In this document: one piece after another, positions 1-64,000 of the stretch
How positions within the stretch are numbered: the first letter of the stretch is position 1
Layout: the number at the start of each line of letters is the position of its first letter
DNA from: Clytia hemisphaerica
Lineage: Eukaryota; Cnidaria; Hydrozoa; Leptothecata; Clytiidae
Direction of reading: 5' to 3'
DNA length: 64,000 nt
NCBI GenBank assembly: GCA_902728285.1
Contig: CACVBU010000403.1
Coordinates: 18,328-82,327, forward strand
Made by a program: the position numbers and the translations under genes
The notes under the pieces: generated by a model
What the model saw: only the letters and a program-made list of their open reading frames with translations
What the model was told of the DNA's origin: nothing
Database searches by the model: none

Positions 1-447
1 GCACCTGATTCGAATCGTCTTTTATCAATATGTGACAATTTGTTAGGAGAAATAGGAAAACTAAAGAAAACATAAGGTTATCTTATTTTTTGTAAATAAA
101 TTTTGAAAATGTTCATAGATGTCTTAGATTTTTATCAAGAAAAAAAATCACTTAAAAAAATTAAAAAACAAAATCACAACAGCATTGGTCCTTATTTTTG
201 GTATACTGTATTAAAATAAAAGTAACATTTAAAAAAATATGTAAAATCCTAACTCCTAATCTTCATCAGTGCTACAATCAGTAAAAAGGGCTGAAGCAAG
301 TGAATCTTGATCTGAAAAATAATTCACAGTATCTAGGACCATGTTTTCTATGGGCTTATTTTCAATATCCAGTGTCATATCATTAAAAACCAAGTTCACA
401 ATTTGAAGTATTTTGTTAGCAGCTTTGTCATTCACAATACATAGTTT
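1..447. other. Non-coding 3' flank of the helicase gene
   Basis: I see no supported gene here. The stretch is AT-rich and lies just downstream of the helicase stop codon on the minus strand, so it probably holds its 3' UTR and terminator region. I did not find a clear polyadenylation signal that I would assign with confidence. Confidence 0.5.
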
Positions 448-2678
448 TTAGACCAGAAAGGTTTTTGAGTCAATTTTTTCCAGATTCTTAGCAATTTTGC
501 TAATCATTTCAGGTGTTAGCCCAGCAGCAATGGCAGGCGGTATACATAGTCCAATCGAAACACTTTCGACATAACCTTCCAATAACTCTCTTACCATTTG
601 TCTTTGTTCAGTTGAAACAACACGAAACAATTGAATCTCTTCTTGTGGGGTAGTTTTCGGATCACCTTTAACCTGAAGGAAAATAAGTGAGCCTCTTTAA
701 AATATAAACAACTCTATTCATTTTTCGCTTCATAGCTCGTCCACACTTCTAGTCTTTCAAATTTATTAGGTTCGAATGTTTGTTAAACTATAGAGCTTTA
801 TCTTTGTTTAATGATAAAATTAAAAACCTGTTTTCACAAGAACCTATTATAAAGATTCTGAACCTATTATAAAGATTCTATGACGTAACAATTATGAAGT
901 AGAATAAATAAAAAATACCTCATAATCATATGTAGGACATTCCTCACAATCACAAGTAATGGAACAATTCGAACAGCAGTTGTGTTTTGGTTCGAGGGGT
1001 GCGATTGTTTTATTGTTTTCATTGAACTCCGAAAACAGAGATGACCGGAGACAAAGTTGGGATTTCATACCCATATAGTCCTTCATTTTCTGGGAAATGT
1101 GACGTTTTGAATTTGCATACTGGTATAAAATGGCATGGCATTGTTTATCTGTATTTCTGCCTGCACGACCAATTTGTTGACAGTAGTCAGTAGTGTCAAA
1201 TGATGGTCCATAATGAATGACATACCGGACATTCTTCATATTGACACCACACTCAAGGGCACTTGTGCAGATGAAAATTCTAGCCACAGAATTTTCATTT
1301 TGAAATGACTCTTGTACAACATTTTTGCAGGAAGGAGATGTTTCTGCATGGAACATTTTAATTATCTCGTCAGGTGAATTGGTATGGTCTTTGAATAAAG
1401 ATACCAAGGCAGAATAAACCTTTCCTGACAAAGTAACTGAGCGACAGTAAATAAGCACTTTGAAGTCTGTTTCAAGATTTATTAACCACCGCAATGAACC
1501 ATAGTTGTCTTGACTTTTGATATTGACAATATTAAGTTTTATATTTGGTCGGTCACTGCAGGTCGATATAATTTTGACGTTCTTGGACAGCTCACAACTG
1601 CTCATGATGAGGTTGGTTAAGTCTGCATTTACAGTTGCACTGACAGCAAGCACAGGAAGGTTTGGTCGACAAAATGATCTCAGCTCGCATATACGGGAGA
1701 ATGATTCTCGAAACGCATTTTCATTGTTTGAAGCTTCTCCCCTGAAACGTAAGAAAGTATTAAATCGTCAAACATCAGATCCTTGAGAGACTACTGGTGC
1801 AGTAGAAATTTTTATTAAGTGTGCCTTTCTTTTAATCGAATAATCAAAAAGCCAAAGGTTTTCATTATACTGTATCTGTAACCAAAATATTCAAACGCCA
1901 GATTTTGAAAAAGGACCCTTACGTGGGATAAACTTTGGTTTGTTTTTACTAGGTACTTTCAATCAACAAGGGGTTAAGTTTTGATATTATATTATATATA
2001 TCCAAGATTAAGAAATGTTAAATGTTAAATTCTGATTTTTCAGCCCAAAAACTGGGATTGCATCGGAAATCCTGTACTTTTGAAATACTTCTTTGAGTTG
2101 GAAAATCTGTGTCATCCACAGGGGGGCAAAGGATGATAAAACTGGAATAGCCAAGACAAAAAAAAAAGTCAATAAAAAAAACGGAGGAACAACAAAAGAG
2201 GGGAAGCATACCATGTAACTTTATGAACTTCATCCACAACCAAGCACATCAGGTTCTTCTTTGCAAAGGTTGATTTCAAAAACTTTTGAGCAGAGCTATT
2301 ATGATTCAGCCAAATTTCAGGAGTACCGAAGATGATATTGTACTGTTTTAGGGCTTCTGATTGGTGTTCTTGGGCAGCACAGGGTTTGAGATTCAGTGGT
2401 GACTGATTAGCTTCATAGATCTGATCTTTGATTAAAGCTACCAAAGGTGAAATCACGATCACCAGAGGAGATGCTGCCAAATGTAATTCTTTAGCCAAAT
2501 TTGGTATAATCTGGTAAATCAAACTTTTACCAAATCCAGTTGGAAAAACACACAAAGTATCCTTCCCACGAACAATATTGTATACAGCATCAAACTGTTT
2601 TTCTTTTATTTCATATGGAAAACCATCCATTAATTTGTCAACTGCAGTTCTGATATCTTTCTTTTTGAAATTTCCCAT
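448..2678 (-). CDS. RecQ-like ATP-dependent DNA helicase, three exons
   Basis: Three exons read on the minus strand: 2678-2212, 1741-919 and 672-448, giving about 504 residues. The introns have GT/AG ends (donors GTATGC and GTATTT; acceptors TTTCAG and CTTCAG), and the joins keep the frame; the first intron splits the Trp codon of the segment HKVTW-GEAS. Visible superfamily 2 motifs are the Walker A FPTGFGKS (about residues 45-52), the Walker B DEVH (149-152), VSAT (motif III) and QIGRAGR (motif VI). A Cys-rich stretch (CCSNCSITCDCEEC) follows the helicase C lobe where RecQ proteins carry a zinc-binding subdomain. RecQ enzymes unwind DNA 3'-5' in repair and recombination. There is no obvious HRDC domain, and the last exon (about 74 residues) is not recognised. 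The start is the ATG of MGNFKKKD, preceded by an in-phase non-coding stretch. The gene looks intact. It could be a TE-associated multicopy RecQ-like gene rather than the RECQL1/WRN/BLM orthologue. Confidence 0.85.
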
Positions 2679-2978
2679 GTCTGATTACTCTCTCCTTCTC
2701 GCCTAAACTGATTCTTGTCATAATTATGGCGCTCTCAAATCATAACAAAGCAGCGGTTACTTTAACTAAGATTAAATTTTCGGCTTTCTCGATATTTCCC
2801 TTCCGGGCAAGAAGGCCACGGCTATTGCGAAACTTTTAAATATTTTTGAAAGTTGGCGCATGCGTCGACCATATCTGGCCGGAGGGTTCCCTCTGACGTT
2901 CTATCGCAGCGCTATCAATCAAATCAAAAAAGCGAAGATAGTATACGGCAGACTTTCTGACTATTCTTTTCAATACTT
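2679..2978. promoter_or_regulatory. Short divergent intergenic region
   Basis: About 300 bases separate the start of the minus-strand helicase gene from the first plus-strand ATG of the gag-like ORF. It is locally more GC-rich than its surroundings, with a CpG-containing stretch around 2795-2915. Its position suggests it holds the helicase promoter. I see no specific factor site that I would call. Confidence 0.35.
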
Positions 2979-3915
2979 ATGTTCCTGACTACTCCACCTG
3001 GTACTCCAACCAGTGAGGATACTGGTACCAGAAAGAAAAAATGCCCTGGATGCCAAAGAAGTCATGACTTACATGATTTTGGTCATCCAAGCAAAAACTG
3101 CCAAGGTCCACCTCCACCGCCGTCTCCGTCTTCTTCTCCATCTACACGAAATCGTCGCTCATCTGCTGAAAACACAAGGAAAAGCCCCGATTCTCGTCCC
3201 TTCTCAACAGAGCAGATGGATCATTACCGCCAACATCTTCGAGATCTTAAAAATCAAGAAACTGAGCTCCTGGAATCGATCAGACGTGACAAAGAGAACC
3301 AACTTCGTGAAGAAGAAAAACGTTTTGATTGAGGAAATTAAACGACAGACAGAGAAACTCCAACGTTTAAAAGACTCTAGAAGTTAACAACATTCGTCTC
3401 GCTCCGCCCCTCCGCCCGAAACACGCAACAGTTCCTCAGGGGAAAACCTTACAGCTCAATCCGCCATTTTAAATAATTTTCCTGCCGATTCCATGTCTAC
3501 TTTGCTTCACCGCCCACTTCTTTCTTCTCAACAACAACAACAACAACAACAAACTTTGAATCCTGGCTCTTCGTTTGGTAATGTTCTTCCCTTTTTGAAT
3601 TCTGGCTCGACCGCTGAACCTTCTTCTACTCGTCAGTTTACACAGAACGAACTTTTTCTTCGCCCAACACGCACCAACGACGTTACCAGAGGTAAAGCTT
3701 TACGTATAGTGGACTTTGTTTCTCGTATTCGACCTGCTGAGGATGAAAAAGTTTTGTCTTATGACAACAATTGTAAACTTGCCTTGATTTTACAGGACTC
3801 TAAACCCAAACTTTCTAGTGTTACAGTTGAACAATTTAATATTGCTAATTTGAGAATTTTTTACGAGTTACTTTTTTCCGGGAAGCTTTCCACCCTTTTC
3901 CATGTACAGGAGTAA
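2979..3915 (+). pseudogene. Broken gag-like ORF of a retroelement (DIRS/Ngaro-like guess)
   Basis: Pieces of one protein lie in different frames. An N-terminal piece at 2979-3332 has a Cys/His cluster (CPGCQRSHDLHDFGHPSKNC) followed by a Pro/Ser-rich stretch and a charged coiled-coil-like segment. The reading continues in another frame to about 3387, and after an untranslated gap resumes at 3493-3915 with a poly-Gln tract and the segment VEQFNIANLRIFYELL. This layout resembles the gag-like first ORF of DIRS-type elements that I recall from cnidarian genomes; that assignment is from memory of the family and not certain. The reading ends abruptly where the neighbouring LINE begins, so the C-terminal part was probably cut off by that insertion. 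At least one frameshift (near 3310) argues against a working gene. Confidence 0.5.
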
Positions 3916-4172
3916 TGTACAAAGATAAAAATGTCTTTTTTTGTGTATAAAACATTCATTATACTGACTCTAAAGTAGGTTGGAACAAAAGCTAGGACAG
4001 GCTCTAGGAAGTAATAGTTGCTCGGATTGTAGTGGAAATAGGTACCCCAGATGAGGAACAAAGCTAGAAAATGGCAACAAAAATAGGTTGGGTGTACCGG
4101 CTGGTAAACAAAAATAGTCAAAGGAATCGAAAACGAGCCTAAGGCGAGAGGAGTGACCAATAAGAAAATAGA

Positions 4173-7100
4173 TTAAGGCGTAAAATTCCTATTAATATTT
4201 CTATTAATAATCTCCCTCATTTCGTTCCTGCATTCAGCCATGTTCCAGTTAGCAATCAACAAATTTAGTTTGCTAACAAGTTCTGTATCCAACTGATCTC
4301 CCGTATTAACTTTAAACGATTTATGTCTGTTAAGGACCAAGTTACATATATCAATATCTTCACGATTGCATATGTTAAGAATTCCTGGAATTATTGAGTA
4401 TTGACGGTCAGGTGTCGTTAACAGGTTGAGAAGGTATGCAGATGTTTGATGATTCTTCATTAGCATTGTTAGAAGATTTAGTTTCCTGTTTTCGATGTAC
4501 GGAATGATGTCTGCAACTCCAAAAAGTTTGTTGAGGTCATTAGAGCCATGTTTTGAATAACCTAACATGTTTTTGAAGGCCGAGCGACATTGTCGGTTTA
4601 GATACTCAAGAAACGATTTAGAAGTGTTAGTGATTTCCATTCCATAGAGAACTTTTGGAAGGACGATTGATTTGAAGATGTTTGCTATGATGTTGGGATG
4701 CATTTTCCTGACTCCACTAGAGATGAGAGAAGATGTGACGGCCCCATAGTTCTTGGATACGATTTTCCTGGTGTTTAGCGAGAGTGATCTTCTTCGATTT
4801 AGTGTCCCATAAAAAACCCAGATGTTTTAAGGTTTTTTGGGGAGATATTGATTTGTCATTCATTGAGATACTGGGATTGTCTATTGGGCAATTACCAGAT
4901 ACAATAAATTGTGTTTTTGTATCATTGAACTTTAAGCCAATATTACCGCCTTTTTCCTGACAAAGAGATATCATTTTCTGGAGATGTTTTAGATTAGGAC
5001 TCAGGAGGATCAGGTCATCAGCGAAGGCGATAATTGATGTGTTGATGTTAGGGTTTAAGAAGGTTCCAACGTTAAGATTAGTTATCTCCTGAAGGATATC
5101 CTCGGTGTAGATGTTATATAGGTATGGGGACAGGATTGACCCCTGTCTGACTCCTTGAGATAGAGAGAATGGCTTGGAAATATTACTGTTGTATTTGATT
5201 TTTGCTTCTCCATGACTGTAAAGTTTTATAAGAAATTGTAGCACCGTATTTGGAAGTATGTTTTTCAATTTGAGTTTGTTAAAGAGTTCAAGCCAATTGC
5301 ACGAATCGAAGGCTTTCTCTGCATCCAGACTACATATGTATACAGGGGTATTTTGGGTATTATATTTTTGAATAGTTTCATTGATTAGGAATTCAGCATG
5401 TAGTGTAGATCCGTCTGATGAGAAACCGTACTGGTGGTCTGCGTGATGCTTTAATTGTGGGCATTTCTGTAAAATTACTTGTTCGATTAATTTGGTTAAT
5501 ATTGGGATTAAGCTGATGCCTCTGTAGTTGTTCGGGTCGCTGATTGGTTTCCGGTGGGATTTGATGATAGGGACCAGGTGGGATGTGGCCAGTGATTCAG
5601 GAAAGTGTTTCGAGGTTAGAATTCGGTTTATGGTTAGTGAAAGAAATGAGAGATTCTGGTCGGAAGGGTGTGTAAAACCGTGGATAAAATGTTCAGCTTT
5701 GATACCAAAAGGGTCGTATGCCTTGTCTTTGTTTAGATTGTTTATAGCAGTTAGTAAGTCATTTTCGTTTACTAAAAAGTCGATTTCATCCATTTCTTGT
5801 AGATCAGACAATAGACTATCGAGGAGGTCGTTTGTACGAGTATTGTTGATCTGTGCTGTCCTTGGTGTATTGAGCAGTGTATCGAAGTGGTTTTTGAATT
5901 CGGTTGTAATGTCTTCAGTATTGGTTTTGTTATTGATGGTGTATAGTTTCTGTGGTGAAGATTTGGCTAATCGAATCTGACTCCAGTAAGATTTTGGTTT
6001 AATTTTCTTGACTTTTTCGATGTTAATGTAATGTTCGACTGTGGATTGGGATTTACATCTCTTGACGAGGGATCTGAAGTTTTTTCTAGCAAAAAGATAT
6101 CGATGATAATGAACATTATGGGGGTCTCGATTGAAGTTAGTTGAGCGCCATTGATTGAACGTACTTTGGAGTAGTTTTCGACTTTTTGACAGCTCTGTCG
6201 TCCACCATGGCTTCCTGTTGATCGAATGGAAATCTGAGTCGTTTTTGAGCTGGTTATAGGCTTCCAGAGAACATGACTTTAAAGCATTCTGAAGGATTTC
6301 AATGGAGTCCATGTTTTCGGATTCAAGTGTCTGAAAAGTCATAGAATTCAATAATGACTTGTATCTTTTTAAGAATGTTTCATTTTTCCACATGAAGCTT
6401 GGTACAAAATCTTCTTCGATGTATTTGACTTGTGGTATGGATTCTGAGTTTGTTATTGCTTTGTAAACTGTCGATACTGGTAAATGGTCACTGATGTTCA
6501 GAAAGTTTGGATCAGAAATGACTGTGTCTGAAAATTGGTTTATGGAGTTTGACGAAACGCAGATGTGGTCAATGTATGACTGATTTGGAAGTGTAGGGTG
6601 GTTGTATGTGTAGCATGGACCAGAGCCATGGCTTATGTCGATTGGTATGAGGTTGTTTACTGATAAAAAGTTCTCTAGAAAGGGTGATAGGGCATTGGAC
6701 TGTGCAATTCTTTCTGATCCTTCAGATGACGGATATGATTGAAAGTCACCAAGTACAATCGAATTTGATGAATCTACGAAGTGCTTTAAAATGCCACTGA
6801 TGGTATTCAATTGTGATGCATATATGTCTTTGAAGTCATTTTTGTTTGCGATACATTGAAGGTAAACACCGATCATAAGCAATGGTGTGTCTGAATAGTT
6901 TATTTTGATGATTGTTGTGAAGTCTTCTTGTAAGATGAGTTCAGGTTTATGGTTTGATGTTTTTCTGAGAAATAGGGCAGTACCACCGTAGGGCCGACCA
7001 GTGTGTCCTTGTTTCGCAGGAGCAAAGAATACATGGAAGTCCTTTTTATAATCGTGTAGGAGATACTTTTCAGATTGAGTGATCCAGAGTTCGGTAAGAA

Positions 7101-7212
7101 ATATAATATCATTTGAGTTGATAATTTTGTCAATGTAAACTGTGTTTGTTTTGAAACCATTGCAGTTTAAGGTAATTATCTTATTTGTTGTGGTATCCAT
7201 TGTGTCTGTCAA
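4173..7212 (-). pseudogene. LINE ORF2: endonuclease and reverse transcriptase, broken once
   Basis: The main frame (7212-4717, 831 residues) begins with an endonuclease/exonuclease/phosphatase domain: LNCNGFK near the start, FLTELWI (the metal-binding Glu), a GDF motif, SYIDHICVS and SDHLPV. The reverse transcriptase follows with NNYRGISLIPI, LDAEKAFDSCNW (catalytic Asp), SQGVRQGSILSPYLYN and FADDLILLSP (catalytic Asp pair). The frame stops near 4717, and the C-terminal part continues in another frame at 4703-4173 (segment IFKSIVLPKVLYGMEI), so one frameshift breaks the protein. The endonuclease motif usually read GDFN is GDFQ here, which may weaken the enzyme. The element therefore looks young but no longer complete. 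Confidence 0.85.
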
Positions 7213-8434
7213 AGTCTAAATTTCTATAGTTCTCATAATTATCTCTCATTTCATTTGTAAACTGGTTTGGTCGGTAGTCTTCAGGATGGGTGTCATAGTC
7301 AAGGTTTCGGTGGTATCTGTTGTTTCGTGGCTCTTGGTAAGTCCGCCTGTCATGTGTACGATATTGGGGAGATCTTGGAGGGTGGTACGGTTTTACGACA
7401 AGACCTTGGTACCAGCAGCTTGGATCGAGGGCCCTTTGCTTATCCTCACTACGAATATCTATCTTGCATGATTGGTTGTACGGATTTTGTTTGACTGGGG
7501 AGACATCAACGACATTTAGACCGATTTCATCTCGAACAATTTGTTGAATGTCATCCATTGAGTATCGCAGGTTGAATCCTCCCACAAAGAGAGAAAAGGG
7601 TTTGGTTTGTCCTACTACTTTGGAGTTTGTTTTCTTTCTCCCAAAGACTGGTGGTGATCTTTTCTTGTTCTTGTTTTCTGATGCGATATCCTTTGCACGG
7701 TTTGGAGATGGATTTGGGGGTTTATTTGGTCTAAAGTCTTCTGGATGGCTGTCTTTTGCTGGGGTATTCTTGAGGAGTACATTTTCTATTTGTTGGATTG
7801 GTTGTCTGTTCGTGTCAACGGTATTAATAGTAGAAGTCAGTAGAGGTGGTGGTGTAGGTAGTTGATGCTGTACCTGTAGTTGTTGCTGATTTGCGACACT
7901 GAGTATGACTATCTCCATCTTCCTCTCTAGATTTACAATATGGGTTTTCAGGTCAATGTTTTCTTTCTGCATGATGTTTACTTTGTTAACAAGTTCAGTC
8001 ATTTTTTCTAAAATAAGTCTGCTGTTCAGGTCAATAACATTTTGTGTCTGATCGTGAAGAAGAGGGTGTTTCAGTATATCAGCAGCTAGTTTAATTGTTA
8101 TTTTGTTTTCGAATATGCTGAGCCCCATGTTATAGATGTCCTGGACAGCATATTGGAGATTTGATCTTCGTTTTAGGCAGCTTTTTGGCTCATCTTCCGA
8201 GATTATAAATCCATTTGATGATAAGGTGTTGGTGTCAAAATGGTCCAAGAAGAGACAGAAGAGTTGATCTCGTAGAAGATTAATTACTTTCGTATCAAGT
8301 CTTTTGAACAATTTGATTAGTTCATCCTTTGAGGCTCTGAAGAGGTCTTCTATTCCTGCAATGAATGGAGTTGATGGCTCTGAAGTGTTTGCTTCAATGT
8401 TTTTAACAATGTTAGCCACAACTCCCGCCGCCAT
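7181..8434 (-). CDS. LINE ORF1 protein
   Basis: A 417-residue open reading frame. The N-terminal half is helical, with a likely coiled coil around residues 140-180 (segment LEKMTELVNKVNIMQKEN). The middle is Pro-rich and low in complexity. Near residues 280-350 there is an RRM-like segment (FSLFVGGFNLRYSMDDIQQI and the following residues). The C-terminus is rich in Arg, Tyr and Asn. ORF1 proteins of this type bind the element's RNA and act as chaperones. The frame is intact and overlaps the ORF2 start by 32 bases, so ORF2 probably depends on reinitiation or a related mechanism; that is inference. Confidence 0.75.
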   Translation of the reverse strand: MAAGVVANIVKNIEANTSEPSTPFIAGIEDLFRASKDELIKLFKRLDTKVINLLRDQLFCLFLDHFDTNTLSSNGFIISEDEPKSCLKRRSNLQYAVQDIYNMGLSIFENKITIKLAADILKHPLLHDQTQNVIDLNSRLILEKMTELVNKVNIMQKENIDLKTHIVNLERKMEIVILSVANQQQLQVQHQLPTPPPLLTSTINTVDTNRQPIQQIENVLLKNTPAKDSHPEDFRPNKPPNPSPNRAKDIASENKNKKRSPPVFGRKKTNSKVVGQTKPFSLFVGGFNLRYSMDDIQQIVRDEIGLNVVDVSPVKQNPYNQSCKIDIRSEDKQRALDPSCWYQGLVVKPYHPPRSPQYRTHDRRTYQEPRNNRYHRNLDYDTHPEDYRPNQFTNEMRDNYENYRNLDFDRHNGYHNK

Positions 8435-8671
8435 CTTGAATCACGTGTGGTTGTCCTTGTGTGGTGTGTCCTTGTGGTTGTCTAAGTATAGATATGAAAC
8501 CATATCCTCCTGAACAAACTTCGTTTATTTATTATAATTTCAATGGAATGAAATAGAAAATTTCGTCGAAGTTTTGAAATTAATCCCGCTATAACAATTT
8601 TAAGGTAACTTACTAGTAGATCGTTGCTTGTAGAGATTTTACTGACCTAATTTCCAGAATATTTTTTACGC

Positions 8672-8930
8672 AATAAGCAAACAAATGGCCCATAATACAA
8701 TAAAGAAATGTATAGATTCAATTAACTCCGATAGCTAAAATACATTAAATGGCTTTATCACCTCAATAGATAAAAGATCCAATGGCCCTTTTACAATTTG
8801 TTTTCTTGTTAATAAGCAAACAAATGGTCCACAATACAATAAAGAAATGTTTTTATCCAATTTTTAAACGGTTTCATTATCTCAATAGAGATCCCATGGC
8901 CCTTTTAGAATTTACTCTTTTGTTTCTAGC
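8672..8930. repeat. Direct duplication of about 139 bp
   Basis: Two adjacent diverged copies begin at about 8672 and 8811. Both contain ATAAGCAAACAAATGG, the stretch AATACAATAAAGAAATG, and later CTCAATAGA followed by CAATGGCCCTTTTA-like sequence. The copies differ by scattered substitutions and small indels. The duplication lies just upstream of the coding region that starts at 9016. Confidence 0.7.
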
Positions 8931-9015
8931 CTCCAGCTGTATTTCGAGCGGGAAAAATTTTTGGCGGGGAAAAGATCCCTTTCCCCTTTTTCTTATTCCA
9001 TTCTCATTAGAAAAA

Positions 9016-10146
9016 ATGACAGCGAACGACCCACTGACTTGTGGATTTTTGAAAGTGAAAGTCTTTAATTTATTGGTTCGAGATTGTTATAAATTGGGAA
9101 AATTAAGTGCTTGTACAGTTGACAAAAGTAATACTTATGAAATTCACTGTCGAGAAATTAAAGAGTATTTTTGTGGTGTTGAAACTTTTGATATAAATTC
9201 GGCTTACTATGCAAAGAATTTAGTTGGCATCAGAAAGATATTACTTGATATTGGGAAGTCGACGTCAGTAGCAAGACCACCTAAAGAAGAAATTTTGAAT
9301 ACATTTTCCGAAAAGATTTGGAAAAGGTTGTCACAGTGTGAAAAAGAACTACACTCGTTAAAAGACTGTAAAGGTTGCCTTTCCTTTCGAACATTTAAGA
9401 CAGGGCTTTCCCTATTTCCAGTCAGTAAAAAGGCGAGAGTTCATTATGCCAAAGCAAAGAAAAATGGCTTGATTCGTGAACCAAAACGCACACCATTAGC
9501 TGACATTAGCAATTTTACCAAACAACAGCAGGACAAAATAAAGAGACAAGTTATAAAAGAGTGCGAAACTATCAAAAATGCTTCTGCTATCAACAGGTAC
9601 GGTTCTTTTATTTTTTAATACACCCCTGTGTCACAGACCCCCCGCCCCGGTGGAAAAATAGGCCAAAAACTCGTACCCGGTGGAAAGGGTTGCAATTTTT
9701 TCGCCACACATGCCGTCAGTTGGCAAACCAAGTGCCTCCCCCGGACTGGAGCAGACTGGAGCAAAAATTTGAAAGTTGTTTTTCTCAATAAAGTAAAAAT
9801 GGCTCAATCATGCTGCTCCTTTAAGTTTAAAAGAATTATAATTCCTCTTAGGGTGCTGACAACCAACCAATCGTTCCGAAAACGAGGGAGAGTCCGTTCG
9901 AAAGAATCACTCGAAACCGATGAGCAGGCCGAAAACAGGTTTCGAAAAGAACAAGAGAAGATAAAATCTGGAAAGAAAAAGCCGAATAACCATGGTAACG
10001 AAAGAAATTACGATTGGAATAGAGAAGGATGTTTACGAGAGGTTAAGAAATTGAAAGATGGGGACGTGATAAACTATTCGGTACTTGGAAAAACATATGG
10101 GTTGAGGAACAAAAATGGAAAATCTGCTAGAAACCGAGGCCAACTT
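9016..10146 (+). CDS. Unidentified protein, two exons, cut off by an LTR retrotransposon
   Basis: The first exon starts at an ATG (MTANDPLTCGFLKVK) and ends at a donor near 9595 (AACAG|GTACGG). The second exon begins after CCTCTTAG at about 9850, and the join keeps the frame (Arg codon split). It reads on through VLTTNQSFRKRGRVRSKE, a charged helical segment, and LKDGDVINYSVLGKTYGLRNK, ending at RNRGQ exactly where the LTR begins. About 290 residues can be read. I do not recognise a catalytic domain; the C-terminal segment resembles multicopy proteins of unknown function that I recall from cnidarian genomes. An upstream open stretch from 8782 is probably untranslated. The rest of the gene is not found on the other side of the retrotransposon, so the gene is either truncated or misassembled. 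Confidence 0.55.
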
Positions 10147-10285
10147 TGTGGTTTTATATGACCGTACACTATGAAGTTATGCTACCGACTGAATATACTA
10201 TCTTTCAAATGTAATAGATACGTAACATAATAATACGCACCGTGTTAGTTATAATACAATAATACAAGAATATAAATATACGACA
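10147..10285 (-). repeat. 3' LTR of the BEL/Pao element
   Basis: A 139-bp repeat matching 17573-17705 almost base for base. The main difference is an extra short AATACAAT-type segment near its right end. It cuts the reading frame of the gene at 9016. Confidence 0.9.
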
Positions 10286-10297
10286 CTCCCCACCACC
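10286..10297 (-). promoter_or_regulatory. Polypurine tract next to the 3' LTR
   Basis: On the minus strand the sequence reads GGTGGTGGGGAG directly before the LTR. This is the expected position and composition for the primer of plus-strand DNA synthesis. Confidence 0.65.
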
Positions 10298-10401
10298 GAA
10301 TGAGTCTAAAAATACCGAAGAAATATATAGTAACAAAACTACGTTTCTCATGTAAAATATATATACCGTAAAAACCGAAATATAAAGGACTGTATAATAA
10401 A

Positions 10402-13400
10402 CTACTCAAAATTTTTAATTTCTTCTTTGGCGTTTTGTACGAATTTGACGCCTTGCAAGTCTATCTCTTGTTTCTCGTCTTTGGTACTTTCAATAATTAC
10501 AAGTTTGTTTATGGGCCGACGCAAAGGGCCATTAATTGTCTTTACGACTGCTGCACGAACTTGATTGTCTTTACCACTAATAGTTTCTTCGACACGACCC
10601 ATTTTCCAAGTATTTCTAGAGCCCGTGTCTTCGATCAAACAAACGTCACCAACTTTGATAGTGGTATCAATACCACGCTTGCTTTTAACATAGTCCCGTT
10701 CTCGCAAGCTGGTTATATATTCGACTTTCCATTGTTGCCAGAAGAAGCCAAAATACGTTTCAAATTGTCACATGTTAATACGTCAGCGTTGTCGTTGCTG
10801 TCCGTATTTACGTTTGTTGTTTCGATCTTACGCCCGTAGATGAGATGGTTTGGCGTTAATGGTGGATCTCCAACTTCAGAATCGTAAACGTAAGTCAATG
10901 GTCTGTTGTTTAGAATGTTTTCGATTCTCTTCAATAACGTTAACAGTTCGTTATAAGTTAGTATCTCTTTACGTAGAGACTTCTTTAAGATGCGTTTCGT
11001 GGATTGGATCATCCTTTCAAACATACCACCCTGCCAGGGGGCGGCCTCGATGTTGTACGACCAACGAATCATTCTCGATTTTGCGAATTCTTTCGTTGCA
11101 TTTGACGTGAAGTTCGAGCCGTTATCACTTACGACTTTGCTAGGAGCACCGTAACGATTAAAGAAGCGCTCAAGCATTTGAATAAAGGCGTCGGAGCCGT
11201 AATCTTCAGCAATGTCTAAATAAACAGCTCGTGTCGTGGAGCATGTGATCAACGCGATCCATGCTTTGTATGTAGATTCGTCGGTACCAAACGTGTTTCG
11301 AATATGGACGGGACCGGCATAGTCCACGCCAATGTTTGTAAAAGCAAAGTTTTGATCAAGACGTTCTCTTGGAAGAATAGGGATATCAGGATACCGACAC
11401 TTTTGTCCTTCAAAGATTTTACAAAGTTGACATTTGTTAATAACAGTCCTTACGAGTGAACGTCCTTTTGGAATCCAGTACGATTGACGTAGGTGATTCA
11501 AAGTTTCTTTCGTCTTGTTGTGACCAACGCTAACGTGGCTGTCACGAACGACCAGTAGTGTGAACGGATGACGTCTCGGAAGTAAGATCGGATACTTTGT
11601 ATCGAATGGAACAGGAGCGTTGCCAATACGACCATGACAACGAAGGATGCCGTTGGAATCTGTGAATACGTTGAGTGATTTCTTCGTTTGATCAAATTGT
11701 TTGTCATCAAAGTCTTCTTGTACGTCCTTGAGCAAAACAAATTTTGCTTGGACCATATCATCAATTTCATTGTTATTATTAGTTTTAATAATTGTATTGG
11801 TTGACTGTTTTCTTCTTTCTTCTTTCTTCTTTTTAACTTTTTCTCTTAGCTTACGTATGAAGCCAATCACCATGGCCATCACACGAAGCAATTTTGTTAA
11901 TGAACTAAATCTCTTATATTCGATTATTGCCTGTAAAGTCGGCTCATCGAATTGTGTGTTTAAACTAAAAACCCCTTCCGTTTCTTCTTGTTCCATGTCG
12001 CCCTTATACTCACGAACGACATGAAACTTTGTAATGGGGATCAAATCAATACTCTCATCACAAGTTAAACAAGTAATTTTCTCATCAGTTGTCAAATCAG
12101 TAAATTGACAACTCCCAGAATAAAAGCTAACAGTGTTCTCAGTAAGTTTTTCAGTAAATTTATCACCAGGCTTCAAGTCAGGCCAGGAAGATTCTGGACC
12201 AGACAAGAAGGATGGACCATGGAACCATTTTTCGTTGTTCTTCAATTGTGAGAAGAGAAGTCCTCTCGAATTGTCATCAGATGGATTGTTCGAAGTGTCT
12301 ACAAGTTTCCAAACTTTTATCGTATCATTTTCACGAATTTCATTAACGCGATTTTGTACAAATTGTTTGTAGAGTTTCTCATTTTTCAGCCAGCAATAAA
12401 CAATGCTTGAATCAGTCCAAGCGTAACACGTATCAATAATAATTTTACTTTGTAGCTCGGAGGTAACTTGTTTCAATAATCGAGAAAGTAGTTGGGCCCC
12501 TAAAAGTTCGAGTTGGGGCATTGTCTTTTTCTTGAGTGGAGCAACTCTCGATTTGCTCGCGACGAGTGACGGTGTAGCAACGCCCGAATCGACAGTGGCT
12601 TCAGGTAAACACAACAACCGTAGGCGTCTTGCGACGCATCGCTAAAACCGTGAAGTTCATGGGACGTAACATTTCCATTGCTGGAATCATAAGCTCTATT
12701 AAAACGAATTTCACTACATTCTCTCAATCAGTAATCAGTTCTTTCCAAATTTTCAACGAGTCGTCAGGAATGGGCTCATCCCATTGTAAGTTTTGTGTAC
12801 AAAGTTTTTGAAATAACAGTTTAAATTTCACGACGAGTGGATTAATCAACCCCAATGGGTCAAAGATTGATGAAGCGAATTGTATAACGTTTCTTTTCGT
12901 AGGATTTTCGAAATTCACTTTACGTAGAATTTCACTCAAACTAATAACCAGCGAGTCATTAGTTTTATCCCAAGGAATACCGAGTACCTTGGTCAAATTG
13001 TGATCAATAGTTTCAAGATCACCCATGTAACAATTTTTAACTTTTGCTTCTAGATTTGCACAGTTCGATTGCAATTTTCGTAAGTTTAAGCTCGCAAGAG
13101 CAAAATGAGACTTACAGTTCTTGTAGAAGTCGAAGGCTTCTTGCATACTGTCGAAGCTCGTAGAAAGGTCGTCGACATGAAGCGAATTCAATACCGTGTT
13201 TCGAAACAGTTCATTTTCGTGTTTGTTGACGTGATGACGTAATGTTGCGTTGAGCAGGAACGGTGAAGATGTCACTCCAAAGAGGACACGACAGAAGCGA
13301 TACGTCAAGAGATCATTGTTGTAGAAATTGTCGAAATTGATGTCATTAATGTTCTTAATCCAAAGGAATCGTACGTAATCACGATCTTTCTCGTTGAGTC

Positions 13401-13893
13401 GAATTTGTAGAAAAGCTTTCTCCAAATCTGCGATGATACCAATCTTTTTGGCTCGAAATCGAAGTAACGTCCCGAAAAGTGACGAAGTAAGCGACGGGCC
13501 AGCGTGTAGACAATCATTCAAAGCTGGACCATCAAGAGAGGAACTGGCGTCGAACACCATGCGTATCTTGGTTGTTAACCTGTCTAATCGTAGAACAGGT
13601 CGGTGTGGCATGTAGTACGTTTGTCCCTCAATAGACGTATCAGGAGCGACCTCAATGATACCTTGTTGTAGTTGATCTTTAATGATTGCATCGTAATCGT
13701 GTAACAATTGTTCGTTTGTCTTGAATTTCGTAAGCAGGCTGTTCATTCGACGCGTAGAGTTGTAAAGATTATCCTTTAAAATTTCATGTTTTTCAATGAA
13801 TGGAAGCTGAACTTCATAACGAGCTTGTTCAAATTTGATTTTACTTTCGAACTCTTGTAAAACAACTTCCTTTGGGCTTTCAGTTCTACCCAC
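10402..13893 (-). pseudogene. BEL/Pao pol: reverse transcriptase, RNase H, integrase
   Basis: The reverse transcriptase lies at 13893-12724, with PVLRLDRLTTKIRMVFDASS, the segment ADLEKAFLQI (catalytic Asp) and LHVDDLSTS (the BEL form of the YxDD box). RNase H follows in another frame (HGFSDASQDAYGCCVYL at about 12660), then again in a third frame (AWTDSSIVYCWL). The integrase in 12617-10713 shows an HHCC-like zinc module (HVSVGHNKTKETLNHL ... CQLC) and the catalytic Asp, Asp and Glu in NIGVDYAGPV, VVSDNGSNF and GGMFERM. A DUF5641-like C-terminal segment (VGDVCLIEDTGSRNTWKMGR) lies at 10707-10402 in yet another frame. At least three frameshifts separate these parts, so the polyprotein cannot be made as it stands. 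Confidence 0.9.
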
Positions 13894-14290
13894 CTCTTCA
13901 ATTTCCCAAAACTTTCTTAAAGTTGAATCAACATCACATGTCTGACAGTTAAGCGTGTGTGCAGACAGAGTAACAGAAGCTTGGGTTGTTGAACAAACTG
14001 TGTCAGTAGTGAGTGGGCCTGAGAAAATATAGCCCAGCTTAGTATCCGTTCCAACTAGTCCCTTGGAACTACGAATAGTTTTATTCTTTACAAATTTCCA
14101 GAAGTTATCTGCACCGATAAGAAGATCAACGCGTAAAGACTTTTCACAAACAAGTCCTTTGTCAGCAACTTGTAAATTTTGGAATTCGGGCAGACTACTA
14201 ACATCATAAACGAAATCATTTCGTATGGGATGACAAATTGTTATTGCAACAAAGTTTTAATTTCTTCTGGACCTTCATTGGTTTGAACTT

Positions 14291-15632
14291 TCACTTTAAA
14301 AAACGTCGAGGGTTTTTCGATTCGACGTGACCACCAAAAGTTTTAATACAAATGTTTTTTGTTTCATCGGAACTAAGTTTCAGTTGCTTAGCAGCAGTGG
14401 GGGAAATATACGACAGTTGTGAACCGAGATCAAATAAAATTCTCATTTCTTTGGAGACGTTCGGGCTTGAAATCGTTGCAGTTGCTGTTTGTAAGTACAC
14501 TTGACAACTGTGTGTAGACAAACATGTGATGTTATCACTCTCATCCTTTTCTTTATTATGTGTGCTCTCTCCCTTTGAATCAGTGTGTCTCTCTCTTTTC
14601 CCTTTATCCTCATTTTTAGCATCTCTCTCTTTCACTTTGTTATTATTATCATTTCTGTGATATCGACCATTTCTATCTCCTTTGTCCCTTTGTTTAAAAC
14701 AGATCGACACGTGATGTCTTCCTTTACAAGAAAAACAATTGAAATTGGCTTTGCAATTGTTCGCACTGTGACCGGTCTTTAAACAAACAAAGCATCTTCT
14801 CTCAATTTGTAGAATTCTTTTTCTCTCATTTGCGTTTTTAATAAAAGAGCAATTTTGTTCATTGTGTCCCGACCTATTACAAAATACACAATTTCTCGAA
14901 ATGTTTTTGGACTCACTTCCTGTATAGAGTGAGGAAGCTGTTGATCTTTTATCGTTCTCTTTTGACGTCATAGTTAACGATACCTTTTCTCGTGCTTCTA
15001 ATTCATTTTTGAAAGACTTCAAAATATTTTCTAAATCAAATTCCTTTTCCCGTGAAAGAATTAGTTTCAGTTCATTAGGAACCTTGTTGATCAACAGTGG
15101 GACTAGCAATGGCCCATACTCATCATGCTTCATGCTCAAAGATTCCAAGTTTCTTATTTCTGTTTCTACAGAATCGTAAAGTTTTCTCAATTCTTTCACC
15201 TCAGAAATGTCACAAACAGATTCAAGTTCGATAATCCTGTTCATGTGAACAGTTTTTCAAAATTTGAGAATTTCCAAAACCTCTCTTTAAGAAGTTCAAG
15301 AGCTTTCTTGTAATTGTCTCCAGATAAGCGGAGGCCTTTTAAAAGACTTTCAGCCTCACCCGTTACAAATCCGATCAAAATAATTCATCTTTTGAATCGG
15401 TGGAATACTATTGTTTTCTTATCAATAGCTTCAGTGAATGACTCGATAAATGACTGGTATTCAGAGGGTTCACCAGAAAACTTTTTGATATTTAAGGTCG
15501 GCAATTTGACTTTCACACCCGTGCTTGAAGAAAATGAGGGATTTGATTGAGAGATGGGAGGAGAGCTTTCAATTTGAGGTGCCACTGAATTTGCATAATG
15601 TCTAGCGATAAAACTGTAATTGAGGTTAATTT
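14291..15632 (-). pseudogene. BEL/Pao gag (C-terminal part) and protease
   Basis: Pieces of the Pao-type gag lie at 15632-15385 (segment LPTLNIKKFSGEPSEYQSFI) and 15244-14291. The second piece contains three CCHC-type zinc knuckles (CVFCNRSGHNEQNC, CFVCLKTGHSANNC, CFSCKGRHHVSIC), then a charged linker, then the protease start MRILFDLGSQLSYISP. The active-site triad of retroelement aspartic proteases is usually D-S/T-G; here the middle residue is Leu. A frame break between 15385 and 15244 and loss of frame after 14291 separate it from pol. Confidence 0.8.
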
Positions 15633-16870
15633 NCCCCCCAGACATCCAAACCGGTCGACATGCAAGCATGTGTGCCACCCTTTTCAGCCCAGTCCGGGGG
15701 ACCTTCGGGGACCCCGTTTGGTGTCCGGGAGGTTCCAAAATCGGTCAACGGGCGACCTAGAACGATTTTTGCCGGCTTTTGACGATACTTTGAGGAACTT
15801 TGGAGGACCCCCAATGATGCAGGGGTGTACCCTCACATGCTCCTGACCGGTGGGCACCGGTCGGACTCCCTGGACACCCGGCCGGACCCCCCAGGGGCCC
15901 GTCCGCGGCGGTACCGTTTTATCCAATTTTGACGAATTTCGCAAATTTTCAAGCCTTCCAGCTTTTCCAAGCCTTTTGAAGGCTTCGGCTGACTGTGGGC
16001 GAGTGCTGCTTTGAGTGAGAGCAAGGCAGAGGGTATCCGAAGGGGTCTGAAAGCCTATGGGGGCTGTGGAGAGCTGTAGAGGCCTCAATCGGTCCGATCC
16101 GACGGGGGAATCTAGCCTAATTAGCCTGACTGATCAGAGTCCCTCCCCAAAGCAAACTATCAAGACAAAACTGGAAGTATAGTCATACCAACAAACACCA
16201 TTATCCTCCAGGTCCAATTAGTTGCCCATAAAACTACCTGTTCATGACATGATGGAAAAGGTTTACTTTTTAAACATTCCACTACACGTGTGGATGGTTG
16301 GACTTCAGGCAGTAGTCGCGCTCAAAAAAATTTTTTTAATTTTTCTAAATTTCAGTGTTTGTTTCACTTACTAAAGGAAAAAAGCATTGTGTAGGTTTGG
16401 TGGTTTGTAGTAAAAATGACACGGCGAAGATTTCACGCGTGAAAATTTGGCGGGAAATGTATCGATCGCGCGCGCGACCGCGTCCGCTCCCGCCCCTGGG
16501 GGCCGCGGCCCGGATTATTACAAGCAGCGGCCAGGAGTTAGATTTTTGCCCTTATTACAAAGCTGCCACGGGTAAAAAGAATTAACAAAAAAAAAATTTT
16601 TAGGGGGGCCAAAAATTTGTTTATGGGTTTTTTCCAAAAATTTTTTTTTTTTAATTTTTAATTTTCAAAGGTTTTTTTTATTTTTTTTTTCAAAAATTTT
16701 TTTTATTTTTTTTTCAAAAAAAAATTTTTTTTTTTTTTTTTTTTTCAAAAATTTTTTTTATTTTTTTTTTCAAAAAATTTTTTCAATTTTTTTAATTTTT
16801 TTTAATTTTTTTTTTCATTTTTATTTTTTATTTTTTAATTTTTTATTTATTTTTTGTTTTTTTTCAAAAA
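15633..16870. other. Unlike DNA inside gag: GC-rich block plus low-complexity A/T tract, bounded by N
   Basis: The gag reading frame runs from an ATG at 17006 to about 16830 and resumes at 15632. Between them lies about 1.2 kb of unrelated sequence. The part at 15634-16110 is clearly more GC-rich than its surroundings (GGACCCC and GGCCCG runs), 16440-16510 is extremely GC-rich, and 16570-16870 is nearly pure A/T. The single N at 15633 is exactly at the gag breakpoint. It could be a nested insertion, or foreign DNA joined in assembly. I recognise no gene in it; the open frames there lack any family signal. Confidence 0.6.
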
Positions 16871-17006
16871 TTTTCCGAATTTCACTATTACAACGCTCGG
16901 CCACCATAGACATGATCCTTTTTATTTCACCATTGAACAATTTGTCCATGTAGTTCATGAACCCTGCTCTCTGCCTTTTAACATTTTTATCTGCATCTGT
17001 AGACAT
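16821..17006 (-). pseudogene. N-terminal piece of BEL/Pao gag
   Basis: The ATG at 17006 opens a 61-residue frame (MSTDADKNVKRQRAGFMNYM...), basic and helical, about 550 bases downstream of the primer-binding site on the minus strand. That is where the gag start of this element is expected. It runs out in the A/T tract. I infer that it is the missing start of gag; the similarity of the sequence itself is too weak to prove it. Confidence 0.5.
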
Positions 17007-17554
17007 TTTGATTTTTGATTTTATTTCTTTGTATTTCTTATTTATTTATTTCTTATTTGAATTACTAGTCTTCACTCACACCAGCGAGCACAAGTTAAGG
17101 TCAGAGCAACAGAGTCAAGAACCATACAGTCAATAATAATCGATATCAATAATAATCCAGGAACAGCAATCAAGTTCCAAATAAACAATATAAATCAATA
17201 ACAGGAACCAACAATCAAGTATCAAGTTCCAAAAATACAATATAATCAATCAAATTACTCCAATTATATGAACTGTCCAAGTTCAAACAACAATGGTAAA
17301 TTAAACCAAATTTCACCATATGAACATTCAAGTTCAAAATAAGTTCACCATACATAAGCTACCAAGCTTACAAAATCAAAACATTGAACTTCACCCGAGT
17401 TCAAACAAGCTACCAAGCTTATAAAAAATCAAAACATTGAATGAACTTCACCTGAGTTCAAACAAATAAATTCTTCAGTGAAAACACGGTTTTCACAAAA
17501 CTAATTAAAGAAAAACAAATACATAACTTCTCAAATTTCATGTATTTCTAACAT

Positions 17555-17572
17555 CCGGTTCGATGTGGACCA
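17555..17572 (-). promoter_or_regulatory. Primer-binding site of the BEL/Pao element
   Basis: Directly after the 5' LTR the minus strand reads TGGTCCACATCGAACCGG. It begins with TGG and is complementary to a tRNA 3' end carrying a T-arm GGTTCGA. This fixes the orientation of the element and the inner LTR edge. Confidence 0.85.
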
Positions 17573-17705
17573 TGTGGTTTTATATGACCGTACACTATGA
17601 AGTTATGCTACCGACTGAATATACTATCTTTCAAATGTAATAGATACGTAATATAATAATACGCACCGTGTTAGCTATAATACAAGAATATAGAAATATA
17701 CGACA
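17573..17705 (-). repeat. 5' LTR of the BEL/Pao element
   Basis: A 133-bp repeat matching 10147-10285 with TG...CA ends. It ends immediately before the single N at 17706. The high identity of the two LTRs suggests a fairly recent insertion, despite the frameshifts in the coding part. Confidence 0.9.
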
Positions 17706-18221
17706 NATAGTCAAAGTTATCATGAATACCCGGGGGGGTACTAGGGTTGGTGAATGAGGGGTATGTGCGGACGGGACCTCTGAAAACTGACCCTTAGAGA
17801 GACCAAATTTAAGTGAAAAAGTGACCCTTAGAGAGACTTTTTCGAAAAATTTTCCCTGATTTACAAAAATTTCCTACCCCTAGTGAGACTTTTTTGTAAT
17901 TTTTTTTCTCAAAATCAAAATTTTTTTCTAAAAATTGTGATTTTTCCCACCCTTAAGCTAAGGCTACACTGATGATTTTTTCAGGCGGCTGCAATGCAAT
18001 TAGCGTTGCATTGCAAGCGCGCGAGAAATTGCAAAATGTAGCTAGCACGTCAATTTTTTCTGCAATTGCTCTGCAACGCAATAAAAATATTGCAGAACAA
18101 ATTGCAAGTGTCTGCAACAAAATCAGTTTGAACTGATTTTGTTGCAGAAGAATCTGCAATTTTTTGACGATGTATCTGACATTCCAATCTTATTACGTCA
18201 ATCGAACGTCGGACCTTCGAA

Positions 18222-18250
18222 AATCGAATGTTTTGTAATTCGAATGTTTT
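18222..18250. promoter_or_regulatory. Left subterminal repeat array of the Harbinger element
   Basis: Two units of the motif TTCGAATGTTTTGTAA lie upstream of the MADF gene. The hAT-like MITE has inserted in the second unit. The same motif is repeated in the same orientation near the right end (24434-24518). Subterminal repeats of this sort are commonly transposase-binding sites, so a binding or promoter role is inferred. Confidence 0.5.
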
Positions 18251-19251
18251 CAGGGGGGGGGTCAACATTTATAATACCAACCCATAGCCCAAAAACCTGA
18301 CTTTTGACCTTTTGAGCTAAGTTAACACCACCACCCCAAAATTGGTATCGATACCAACTTGAAAATCATAATTTTCAGAAAAAGGGGGGACCCACCCCCT
18401 TATTTTGGTATCGATACCAACTTGAAAATCATAATTTTCAGAAAAATGGGGGACCCACCCCCTTAATTTGGTATCGATACCAACATGACTTTTTGAATTT
18501 GACAAAATATCATGGGACCCACCCCCTAATTTAGTACCAATTACCAATCTGACAAATTTGAGTTTAAAGCTGTTTAAAGGGAACCCACCCCCTCCCACAC
18601 AAACAGGGTACTAAGAGAAACTTCAAAAAAACTCATTTTTGAAATACCCTTTCTTCAACACAACACAAAAATTGTCATATGCTAAAATAGAAAATGACTA
18701 AAAACTGACAATATAATAAAAACAAACCCAATGAAACTAGCAAAATCAATCTGAATCAATATTATCTGAATATAATTGATGTGTAAAAACTATTATTAGT
18801 ACATAATTTTAGAACAGAATAGATTCACTCATTACCAAATGCTATCACAGAAAAAATGCTTTTGCTTCAGGCTTGATCAAAAATAAAACTTGAAAATATC
18901 GAAAAAGTCCAAAATAAACAAACTTCAAAGTCATTAAAACTTATTACTCATTTACAGTCATTATACTCAAAAGCTGAAACAAATCCCGTGGTATTTTCTA
19001 GCTATAAGGGCAAAAATTAGGAAAGTTTTGCTGTCATTTTGATATGGATACCAACTTTCTGAATCATATTATTTAAAAAAAGGGGTACCCACCCCCTATT
19101 TTGGTATCAATACCAACTGAGGATAACTCTTTTTTCTAAAAAAAGGGGGACCCACCCCCATCAATACCAACTTGACTTTTCAGATTTTTAAAGGAAAAAA
19201 AGACACCACCACCCGGCTATGGGTCTGGTATTTGGATGTTGACCCCCCCTG
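18251..19251. mobile_element. hAT-like MITE with internal tandem repeats
   Basis: The ends are CAGGGGGGGGGTCAACAT and, on the right, ATGTTGACCCCCCCTG, with about 40 bp of imperfect inverted repeat. It is flanked by ATGTTTT on both sides (18244-18250 and 19252-19258), a 7-bp match close to the 8 bp usual for hAT. The interior has five or more diverged copies of a unit of about 60 bases containing GGGGACCCACCCCC, GGTATCGATACCAAC and AATCATAATTTTCAG. The open frame seen across these repeats has no family signal. Confidence 0.8.
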
Positions 19252-19326
19252 ATGTTTTATTTTTGAATGTTTTTTTGAAAAAGTTGTAAAATGATTGTGA
19301 GTTGTTTTTTAGCAGATAGTGACAAG

Positions 19327-20118
19327 ATGGCTGGAAAAAAACTTTCAGATGAAGAAAAAAAGACTTTGATCATATTTTTCGAAGAAAACCCTGCATTATG
19401 GGATGGGGCCCATCCCCATAACAAATGCAAGAGAACAAAGGAGGAATTAAGGAAGAATCTTGTTGGATTATTTGACGAACTATACAGTATTGAAACTCTT
19501 GAAAAAAGTTTTCATTCGTTAAGAACTTCTTTCGTTAGGGAATGGAAGAAAAAAGTCACACACGCAGAATCTGAGGAAAAGGATATCCCGCTTAAGAAGT
19601 GGAAATTCATGGATGAAATGAATTTTCTTGTAAAGGAGATTAATCGTGAGAAAAAGAAAACGAGCTTTAGTGATACCGAAACGGAGGAACTTATTGATTT
19701 TTACAGGGAAAATCCTGCATTGTGGAACCACTCATCAAAAGATTATAGAGATAGAACTTTGAGAAGCGCCTTGATGGAAAAATTATACGACATTTATGAT
19801 GGTAAATTCACGATCGATGAAATTAAACAAGCGTGGCATAACACTTTGACTCAATATAAAAGTGAAAAGCTCAGAGAGGATGCGTCGAAAACCAAGTCTG
19901 GATCAGGCATCTCGGATGTTTACTTGTCAAAATGGCAATTTTTTAATTCAATGGAGTTTATTGATATTACGTGTGGAATGGATGAAACATTGAATACGAT
20001 TGAATCAGTTGATGCGAGTGAACTGCCTCCCCCACCACCCAAGAAAATGTCAAAAGCCCAAGAGAAATCGGAAGAAAGAGCTGCCAAAATCGAACTTTGG
20101 AAGACCTGGCCCGATTGA
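19327..20118 (+). CDS. Harbinger accessory DNA-binding protein with two MADF domains
   Basis: The protein has 263 residues. I chose the ATG in AAGATGGCTGG (good initiation context) over one 36 bases upstream. Two MADF/Myb-like modules are visible. The first runs about residues 12-105 (segment LIIFFEENPALWD, then LRKNLVGLFDELY). The second runs about 115-215 (segment LIDFYRENPALWNHSSKDYR, then LMEKLYDIYDG). Each has the expected spaced Trp and aromatic residues. A Pro-rich patch (ELPPPPPKK) and a charged helix follow. In PIF/Harbinger elements such a protein binds the terminal regions and brings the transposase into the nucleus. The frame is intact, unlike the transposase. Its 5' leader contains the subterminal array and the inserted hAT-like MITE. 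Confidence 0.85.
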   Translation: MAGKKLSDEEKKTLIIFFEENPALWDGAHPHNKCKRTKEELRKNLVGLFDELYSIETLEKSFHSLRTSFVREWKKKVTHAESEEKDIPLKKWKFMDEMNFLVKEINREKKKTSFSDTETEELIDFYRENPALWNHSSKDYRDRTLRSALMEKLYDIYDGKFTIDEIKQAWHNTLTQYKSEKLREDASKTKSGSGISDVYLSKWQFFNSMEFIDITCGMDETLNTIESVDASELPPPPPKKMSKAQEKSEERAAKIELWKTWPD

Positions 20119-20642
20119 CGCCAGTTCTACATATTCTAATGACTCTTTTGGTAACAATTGAGACTAGTGACAAAACGATTGATTTGTTGAGTTCAATAAA
20201 GATACGTTAACGTTTTATTTCGATCCGTTTTAGAATCAAACTTTATCAAATCCAATAATTATATTTTTGAAATTCAAACTCTATTTATATATATAAGTTC
20301 CCATTTTAAGGTATAACGAGTCGAGTCTACTGTTTATAATAATATATAATGATTTTAACTACAAGTTTAACTTTATAGTCTACTACTCTTGGAAAACTAA
20401 TGTGGGAGGGTCTAATAAGAGGTGGAAAGAACAGAATCATCTACTTCACTTTAGATCTCCTACATACCTTTTCCAAGAGTATATTATATTTTTAAGAAAT
20501 CAAACTTTATTTGTTCATATAAATGTAAAAGTTTATAGCTCAGTTTCAAACAATCCTTATTGTGTCTTTAACATGATATATCCTTCATTGTTCATTGAGT
20601 TTTAAAACGTTTTGGTTAAACAGAATAAAATAAAGGTGTCCA
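20119..20642. other. Non-coding interior of the Harbinger element
   Basis: AT-rich sequence after the MADF stop codon. I see no gene. The stretch CAATAAAG near 20196 could serve as a polyadenylation signal for the MADF gene. Confidence 0.4.
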
Positions 20643-23122
20643 ATTAGCCAAATTCTGGAGCCGCTCGCTGCGCTGCCGTGCGCAGCTTGTAGGGACAAAA
20701 ATTACTTTCGCTTTCGTTTTTAGGCGGCATTCGCAGATATTTGGTAAGAAAACAGTGAGACTCCCCCTTCTTTTTACCAGCAAAAAATAGGAAAAAGAGA
20801 TTGGATTTATGTTGGAACTTTCATTGGATTTCAAGAAAAAGCCTCTTCCTAACATGAAACGTTTATAATCACTCATAGTTGGGGGAATTTTCAATTATCC
20901 CGGGCTCAGTCTTTGGCCTATAGCCTATGAACTTTTTGTACTGTATATGCCTTATTTGGACTATTACTTTTCGTAGAAAATCTTTTCTGCTCACTTTGGG
21001 CCTCAGTTGAGTATGATAGGTAGATTTTGGGTTGGGAAATAGGTAAAAAGTAAAATTATACATAAACATGTTTGAGTGTTTGAGAGTATTTTGACTTGAC
21101 TTCATGTTATGTTTTTCTTATCTTTACCACCACAAAATTATTCAACAGAATAGAATTTATAAACTATTTTCAAGCATAAAAAATATTTGGCTGAAGCAAA
21201 TTTTTTACAAATTTTATATATTTAAATGATAAAGTAAAAACATCTCAAAAATTTTTTATTATAATCCTTTGTGACAGTACTTTTTCTGTTGGGAAGTTGG
21301 AAGCTTTTCCACCGAACAGAATTGAGCACTGATAACTAATAATCCAAATAAAAAAATAATTTCAGACAGTGCTTTAGGCATCATAACTTTGCCTGAAAAT
21401 GCAATGACTACAAAGTGGATTTGTACCGTCAAGGGCTCTAACTTGGGACAGTCTGACAAAACATGGGACAGCAATTCGGCAATCATTTTACCGAACCTCT
21501 ACCTATTAAAAGTCATTTTAAATTAACATAGTCCCAAATCATAGAAAACAAACTTGTTGTCAACAGAGATTTAACAGTGAAAAAACAGTTCAGAAAGTCA
21601 ACCATCCCATGATATGACACTCGTCCCAAGTTAGAGCCGTTGACGGTATGCCGGATATCCAAAACAATAACAATCCATTATATGATATCGAACGTGCTAA
21701 CCGCACTGGCTCAACTTCAGTATCTTTGAAATCATTCGTAGGCCCAATTGTAAACTTAATGGCTTAAGAAAAATTATAGCATTTTGGGTTTTAGCCTCGT
21801 TTAGGCTAAAAACTCGTCCCCAGGCCCCAAAAATTAAAATTTTAAAAAAATGAAAAAAACACCCCCAGGGATTAGCCCAAGGATCAAGTGTGCAAAATTT
21901 CAGCCAAATCGGACCATTTTTGAAGTCTCCAGCCTGCCCCAAAGTTTTAGCCTCGTTTTGGCGAAAAACTCGTCCCCAGGCCCCAAAAATCAAAATTTTG
22001 AAAAAATGAAAAAAACACCCCCAGGGATTTGCCCAAGGATCAAGTGTGCAAAATTTTAGCCAAATCGGACCATTTTTGAAGTCTCCAGCCTGCCCCAAAG
22101 TTTTATCCTCGTTTGGCGAAAAACGAAAAACTTGTCCCCAGGCCCAAAAATCAAAATTTTGAAAAAATGAAAAAAACACCCCCAGATATTCACCCAAGGA
22201 ACAAGTGTGCCAAATTTCAGCCAAATCCAAGCATTTTTGAAGTCTCCAGGCTGCCCTAAAGTTTTTGTGACAGACAGACAGACACACACACAGACAGACA
22301 TTGTCAGATTGTAGCTCAACTGAAGTTGAGAATACACAATCATGTCAATGTCATAAGGTACTTTCAATTTTTTGCGGTACTTTCAAAATTTCAGAATTTT
22401 TGGGCACTTTCTTTGGATTCGCTTATCCTTTTCTTGTCCTGGATCCAATCAAAACCTGCACGTAAAACATACCCCAAAATCAGTCACGTTTATAACATTA
22501 TAACTCGGTCTTTGACGACTGGGAAGATTCAACGACAAAATTTTGAGAGTTAAAGTAAAGTTTATCCCTCAGCGCAGTCAGTGATGAATCCGATCTGACT
22601 GTTAGTGTCTCTTCAGCCATTTTTGAGATGAATAAAATGAATCATGAAATTTTTGTTATCTAAAGGGATGGGTGAAACCATGTTTGAATGAGCCATATCT
22701 TGGATATCTCTCTCATATCAAAACTGTTCAATGCAATCGAAAAAAATCTTTCTCAGCTGAATTCCATGATAGGGAATGTTTGTGAAGCTATTATAGTCAT
22801 TGTTTGCACCAATATAAAGTTACTTCTGCAAGTTAGTAGTCTCCATCAACAGCTTTCGAAAGCAGCGAAATCGACGAAACTACTTGAGTGAAGTTTGTAA
22901 ACAAAAAAGCAAGTTTCACACATTCATTATGTTCAAAAAGTATTGTCTTTTATTCCAATGTATGATAGAAGTCTATTCCAACACATTTGATATTGGTTCC
23001 AAGTAGTATTCTTCTTCTTTCTTCCCAAGAATCACATGTAAACAAAATGGCTTCCGCCTCGATTTTTGTCCCGACACGCACATCAACTGCAGCGCAGCGA
23101 GCGGCTCCAGAATTTGGCTAAT
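20643..23122. mobile_element. 2.5-kb non-coding TIR element nested in the Harbinger element
   Basis: The left end reads ATTAGCCAAATTCTGGAGCC and the right end is its exact reverse complement. The perfect inverted repeat is about 34 bp (through GCTGCGCTGC), and a further shared GGGACAAAAAT lies inside. The flanking dinucleotide could be a TA duplication, which would suggest a Tc1/mariner-like family, but I cannot prove that. The interior has no convincing gene. It holds tandem repeats at 21780-22262 and an inverted pair around 21424-21648. Confidence 0.75.
21780..22262. repeat. Three tandem copies of an approximately 157-bp unit
   Basis: Each unit contains CTCGTCCCCAGGCCC, a run of A/T with AATGAAAAAAACACCCCCAG, CAAGTGTGCAAAATTTCAGC and CATTTTTGAAGTCTCCAG. 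The third copy is more diverged. A GACA/CACA microsatellite follows at about 22267-22300. The long open frames across it are a by-product of the repeats. CTCAACTTCAGT at about 21710 and its reverse complement at about 22317 may mark the ends of a smaller nested MITE. Confidence 0.75.
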
Positions 23123-23131
23123 AGCGAATGA

Positions 23132-24395
23132 TTAAATGTCAACTCTAGCCGACTTCCATTGCCAATTGACAGCTCCCTCCAAATTGAAATAGTCTGTAAA
23201 TTCTTCTCTAATTGATTTAGCTATGTTGGTCGAACGATTTCCATGTCGATCGTTTTCTAGTGAAAAATAGGTTCCACTTGGTACTTCGTTTCTCCAAGAC
23301 CCCTCGATAAGTTCACCCGAGCCAGTTTCATGGTCAATCAATCCTGCGGGTAGATCAATCTTCCCAACTGATGTCGAACTTCTCTGCCAATTATGTAATG
23401 CGATCGTAGCTAAGGTATTTTCTTTACCTTTTCAGGACCTAGCGCTATCGGTCGACGAAAAAATACGCCATCTATTTGCCAAGATACCGAATCCGTTCTC
23501 AGAGATTCGCCTTTCCCGCGATAAGCGATAATTGAAAATGCGCCTTTCAACTGTTAAGCCTTTTTGAGGATAAGGTTTCATTAGATAGTTTTTTTAAGGG
23601 AAATGCGTCATCTCCAGTCGCGACAAAAGGAACCTTCATCTTACGTCCCGGCAAATTCGTGGAGGAGGTAAATTGAGAGATCCATCCTCAAGCGATTGTT
23701 TTACTTGCATTGGTCCCAGATACCGCCGTCTGAATTACGTCCATTCGCGCCAACATCAGCATAAAGAAACTCATATTGGACCAACCATTGCCATCAAAAA
23801 CTATACTGTCGCTCCCTTTATAATTTCTGTAGCGGGAGGCCTGAATCATCAGGCTGCTGCATCACTATAGCTTTCCATCTATCGCTCCGATTCCGTTAGG
23901 GAAATTCCACCTTTGATCAAACTTTTTGGAAATTTCAATCCATTCTTCTTTAGATTTCGGAGTATTCAAATAGTTGCTTAGGGCTTTAATGATTGCCTCT
24001 GAAACTTCAATCACAGCTTCGGAAATCCTAGCTCGAGAAATTCTAAACTGGAATTCTAATGATCGAAACGTTTCTCCGGTGGCAAAAAAGCGTAAAACAA
24101 CACATGTTAATTCTTCTGGTGTTATGCATTCTCTTAAGGGAGTATCTTGTTTTTGTAGACCTTCCTTCATCTGATCAACTAAATACAAAAACTGTTCATT
24201 CTGCATGCGAATGTAATCACGACACCTCTTAGGATCATGTCTAATTTCCTGAAATCGTTTCCTTTTGGCTAGACATGGCTGGACCCAACATTTCCTTTCA
24301 ATTTCTTCTTCTTCAAATTCTTCCTCCTCCAAGAGAAGCAAAGCTAAGGCAGCAGCAGCAGCAGATTTTCTTCGAGCATCCTCGCCATTTTTCAC
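23132..24395 (-). pseudogene. HARBI1-like Harbinger transposase, frameshifted
   Basis: The N-terminal frame (24395-23865, 176 residues) has an acidic start, a helix-turn-helix-like region (segment FRSLEFQFRISRARISEAV) and FPNGIGAIDGK with the first catalytic Asp. The reading then stops. Parts of the rest appear in different frames: a segment with ADVGANGRNSDGG (second Asp), GDDAFPL, and [14 protein letters not shown] (third acidic residue, Glu). The C-terminal frame is 23341-23132. Several frameshifts and stops break it, so no working protein can be made from this copy. All three acidic positions of the DDE nuclease remain recognisable. Confidence 0.85.
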
Positions 24396-24433
24396 TTTTT
24401 CGCGCTCGGATAAAAAATGTCCCTTTAAATAAC

Positions 24434-24518
24434 TTTCGAATGTTTTTGATAAATTCGAATGTTTTGTAGTTCGAATGTTTTGTAATTCGAATGTTTTGTA
24501 ATTCGAATGTTTTTTTGA
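24434..24518. promoter_or_regulatory. Right subterminal repeat array of the Harbinger element
   Basis: About five units of TTCGAATGTTTTGTAA, some shortened, stand just upstream of the transposase start at 24395. The same motif precedes the MADF gene at the other end. Confidence 0.6.
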
Positions 24519-24568
24519 CGTTTTTGGTGGTTCCTTATTTTAGATGGCTAGACAGCAACAATTTTCAG

Positions 24569-24615
24569 GCGGCTGCAATGCAACAATTGCATTGCAGCCG
24601 CCTGAAAAAACTATC
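24569..24615. repeat. Near-perfect hairpin within the right Harbinger TIR
   Basis: TTTTCAGGCGGCTGCAATGC is followed, after a short loop, by its reverse complement, giving a stem of about 22 bp. The left TIR has only a weaker version of this palindrome. Confidence 0.75.
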
Positions 24616-24842
24616 AGTGTAGCCTTAGCTTTACAGAGACTACTTTGAAATTTCCTGATTTTTGTAACCCTTAGAGAGACTTTGAAAGGTGAAAACCCCG
24701 ACCCTTACCGTCCGCACATACCCAGCACCTATTTTTGCCTAAATACCCCCCCCGGCATGAATAGCCTTGGCATGCCCTAAAATATTTTGATTCAAGAAAC
24801 ACTGACTGATAATATTGTGAAGCTGATAAAGTAATCATTAAT

Positions 24843-24930
24843 GAATAATGCAAACAGAGACTGGGACTGAGCCAACACGATATTAATGAACTGAAAGATG
24901 AATAGAAATCAATAGAGCGGGGCTCAGGCC
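24843..24930. repeat. Dispersed repeat, copy 1 (second copy at 28437-28520)
   Basis: About 80 bases beginning TAATGCAAACAGAGACTGGG and containing GATATTAATGAACTGAAAG match 28437-28520 with few changes. The two copies flank the STRA6-like gene as direct repeats. In the second copy the P-like transposon has inserted at the end of the repeat. Confidence 0.75.
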
Positions 24931-26421
24931 CTCCAGCCCAGCCCCATAAATAGGTCGAGAGAATATAAGTGAGGAAAGGAAAGAGATCAGGGACTTAGAA
25001 AGGAGAGCTCGAAGGTACAGGACTTGAAAGAGAGAACTTATAGGAGAAGGACTTGAAAGGAGACTGTCGTTAATTGAATGCCAGAACTTTGATTTATTTG
25101 ATTTTAATTATGTTACACTTATTTGATAGTTATTACTTGATTGGAGAAACAGAATTGATGTTCATTGAAATCTATTTACTACTTGTCCATAAACTTGTCT
25201 CTGATAAGGGATACCCTGATCGCGAAGGAACAGGTTAAGTGATCTGAGAGATCCCCTCAATAGCTAAAGGGTGACCCCAACTTCCCCTTGTCACGATATC
25301 CATAAAAAAGTGCTTTACAAACAATTTTTTTAGCCCATCTAAGGGTAATTCCACACTCCAAAACTTTCTAAGAGGACACCATCCCGAAGGTAGGACTCAA
25401 AGAATGCAACAGGAGCTGACTAGGACACCACCGCTAAGACTTTTTTTTCAATTAACGTCATGCATAATCCATTTTATAATATAAAATTTTTTAAATTAAT
25501 CTGCTCACAAGTATTGTGAGAGTAAGCAGCAGCAGGGTAGTCTTACAATGATAAATGGAGTAGTAAACAAAGACGATTACTTTAATCAATAGTTATTATC
25601 CCTAAGCTTACAGATCATTAAAATTGTATCCTAAAGAAAACTAAAAAAATGTGCAATCAAAAATCTAAAACTAAAGTACCACCCTTAGTGTGTGTGTTTA
25701 TGCAAAATATTATCCTATTATACAATATAGTGACGATATGTAATATCTGTCATTGTAGAAAAAAAAACTTCAAATTAATTTAAACGAAAAAAGTTGAGAA
25801 TATTTATGTTAATTCTGTATATTTACGATTATTCTGGTATCTTTATTTATCAAATCATTTCGAAATAGAAAAAACATTTAAAAAAAGTCAAAAGGAATTT
25901 GTAAAACGAAAAACCTGATTAAATTTTATGAATAGATTGGGCTATTCATTGTTTTATCAAAAGTTACATTAATCCTCGTAGCTTTAGCCGTCTGTGGAAA
26001 AACACTCTCAAGGTCAAATGTTCTTATATCAAGGAAATTCCTCTTTTATCCTATAGTTTTTATCGCTTTTTTTACATAAGAACAAACTATATAAGCACAT
26101 TAGAACACAATGCTTCAATGGGCAAAATATTAAGAAAACATTTGAACGCTTTGCAAACTCTCAACACCATATTATTTCGGGAAATACAAAAATACTCACA
26201 AAACGATGAAAATAAGAACAACATATAATTTATAAACATTATTCGGTTTAAAACTCAGAAATCTCAGAACATCCAAAGGCTTCAAAAGTTCTGGATGTCC
26301 TTTTAAAAAATTACGTAGATCTTCTCTCAACCATGATGGTCTCAACTATTGAAATTCCATTTTCTCTTGTTGTTGCACACAGAAAGTAATCAAAGTTCAT
26401 CTTGATTTTCGAATGTTACTA
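24931..26421. other. Non-coding region downstream of the STRA6-like gene
   Basis: I see no supported gene in this AT-rich stretch. Around 24990-25070 there is a loose purine-rich repeat with AGGACTTGAAAG. The part nearest 26421 is presumably the 3' UTR of the STRA6-like gene. Confidence 0.4.
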
Positions 26422-28182
26422 TCAAGCATTAATGCTTCCGATTTTTGAGGATATATGACTTTTATCTTGATAACTGCCTTGACACCGATCATTGATCAAT
26501 TCTGGGTTGCGTAGCAACGTGTACGCAACGTACCAACGGTTTCGCGCTATTTTACCGCTCTTTCCCGACGCGGCATTTGGTTGAAACGAACGGTCGGATC
26601 CACGAATCAAAGGGCTTCCCCACACATTTCTGGTGAGCTTTTGAGACGTAAGCTGTGATATGTTTCGAATGTGAGGTTCCATGAGGAATTGACAGAAGCA
26701 ACGCATAATTGGGTTTTTGAAGACGTTTTCCACACGTAAAAAGGAGCTGTACGAATTCGATATATCCATACTCTTGAAAAACATCATTGGGTTACGATCA
26801 ATGCGACCATAGAATAACAGAAAACTTAAAATGATGAATAAAAGACGTTTGACCAGTGACATCAGACCCGTGAACACATTCACGAAGAACAAAAAGAAGG
26901 ATAGAACATAAAACAAACGTGGATGCTTCAAATTGATTTGCATCTTTGATAATTGCAAATCGGAGAAGTAATATCGGATGCTTAAGCGTTGGATGATTTT
27001 AAAAACGATACCAGTGCCAACGAGAGATAATATGTAGCGAAGCATCATCAAGACTAGTGCTCCTGTTGCTCTAGTTGCTAGGAGATAAATAATCACAACA
27101 ACGATGCCAATTATCACCAAACAAGATATAAAACCAATGAACATTGCACTGATTAAGTATGCTGGAAACACCAATCGATGGTACAAAGCGATATTATGGC
27201 AACCATCATCTTTCTGGTACAGTTTATGTTTACCTGTGTATATTGCCAGAGTATCATTTTGGTAACAGTACAAAAAATGAACCACCATAACCAGATACAA
27301 GATAGTACTGATGACCAACCCTAAATACCAGACTGTTTCGAAGCCTTTGTTAGAACTACTTTCAAACAAGGTTAAATAAACAATGGACTGTGCTATAAAC
27401 AAAGTGAAATACAGCAAGACGAAAATCACAGCAATACATTGAAGAATTTCACCAGGAAATTTAAACCACGGTTTGAAAACATGTTTCAATTTTTGAAAAT
27501 GAGTTAACTGCGACTGTTCGTTTGTCCGTTGCAAAAGATTTTTCAAATACAGAATTTGATGTGTATCAACCACGCTTTTCTCGTTTGTTGGGAGTTCATG
27601 ACAGCCAGTTTTGAAGCACGTATATAAGCGATATCCGAAACCAAACAAGATGACAGTAAGAAAGATGAAACTAGGTACCACAATTATTGCAATGTTCCGT
27701 TGTAATACAGCTTTCAAATCACAATCGTCGCCAAAATCGAACTGTAGTCCAAGAATGATAATCTCCCATACAGTAAATCCAATTCCAACAGCCGATGAAA
27801 CAAGTATATGCGGAGATGAAATCAACGCAAAAAGCGGGAAAGATAAAAATCCAATCAAAGTTGCTGTCAGGATTTTTGAGTAAAATGAACAAAGAAGATG
27901 TTCAGGTGGGCCTGACAAGCTTGAGCAAAGTGTAAGTCCGACAGTTGTACCGGTATCTCCGATAATTAGAATTGTAATCCGCAGCGAAAGATGACCAAAC
28001 GCTAATGACGTCATCAATCGATTTCGGTCATTGTCTTGCAGGAACAGGAATGGTGCTTGTGCTGTCAATTTCCCTTTCTTAAGTCGGGAGTAAATCTGCA
28101 TGAAAATTATGGCCAACGTTGGTATCAAAAAGTTGAATACCAATACAGCAGTATTAGAGGTCGCAGTTGATTGGCAAGACAT
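26422..28182 (-). CDS. STRA6-like multipass membrane protein (retinol transporter family)
   Basis: A single open frame of 586 residues with about nine or ten hydrophobic segments, starting near residues 10-28 and running to about residue 450. The start MSCQSTATSNTAVLVF leads straight into the first membrane segment. The clearest family mark is near the C-terminus: the segment ARNRWYVAYTLLRNPEL (about residues 546-562) matches the conserved WxxAYTLLxNP stretch that I recall from vertebrate STRA6. Vertebrate STRA6 takes up retinol from plasma retinol-binding protein; what an invertebrate relative carries is not known from this sequence. The family's usual length (about 600-670 residues) fits. 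The gene has no introns here, whereas vertebrate STRA6 has many, which could mean retroposition or intron loss. No frameshift or internal stop is present. I see no nearby promoter motif that I would name. Confidence 0.75.
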   Translation of the reverse strand: MSCQSTATSNTAVLVFNFLIPTLAIIFMQIYSRLKKGKLTAQAPFLFLQDNDRNRLMTSLAFGHLSLRITILIIGDTGTTVGLTLCSSLSGPPEHLLCSFYSKILTATLIGFLSFPLFALISSPHILVSSAVGIGFTVWEIIILGLQFDFGDDCDLKAVLQRNIAIIVVPSFIFLTVILFGFGYRLYTCFKTGCHELPTNEKSVVDTHQILYLKNLLQRTNEQSQLTHFQKLKHVFKPWFKFPGEILQCIAVIFVLLYFTLFIAQSIVYLTLFESSSNKGFETVWYLGLVISTILYLVMVVHFLYCYQNDTLAIYTGKHKLYQKDDGCHNIALYHRLVFPAYLISAMFIGFISCLVIIGIVVVIIYLLATRATGALVLMMLRYILSLVGTGIVFKIIQRLSIRYYFSDLQLSKMQINLKHPRLFYVLSFFLFFVNVFTGLMSLVKRLLFIILSFLLFYGRIDRNPMMFFKSMDISNSYSSFLRVENVFKNPIMRCFCQFLMEPHIRNISQLTSQKLTRNVWGSPLIRGSDRSFQPNAASGKSGKIARNRWYVAYTLLRNPELINDRCQGSYQDKSHISSKIGSINA

Positions 28183-28436
28183 TTTTATCTATTTCTTGAA
28201 TCAGCACACCTTTTTCTCTCTATTTCATTGCAATATACGATATAGCTGCATACACAAAAACTACTAAAACGTTAACACACAAGATATCTTCTTGTACATA
28301 AAAGGAAATGATCAGACTCGATTAAACAAACTTTTTGAAAAGGTTCCATCTAGTAGATAATCTTCTCATCGAGGCAAAACATTGAGAGTCAAATTAGATT
28401 CATTTGTTTATGAGCTAGTACTCTAATCATTGATAG

Positions 28437-28520
28437 ATAATGCAAACAGAGACTGGGATTGAGCCAATACGATATTAATGAACTGAAAGATGAATAGAAA
28501 TCAATAGAGTGGGGCTAAAT
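28437..28520. repeat. Dispersed repeat, copy 2
   Basis: This matches 24843-24925. Its right end GGCTAAAT (28513-28520) is the left target duplication of the P-like element. Confidence 0.75.
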
Positions 28521-29332
28521 CAAAGAGATAGAAAATAGAGGAGGTTGCACGATTCTCTTTCTATTATACTATGTTAGTTATGATCATGAATAATTAATGA
28601 GGGAAGAAAAAAAGAGGGAAAGTTTTACGGAACCGACTAAATTGAAACAATCGGTGTTTTATTCAAAAAGATATAATCAATGCCGTAAAAAAGTGCTTGA
28701 AAACGAAAGTAGAACGGGCAGAGAGACAAATATAAAAAAAATGGAGGCTGTTGTTTTCCTTGACAGCTCGAGTCTTTTGGAAATTTATTCTTAGATATAA
28801 TAGCTCTCTTGAAATATACCGTTCACTTTCTCACGTTCTAAAGAAAGGTTTACTTCAATGAAAGTCTATATAGCTGCCAATAAGGTAAGGTAAGTATAGG
28901 GAGAAATCTAGCACCAGTTGTCAATTTTAGCTTTTTCTATCAGCTAAAAATGTATATTTTTCAACAAAATTCATAATATATTTTGATCATATAATGAACT
29001 ATCATCAAAAGATAAATATCTACTAACAAATGTATTGAGATCATATAATTTTAGATCAGTTTGGAGAGAAAAGAGAGAAGATATACAGATATAAGATGAT
29101 CAAAAACTTTAAGACTATAACTTCAAATTTTTCATCTCATGTCACAGACTGTCACAAGTGTAAAGGTTAGAGGTATCCTTTCTGTTTATTTACTTTTTCT
29201 GCTTAATGAATTTTTGTTTGAAATTCCACAAAAAGTATTTGGAATTTATCCAAATCAAATTCAGCTAAAATCTAAAAAAACAATTTTTTAAATAACAATA
29301 ATTTAAACAATAGAAAAAACCATCAGAACGAC

Positions 29333-31680
29333 CTGCCCACATAAGTTGAGGCTGGCTGACTAAGACGACCATGATCCAAAATGTAAAATCCATGATATTC
29401 AACAAGCAGCTCCTGCAAGATGAAAAGTGAAAAAGGTCTGATTGAAAGAATAAAAGACTGAGAAAATGTCGGTTTTCTATATTGAAAAAAAAACCACCTC
29501 TAAAACATGCAAGGCCAGGAGCACTCGCAGAAACATTGATTGCTTAAAATTAACATTGTACTATTTCATACTAAAAAACCTTTGAATGCAAAATCATTAC
29601 AAACCTGTAGTTTGCATGCAGCCTTTCAACACTTTGAATAGCCAGGTACAGTCTCCTTTTTTCTTTCCTCCTTTGCAAGCCAGGTGTAGGTGCCTCTGTT
29701 TTCCCACTTTTCAAAAATGTATCCGTCAGCCACTAAAATGATAAAAAGTTATAATTTGGTCACAACACACAAGTGAACCGTCATGTCAACATTATCTCTA
29801 ATAAAAAAAATGCTCCTTTAAAATCATGAGATGTATTTTATTTCAATTCACATATTGTATGGAGTAGAATTATCTGGATATAGTAACACCTAACCCTTGA
29901 AGGGAACTAGCAGCTAGTGAGAATACCTACAAAAACTAATCCCATCGAAAAATATAGGATAAAAATTACCTCAAAACATTTTGTCTTTTGTTTCTGTGTA
30001 CTGTCTGAGAGCAGGTTTTGCCCGGTTTTCTTGTTGCCATATCTTGGTTAGGATACTGTCCATTTAGGCAATCAAAAATTTTGTCGCAGATCCTGACAAA
30101 CTTTTGTGTACCACTAGTTTTGGGCTTGCCTTTGATACTGAAGAGCATGCTCTAGTACTGAGACACTAAAATAAAAAAGAAGTAACTTTCAAAAGGAATC
30201 CAGGACAAAAAATGAAAATAAGCTAGAGTCTTTGTCACCATCCAAACATTCAATATTTGTGTTTCACAGCTGAAAAAACCACTCAAGAAGTTTCGATGTT
30301 GAGCCCAGAAAAATTATTCAAAATTTCTGTTTATATCAAGCTAGTCATCAAACTAAAATTATCAAGACCAGACTTGTAGCTATAGTCATTTCAATCTCAT
30401 TGACAACAACTGAATACCTGAATACATATCATGGGATTTTTATTGTCATAAAAAGGCCATTTTATTTCAGACAAACCTAATTCTCAGACTTTACCTAGCC
30501 TGATTAGATAACATATAGGCACTTTTTTTGAGTTAATATGGTAATCATCTAAGTTACCTGAGCTGCAAGTTTAAACGTTCATCATATTTAGTCGATGTGT
30601 TCTCTTGTTAATTTGATTATGTATAAAGCCCTGGGATTTTAGTATTCTTGAACTCCCAGAGTTGTACCACATGGTTCCAACTGATTGAGTGTTTGTCCAG
30701 CTAAAAGGAAAGGAATTAGACCATATAATCTCAATAATTTTTTTTGAATTTCAACACCTGGTAGTGATAAATATTTCAAACAAATCATCATTGATATCAT
30801 TTAAGGTATTTCCTCTGGAAATAATAGACAAACCATTGGCTTACAAATTTTTGGTGCTTCTATTTCCATGAGAGTTTTCAAAATTGTTTTTTTCCTCACA
30901 AATGAAATATGCAGAGCTTATTTCTATCCAAAGCACATAGATTAATGCTGAAGAAATTACAGTATCTTCCATTCTTTGAGTTTATAAAATGAACGGTTTG
31001 TAGAAGCTCCATCAGATACCAAACACCCGACTTTCAAACTCAAATATTCCAACACTTCAACAGCTCCCAGACAACAGGAAATAACTCATCACTTGAAGCA
31101 AATCGCAGTAGGGAAAAAACAAAAACAAAAGTAATCCAGTGTAGATAGCTCTCGTACAATGAAAGCTAAAACATGCGATGCTGATTGTCTTGCTTTTTGG
31201 CCCTCCTCATCGCATTGCCTTTCCAACTTATTGATTTCCTCATTTATTTCACCCAATTCAAAAAAAAAACAATCAATAACAAATATAAAATCTTCAGCAT
31301 CAATAATTAGACAAAACCACAGTCTCTTTAATTTCTGAAATTTTCTCTCCCATCAACACAATCTGCGAAACCACTGGTATCAATAGCTGATGCTGTTGTT
31401 GTTTTATATACACTGTGTTGATTTATGCCTAGCTTTCTCTTTTTTCCTACTTTCAGCTTGGGTGCCTCTGGGTGCCTTTCAATGCGGATTCAAACTCGTA
31501 CAAACAACTCTACACTTTTCACAGATTTTCTCAGGATGAACATCAACAGCATCATTAGTAATATCAACTCCCAAAGCATTGAAAGCATCTTTAAAAGAAG
31601 CTGTCTCTTTAAGTTTTCTACAGTCTTACTTTTTATGATGAATCGGCTTATCATATCACGCACCGGCCGCATAACCGCAT
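29333..31680 (-). pseudogene. P/THAP9-type transposase remnant with an N-terminal RAG1-N-like zinc module
   Basis: Exon-like pieces are seen in order on the minus strand. (1) 31680-31490: a zinc-module remnant with DVHPEKICEKCRVVC. (2) About 31255-31185: a coiled-coil piece (EINEEINKLERQCDEEGQKA). (3) 30700-30558, bounded by TTTTAG and GTAACT: contains WNHVV, KLTREHID and FKLAAQ, a pattern typical of P transposases, split by a frameshift. (4) Up to about 30150, ending at 29969: KFVRICDKIFDCLN, matching the conserved FDxLN region. (5) 29732-29605: WLTDTFLK onward. (6) 29412-29333: ELLVEYHGFYILDHGRLSQ, comparable to the LTxRLNQD region. Several stops and frameshifts are present. In P/THAP9 proteins a THAP finger occupies the N-terminus; here a different Cys/His module appears in its place. 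The family assignment rests on these short motifs. Confidence 0.6.
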
Positions 31681-31722
31681 AATAATCTACACTACTTTAC
31701 TAAGGCAGCTGTTTGTTTGCGA

Positions 31723-32073
31723 CCAGGGGGGGGGGTACTAGGTTTGCGAGGTGACGGGTATGTCCGAGCCAAAAATCGAAAATCGACCCTTTGAGAGACT
31801 AAATTTTGGTGATTTTGGGACCCTTTGAGAGACTTTTTCCTAAATTTTGGTCCATATTTTCCAAATTTTGGTTTGATTTTCACCAAATTTTGGTCAAAAT
31901 TTTTGGAAATCGTGACCCTTTGAGAGAGAAATTTTTGATTTTCGTGATTTTGGGACCCTTTCAGAGACTAACTTTTGAATTTGTACCCCTTTGAGAGACT
32001 TTTGAGGATCGAAAAAAGGTACCCTTATGGCTCGCACATACCCGGCACCCATTTTGCCTAAGTACCCCCCTGG
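31723..32073. mobile_element. G-capped MITE (copy 2, intact)
   Basis: A 351-bp element with ends CCAGGGGGGGGGGTACT and AGTACCCCCCTGG. It is flanked by the exact 8-bp repeat GTTTGCGA (31715-31722 and 32074-32081). The interior repeats GGACCCTTTGAGAGACT. The paralogous sequence near 38495 lacks it, which confirms the insertion. It matches the two split ends of the element at 17729-24755. Confidence 0.9.
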
Positions 32074-32171
32074 GTTTGCGACGAAATTCAAATTCTTCTT
32101 CCATCTCTTCCTTCAGTATTACCAAGAAGCAAACTTTTCGAAATTAACCGCCAACTTTTAGCTGATCACGT

Positions 32172-32172
<1 letters not shown>

Positions 32173-32211
<39 letters not shown>

Positions 32212-32212
32212 A
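32173..32212. repeat. GATA microsatellite, tail of a short insertion
   Basis: About ten GATA/GATAGATA units are followed by about 110 bases of unique sequence. The paralogous copy at 38530-38570 goes straight from GATCACATAAA to GAAAGTGAAAGAC, so the microsatellite and its partner sequence were inserted here. It is probably the 3' end of a retroposon. Confidence 0.55.
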
Positions 32213-32939
32213 TATATTTACCGGGGACGATCGTAAAAATATATACATGTTCGTAAGAGCATATAAAATGTACATTTGCTCTAGTTTTATGGTAATAAAT
32301 GTATCTAGAATCAACAGATGATCGCTATAACGTATATAAACAAAGTGAAAGACAACAAGAACTGAAAGAACTACCTAGTCGATGGGTTGAGTACATGGAA
32401 TTTAAAAATGGGCTGAACTCAAAGAGCCAGACCACAGTGAAAAGAGCCAGACCACACTAGAAACTTCAGATATACATACCTCAAGGCATCCTCTACCAAG
32501 GAAAATTGTTCCCTATTTGAAAAAAATTGTCCATCTTTTCGATTTCGAGTGAATTCCATCAGTAGGTGCGGTTAGCTACTCAACAAGACAGGTTTTCTTT
32601 CTTCGATGATAATTTCACTGTATCCTTAGTCAAAACGTAAACAAATCATTTGATTGGTTGAAATAAATATATCCAAAAGCATTTGAGATGTTTTAAACCA
32701 TGTAGTACTTGCTGTAGACGTTGTTTTAGTCATAACTCGAATAGACATAACAAAAATAACAGCAGAAAAATCACCGCTTCGACCCGCCATGTTTGCTTCC
32801 TTCTCGATTGGCGGCATAACTCAGCTCGCGTCAAAGGCGATTTTTCTTTGTTGCAAAACAAAGGAAATTGAATAGAAAACAAGAGTCGCCCGGCTTTAAA
32901 GCAGTTGCGTGCAACCTCCTCTATTTTCTATCTCTTTGG

Positions 32940-35075
32940 CTAAATTGACTAAATTGAAACAATCGGTGTTTCATTCAAAAAGATACTATCGACGCCGTGA
33001 AAAGGTGCTTGAAAACGAAAGTACAACGGGCAGAGAGACAAATCAAAAAATAGCTGCTGTTTTCTTTGACAGCTTGAGTCTTTTCTATAAAACCATGCGA
33101 TGTATTTCATTTTACATATTGTATGGAGTAGAATTGGATAATAATGTAACACCTATTCCTTGAAAAGAGCTAGCAGCTAGCGAGAATACCTACAAAAACT
33201 AATCCCATTGAAGAATATAGGATAAAAATTACCTCAAAACGTTTGTCTTTTGTTTCTGTGTGCTGTCCGAGAGAGGGTTTTCTTGTTGCCATATCTGGGT
33301 TAGGCATGTCCATTTAGGCAATCAAAAAATTTTGTCGAAGATCCTGACAAACCTTTGTGTACCTCTAGTTTTTGCCTTGATACTGAAGAGCATTTACGAC
33401 TCAAGTACTGAGACACTGAAATTAAAAACGAAGTAACATTCAAAAGGAATCCAGGACAAATACTAAAAATAAGCTAGAGTCTTTGTTACCATCCAAACAT
33501 TCAATATTTGAATATTTTTGTTTCACAGCTGGAAAAGTCACTCAAGAAGTTTTGATGTTGAGCCCAGAAAAATTATTCAAAATTTCTGTTTATATCAAGT
33601 TAGTCATCAAACTAAAATCATCGAGAACAGACTAGAAGCAGCTATAGAGAAAATTACTTCAAAGTCATAAAACTAATTCAATACATAATATCATATCATG
33701 GGATTTTTATTGTCATAAAAAAGTCATTTTATTTCAGACAGACGTAATTCTCAGGCATGGTCAAAAATAAGAAGGAAAATATAAAAAACGATAAACTGTT
33801 GTATAACTGTATGATTAGATAACATAAGCAAAATTTTAAAGTTAATATGGTAATCATCTACAGTATGTGGCCCCCAAAACGTCGATAAAATTTGAAATTT
33901 TTCTCAAATCTAGAGGAAAAGAGATTTTACAAACATTTTTACTGCATGAAAACTTTTAACATCTTTATTTTATTTCCTAGAAGTTCTTTTTCAAAATTTT
34001 CAATTTCAACAATATATTTCAATTGCTTAAAGATAGGTAGCTTATTTTACCGATTTCTCGAGATATCTTTAAGATATGAATTCAAAATTTTGACCATAGT
34101 TTTGAAATATGATTTAGAAGGTTTTGGGCAAATTTGTTTGATAAAATTTTTACAGTACACCCCTGGTTGTCAAAACGGAGGTTTGGGGCCCTCAAAACGT
34201 ACGTGTAGTTAAAATCAAATTATATAGCCCAGTGATAATATGGGGAGAAACTATGAACATATTTGTGTTTTCCCTTGAATTTACGACCCGATGGATGTAA
34301 AATTTATGATTTTTATTAAATATTTCAAGATTTTCGATGATGCAAAGTCCAAACTCAAAATTTAGAAATTTTCAAAATGACGATTTTGATTTAACAACGT
34401 CTTAATCAAGTTTTTGAAAACCAATCTCTTTTGAAAATAGTTCCACTCATGTATGGAATGTGCTGTGAAAATTTTAGAAAAACGGCTTAACCAAAACTGA
34501 AAATATTAAGCTTTAAAGGTATTTTTCTCCGACATTTTGCAAAAAAATGACAGAATTTGCCGTTTTTGCTGATTCAGCGAAAATTTTTATATGTAATATT
34601 ATTTTTTTGTTATTAACTATTATTTCAAGCTGATAGGAATGGAATTCCAAGATTTTTTGCTGTTTCTCATATTTAGAATTTTCGGTTTTATCAATGCTGG
34701 TACCAAAATACTGGTTGACCTTTAAGATGCTATATCTTTCACCCATCCTCTAAAGTCACAGATGTATCTCAAAAACGTGCTAATTTTTAAGTATGACCAT
34801 CATTCTTTCAAAATAAAAAAAATCGTTTAATTCTGATAAATCTACAGGTCAAAATCCTCATTTTAACGACGACCTCCGTTTTGGGGGCCGTCTCCGTTTT
34901 GGGGGCCATATACTGTAAGTTACCTGAGCTGCAAGTTTAAACGTTCATCCTATATATTCGATGTGTTCTATCTTCTTATCATTATCATGTAAAGCCCTGG
35001 GATTTTGGTATTCTTGAACTCCCAGAGTTGTAACCACATGATTCCAACTGGTCTAGTGTTTGTCCAGCTAAAAGG
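32940..35075. repeat. P-like element copy B, left part
   Basis: This is a diverged direct copy of 28635-30710. It shares the stretch starting GACTAAATTGAAACAATCGG, the TACCTCAAAAC region (29965 versus 33230) and the KLT exon region (about 34920-35070). It begins immediately after the right target duplication of copy A, lacks a left terminus, and is interrupted by a Tc1/mariner-like element. It has no working reading frame. Confidence 0.8.
33861..34915. mobile_element. Tc1/mariner-like non-autonomous element
   Basis: The ends are CAGTATGTGGCCCCCAAAAC and its near-exact reverse complement, flanked by TA (33859-33860 and 34916-34917). Copy A has the empty site (ATCATCTAAGTTACC near 30546-30560), which proves the boundaries. 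A CAGT start and TA target fit Tc1/mariner. The 1055-bp interior has no convincing transposase, and a subterminal CAAAACGGAGG-type motif recurs inside. Confidence 0.85.
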
Positions 35076-35270
35076 AAAGGATAGACCTTATTATTAGCCA
35101 TAACGCATAATTTTCATTAAAGTGCCACCGCAGAAGAACGATCAAATAAATTGTTGAATTTGGAAAGAAATGTTACTGATAGCCGTTACTTCTGTTAGAA
35201 TGGCATCTCATCTGAAGCAAAATTTAGTCTACAAATATTAGCAATTTGTGTCCATCTCATATATCTTCTT
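35076..35270. other. Unassigned sequence between copy B and the foldback element
   Basis: This has no match to copy A and no gene. It leads into the duplicated flank of the foldback element. Confidence 0.4.
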
Positions 35271-35684
35271 ATCTTCTTATAGAGATAAGGTAAAGTTATT
35301 TATCTTTTTTCTTTTTATCATCTCTTTTATTACCAAAATAATGGTATATTATGGTTTGTTTATATCATACTAAACGCTGAGGCCTGGAAAACGCGAGTTA
35401 CAAAAACTCGAGTTACAAAAACCCGAGTTACAAAAACCCACTTTACAACGAATGTGACGTCATATAAGTCTCAAATTATCTTCTTATAGAGATAAGGTAA
35501 AGTTATTTATCTGTTTTCTTTTTGTCACCTCTTTTATTACCAAAATAATGGTATATTATGGTTTGTTTGTATCATACTAAACGCTGAAGCCCGGAAAACC
35601 CGAGTTACAAAAAGTCGAGTTACAAAAACCCGAGTTACAAAAACCCGCTTTACGACGAATGTGACGTCATAAGTCTCAAATTAT
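35271..35684. repeat. Tandem duplication of host flank plus outer terminal repeat
   Basis: Two units of about 207 bp (35271-35477 and 35478-35684). Each contains the same host flank (ATCTTCTTATAGAGATAAGG ... CATACTAAACGCT) joined to the first ~100 bases of the foldback element's terminal repeat (GAGTTACAAAAA units, then GACGTCAT and CTCAAATTAT). Confidence 0.85.
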
Positions 35685-36974
35685 GACGTCATAAGGGAAC
35701 TTCTTAACTCGAAAAAGTTATTTACTGTTGTTTTGTAACTGGAAATATTTTTTTTAAATTTTGGTTTCGAGTTACGTAACTCTAAAACAAAATTTTAAAA
35801 AAATATTTCGAGTTAAGTTAACGCGCAACCAAATTGGCCGAAAATTCTAAAATGCGCTTTTTTTCTTTTACAGTAGTTTACGAATGGGGTTTTTGATCTA
35901 TAAAACTAAAATTAGAGAGGAAGGGAATAAAAATGAAAGGGGACAGTAAACAATTTAATTTTCTGTGATTTTCTTGAAACTTATATACCTCTATTTTCAT
36001 GGGAATTTCTGAAGGTTTTGTTGGGTGAAGTAGACTTAAAATCTAAAAGATTCGATTACTCAAAATACATTTTGTATTCCACAATATATATTTGATAAAT
36101 TCAAATTCATTGTCCTCTTTCGCTAAAAACTAAAAGCTTCGGTAGAACTTGTAGTTTCTTTAGGTTTTTCACACATTTTTTAAGAACAAACCATACGAGA
36201 ACAGAAGGTTTCGAGGGCTAAAGTTATAACAATAAGTTAAGAACATTTCTTGAAATTTTAAGGCCTTATGGACTCAAAAACACCTAATTTCTTAGAAAAT
36301 TGCAGAAAATACTCACCTAATGCTAGTAGTGAAATAGAAACATTTTAAGAAAATTTTAAGGCTCAACTAAAAAAGCTAAAGACCCGAAGGCTTCGAATTT
36401 TTAGATGTTCTTATAAAAAAACACAACACATTTTTTTGAAAAGATTCTCGATTGCACAATGTACAAAATAATAATATAATGAATTGTAATCGTTAAAATA
36501 ATTGCTTAAAATATTTTTCTGATTGTTCAAAATCATGTTTTATGACGTCTGTTCTTTTATTTTATTATTTCATTATAATTATTGTTTTATAAATTAGATC
36601 TTTTGACGTTGTTTCTATCATTTCCGCTTTAAAATAAGTTTCTATTCTAATCGGATCTATTGATTCTTATCGAAAGAAATGGTGTATATTTTTTAATAAT
36701 ATGAATTCTAGAATTTTTGGCCGACTTGGCTTCACCTGAAGATAACTCGAAAGTTCAAATTATGTACTACAATTTCAAGTTACGTAACTCGAAAAATGAA
36801 ATTTTAAAAAAATATTTCGAGTTACAAAACAACAGTAAAAAACTTATTCGAGTTAAAAAGCCCACTTATGACGTCATAATTTGAGACTTGTGACGTCACA
36901 TTCGTCGTAACTCGGGTTTTTGTAACTCGGGTTTTTGTAACTCGAGATTTTGTAACTCGGGTTTTCCGGGCCTC
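35586..36974. mobile_element. Foldback/MULE-like element with GAGTTAC repeats
   Basis: The terminal inverted repeats are at least 250 bp, begin GARGCCCGGAAAACCCGAGT, and contain tandem GAGTTACAAAAACCC units, GACGTCAT motifs and ATTTCGAGTTAC. The 9-bp target duplication CTAAACGCT stands at 35577-35585 and 36975-36983, and a third copy at 35370-35378 belongs to the duplicated flank. A 9-bp duplication with long TIRs fits Mutator-like (MULE) elements. The interior (about 35880-36740) has no recognisable transposase. Confidence 0.8.
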
Positions 36975-37830
36975 CTAAACGCTACTGTACTAAACTGCCA
37001 TCTTACTATAATATAAGGTTTTGAAAGAATAAAAATTTCTAGTTTGCGTTGCTCAGAGCGGTTAATAACTACTTGTGGTTTAAATAGGAAATTTCCCAAC
37101 AAAAAAGGAATTTCCCTTAATTCGACTCCCTGAGGTAATAAAAAAAGACATATAGAGCTTTGAAAATGGGTAATCAGATAAAAAAAAATGTTTTTAATGA
37201 TGATAAAACAATAGAAATACAGTCAAGCTAAGAATGTTACCGGTACACCATTTAACTGGAACTAAAGTACTGAAAAACGCGTGCAAAATTATGAGATGTT
37301 TGCCCAACTTCCTTATGCGTGAAGCTATGAATGCCATCCTCGGAAGCTTTAGGCTTCCTGCGGTGGCAATAATTTCAATCATTTTTCTTTGAACTTCAAC
37401 ACCTGGTCGTGATAAATATTTCAAACAAATCATCATAAATATCATTTAAGGTATACATATTCTCTAGAAATAATAGACAAACCATTGACTTACAAAAGAT
37501 TTTGGTGCTTCTATTTCTATGAGAGTTTTCAAAATTGTTTCGTACTCACAAATGAAATAGATCTTTGTTTCTATATCCAAAGCACATAGATTAATGCTGA
37601 AAAATGGACTTTAGCTTTATGGAGTTTATAAGATTAACAGTTTGTAGAAGCTGCATCAGATACCAAACACCTGACCTTTAAACTCAAAGATTCCAACTCT
37701 TCAACAGTTCCCAGACAACAGGAAATAACTGATCACTTGAAGCAGATGCAGTAGGGAAAAAACAAAAACGAAAGTAAATGCAGTGTAGATACCTCGTGCA
37801 ATGAAAGATAAAACATGCGAGGCCGATTGT

Positions 37831-37892
37831 CTATCTATCTATCTATATATTTAAGTAACATTAGGCCCGAAGGTCCATTCTCGCTACTACAT
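37831..37892. mobile_element. Short retroposon tail (TCTA-type), in unit 1
   Basis: About 65 bases with (TCTA)n, ATATATTTAAGTAACATTAG and GGCCCGAAGGTCCATTCTCG are present here and at 39959-40022. They are absent from the paralogous position in copy A (about 31186), where GATTGTCTTGC runs on without a break. It looks like the 3' end of a SINE or LINE read backwards. Confidence 0.6.
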
Positions 37893-38092
37893 AACTGTCT
37901 TGCTTGTTGGCCCTTCTCATCACATTGCCTTTCCAACTTATTGATCTCCTCATTTTTTTTCACCCAATTCAATAAAACCAATAACAAGTCTTCAGCATCA
38001 ATAATTAGACAAAGCCACGGTGTCTTTAATATTGTTAAATTTTCTCTCCATCAACAGAATCATTAGTAATATCAACTCTCAAAGCATTGAGA

Positions 38093-38353
38093 GAAGGTTT
38101 GTACTTTTACGCTGTGACGGGATTGGCCCTTTTTTAGTACGGTATTACGGGATTCGACGGGAAAAAAGACGGGAAAACGGTATTTTAAAATCAGACAGTG
38201 ACGGTATTTGCCCATATTTTGTGATTATACCGGTATTTGAACCTGTACAATCCGGTGTGACGGTGTTATTATTTTTTTCAACTTTCGAGATTTCGGGATT
38301 CAGCATAAAAATTTTGACACGAAAACGGTATTTCGAACCCCTACAACCCCCCC
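38093..38353. mobile_element. CGGTATT MITE, copy 1
   Basis: The element spans 261 bases with GTGACGGGATTGG, ACGGTATTACGGGATT and a C-run at the right end, flanked by TTGAGA and TTGAAA. Copy A keeps the empty site (GCATTGAAAGCATC near 31577). The other copies are at 40222-40488 and 60903-61166. Confidence 0.75.
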
Positions 38354-39958
38354 TTGAAAGCATCTCCTCCCCCCCTTGAGAGCATCTTAAAAAGATGCTG
38401 CCTCTTTAAGTTTTCTACAAGGTCTTACTCTTTATGAATAATCGGCTTATCACGTACCTGCCGCATAATAATCTACACTACTTTACTAAGGCAGTTATAA
38501 GTCGATGAAATTCAAGAAGGAAACTTTTTGAAATTAACCGCCAAATTTGATCACATAAAGAAAGTGAAAGACAACAAGAATCTGAAGAACTACCTAGTCG
38601 AGTTGAGTACATGAAATTGAGAAATGGACTGAACTCAAAGAGCTAGACCACAGTGAAAAGGGCCAGACCAAACTAGAAACTTCAGATATACCTTGAAACT
38701 CAAACGAATGGAAGCCCAACTCATTGTCTAAAAAACAAAGCCGCGCTTTATCCTTTGCGCAGGATCCGCGTTGCCGCCAAAATTTTGAATTTTAGTTATT
38801 TCAACATGGCGTCGAAAATTTTTTTTCCGACATGACTTGCATAACGACCATAAAGTCTGAGAGTTCTCTTTTCATGTTTATGCTGTCAGGCTATAACTTT
38901 CTTTGATTAAAGGGTTCAAAGATTATTTTAGTACCAACATCCAGAAGGAATGTTCCTCAAACTTTTTATTCATCGAGACAAGGTAGACGACACAAAGCAT
39001 CAAAAACACGACACTGAGTTTCTGTTTTGATTTGTTGTGGTTGAAAAAAGAAGCTCTTTCTCTTTTCCCTTGAGGGAATGTGCTGGAATTTTTTACAGAT
39101 GACAGGTAAAGAGTTGATCTAAAGAATTAATGTTGTTTTTTAGCCATTCCTCATTTGAAAAGCCCATTCCTTTTGTTTTAACATTGACAAAAATCATGCT
39201 AAAATGACGTTGTTGTCAGGGCTTTTTGCCTCAATAACCTTCATCAATAGTTTTTTGAGTGAATGAATTTATTTACTTTTGGTGATTCTAAGACTTAAAA
39301 CACATTAAACTCGTTGTTACTAAAAGTGGTAACGGTAAAACAATAGAAATACAGTCAAGCTAAGAATGTTACCGGTACACCATTTAACCGGAACTAAAGT
39401 ACTGAAAAACGCGTGCAAAATTATGAGATGTTTGCCCAACTTCTTTAAGCGTGAAGCTATGAATGCCATCCTCGGAAGCTTTAGGCTTCCTGCGGTGGCA
39501 ATAATTTCAATCATTTTTCTTTGAACTTCAACACCTGGTCGTGATAAATATTTCAAACAAATCATCATAAATATCATTTAAGGTATACATATTCTCTAGA
39601 AATAATAGACAAACCATTGACTTACAAAAGATTTTGGTGCTTCTATTTCTATGAGAGTTTTCAAAATTGTTTCGTACTCACAAATGAAATAGATCTTTCT
39701 AAATCCAAAGCACATAGATTAATGCTGAAAAATGGACTTTAGCTTTATGGAGTTTATGAGATTAACAGTTTGTAGAAGCTGCATCAGATACCAAACACCT
39801 GACCTTTAAACTCAAAGATTCCAACTCTTCAACAGCTCCCAGACAACAGGAAATAACTGATCACTTGAAGCAGATGCAGTAGGGAAAAAACAAAAACGAA
39901 AGTAAATGCAGTGTAGATACCTCGTGCAATGAAAGCTAAAACATGCGAGGCCGATTGT

Positions 39959-40022
39959 CTATCTATCTATCTATATATTTAAGTAACATTAGGCCCGAAG
40001 GTCCATTCTCGCTACTACATAA
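39959..40022. mobile_element. Short retroposon tail (TCTA-type), in unit 2
   Basis: This is the same sequence as 37831-37892, copied along with the segmental duplication. Confidence 0.6.
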
Positions 40023-40221
40023 CTGTCTTGCTTGTTGGCCCTTCTCATCACATTGCCTTTCCAACTTATTGATCTCCTCATTTTCTTTTCACCCAATTCA
40101 ATAAAACCAATAACAAGTCTTCAGCATCAATAATTAGACAAAGCCACGGTGTCTTTAATATTGTTAAATTTTCTCTCCATCAACAGAATCATTAGTAATA
40201 TCAACTCCCAAAGCATTGAGA

Positions 40222-40488
40222 GAAGGTTTGTACTTTTACGCTGTGACGGGATTGGCCCTTTTTTAGTACGGTATTACGGGATTCGACGGGAAAAAAGACG
40301 GGAAAACGGTATTTTAAAATCAGACAGTGACGGTATTTGCCCATATTTTGTGATTATACCGGTATTTGAACCTGTACAATCCGGTGTGACGGTGTTATTA
40401 TTTTTTTCAACTTTCGAGATTTCGGGATTCAGCATAAAAATTTTGACACGAAAACGGTATTTCGAACCCCTACAACCCCCCCCCCCCC
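40222..40488. mobile_element. CGGTATT MITE, copy 2
   Basis: Nearly identical to 38093-38353, with exact TTGAGA flanks (40216-40221 and 40489-40494). It was copied with the segmental duplication. Confidence 0.8.
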
Positions 40489-41404
40489 TTGAGAGCATCT
40501 TAAAAAGATGCTGCCTCTTTAAGTTTTCTACAAGGTCTTACTCTTTATGAATAATCGGCTTATCACTTACCGGCCGCATAATAATCTACACTACTTTACT
40601 AAGGCAGTTATAAGTCGATGAAATTCAAGAAGGAAACTTTTTGAAATTAACCGCGAAATTTGATCACATAAACAAAGTGAAAGACAACAAGAATCTGAAG
40701 AACTACCTAGTCGAGTTGAGTACATGAAATTGAGAAATGGACTGAACTCAAAGAGCTAGACCAAACTAGAAACTTCAGATATACCTTGAAACTCAAACGA
40801 ATGGAAGCCCAACTCATTGTCTAAAAAACAAAGCCGCGCTTTATCCTTTGCGCAGGATCCGCGTTGCCGCCAAAATTTTGAATTTTAGTTATTTCAACAT
40901 GGCGTCGAAAATTTTTTTTCCGACATGACTTGCATAACGACCATAAAGTCTGAGAGTTCTCTTTTCATGTTTATGCTGTCAGACTATAACTTTCTTTGAT
41001 TAAAGGGTTCAAAGATTATTTTAGTACCAACATCCAGAAGGAATGTTCCTCAAACTTTTTATTCATCGAGACAAGGTAGACGACACAAAGCATCAAAAAC
41101 ACGACACTGAGTTTCTGTTTTGATTTGTTGTGGTTGAAAAAAGAAGCTCTTTCTCTTTTCCCTTGAGGGAATGTGCTGGAATTTTTTACAGATGACAGGT
41201 AAAGAGTTGATCTAAAGAATTAATGTTGTTTTTTAGCCATTCCTCATTTAAAAAGCCCATTCCTTTTGTTTTAACATTGACAAAAATCATGCTAAAATGA
41301 CGTTGTTGTCAGGGCTTTTTGCCTCAATAACCTTCATCAATAGTTTTTTGAGTGAATGAATTTATTTACTTTTGGTGATTCTAAGACTTAAAACACATTA
41401 AACT

Positions 41405-41558
41405 CGTTGTTACTAAAAGTGGTAACGGTAGGTAACGATAGGTAACGACAAGTAACGACAAGTAACGACAGGTAACGATGAAGTAACGGTCGGTAACGAT
41501 GAAGTAACGCAAGTAACGAGGGGTAACGAAAAAGTAACGAAGTAACGATGGTGGAAAA
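41405..41558. repeat. GTAACG-type short tandem repeats, left end
   Basis: Irregular units of 7-14 bases with the core GTAACGA or GTAACG. The mirrored array is at 46018-46160. Confidence 0.85.
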
Positions 41559-41820
41559 GCTGAAAATGGTGGCCCTGAGGTGTCGAACTATCAAAATTTG
41601 TAAATTTGTGCGCCAGAGCCAATGGTCCAGGTGATTTTGGGAGAACCTAACGACTCTGGTTAATCGGGTTAATCTATTCAAGAATTTGGGAAATCTGATG
41701 ATTTTACAACAGAATCTGATCGTTCTGGTGAATATGACTGTGGAGATAATAAATCCAATTGTTTTTATTGTAAATTGGTGTTTGTGAATAAACTGAAAGA
41801 TTTGACGGCTTTGGTGAATC

Positions 41821-43215
41821 AATGGTGCTGGTCAATGCAATAATGGAATCAATGGTGCTGGTCAATACAATGATGGAATCAATGGTGTTGGTCAATACAA
41901 TGATGGAATCAATGGTGCTGGTCAATACAATTATGGAATCAATGGTGCTGGTCAATACAATGATGGAATCAATGGTGCTGGTCAATGCAATGATGGAATC
42001 AATGGTGCTGGTCAATGTAATGATGGAATCAGTGGTGATGGTCAATGCAGTGATGGAATCAATGGTGTTGGTCAATACAGTGATGGAATCAATGGTGTTG
42101 GTCAATGCAATGATGGAATCAATGGTGCTGGTCAATACAATGATGGAATCAATGGTGTTGGTCAATGCAATGATGGAATCAATGGTGCTGGTCAATACAA
42201 TGATGGAATCAATGGTGCTGGTCAATACAATGATGGAATCAATGGTGCTGGTCAATACAATGATGGAATCAATTGTGCTGGTCAATGCAATGATGGAATC
42301 AATGGTGCTGGTCAATACAATGATGGAATCAATGGTGCTGGTCAATACAATGATGGAATCAATGGTGCTGGTCAATAAAATGATGGAATCAATGGTGCTG
42401 GTCAATACAATGATGGAATCAATGGTGCTGGTCAATACAATGATGGAATCAATGGTGCTGGTCAATGCAATGATGGAATCAATGGTGCTGGTCAATACAA
42501 TGATGGAATCAATGGTAATGGTCAATGCAATGATGGAATCAATGGTGCTGGTCAATACAATGATGGAATCAATGGTGCTGGTCAATGCAATGATGTAATC
42601 AATGGTGCTGGTCAATGCAATGATGAAATCAATGGTGCTGGTCAATGTAATGATGGAATCAATGGTGTTGGTCAATGCAATGATGGAATTAATGGTGCTG
42701 GTCAATACAATGATGGAATCAATGGTATTGGTCAATGCATGGCGATGGTCAATACAATGATGGAATCAATGGTGCTGGTCAATGCAATGATGGAATCAAT
42801 GGTGCTGGTCAATGCAATGATGGAATCAATGGTGCTGGTCAATGCAATGATGGAATCAATGGTGCTGGTCAATACAATGATGGAATCAATGGTGCTGGTC
42901 AATACAATGATGGAATCAATGGTGCTGGTCAATGCAATGATGGAATCAATGGTGCTGGTCAATACAATGATGGAATCAATGCTGCTGGTCAATGCAATGA
43001 TGGAATCAATGGCGCTGGTCAATGAAATGATGAAATCAATGGTGTTGGTCAATGCAATGATGGAATCAATGGTGCTGGTCAATGCAATAATGGAATCAAT
43101 GGTGCTGGTCAATGCAATAATGGAATCAATGGTGCTGGTCAATGCAATGATGGAATTAAGTGCTGGTCAATACAATGATGAAATCAATGGTGCTGGTCAA
43201 TGCAATGATGGAATC
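41821..43215. repeat. 30-bp minisatellite, left arm (about 45 units)
   Basis: The unit is AATGGTGCTGGTCAATGCAA followed by TGATGGAATC; most units differ by one or two bases. There is a phase break at about 42735. Because the unit is a multiple of three and lacks stop codons in at least three frames, it generates long open frames on both strands. I do not treat these as genes. Confidence 0.95.
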
Positions 43216-43319
43216 ATTGGCTATGGTGGAATCATTGGTTCTGGTGAATTCAATAGTGGAATCGATGGTGGTGTACTGGTGGATGCTATGCTGCACTCAC
43301 CAATGGTACTGTTGTGCAG

Positions 43320-43905
43320 GTGAATGCAAGTTAGAGATTTTGCATTTTTTGTAAGCATCATCTTTATAAGAAATCTATCGATAATTTTTTATTCAAGGGG
43401 AATTGACTTTTGGCGATGGGTTCTTCCAAAGCAAGTTAGGGATTGTGAAAAATGTGAGTATTTTTATTTTTCTTATAAGCATCATCTGTATAAGAATACA
43501 ATCGATAACTTTTAATTCAAGAGGTGTTGACTTTTGACGATTGGGTCATTCAAAGCAAGTTAGGGATTGTGCAAAATGTGAGCATATTTATTTTTCTTAT
43601 AAGCATCATCTTTATAAGAATACAATCAATATATTTTGACTCAAGGGGTATTGACTTTCGGCGATTGGTTCATTCAAAGCAACTTGGGGTTTGTTCAAAA
43701 TGTGAGAATCTTTATTTTTCTTATAAGCATCATCTTCATAAAATTACAATCCATAACCTTCAAAGGTTTTGAATTTTGGTATTTGGTTCATTCAAAGCAA
43801 GTTAGAGATTGTGCAAAATGTGAGTATATTTATTTTTCTTATAAGAATCATCTTCATAAGATTGCAATCCATAACCTTTGAAAGTTTTGAATTTTGGTGA
43901 TTGGT
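43320..43905. repeat. Tandem repeat of about 124 bp, left arm (about five units)
   Basis: The units contain CAAAGCAAGTTAGGGATTGT, ATTTTTCTTATAAGCATCAT and GGGGTATTGACTTT. Inverted copies are at 44205-44520 (about three units). Confidence 0.9.
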
Positions 43906-44184
43906 TCATTCAAAGAAAGTCAACGATTTCACATAAGAATAGTATTTTAATTTTAATTTTATTCGGTTTCGTTTTTTTCTGAATTGAAATATTTAACCAG
44001 CTTATGATTAAGCTCTTAACAATTTGATTGCCATTCACTGATTGCTCGTTTCTTAATTGATTCTTGTGCAATTGACATTGCAGCAAAACTTTAGCATTCC
44101 ATTCTGCAAATCAATTTAACAAAACAATATTACATTCTTGAGGATAAGATGCGTTTTAAAATGAAAAGTCCAAAATTCCAATCA
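43906..44184. other. Central spacer of the giant foldback element
   Basis: About 280 bases that separate the two arms and are not part of the inverted repeat. They are AT-rich with no open frame of note. Confidence 0.6.
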
Positions 44185-44579
44185 CCGAGATTCGAAACCT
44201 TCAAAGGTTATGGATTGTAATCTTATGATAATGATGCTTATAAGGAAAATAAATATGCTCACATTTTGCACAACCCCTAACTTGCTTTGAATAAACCAAT
44301 CGTCGAAAGTCAATACCCCTTGAATCAAAAGTTATTGATCATATTCTTATAAAGATGATGCTTATAAGAAAAATAGATATGCTCACATTTTGCACAAACC
44401 CCAAGCTGCTTTGAATGAACCAATCGTTGAAAGTCAATACCCCTTGAATCAAAAGTTATTGACCGTATTCTTATAAAGATGATGCTTACAAAAAATGCAC
44501 AATCCCTAACTTGCATTCACCTGCACAACAGTACCATTGGTGAGTGCAGCATTGTATCCACCAGTACACCACCATCGAT

Positions 44580-45765
44580 TCCACCATTGAATTCACAAGA
44601 ACCATTGATTCCATCATTGCATTGACCAGGACCATTGATTCCATCATTATATTGACCAGCACCATTGATTCCATCATTGCATTGACCAGCACCATTGATT
44701 CCATCATTGCATTGACCAGCACCATTGATTCCATCATTGCATTGACCAGCACCATAATTGATTCCATCATTGCATTGACCAGCACCATTGATTCCATCAT
44801 TGCATTGACCAGCACCATTGATTCCATCATTTCATTGACCAGCACCATTGATTCCATCATTTCATTGACCAGCACCATTGATTCCTTCATTGCATTGACC
44901 AGCAGCATTGATTCCATCATTGCATTGACCAGCAGCATATTGATTCCATCATTGTATTGGCCAGCACCATTGATTCCATCATTGCATTGACCAGCAGCAT
45001 TGATTCCATCATTGCATTGACCAGCAGCATTGATTCCATCATTGTATTGACCAGCACCATTGATTCCATCTTTGCATTGACCAGCACCATTGATTCCATC
45101 ATTGTATTGACCAGCACCATTGATTCCATCATTGTATTGACCAGCACCATTGATTCCATCATTGCATAGACCAGCACCATTGATTCCATCATTGCATTGA
45201 CCAGCACCATTGATTCCATCATTGTATTGACCAGCACCATTGATTCCATCTTTGCATTGACCAGCACCATTGATTCCATCATTGTATTGACCAGCACCAT
45301 TGATTCCATCATTGTATTGACCAGCACCATTGATTCCATCATTGCATTGACCAGCACCATTGATTCCATCATTGCATTGACCAGCACCAATGATTCCATC
45401 ATTGCATTGACCACCACCATTAATTCCACCATTGTATTGACCAGCACCATTGATTCCATCATTGCATTGACCAGCACCATTGATTCCATCATTGTATTGA
45501 CCAGCACCATTGGTTCCATCATTGTATTGACCAGCACCATTGATTCCATCATTGTATTGACCAGCACTATTGATTCCATCATTGTATTGACCAGCACCAT
45601 TGATTCCATCATTGTATTGACCAGCACCATTGATTCCATCAGTGCATTGGCCAACACCATTGATTCCATCACTGCATTGACCATCACCACTGATTCCATT
45701 ATTACATTGACCAGCACCATTTATTTCATCATTGCATTTACCAACACCATTGATTCACCAAAGCC
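44580..45765. repeat. 30-bp minisatellite, right arm (about 39 units, inverted)
   Basis: Reverse-complement units (GATTCCATCATTGCATTGAC, then CAGCACCATT) with the same kind of one-base variants as the left arm. The right array is shorter by several units. Confidence 0.95.
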
Positions 45766-46180
45766 GTCAAATTTTTCAGTTTATTCACAAACACCAATTT
45801 ACAATAAAAATAAATGGATTTATTATCTCCACAGTTATATTCACCAGAACGATCAGATCCTACTGTGCAATCATCAGATTTCCCAAATTCTTGAATAGAT
45901 TAACCAGAGTCGTTAGGTTCTCCTAAAATCACCGGGACCATTAGCTCTGGCGCACAAATTTACAAATTTTGATAGTTCATCGATACGTCAGGGCCACAAT
46001 TTTCAGCTATTTCCCCATCGTTACTTCGTTACTTTTTCGTTACCCCTCGTTACTTGCGTTACTTCATCGTTACCGACCGTTACTTCATCGTTACTTGTCG
46101 TTACCTACCGTTACTTGTCGTTACCTATCGTTACTTACCGTTACCTACCGTTACCACTTTTAGTAACAACGCATTAAACT

Positions 46181-47516
46181 GGGTTGATTTTAAAAAGGAT
46201 AAACATCTTGCTTCACTGGAAAGATTATGCAGAATCTGTGGCTTTAAGATCACATTTTCTGGAGGTTATCGGTCTGCGAAATCAGTGACTGGATTCAAAG
46301 AATTTATTGAAGATGGAATTGATAATGATGATGCCAACATCCATCCAAGAAGTTTGTGCAACAAATGCTACATGAAGTTATACAAAATGAAGAACAATAA
46401 AACTACAGAACTAATAACCACCTATAACTTTCTACCACACAATGATGATGATGATGGGGGTGGTGGCTCTTGTTATGTTTGCCAACAGAAAATTCAAATT
46501 TCAACCATGAAAGAAAAGATGGAATCATCAACAACAAATTCAGCTCTAAAATTTGGATTCAAGGTAGGTATAAATTTATATATTTAGTATAAATTCTCTC
46601 TTGCTGATATCTTGGTTATATATACCGTAAGATGCTCCTACTAAAATGCTGATCCTCGTGTTTTAAAACCGACATGTTCTCGCAACAGAATAGCTAGATT
46701 CAAATTTGTATATCAGTAAGTTTGTTGAAAATTTTTTCTCATCGCCAAAACTGTTTTGTATATATAGCTTTTGTGTTGTAATATTTCTATTCATGCCCAA
46801 TTTTGAGATGCAATTTGCATATTATGTAAAAATATATAAATTTATAATTTTACGTTTAGGAAATTGGAAAGAATATATTTGGTTGTCAGTGTCAGTGTCA
46901 GTCATTTGGACCAGTAAAAAGTCTTGACATTTTTTATACAGGTGATTACACCGTCACAATTCATTACAAGCCTGTTAGACGTGAGATCCTTACGAAACTG
47001 AATTTTCCAAATGTTATAACTAGTTTGCACACTGATGAAATTTTTAAGTTACTTCAACAATCAATATATTGTACAGGCAATGAAGACTTTGAAGACCTAG
47101 TCTCACGAAAAATGGGTGATTTAAATGAATTTCTATTCATGTCAACTGATCAAACTGTTACAAGTCATTTAGAAACTGGGGATGGAAAGACCTTGAGGGA
47201 TGTCACTATAATCAGGCATGAAAAACTGTGACGTACTGATCAACTCAAGTAAAGGTTTGTTCTTTTTTATATTTTACATATATTTTTTAATTTTATATGC
47301 ATTATGTAATTCTATAAAGTCCTTGCTAGTCGTATTTTCTAATAATAATACCAAAAGTTTTGAATATTGAGTTGATATTGTACCATACCTTTACCCTACA
47401 TAATTTCCAGGTAAAAGATGTGAACCTTGCTCACATTATCGCAATAGTTTATTTGCTATGCACTCACGAAAAAGAAGATCAAATGAAGAGTTTATTGCAC
47501 CTCAGACAAACAACAG
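46181..47516 (+). CDS. Protein with a RAG1-N-type zinc module; 5' end disrupted by the foldback element
   Basis: The first readable exon runs from the foldback edge to a donor at about 46562 (TTCAAG|GTAGGT). It contains LERLCRICGFKITF, then FKEFIEDGIDND, NIHPRSLCNKCYMKLYK and, after an acidic and Gly-rich run, CYVCQQK. This order (CRICG ... IHPxxxCxxC ... CxxC) matches the zinc-binding region upstream of the RING finger in RAG1. Later exon candidates are 46942-47231 (after TACAG; segment VTIHYKPVRREILTKLNFPN) and 47412-47516 (after TTCCAG). There is no RAG1 catalytic core in the window. The open frame extends backwards into the foldback DNA, but that part is an artefact. The true start codon is not visible. 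A transposon-derived gene is as likely as a cellular one. Confidence 0.55.
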
Positions 47517-47599
47517 GTATATTTTGCGCTAAATACACCAAGTATCGTGGTGTGTTTAAAATTCCATTGTTTTATTATTATCTAATAAACCATATTTGA

Positions 47600-47904
47600 A
47601 AAGATTCGTACAGAGGGAAGCATTTTAATTTTGAGAAGAATATTTGACTGTCTAATATAGGATCAAGTTCCCTCATTATTCTTCAAATAGCTTGGATTTA
47701 CAGACAAAAGACTCCTTGCTTATTTGCGTTGCTTACATTGTTTTATATACATTATTATAGAAATGATTACTTAATAGTTCATTTTTACGGCGGCTTCTTA
47801 GTGCCAACAAAAATGTGCAATATTTTTACAAAAAAAACTACGCAATTTTTTTTCAAAAAAAAAAAGACGTACATTTAATTTTTTGATTTTTTTCCTTATT
47901 ACTG
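47600..47904. other. Non-coding, AT-rich
   Basis: I see no gene. The stretch contains A- and T-runs at about 47830-47890. Confidence 0.4.
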
Positions 47905-48065
47905 GCAGATAGCTCTCTTATCTGCCACTGGCAGATACTAAGTGCCACTGACAGATACTAAGTGCCACTGGCAGATAGTTAAGTGCCACTGGCAGATAGT
48001 TAAGTGCCACTGGTAGATACTAAATGCCACTGACAGATAGTTAAGTGCCACTGGCATATAGTTTC
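47905..48065. repeat. Minisatellite of about 21-bp units upstream of the integrase-like gene
   Basis: About seven units of AGTGCCACTGGCAGATA plus GTTA or CTA. They are followed by two copies of a GTGCGCRTGCGTGT segment (48066-48110). Confidence 0.85.
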
Positions 48066-48369
48066 GTGCGCGTGCGTGTGTATCAATGTTTTCGTGCGCA
48101 TGCGTGTTTATCAATGTACCTACATTGAAGTCGTGACATGTGCGCATGCGTCATTTTTGTTTTCGTACCACTATTGATTAAATTCTCCTTTGGAATAATT
48201 GAAAGGAGGGTGCATAGCAATCAGTAGCAATAATGGCGTCAGGTTTACCTTGTCAGATCCTTACTTTTTCTTCTTGTAGTTGTACGTGTTATCCAGTTAT
48301 AAGTGTGCAAACATCAAGTCGATTTTGCTTGTGCATGAAAGTTTCTAATCGGTTCTTAAATATTTTTGA

Positions 48370-50161
48370 ATGGCAGTTGACAGAGACTCTCTTGTCAGGG
48401 AATACTTTGATAGAGGATACGACTATGAGGAGATAATCACGACGCTTAGACAAGTACACTCAAAAATCATCAGCTTAAGGCAACTTCATAGGGTTCTTCG
48501 TAACCAAAATCTGTATCGAAGAAAATATGGTTGTGATACTAGAGATGCCATATCATTTGTTCAGAGGCAGTTGAGAAGCAGTGGTTCATCGTTAGGATAC
48601 CGTTTAATGCACCAAAGATGTTTGCAAGCAGGTTATCGCACAACTAGGGAAAATATTCGTATCATGCTCAAGCTTTTGGATCCTATTGGTGTTGAAGAAC
48701 GAAGCAGAAAGGTATTAAAACGTCGTCAATATTGGTCTTATGGGCCTAATTGGGTTTGGCATATCGACGGCTACGATAAACTCAAACCTTATGGCTTCCC
48801 AATTCATGGAGCAATAGATGGCTTTAGCCGTAGAATTATGTGGCTGGAAGTGACCTCGTCAAATAAAGAGCCCGAAATAATTTGTAGCTTTTTTTTGAAA
48901 TGTATTAAAACGATTTCTGGAACACCCCGTAAGATTGTTGGTGATAGAGGTACAGAAAATGTTCATGTGGCGGCTTCTCAGAGGTTCCTGAGAAGAAACG
49001 ACCAAGACAATAATTCTGGCGAGGCAAGTTTTAAGTATGGCAAATCAGTTACCAATCAGCGAATTGAGTCATGGTGGGCGATGTTAAGACGTACATGCAC
49101 GAATTGGTGGATCAACTATTTTAGAGATTTAATAGAAAATGATTTGTTTGACACATCAAATAATGTTCACTGTGAATGTACCGGGTGACCCACGAAAAAG
49201 TTCAGACGTTTCCCGACGTCTTGAGGCCGAACAAATGTCCCAAAGTGCTTGGAGTTTTGATATTTAGAAAGTAGATATCCTAGCTTAAAATTTGAGCTAT
49301 CACTTTTTAAATTTGACCAACTTGTTCTCTGCTTATGAGCTTTTAAAGTCAAAATTCACTTTACGGAAAGTGTAAAAAACACGTAAAAAAGAGGTATTAA
49401 ATTCATGCAATCAATTAGAAAATCACTTACAAATTGACTTATTTAACCAGTTTTATGACATTAATAATTAATAAAAACACCTTTGAAAGTAGTTTTTGTT
49501 TAAAACAAGGCTACTTTTTATAAAAATTGGCGCTTTCATAGATTTTTTTCAAAAACTGTATATCAAAAACGTCTAAAAATACCAAATTTGATACCCCTTT
49601 TTTACGTGTTTTTTACACTTTCCGTAAAGTGAATTTTGACTTTAAAAGCTCATAAGCAGAGAACAAGTTGGTCAAATTTAAAAAGTGATAGCTCAAATTT
49701 TAAGTTAGGATATCTACTTTCTAAATATCAAAACTCCAAGCACTTTGGGACATTTGTACGGCCTCAAGACGTCGGGAAACGTCTGAACTTTTTCGTGGGT
49801 CACCCGGTATTAAATTCAGTTTTTAGGATATAGATCTTACAATGAAAATTTGGAATAATCATAGAATAAGGCTTTCCTCAACATCAAATAGGAGAATTAG
49901 ACCAGCCGGTCGGCCAAATGTTCTTTATTTTAGTCCATCTGTGTCAGATGCACCAATACAGGATTTATTTTGGAGGAGAATGATGTTGGAATTGTAAAGG
50001 ACATGTGTACTAAAGAGTTTCCAAAAGACTTTATATGCTCAAGAGAGTGTTTTGAATTGTGTAGTATCATAATGCTTGAAAATTCTTTTAGTATGCCTAC
50101 AAATCCTGAGGAGGCTCTTGCTTTATATACCAGCCTTGTGCATCAAATTAATAATATTTGA
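48370..50161 (+). pseudogene. Integrase-core (DDE) gene, broken
   Basis: The frame starts MAVDRDSLVREYFDRGYDY, with a helix-turn-helix-like region, and continues to an integrase core. The acidic residues are visible in WVWHIDGYDKL (Asp), KIVGDRGTENVH (Asp) and TNQRIESWWAML (Glu). Genes of this type are multicopy in fish and cnidarian genomes as I recall, and are thought to derive from DNA transposons or retroelements. The reading is cut at about 49180 by a 627-bp palindromic MITE. Without the MITE it goes on in the same frame (IKFSF, then one stop, then MKIWNNHRIR). After a further frameshift it ends at 50161 (EALALYTSLVHQINNI). One insertion, one stop and one frameshift make this copy non-functional. 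Confidence 0.8.
49181..49807. mobile_element. Palindromic MITE with TA target
   Basis: The ends are CCGGGTGACCCACGAAAAAG and its exact reverse complement; the arms are about 210 bp each around a short centre. TA flanks both sides (49179-49180 and 49808-49809). It interrupts the integrase-like frame. The same peptide can be read outward from both arms, which shows how little the arms differ. Confidence 0.9.
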
Positions 50162-50245
50162 ATATTGTAGTATTTAGCTATTTTGTTATGTTTGACCTTC
50201 TCCACGCACCAGCCTCAACATTTATAATTTTATTCCAAACTTACA

Positions 50246-50510
50246 GCAGCCGTAGTACAGTGGTAGAGCATCCGGCTACGGTTCGCAAGGTTGTGGGTTC
50301 AACCCCCAGCCGGGTCATACCAAAGATTCCTAAAGTGGTACTTGATGCCTCTCTGCTTGATGCTCAGCAACTAAGAAGAAGGATCAAGGGTAAGTGGAGA
50401 AATCCAGGGAGAAAGAGTGGCACCCTCCTCTACCTTCGGGTAGATAGCTATCGAAAGAGGAGCCTTCGGGTCGCCTCCGACTGCGGTCGCAGACTTACTT
50501 ACTTATGAGA
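50246..50510 (+). mobile_element. tRNA-derived SINE
   Basis: The head resembles a tRNA: GCAGCCGTAGTACAGTGG (A box), an anticodon-arm-like stretch, and GGGTTCAACCCCC (B box, 50295-50307). A body of about 170 bases follows, then a short CTTA-repeat tail at 50497-50507. The acceptor stem does not pair well and the sequence runs on past the tRNA end, so it is a SINE and not a working tRNA gene. Transcription by RNA polymerase III from the internal boxes is expected of this class. Confidence 0.75.
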
Positions 50511-50843
50511 AATTACAATTTTGTTTCAATATCATATTATCTCCATAATGTCAATTTGTAGAACAGTTCTTTTGTTTACATTTTCTATTATTATTTCATG
50601 GCAGCCATCTTGTTTTTCCTTTTGTTGGGCCTCTTTCTTTGCACTACTAAGTTAAGCCTTAATTTATGAGTCACCTTCAACTAATTCAATTCTATATTCA
50701 AACTAGATTTGTAATGAGAGATTTATTTTTATGTTCCAAACATACCAGACAATTTATTGTGTACTTCCTCGCCACAGTACCACCCCCCGGAGTATACTCA
50801 ATTCCATTCACAACTAAAGGAAAATGTTTTTTCAAGATATATT

Positions 50844-51044
50844 CTCCGGTACCTAATAAAACGGGGGTTTGGAATAAGCCGGTGGGTAGAAAAAATCTCA
50901 AAACTTAATGAGCGGGGGTGGAATAAATTTGAATGCCCTGGATGGAAAACTTTCGAAAAGGAGGCTAATACAAAAGAATTAGGGCAAAAAAGCAAACTTT
51001 CTAAAAGTTAATTAGCGGGGGGACGCTTATTAGGTACCCGAGAG
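50844..51044. mobile_element. MITE with GGTACC ends, copy 1
   Basis: The ends are CTCCGGTACCTAATAA and TTATTAGGTACCCGAGAG. It contains GAATAAGCCGG, AAAATCTCAAAACTTAAT and TTAATTAGCGGGG. A related copy is at 51627-51796. Target duplication is not clear. Confidence 0.65.
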
Positions 51045-51626
51045 TAGAGTTATTATAAATATGGATATTCAAGAAATTTTTTGAGCTCTAGGAACTTTTA
51101 ACCTGAGTATCAGAGGCCGAGTTTTCAAAGAAAATATCTGACTAATTTGTGTGCCTCAAATGGCATTGCATTCACTTCTTTCGAGAAATAAAAAAAAGCT
51201 TAGTAAGAGTTTGTTTGGCAATAGTTTGTTTAACTTTATATTCGAGACAAAGGTGAAGCTAGATGCTACAGATCAACTCTGTGTTTTGACTGGACGCACC
51301 AGCCTTTAGGATTATAAAGGTACAGTCCGTCTATTGCAACAATTCTTTGTTTTCAATTTAAACACACCTTGGAAAAGTGTGTTCAATTCAGTACAGTCTT
51401 GCTTCTAACATATTCAAAAAAGCACTCTGGTTCCTCCTTCGTAGATTGAAAACTTTCGATAGAGAGATAGAATCTACAATTAGGGAAAACTTTCATATTT
51501 TGTTGATTACTGTAGAGCAACTCTCCGCTGTAGCAAAGAAAAATAAAACGAAAAATGGCTCATCTCTGACATCGATCAAAATGAAGCTCGGCAAAGTCCA
51601 AAACTCAAAAGCAAGCTATCTGGTGT
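51045..51626. other. Non-coding between two related MITEs
   Basis: I see no supported gene. An open frame at 51377-51658 runs into the MITE and has no family signal. Confidence 0.4.
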
Positions 51627-51796
51627 TCTCTCGGGTACTTAATAGCCGGGGGTTTTAGAATAAGCGGGGGGGGGGGTGTTGGAAAAAATCTCAAAACATA
51701 ATAAGCAGGGGGGGGGGTTGGAATAAAAATGTCCTGGGTGGAAAATGTTTGAAAAATTAATTAGCGGGGGGCGACTATTTATTAGGTACCCGAGAG
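51627..51796. mobile_element. MITE with GGTACC ends, copy 2
   Basis: The ends are CTCTCGGGTACTTAATAG and TTATTAGGTACCCGAGAG, with G-runs inside. It shares AAAATCTCAAAACATAATAA and TTAATTAGCGGGGGGCGAC with copy 1. Confidence 0.7.
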
Positions 51797-52602
51797 TAGG
51801 TAGAAAGTTTTAAAAATACATGACGACCCCTTTCACCGGAACAAAGGAACTACTAAAGCTTTTGACTTGAAATGTTGACTAGAGGTAGATATTGGTGGTA
51901 TTAGACGATTTGAAAAATTTCAAGTCACTCTGTCACGTGGGTCACATTTTTCAGACAGTCCGTATTTTACCCAATTTACTCCCCCAACAGCTGGTTGGAT
52001 TGACTTGAAATTTTGCATGCAGGCTTAGATTATCAATATCTAACCCTGATCCAAATTTCAAGTCAATACCACTTTCCAATCCTGAGAAAATATTAGGGCT
52101 AATTTGGGCAAATTATCAAATTTAAGCAAACAATATTGATAAGAAAAAAGTTAGAGGGGGTCCTTTTGTCTGCATTTTCAATGGGCGATGACGTCGACGG
52201 GCCAATGACGTCACCTATGACGACAAAATTTTGTCAGAAGATGTTAATTCATACTGCGTAGACACCTGCAAAGTTTTATTTCGAAATTCAAACCCTACCA
52301 GAAGTTATCGAGAAAAAAAACTTTTAGGGGAGGGGCAAGATGCGCGAAGAGTTAATATCGAAAATTGTTTTGTTTACCTAAATAAAGATATATGGATAAA
52401 TAATGCAAAAAATATAAAAATGCTGACGTCAGCAAAACTTCCTGCGATCGCTAGGCTTATTCTCATCCTCTAGCTCTAACGTAAAAAAATTCTTTACACA
52501 AAAGGTCTGCAAATCAGACTATGTAATTGCTAAATGCATTGAAAATATACAATGGAAGTGACTGCTTGATCCGACTCAACTAGTCAAATACAACACGGAG
52601 TA
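51797..52602. other. Non-coding
   Basis: There is no supported gene. Several TGACGTC motifs occur at about 52190-52220 and 52420-52435. Confidence 0.4.
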
Positions 52603-53110
52603 GGGGTGCTTTTTCACTACGCTAGATAGATAAGTGGTTCTCATCAACGGTCCTTTTCATAAATTTCTAAGGGTTGTAAGAAATATACAATGAAGATTCG
52701 TGCTTAACATCAGATTTTGATCGATTCATATTAAGATTTCAGATTTAACGTCGAAAAATGGTCATTAAACCTTTTGATCTCCAAGAGAGGGGAAGAACTT
52801 TCTTGGCTTAATGACCAATTAAAGATACACCGAAAATAGATTTTTTGCAATAAAATAGCATTCAGATCATCAACATTTATCAGCAGTGAAATGGTTTGGT
52901 TTTTGCATAAAATGAAAGAACTGCCTCCACTGTTGGAGAAATGCTTATAAAAACGACTGATTTATAATTACTTTCAATTAAATTTTGTCATACCATACTG
53001 TAATTAACTCCAAATTCAAAGGGTCGTAAACGCTTTGACAACTGTTTTGGGAGTCAGTAATGTTTTCCTATCAATGTTCTTTGTATCAGCTAATCGATGA
53101 AAAAGCACCC
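52603..53110. mobile_element. TA-target MITE, 508 bp
   Basis: The ends are GGGGTGCTTTTTCA and TGAAAAAGCACCC, flanked by TA on both sides (52601-52602 and 53111-53112). The inverted repeat is short and the interior non-coding. Confidence 0.6.
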
Positions 53111-53146
53111 TAGGATAATGAAAATCCAAATGTTCATAACCAAATA

Positions 53147-53370
53147 GAACTTTTCATAAATTACGTCACGAACATCACTTGCCTCGTTTTGAAATTATTG
53201 CCATGCTGATTAAATCCCAACGGATCTTCTTAAAACTACTTATTCAACTTATTATTTTATTAACTTCTTATTCATAAAAGAACGATTTAATGTCTCAGGG
53301 GACATAATCACCATGATAATTGTTTGAATACGAGGCAAGTGAAGTTCGTGACATAATTTATGAAAAGGCC
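53147..53370. mobile_element. TA-target MITE, 224 bp
   Basis: Inverted repeats of about 37 bp include CTTTTCATAAATTA, TCACGAAC and CACTTGCCTCG. TA flanks both sides (53145-53146 and 53371-53372). A related CTTTTCATAAATTT occurs at 52652. Confidence 0.7.
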
Positions 53371-54890
53371 TATGAGAAAGACGTTAAGAACTTACCAAGG
53401 TCTTATTTTCATGAATTTTCACCCAAGTAGTAGAACTGATATCAATCCAAACGAAATACGCGCGACTGATTAGCCAAGAGATGTTTGAAAATTTTTTCGC
53501 ATTATATCACGACAACCCCGAGCTATATAAACTCTGAGATCAGGTTTTGGAAAAGTTTGATGCATAGCAACGAAGGACTAGCTAACCACTCTTAGTTGGC
53601 ACAAGCGGCGTTAGATTAGATCTCCGCACATCTCAAAACTCTTAATTTTAGCTTCAGAGGACCGTTTCTTTGAGAAAAAATTACTGACTAAATAAGACTT
53701 GCTTTATCTATCTAAACATTTAAAATTAACTTCAGCAATTAACTTGAATTTTAGCTCATAAAAAACAAATCTTTCACAACGGTTTTGAGCGGCTTGTCGG
53801 GTCATCGGTGAAGCAAAATTATGCCGGCGTCGGTGATTTTCATTCTATTCTACGGTTTATTGTAAAATACCAGAATTTTGGCGGCTTTTGCAGAAAAGCA
53901 ATAAGAAAAATGACACTGTTATAGCCAATAAAGACAGCTAAGGCTTGTTTACCAAAGATCTAGGTAATTTTCAAGTTTCTATACTACTTGAGAGAAGTTC
54001 GGTAAGATACAAGGCCTGATATGAAAATTTAGAGTAAAATAAAAATGCCAAGGATTCTTGTAAATTTTTAGATATATCTTTATTACAGTTTTAAAGGTTT
54101 TGAAAGTCACTAAAATATAGTCTAGTATTCCAGCTCTTCAAGGTCCTGTGTAATGAGCTATATAACCCTGGAAGCGGTTACAGCCAAGATTGTTGAAGCC
54201 GGTTTTTTGATAGTCAATCTTTGTAACTGGCGCAAGCGGCGCTAGATCGCTGTGTCTTTTCGAAGTTTCTTAATTTTAGCTCAAGTAGTAGACTTTTCTT
54301 TGAGAAAAAATGTTGATTTTGTGAGAAATAGAGTTGCTTTATCTATTAACCCTATTCGTACTAGGGAAAGAGAAAGAGCCCCCTTTCTGTTCGGTGGGTA
54401 AACTAATGTTAATAGCTCTTGTAAAAATAAAGCTTTGGACATGAAATTTTCTGTAAATTCCTAACTATTATTTACCAACAAAAAAAAAGAATTTGACACC
54501 TAAAAATATTCACACCTTGAGTATGATGACATCTCTGACAGTAAGGTGTCATAAAAATTGACACATTTTAACACATTTTTTATGTCAAATATATAGTTCA
54601 AACCGTAATTTATTGAATATTTAGGATAAAATAAGCCTTTTAAACTCATAAACCTTTTTCTAAAGCCTTTGTTAGTTTACAATAGCCATTTGGAAGAACA
54701 AAGGGACTTTGCAGTTTTTGCTCACTTTCGGCATGATGAGTAACGTCATGGAAAAAATCTTTTGTCAAAAGCTACCTTACATGACAAGGATCATGTGTGC
54801 CAAATTTCATTCAAAGAGACCGACCATATCAAAAGTTAAAGGATGGTACAGGAGGAAAAGCCCCCCCCCCTAGTTCTGAACCGCCCCTAA
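53371..54890. other. Non-coding, with a diverged internal duplication
   Basis: There is no supported gene. The parts at 53515-53735 and 54155-54360 share AGCTATATAA, GGCRCAAGCGGCGYTAGAT and TCTTTGAGAAAAAAT, so they are two old copies of one repeat. Confidence 0.5.
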
Positions 54891-55048
54891 AAGTCTAGTA
54901 TGAAGTGGGTTAAAACATTTAGAATTGCCTCAAAAAATACATAATCAGTTTTTTAAAGTTTTCTTTAAGGGAACAAAAAATTGGCTTAAAAACTTTTGCC
55001 AAGTGAATATATCCCATATGCCCTGACCTCCACACACCAAGGGAAAAA

Positions 55049-55430
55049 TTGAAAAAACTGCTTTCAACAATTATTCACCAGGGTTTGCAATTGATGTTAA
55101 TTTGCTTTTTTTTACGATTTAAATCGAATTTGATAAAAAAATCTTTAAACATTATATCTGTCGAGCGCTTCGAGCGAAGGTGGGAACCGGGCCTTAATAC
55201 TCTTCTACGGTTGGATGTTGCTTACAGTATCGAGTATTTTTGAGACGTATGGTTCGAGGTGGGTTTCGCTTTCGGGACGAAACGAATGGTGATTATGGTG
55301 GCTATATTATTAGTAATATTCGATTACACGAGATATGTGAGACCTCTGATTTGAGTTCCTTTATTAAACGTCCACAGTATAATTACGCTATGCATATTAT
55401 TTTTACAGTTTGCATTATATAGCCCTTTTA
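55049..55430 (+). pseudogene. C-terminal remnant of a LINE ORF2
   Basis: Two overlapping frames contain FLRRMVRGGFRFRDE and, further on, LHEICETSDLSSFIKRPQ and NYAMHI. This combination resembles the region after the reverse transcriptase of some LINEs, which I recall as an RRMVRGGF ... FIKxxQxNYxAHxI pattern. It is short and split by a frameshift, with no RT motifs nearby, so it is only a remnant. Confidence 0.45.
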
Positions 55431-56198
55431 GTAACTAATATATCCAAAAAATGGTATGCCGTATGGTTTACTATGTTTCAACCACACTACTCTCGAGATA
55501 ATGAGCTCCACAGTTTGAAATTATTTCTTAAGCCCGAAGGGATAGATATGAAATCATTGGGGCGATAAGTGAAGCCAATTTCTGGTAGGATTTTCTACCA
55601 AAATCTTGTGGTCCGCGCGAAAAATACTGAATTTCCCACCCAATTTCATAAATATTGGATTTGATGATTCGGAAACGAAGAAAACAATAGATTCAATCCA
55701 TGAAGAAAAAATCACGGCAAATTAATCGCACGAGTGACTTTTTCTTGCCTGACTGCTTAGAGATTCAGATCTAGAGCTTCGCGCTTTAAATCAATGGTTA
55801 AAACGTGATAACTTTTGCCGATTCAGCATTTTTCTTGTAAATTTCAAGCTCAATTTTTTGAGATTTTGTTTCGTTGAGAGCCTCGTTTCAGCCTTGGACC
55901 AAGTTTGTGAATCGGAGTCGGCGTGGCCCGTACACCCTATAGATTCGTAAATACTAGAGGACCAGAGGGACTCAAAAAACACCTGCTTTAAACCTTTTTA
56001 CCGCACTAATAATTAGAATTTTGTTTAAAAAAGACGCGCTAAATTAGAGAAAATCTTAGATAGTGTCCTATCCCTCATTTGGTAGAAAAAACCAGCGCTC
56101 TCAGTCTTAATAAAAAGACTTGACGGGAATTTTCATTCCTCTTTTAGGTAGATAATGATAGTATCTCTTTTCGCCTGTAAATTTAATCGTTAATTACT
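55431..56198. other. Non-coding
   Basis: There is no supported gene or clear repeat in this stretch. Confidence 0.35.
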
Positions 56199-56777
56199 TT
56201 AATAGAATTAAATTTCGCGGTTTTAGATTTGGCGGATGAGGGGTTTCCTGATTTTTCGGGGATTGGGGTACTAATTAAATTTTTTGAAAAGGGTCAAAAC
56301 ATTGAAATAAAAATTTTTCAGGAAGATTAACAAAAACTTTTATCAAATCGAATAATAAGAAGAGTATTTTGTAATAGAGCGAGGAGATATGTATCACAAT
56401 ATCGAAAGTTGGATTTGACGTTCCATGGTGCGGAGCTAAATTTTCACAGCCTATTCAGGTCTTTTAGGGAAAAATATTAATCTAGGTTCCGAATTTAAAC
56501 CTCTTCCCAGTTTGTAAATTTGTGATGAAAATTTTGACGAAAACAATTTTTTGCAAACAAGCATATCGAGGATTTGACCTTTTTCGAGGGTTGCGTGCCC
56601 TCATGTAGACAAAAAATGAGAAACTATAAAGATAGAAAATTTCACGGGCTGCAAAAAATAATTCAAATTTTTCGCGGATGGGCCTTTTCCAAATTTCCAA
56701 TGGGACTTATTTCCGCGGATGACACCCCAATCCGCGAAATCCGCAAAAATTAATTCCCGCGAAAATTAATCCCATTA
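56199..56777. mobile_element. MITE-like element with TTTCGCGG ends
   Basis: The left end TTAATAGAATTAAATTTCGC and the right end (reverse complement) TTAATGGGATTAATTTTCGC are followed on both sides by GCGGAT and GGATTGGGGT motifs, giving an imperfect inverted repeat of about 90 bases. The interior is non-coding. Confidence 0.6.
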
Positions 56778-57094
56778 AATTATCCCCTCTGCTTGACAAA
56801 TAAGTAAATTTGTATAAAAATCAGTGCGCACTATAAATAGACGAAAATTTGAACTTTGCCGTATTAAATTTGAGGAAAATCAAAAGTAGCATAATGGGTT
56901 CCTGCACTTATAATTAGATTAGTCGAAAATGGTGAAAAAATTTCTTCGCATTGTGCATCTATGTGCTAATAATCAGAAAAATACTAATGAGTCAATTCTG
57001 AGAAAAGCTGATAACAGACGGACGTTCTAAAGGAAAAACAAAGATTAGAAAAATTAACAAGATATATTAACTGCACATTACAAATTTCTTTTAA

Positions 57095-60081
57095 TTACTG
57101 ATGCTTGTTTAAAAAAAAACATTCCAAATTAAACACTAAAAATAATAAAGGTTGTGTCATAATAAACGTGAACAGTGTCATTATATAGTTATCTCTGGGG
57201 AGTGTGAGTATGACACGAGCTCCTTGTCTCAAACCAGTCAGATTTTGAAACTTGGCTGAACACTCTTTCAGTAAAGTTAGACAGAGTTCACATATTGAAA
57301 GACCGATTCGAACCTGTTGTACCATTTACGTAGAAATAGTATACGTATTATATCTAATACAATCAATAAAAGAAACAAAACTTCTCAAACAAATCTGTTC
57401 CTCGAAATGTTCCTTTTCCATAAATCGTTAAAGAAAGAGGATGCGACGAGTGCTCAAAATTGTGTCAAAGCATTCAGCAGAGATTCAATGAGATCAATGA
57501 AGGAAGGAGATCACTAAAAAATTTTTGAGCTACATTTTTATTCATTTTTAGTTGTATGTAGTGGAGGGATAAAAGATGATTCTGTACTATTTTGCGGTAA
57601 ACCTGAAGAAGGGTAAAACTTTAATGGTGGCCTATAGGAGTCCAGACAAAAAAGGAGAGTAAATTTTTAAGTATAGAGAGCTAACTGACACTGTACACTT
57701 TGTTCGACAAAAATGAATATTTAAATTTAATATATTAGCATACCAATCCAGTATTACAACATCGATGATCGATTTCATTTACAGAATCCATGTTGACATC
57801 GATGGTTCCATGTTCGCAAAAGTGATAAGATGGAGTGCCATTCCTGTGTAAATAGAACAAAGTTTTCACCAGGATTCAAATTTTTTTACTTTGAATACAC
57901 CCCAAGACAAAAAGTTAAAATCAAAGCTTAGGCAAACAGTTCACTTGCAATAATGAATTAAAAACTGTCTCAAAAAATGTATTTTCTTCTAAATATTCAC
58001 AAAGAAACAAGTGTGCAAAAACTTTAGGGTGTAAAGTGTTCAAATACAGCTTATTTTCATACCAGAATTCTTGATCAGGAGGGACTTCAGTCCAATGTAG
58101 TGCATAAAGGTTTGTGGTAATGGTCCAACATGACCCAAACACAGTCAACATTCACATGATAGCATTTCTCCAATTAAAAGTTATTATTTTATATGTGTAG
58201 TTAATCAAAATATCCTATTACATCCAAGTCCAAATCTGTGAACTGCAATTGATGAGTCAAATGAAGTAATACATTGATTTTTGAAATTTGTCAATATTGC
58301 TATTTTATTCCATACAGTTCCATAGATGATTTGAGGATTCCATACTTCAAGATCATACAACTACACATATATAATGATGTGATGAACCAATCCTCTCAAT
58401 ACTGTCAAATGCACAAACGAACCGATGAAGTTATAAGTTATGATTTATTTTGGCGATATCGTTGCATCATTTTATTTCATGTTAATTTTCTTTTTTAAAG
58501 CTGGAAAATAGAATAAAAATAAAAATACATCATGGTGGAGTATAACTATCAAAACACTATATCACAATTAATACAACCTTAACATAGGAAAATAACTTTT
58601 GGGAAAAGTTTCTCCACAGTGTGGAATAATAAGAAAAAAGGTTGGTACCAAAGTCCAAAATCGCAGATTTCTCAAAACTAAAGCAAAAAGATTTTCTATC
58701 AACAAACTTTATATAACAAAATGTTCCAGACACGAAAGTGTTTTATATATGCAAATATCAAAAGATCTTTCATGTAAAACTATAAATATACAAATAAAAA
58801 TGTGACAACAAATAAATGACAAGGACTTGTCACAAAGTACTAGGCAAGTACTGATTGATTTCAACCAATCATAGCAGCTTTTCAGTAATGACTTTAAAAA
58901 AAAGTTTATGAAACACTAAGACAACTAAATATAAATACAACCAAGAAATTGTCGAAACGTAAATTAAAACATTCCAAAACAGCCGAAGGCATCATTAAAT
59001 GAAACGTTTCAGTGATAGCAGTATTTGTATGCAAACATCAAAACTTGTAAATCAGATTGCAAAATTGGATTAACTAAAATGAGTGTGGTTGAATCAATAA
59101 GCCTCTTAAGGCATCAGTTACTAACCCACCATAATATATACTAAACTGTAAATATTAACGCAATATGTAAACTTTTAAAATATGAGAATTACAGACTAAA
59201 TTATGAAGTTTCTTTTACCTAAAAGATTACCTGTTCATTCACTTCTGTGACTCTCTTGATAGTGAGGGCCACTACGCTCTTCATATCCAGTGATATTTTG
59301 ATTTTTAAGAGAGGCTTGATACCCCTCTGTACACTATGATGTACAACCTTCTAATGTTCACTTCCATTTTGAGTCCCCAGCAAAGTTATAACGCCACATG
59401 GGGACCAGTTTAAGGGCGTTTAAGTTTTATGTAACCTTTATAGTACCTCAATAATCATATGAAAAGGTTAGTTTGCTTCTAAGAAAGTCTGTGCACTCAA
59501 GGGATTTTTTTTGGGACATAAGTGGCCCCAACTATGAGGAAATTTTGTATAAAAACCACCAAAATGTGGACCATAAAAAACAGAGAAGAGCTAATTAAAG
59601 AACTCAAAAATGCTTGCGAGCGTTACATTTTTAATTGAATTGATGTAATTAGAATATTACCGAATTAATCAAAACTAGATCGTATCCCTAAAAAATTGTC
59701 TACCGTTATCATAATTTTTATAATCCACCTTTTGTGAACTTTCCTTTCCTAAATTTCAGAAGAATAATGCTAGTATAAATATAAACGGAAATAATGTTAA
59801 AAAAAAAACAAAAAAAAATGGTAGATCATTTTAGCCTAGGATTTCCCTTTTTAATGCATTAGAAATTTAAAACAAAAAAAATGGTTAAAAGTATTGAAGG
59901 TTGAAACACACCTCAAAATCAAGGACTTGAAGTTTGCTCTGAGAAACTAGATGGTACTTTTCATGGTAACTGTTGCATGGCAGAATTTCACAACCCAGCA
60001 TTTTCTTTAAAGCCTTGAGGGGTAAAGGAACCATATCAAAAAATTCTTTGCTTTCAGCACTCCTGTGCATTTAAGACTGCA
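57095..60081 (-). other. Candidate exons of an unidentified minus-strand gene
   Basis: Several open stretches have splice-like edges on the minus strand. The clearest is 60081-59912, between TTTATAG and GTGTGT (segment FFDMVPLPLKALKKMLGC). Others end at 59230 (donor CAG|GTAATC; segment ISLDMKSVVALTIKRVTEVN), lie at 58151-57921 (HWTEVPPDQEFWYENKLYLN), near 57850-57740 (NGTPSYHFCEHGTIDVNM) and at about 57325-57150 (RIGLSICELCLTLLKECS). I recognise no family, and the joins have not been proven in frame. They might belong to the 3' part of a gene or to an old transposon. Between them (58160-59230 and 59370-59910) I see nothing. Confidence 0.25.
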
Positions 60082-60902
60082 CTATAAAAAAGCAATGTCA
60101 ACTAACATCAATAATACTAAAAAAAAATATTCAGCTATTGTAATTCTAGTTTATCTGCTACAGGCAGGAGTTCTTCATTACGTAGCGTAGCCAGCATTTT
60201 GTCTCTGAAATGACGAAATGAGGTGTAGCTTCTTGGTAGATATAAAATCTTGAAGCATGTCTTAGAATATGGGTAAGCATGTGTGTTATTGACGAATTGG
60301 ATCGATATCTTTAAGTGTGGATAGACGGAATGGGATCCAGAAATAAATCGGATGAGGCGAAGTAAGTATTCAAAGTCGCATGCACGAATAAAACAATGCA
60401 ACCATGTTGTTAACTTTTGGTCTGTTCTACATTTCTCTTCTGCATGACAGGCCCTGATTAAGTTATCTTGGTTTGGGATGGTGCATTGATAGATGGCATC
60501 CAGTGATGTAGGCCCAGCGTTTTTCCAAAAACTTCCCATACCTTCTACAATTTTTGCCATTTCAAAGTTGGGGTGTCTTATCAATAATACACTGCTGGCA
60601 TCGAGAACCAACTGTTCGATCTTTGCTTTTGTCGGAAGGTTGAAAATTCGTGCATCCGCAAAAATATCAAGTATGAAGGTTGACGGTCTTGTACTGGAAT
60701 CCCACTTTTCATTTGTGTTAGGAACCGACTTGTGTGGAACGAGGATTCCAAATCATTTTCACTGACATTTTCAAACAACTGGTTTTGTAATGCAGCTTTG
60801 CATAATTTGACAGGAAAAACTTGATAGGTAATATAACCGTGTGATATGATCATTCCAACAAGTTTTAAACGTTCTTTCTCTAGTGCGTTGGAACAACTTC
60901 AA

Positions 60903-61166
60903 GGGGAGGGGTCTGAACTTTTACGGTGTGACGGGATTGGTCCTTTTTTAGTACGGTATTACGGGATTTGACGAAAAAAAAGACGGGAAAACGGTATTTT
61001 AAAATCAGACGGTGACAGTATTTGGCCTTATTATTTGTCATTATGCCGGTATTTGAACCTGTACAAACCGGTGTGACGGTGTTATTATTTTTTTCAATTT
61101 TCGGGATTCCGGGATTCAGCAAAAATTTTGACGCGAAAACGGTATTTCGAACCCCTACAACCCCCC
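60903..61166. mobile_element. CGGTATT MITE, copy 3, within the HECT N-lobe exon
   Basis: The 264-bp element has GTGTGACGGGATTGG, ACGGTATTACGGGATT and a C-run, matching the copies at 38093 and 40222. It is flanked by TTCAA (60898-60902 and 61167-61171). It splits the HECT reading after GNIE. Confidence 0.85.
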
Positions 61167-61849
61167 TTCAATATTCCCATTGCAAAACTTATAGAATTCC
61201 TCATAGAAGCAAGTGTACGCTTCTCGCGTAACCCCATCCCCCACTGCATCTTCTTCGTTGAAAATGAATCTGAATCGAAACTGACTCGGGTCCTCGACAC
61301 TCTGGTAGGCAGAGAAAAAATCATTCATTATTTTGTTCCTATTAACTGAAAACATTTTGTCCTCAGAAATCTTGAACTTTTCTAATAATCTCAGTGATTC
61401 TAAACGTTCATAACTTGCAGGATAATTACTTTCTTGGTCTGTTTCCCATTGAGGTTGGGAATTTGTCTCCTGTTGAGGTTGGGAATTTGTCTCCTGTCCA
61501 CGTTGTCCATCCATCTCATGTTGCTCTGTATCCTCACCAGCAAAGGATGCAAATTCTTTAAAGAGTATTTACCCGTCACGAGACATGTTGATGTTGTCTT
61601 CTCTGATAGCCATATTATAAACTCCCTGTACAATTTTATCTTCTGGATAGCATACCTCATTGTTGCAATTTGTCAGTTGAAAAAACAATGGGTCACTTGT
61701 TAACGAGCTCTACCCGAAAATATACATCCATCATTGTGTTATCATGGTGAATAGCCTTGTGATATTTCCAATGGTTGTATGCCACGTGCAACAGCGTGGT
61801 CATCTGTTAAAGCTGCTTCTGGCTTAACAAGTGCTTTTCTATAATTTTT

Positions 61850-62575
61850 TCTAATGATTGCATCATACCTGATTTCCTTTTCAAAGAAAAACGCAAATTC
61901 ATACTCATTGAGGTTCCATTTTCAGACACCAATGAACAACTTGCAAAGCGATTCATTGAAAAATTGTTTAAAAGTTTTTTACCAACGACAAAATTGATTT
62001 TGCTATAAAATGGGCAACAAAGAAAGTAAAACAGTTATTTAACTCGAAGGATAAAAATCCACACCCAGCGTGTAAAATTTACGAAGGCACGTGTTCTTGT
62101 GGATTGAATTATATCGGCGAAACCCAACGTAATGTTGAAACCAGGTGGTCAGAACATAATAACTTTGAGCACAACTCTGAACCTGCAAAGCATCTCAAAA
62201 ACCACCCTGACCACGAATTCTTATGGAAAATAATCTTAAACGCTTCCACGAATACCCGATTAAGAAAAAATCTGGAAGCCGCATTAATTGCCCTTAAGAG
62301 ACCACGTCTAAATGACCAACTCGAATCTGCTCGTTTAATTCTTTTTAGAAATGGTGTAACATAGATTTTAATAGAAAAGAGACATTCACGTATCCCGTGA
62401 GAATGCCTCTTTTCATTTTTAATAGCTTTCTTTTATTACTTTTTAATGATTTTAGACGAATAAATTTGTAACTTTTTTGATTTTCAATTTTACTATTCTA
62501 TAGCACTGATGATGGAAAGACCGAAAAGCTTTTGCTAATTTTAAATGTTGTTGTTTTTATTTTTATCAATATGGC
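61850..62575 (+). mobile_element. Penelope-like element, 3' fragment with GIY-YIG endonuclease
   Basis: The frame from about 62007 to 62364 reads [14 protein letters not shown], then [20 protein letters not shown], then [21 protein letters not shown] and [16 protein letters not shown]. This is the GIY-YIG nuclease end of a Penelope-like retroelement, including the Cys-containing linker before it. An upstream piece (LIEVPFSDTNEQLAKRFIEK) is in another frame. The reverse transcriptase is missing, so this is a 5'-truncated copy, as is common for the class. A 3' tail of about 200 bases follows, containing CACTGATGATGGAAAGACCG. It stands antisense to the HECT gene. Confidence 0.8.
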
Positions 62576-63665
62576 AAACATTGATCATAAAAGTGCTTTT
62601 CTGTTTTCCATAATCTTCATAATGATTGCTTCAGCATCGGCTTCCCGTTTTTGATCTGGTTCTCTTTGTTGATCAGCTTGAATGGACTCTTGTAATGCAC
62701 GTTCAATTTCCATCTGAAGGGCACTACGCTCTTCAGATGTTCCGATTAGTGGTGCACTTTGTTGAGCATTTGATTGTCCAGTATTAAGCGGAGTTAATTG
62801 ATGATTGGTGTTAGAAGTAGTTTGATTATTAATACCAGGAATCATTTGCTCAACAGCGGTAGGATTCAATTGTGGATTAACAGGGGTTGAATGTTGTGGA
62901 AGGGAGGGTGTTGGACGTCTGCTCGCAGGTGATGTAGGGGGAGATATGATCATGAGGTCCTCCTCATCACTAGAATGGTTGTCATTCACTACACCAAAGT
63001 TACTAAGCAACCTTTGCTGCGCTGTTTTACGTTTGCATGTGAGATACAGCTTTGGACGTGGAAGTCTGATAAGTTTGGGGTATTCCTCCACTGTAAATGG
63101 AACATTGTTTGATAAAATGTCTGGAAGAGGTTGTGCTCTTTCATCCACTAGTTGAAAAATAATCCTCTTTTCTGCCATCTGCCACACCAGCAACTTTGTA
63201 TGTCCAGAAATATTTAATCGATTCTTCAAGCACAGAATCTTTGCCCAAATTGACGGCAAAAACACGCACCCGCCACCCTTCTTTCTTCTCACTTGAACAA
63301 ATCGCTCACCTTTGAATACCTTCAATGAAATATACATAGCTTTAGTTTTTGATTTGGAGCTGTTTTCAATGGGTCTCTGTACAACTCGTGACCTCGAACC
63401 ATTTATCATTGCTTGTTTCAATCCAGACTTTCGATTCTCAATGTCACCTTGGTCACACATCATCCGCAGACGAATAATATCACCCTCAGCCTCTAGACCA
63501 AGCCGTTTTAAAACATCACCAGCAGCATGAGTTACAGATGTTTCATCAAACTGAAATAGCAATACATATATATTATAATACATTCCAACTAAAAATTACC
63601 TTAAACTTAAAGGCACTAATTTCAATGCATCCTAGTTTTTGCAGCAAAGGTCCCAAAGGTCCCAT

Positions 63666-64000
63666 GCGCTAAATTTATTGTCAAAATTATGCTTCGTAGC
63701 ATTGGCACCCTGCCGTGGCAGTCTCAAAAAAAGTGCCACAAAGTTTGTAGGCATGATTTTTTCTTCTTTTTATACCCAAAGGCAAGTTTTGACAAATGGG
63801 CTAACCATTTTTCAAAATAACATCCTCCTATGCTTAGTAATGGAGGTGCACAAAATTTAATACATTACTTTTGACAATTTTTGGACAGATGGTAACTAAA
63901 TGGCCTCAAAAAGTGATTGTTGTATAACATTGTTTAAAAATCCCAAGCCAGATAAGAGCGCACATATATAAAGTTTAGGTAAAGATAATCAATGCTACCT
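63666..64000. other. 5' flank of the HECT-domain gene
   Basis: There is no supported gene. It lies upstream of the HECT gene start on the minus strand and may contain its promoter. I see no clear motif. Confidence 0.35.

Follow-up and report, generated by a model that had tools for sequence, protein, structure and literature searches.

Do the ends of transposable elements with long terminal inverted repeats (TIRs) provoke duplication of the DNA that adjoins them? This question was raised by a stretch of 64,000 nucleotides of the Clytia hemisphaerica genome (hereafter, the window), in which two elements ~5 kb apart, E1 and E2, each carry on their left side a tandem duplication of flank plus the outer part of the TIR. 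The original prediction saw in this repeated geometry a common mechanism, such as aborted transposition, re-replication from a nicked end, or breakage at the hairpin. The reading that we favor, with a probability of roughly two in three, is that these are two independent, microhomology-mediated tandem duplications that occurred after insertion at long-TIR DNA transposons.

Two elements with duplicated left ends

The unit predicted next to E1, 207 bp doubled at 35271–35684, was recovered with nearly the same limits (35269–35475 repeated at 35476–35684) and its copies are 94–95% identical. It contains 101 bp of flank, a 9-bp target site duplication (TSD) and the outer 95–99 bp of the TIR, close to the ~100 terminal-repeat bases anticipated; this range corresponds to a 4-bp microhomology. 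The 2.1-kb unit doubled at 37204–41429 next to E2 was likewise borne out (97.4% identity, with 14 substitutions in 2092 aligned bases and indels of 1–20 bp). Its short E2 tip is indeed doubled, but the "exactly first 25 bases" become 24–26 once a 2-bp microhomology is allowed for. Both duplications end inside the terminal repeat, as claimed, 24 bp (E2) and 95 bp (E1) within it. Of the TIRs, the doubled part is the outer ~97 of 196 bp in E1 and only 24–26 bp in E2, with host flank and TSD in between. The TSDs, CTAAACGCT for E1 and CATTAAACT for E2, are an addition to the original prediction, which lacked them. Each is 9 bp long and, since the doubled unit contains flank, TSD and element tip, is found at three places in the window and nowhere else on either strand.

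Table 1 Features of the two elements and their duplications (positions in the window).
Feature	Position	Strand	Remark
7-bp perfect hairpin at flank breakpoint of E1 duplication	35268–35289	+	
E1 duplication, outer copy	35269–35475	+	flank + TSD + first 97 bp of E1 TIR
TSD CTAAACGCT, outer copy	35370–35378	+	
E1 duplication, inner copy	35476–35684	+	microhomology TTAT = 35681–35684
TSD CTAAACGCT, inner copy adjoining E1	35577–35585	+	
E1, non-coding long-TIR element	35586–36974	+	TIR matches at 34 other places
E1 TIRs	35586–35781 and 36779–36974		196 bp, 15-bp repeats inside
11-bp perfect hairpin (TGACGTCATAA/TTATGACGTCA) at TIR breakpoint of E1 duplication	35662–35691	+	
TSD CTAAACGCT, right of E1	36975–36983	+	
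E2 duplication, outer copy	37204–39335	+	end of repeat B + start of R + TSD + first 24 bp of E2
TSD CATTAAACT, outer copy	39303–39311	+	
E2 duplication, inner copy, ending in E2	39336–41429	+	microhomology TA = 41429–41430
TSD CATTAAACT, inner copy adjoining E2	41396–41404	+	
E2, foldback element	41405–46171	+	396 tips in genome at ≤2 mismatches
TSD CATTAAACT, right of E2	46172–46180	+	

Two parts of the original description had to be qualified. Both elements had been called foldbacks, which holds for E2, a large element with the long TIRs of short tandem-repeat domains typical of this type (>2 kb, arms ~91.6% alike, with tandem repeats of 10, then 30, then 124 bp), but E1 shows this trait only in part (15-bp repeats) and is a short-TIR (196 bp) element. 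Host flank is present in both units but is mostly older repeat: that of E1 sits within a ~2.28-kb stretch missing from paralogue A, and that of E2 consists of the end of repeat B and the start of the dispersed repeat R.

The insertion of E2 is proved by two paralogous empty sites (L044 and L045). In the E1 family, all 17 two-ended copies (L025 included and L017/L018 counted as one insertion) have perfect TSDs of 9–10 bp, and no open stretch of >120 codons was found across 16 copies. The 9-bp TSDs of both elements, within the 9–11-bp range of MULEs, the E2 empty site and the long TIRs indicate that E1 and E2 are most likely of non-autonomous Mutator/foldback type; no MULE transposase was detected among the 20 of 33 window ORFs of at least 120 aa scanned with Pfam. 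Foldbacks are mostly assigned to the Mutator superfamily, and two of them, Tm1 of root-knot nematodes (PMC3169594) and Tetris of Drosophila virilis (PMC4079207), resemble E1 and E2 in their composite TIRs, internal tandem repeats and 8–10-bp TSDs. This likeness is by description, and the accessible portions of both accounts contain no flank-plus-tip duplication.

Timing and junctions of the duplications

The TSD and tip are present in both copies of each unit; therefore, the duplications did not precede the insertions, and a pre-insertion duplication is ruled out. For E2, we counted 6 unique changes in 439 arm positions, whereas a duplication as old as the insertion would predict 1.47 (p = 0.004); outside the minisatellite, the figures are 3 in 147 versus 0.49 (p = 0.014). 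As dated by these arm changes, the E2 duplication is shown to be younger than the insertion. The E1 duplication is probably also later than its insertion, although its 8 unique changes in 210 positions do not depart clearly from the 5.1 expected for simultaneous events (p = 0.15). This delay is deduced from one dinucleotide shared by the two left copies, which carry CT where AG stands in E1's own right TIR and in all 49 of the other family TIRs compared (33 loci). Alternatively, the source copy may already have carried CT as a rare variant. The copies of the two units differ sevenfold in divergence (10/205, 4.9%, for E1 versus 14/2092, 0.67%, for E2; p = 1.7e-5), and this age difference rules out a single event striking both elements.

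Both junctions are gapless and lie inside the TIR, with 4 bp of microhomology at E1 (chance of at least 4, 0.026) and 2 bp at E2 (chance of at least 2, 0.19). Both E1 breakpoints fall in hairpin arms, which at lengths of at least 10 and at least 7 bp occupy 0.22% and 2.0% of the window, respectively. The TIR hairpin is the sole perfect one of at least 10 bp (loop 3–10) within 33–47 kb, and its folding z of −4.1 was matched by 0 of 200 shuffles. At E2 the break is at the point where the long stem's 10-bp minisatellite starts, and a folding test at the breakpoints revealed no notable local structure or hairpin.

In the proposed independent duplications, DNA synthesis would proceed through flank and TSD into the TIR, over its first 24 bases in E2 or 95–99 in E1, and then jump back to an upstream point of the flank via 2–4 bases of microhomology, producing a second copy of flank, TSD and tip. 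At E1, the switch would run from the 3′ arm of the 11-bp TIR hairpin to an arm of the 7-bp flank hairpin and, because it joins hairpin arms, hairpin-stalled slippage is a likely trigger. At E2, fork stalling at the long stem may have played this role, a suggestion made with more reserve because of the folding result. Breakage or slippage at a hairpin, related to one of the mechanisms originally put forward, fits E1. We infer that both duplications were replicative, and go no further because end-joining of two breaks would yield identical junctions. Comparable processes have been proposed elsewhere: replication slippage between short motifs as one origin of the multiple, tandem long TIRs seen in some plant MULEs (Ferguson & Jiang 2012, PMC3310237), and, in the case of single-copy Pack-TIRs, a duplication that follows insertion and does not depend on transposition, with a median microhomology of 2 bp in about two thirds of cases (PMC8277862).

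Recurrence at other copies and alternative explanations

A different possibility is that long-TIR or foldback ends are fork-stalling sites that repeatedly generate flank-plus-tip duplications on whichever side the fork reaches first. In the window's self-comparison, no simple duplications of two head-to-tail copies with units of at least 200 bp were seen other than those of E1 and E2, setting aside multi-copy arrays (e.g., 156 bp × 3 at 21788) and an older interrupted ~4.3-kb pair, A/B. That both should end in a TIR tip is more than ordinary events should give, and this counts against independent events. Under random placement, the probability that both would fall no more than 100 bp from a tip, a limit picked post hoc, ranges from ~4e-5 when two elements are considered to 2.5e-4 when five TIR elements are. 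A single fork direction would also produce the same side at two elements ~5 kb apart; the predicted left-sidedness was seen at both, but with two events it has a 1-in-2 chance. The E1 junction within hairpin arms would also suit such stalling, as would the Drosophila FB4 foldbacks, whose repetitive TIRs rearrange and in which structural variants, tandem duplications among them, are described for 6 of 6 sampled copies (Tan et al. 2021, PMC8277862).

However, the enrichment at other copies, by which the original prediction was to be judged, was not found among those sampled. The 42 E1 TIR matches correspond to the window E1 and 34 other places (20 loci, a nested case at C504 and 13 further places), or 32 other independent loci, as L017/L018 and L052/L054 each represent the same insertion twice. 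None of the 32 had a duplication of flank, TSD and tip (upper 95% limit ~9%) in the flank covered, which was 3.0–4.1 kb per side for the first 20 loci (1.0 kb on the right of L030; the first 1000 bases of L016 are N, and L015, L022 and L026 have missing ends) and ~1.2–1.3 kb for 16 regions at the 13 further places. Likewise, no gapless duplication of flank and tip occurred in 59 other E2-tip clusters (upper 95% limit ~5%), drawn from 100 listed exact tips (396 exist with at most 2 mismatches), 5 irregular clusters being inspected and 54 assessed by tip positions alone. The other inspected loci with several tips showed other arrangements. C504 is one E1-type element nested in another; C533, C604 and C517 have same-strand tips with differing flanks, as in nested or neighboring insertions, the inner elements of C533 and C604 having their own 9-bp TSDs (ACGTAATAG and GGTTTTTGG, respectively); and C466 is an inverted duplication within a 176-bp satellite. 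At C541, an E2-family end, flank and tip are repeated as 523 identical bases on either side of 1649 N, without a matching TSD; the N stretch could conceal a genuine duplication.

In three E1-family copies (L015, L046 and L058), the flank adjoining the tip is a short tandem array, which might be taken to favor stalling at element ends; these arrays hold no tip and were left out of the count. At L058, a 77% match reaches 3 bases into the array. Among the best 40 candidates in each search, no other locus had E1's doubled flank between tips or the combination of R and an E2 tip, and, as far as the scored matches go, none appeared to be a moved descendant of a doubled-TIR unit. Pattern scans of viral contigs gave no match, and a 19-mer scan of genome contigs hit two bacterial contigs, about the number that we estimate for chance. 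With no recurrence in this sample, a sevenfold divergence gap and an E2 duplication later than its insertion, the data argue only weakly for a common, element-driven mechanism, which we consider unlikely.

We regard it as quite unlikely that the copies are assembly artefacts in which two alleles, or the overlapping ends of contigs, were joined in tandem, an error of the type that the original prediction had itself raised. Such errors do occur in this assembly: besides the N-split repeat at C541, C513/C433 and C805/C722 contain the same insertion twice, and the minisatellite start at which the E2 duplication ends is a plausible assembly break point. However, the window contains just two ambiguous bases (N), at positions 15633 and 17706, and none in the duplicated region or at either junction. 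The artefact-like pairs differ at 0/523, 10/9494 and 1/1301 aligned positions (0–0.1%, indels apart), whereas divergence is 0.67% between the E2 copies, which also have indels of 16 and 20 bp (p = 6.5e-6), and 4.9% between the E1 copies (p = 1e-12), with changes relative to outgroup A falling on both copies; allelic divergence is poorly known here, because there are three such pairs only.

We judge it very improbable that the duplications stem from aborted transposition, from alternative transposition of the sister-chromatid or reversed-ends kind, or from excess synthesis during gap filling at insertion; re-replication from a nicked end is not supported either. Aborted transposition would be expected to break at the terminus and not 24 or 95 bp within it. 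Alternative transposition does yield tandem duplications bounded by transposon termini, some finished by microhomology joining (PMC3744419, PMC4270019, as far as these sources describe it), and the E1 duplication could be almost as old as its insertion (p = 0.15), but the described products, from 8 kb to Mb scale, join transposon ends to a new target with that target's TSD, whereas at E1 and E2 the breaks lie inside the TIR, the tips still adjoin their original TSDs, the E2 duplication is post-insertion and the E1 copies share a change absent from other family TIRs.

Implications for long-TIR elements

The independent duplications that we favor resemble known rearrangements without coinciding with them. 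Tandem-TIR plant MULEs share Mutator-type ends, 9–11-bp TSDs and a TIR doubled in tandem, but, as described in the cited account (PMC3310237), the doubling is within the element and sometimes amplified, whereas the E1 and E2 units include host flank and TSD. Similarly, animal Pack-TIRs are described as holding the copied host sequence between TIRs and TSDs (PMC8277862), whereas here flank and tip are copied together, outside an intact element. The Pack-TIR structure would apply only if the outer tip were taken as the element end.

That outer tip suggests a consequence, improbable in our judgment: slippage at the base of a long TIR, by adding an outer tip with matching TSD, might capture sequence in one step. 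The second tip has its own TSD outside the flank; therefore, a transposase could move element and host DNA as one unit, potentially 35379–36974 for E1 (between the TSDs at 35370 and 36975) and 39312–46171 for E2 (between those at 39303 and 46172). If so, tandem-TIR MULEs and Pack-type elements would be linked without gap filling, and the duplicated side would be set by fork direction. Judging from the copies sampled, flank-plus-tip duplications appear uncommon at these families; were they regular at long-TIR ends, they would explain both the uptake of neighboring DNA and the existence of tandem-TIR elements. Nested insertions and N-split repeats such as C541 mimic their signature and call for caution, for which E1 and E2 offer markers: both examples are clean and dated, each has its TSD in triplicate, and one also has empty sites.

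The elements and their doubled flanks

The stretch was placed in a 417-Mb genome assembly of 951 contigs, the one searched here (C286:18328-82327), and Pfam domains matched in it were of the RBP receptor, HECT, Pao, RVT/endonuclease retroelement and RAG1 importin-binding types, a set that suggests an animal. The stretch contains two elements with a doubled left flank: E1, 1389 bp long and non-coding, with 15-bp repeats inside its 196-bp TIRs, and E2, a foldback of 4767 bp with arms about 91.6% alike that bear 10-bp, then 30-bp, then 124-bp tandem repeats. Each element is bordered by a 9-bp TSD that the window contains exactly three times, since flank, TSD and outermost TIR bases (the tip) are doubled on its left. 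In the 20 other E1-family loci read first the tip reads GAGGCCCGGAAAACCCGAGTTAC, and the family TSDs, 9-10-bp long, are perfect in 17/17 two-ended copies, two of which represent one insertion. Drosophila FB has a 9-bp TSD and repeats of 10 and 31 bp. Among nematodes and flies, foldbacks have been described whose TIRs are built of repeats and whose TSDs measure 8-10 bp (PMC3169594, PMC4079207).

Window self-comparison found no flank duplication at the further foldback listed below. The ~1-kb insertion would, by its look, be Tc1/mariner-like, and the 4.4-kb unit with its colinear neighbour may represent either a captured flank or two adjoining copies of a dispersed repeat.

Features of the region, in window coordinates
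Feature	Position	Description
4.4-kb unit	28521-32938	31-bp perfect inverted repeats at its bounds, 7-bp TSD GCTAAAT
Interior of the 4.4-kb unit	28635-32475	mostly 82-93% alike to its colinear neighbour
Colinear neighbour	32947-38691	begins 1-2 bases past TSD GCTAAAT
~1-kb insertion	33861-34915	terminal CAGTATRTGGCCCCCAAAACG repeats, TA on either side; missing from paralogue A (older window relative of repeat B, used as outgroup)
E1 duplication	35269-35475, 35476-35684
E1	35586-36974
E2 duplication	37204-39335, 39336-41429
Segment with other matches	38561-38691	seven other loci, 91-93%
R, repeat hosting E2	38689-39311, 46172-47769	some 28 further matches at 68-78%
E2	41405-46171
Single open frame	45976-46587	spans E2 right TIR, TSD and RAG1-like exon
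ORF carried by R	46054-46587	RAG1 importin-binding type
Separate ORF after R	48370-49188	integrase core (rva_4)
Further foldback	49179-49809	225-bp arms 98% alike; TA at both borders by eye

Order of events and age

The dispersed repeat R begins at about 38689. Two of its other members (L044 on C613 and L045 on C949), 93-95% alike, run uninterrupted across the E2 insertion point with the target present once, and their R sequence is single; therefore, E2 inserted first and the duplication followed. The copies differ at 10/205 aligned bases for E1 and 14/2092 for E2 (p = 1.7e-5 for the difference). Compared with 13 other arms, some of them short, the E2 arms showed unique changes at 6/439 positions versus the 1.47 predicted for a duplication of the same age as the insertion (p = 0.004), or 3/147 versus 0.49 without the minisatellite (p = 0.014). 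Given this excess, the E2 duplication is younger than the insertion. Relative to the consensus built from 20 left TIRs, the inner tip of E1 has two private substitutions and the outer tip four plus a 2-bp insertion, and both share one AG>CT change, AG being present in 49/49 other E1-family TIRs (33 loci) and in the right TIR of E1. The unique-change counts alone gave p = 0.15 for a duplication as old as the insertion; together with the shared dinucleotide they indicate that the E1 duplication is probably younger too.

That either duplication is an assembly artefact seems unlikely, nearly all of the remaining doubt falling on E2. Doubled sequence does exist elsewhere in this assembly, but the three examples met are 0-0.1% diverged, versus 0.67% for E2 and 4.9% for E1; moreover, both window duplications are gapless, and relative to paralogue A changes sit on both E2 copies (outer five, inner two, one undecided, in 896 aligned columns).

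Recurrence at other family members

The original prediction of an enrichment of flank-plus-TIR duplications at other copies was not borne out in the loci sampled. The E1 TIR search returned 42 matches from the best 40 of 495 candidates; besides the window's E1 they fall at 34 places, each read in part (20 loci mostly with 3-4 kb of flank a side, C504, and 13 loci where one or both ends were read over about 1.2 kb). Two pairs, L017/L018 (99.7%) and L052/L054 (99.4%), each represent one insertion present on two contigs, as retained haplotigs or duplicate contigs. None of the 32 independent loci had a doubled flank and tip, which sets an upper limit of about 9% (95% confidence, sampled loci). Beside three tips (L015 5461-5655; in oriented reading, L046 907-1185 and L058 764-1177) the flank is itself made up of short tandem repeats that do not include the tip, which may reflect insertion preference or local instability.

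E2 tips numbered 396 at ≤2 mismatches, versus 0 for a reversed control pattern. The 100 exact tips listed fell into 60 clusters, of which 29 were simple elements, 25 were single tips and six were irregular. These six are the window's own and five that we read; the other 54 were judged from tip positions alone. Three irregular clusters (C533, C517, C604) were rejected as nested or neighbouring insertions, the flanks of their tips being different, and C466 as an inverted duplication (L036; arms of 1146 bp, 99.9% alike, made of an E2-family end and 176-bp satellite flank). At C541 (L033 627-2275), an E2-family end has the same 523 bases on either side of a 1649-N run, likely an unmerged contig overlap or else a withheld stretch. 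With C541 set aside, no clear case remained in the sampled clusters, for an upper limit of about 5% (95% confidence), both families' counts being blind to duplications whose tip has decayed or whose unit exceeds the flank that was read.

Junctions and origin of the duplications

The E1 joint shows 4 bp of microhomology and connects TIR position 95-99 with flank 35269; the E2 joint shows 2 bp and connects TIR position 24-26 with 37204. Since random joins in the region share at least 4 bp in 2.6% of cases and at least 2 bp in 19%, microhomology is suggestive for E1 but not for E2. Both E1 breakpoints lie in perfect hairpin arms (loop 3-10), an observation made after the fact; such arms occupy 2.0% of the window at ≥7 bp and 0.22% at ≥10 bp. 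The E1 TIR hairpin is the only perfect one of at least 10 bp in 33-47 kb (folding z = -4.1). It belongs normally to one of the family's two TIRs and is perfect in 26/35 fetched loci, the other nine being short one-ended regions, often of the other TIR type. A search for local structure at the E2 breakpoints found nothing special.

Aborted transposition, also proposed in the original prediction, does not fit these joints: transposase cuts at the terminus in these superfamilies, so it would not produce outer TIR bases that have flank attached at one end and a more upstream flank position at the other. Known products of alternative transposition, as parts of PMC3744419 and PMC4270019 describe them, have a transposon end joined to a new target, with the TSD of that target. 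We therefore favour ordinary microhomology-mediated tandem duplication for both, probably hairpin-guided in E1. Synthesis would run from flank into TIR and then switch back to flank, and such switching would leave the order observed: flank, then TSD, then a small part of the TIR, then flank again.

Among the titles and beginnings of abstracts retrieved from an open-access library, none dealt with the doubling of flank, TSD and tip as such, which is a weak negative. Tandem TIR doubling is known in plant MULEs, where part of one account proposes slippage for one family and leaves the origin open for others (PMC3310237). Portions of another report tandem duplications in Drosophila FB4 foldbacks and propose, for most single-copy animal Pack-TIRs, post-insertion gap filling with short microhomology (PMC8277862). 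We regard the joint presence of both duplications in one window as mostly coincidence, although the post hoc placement probability of 4e-5 to 2.5e-4 would allow some bias driven by the elements.
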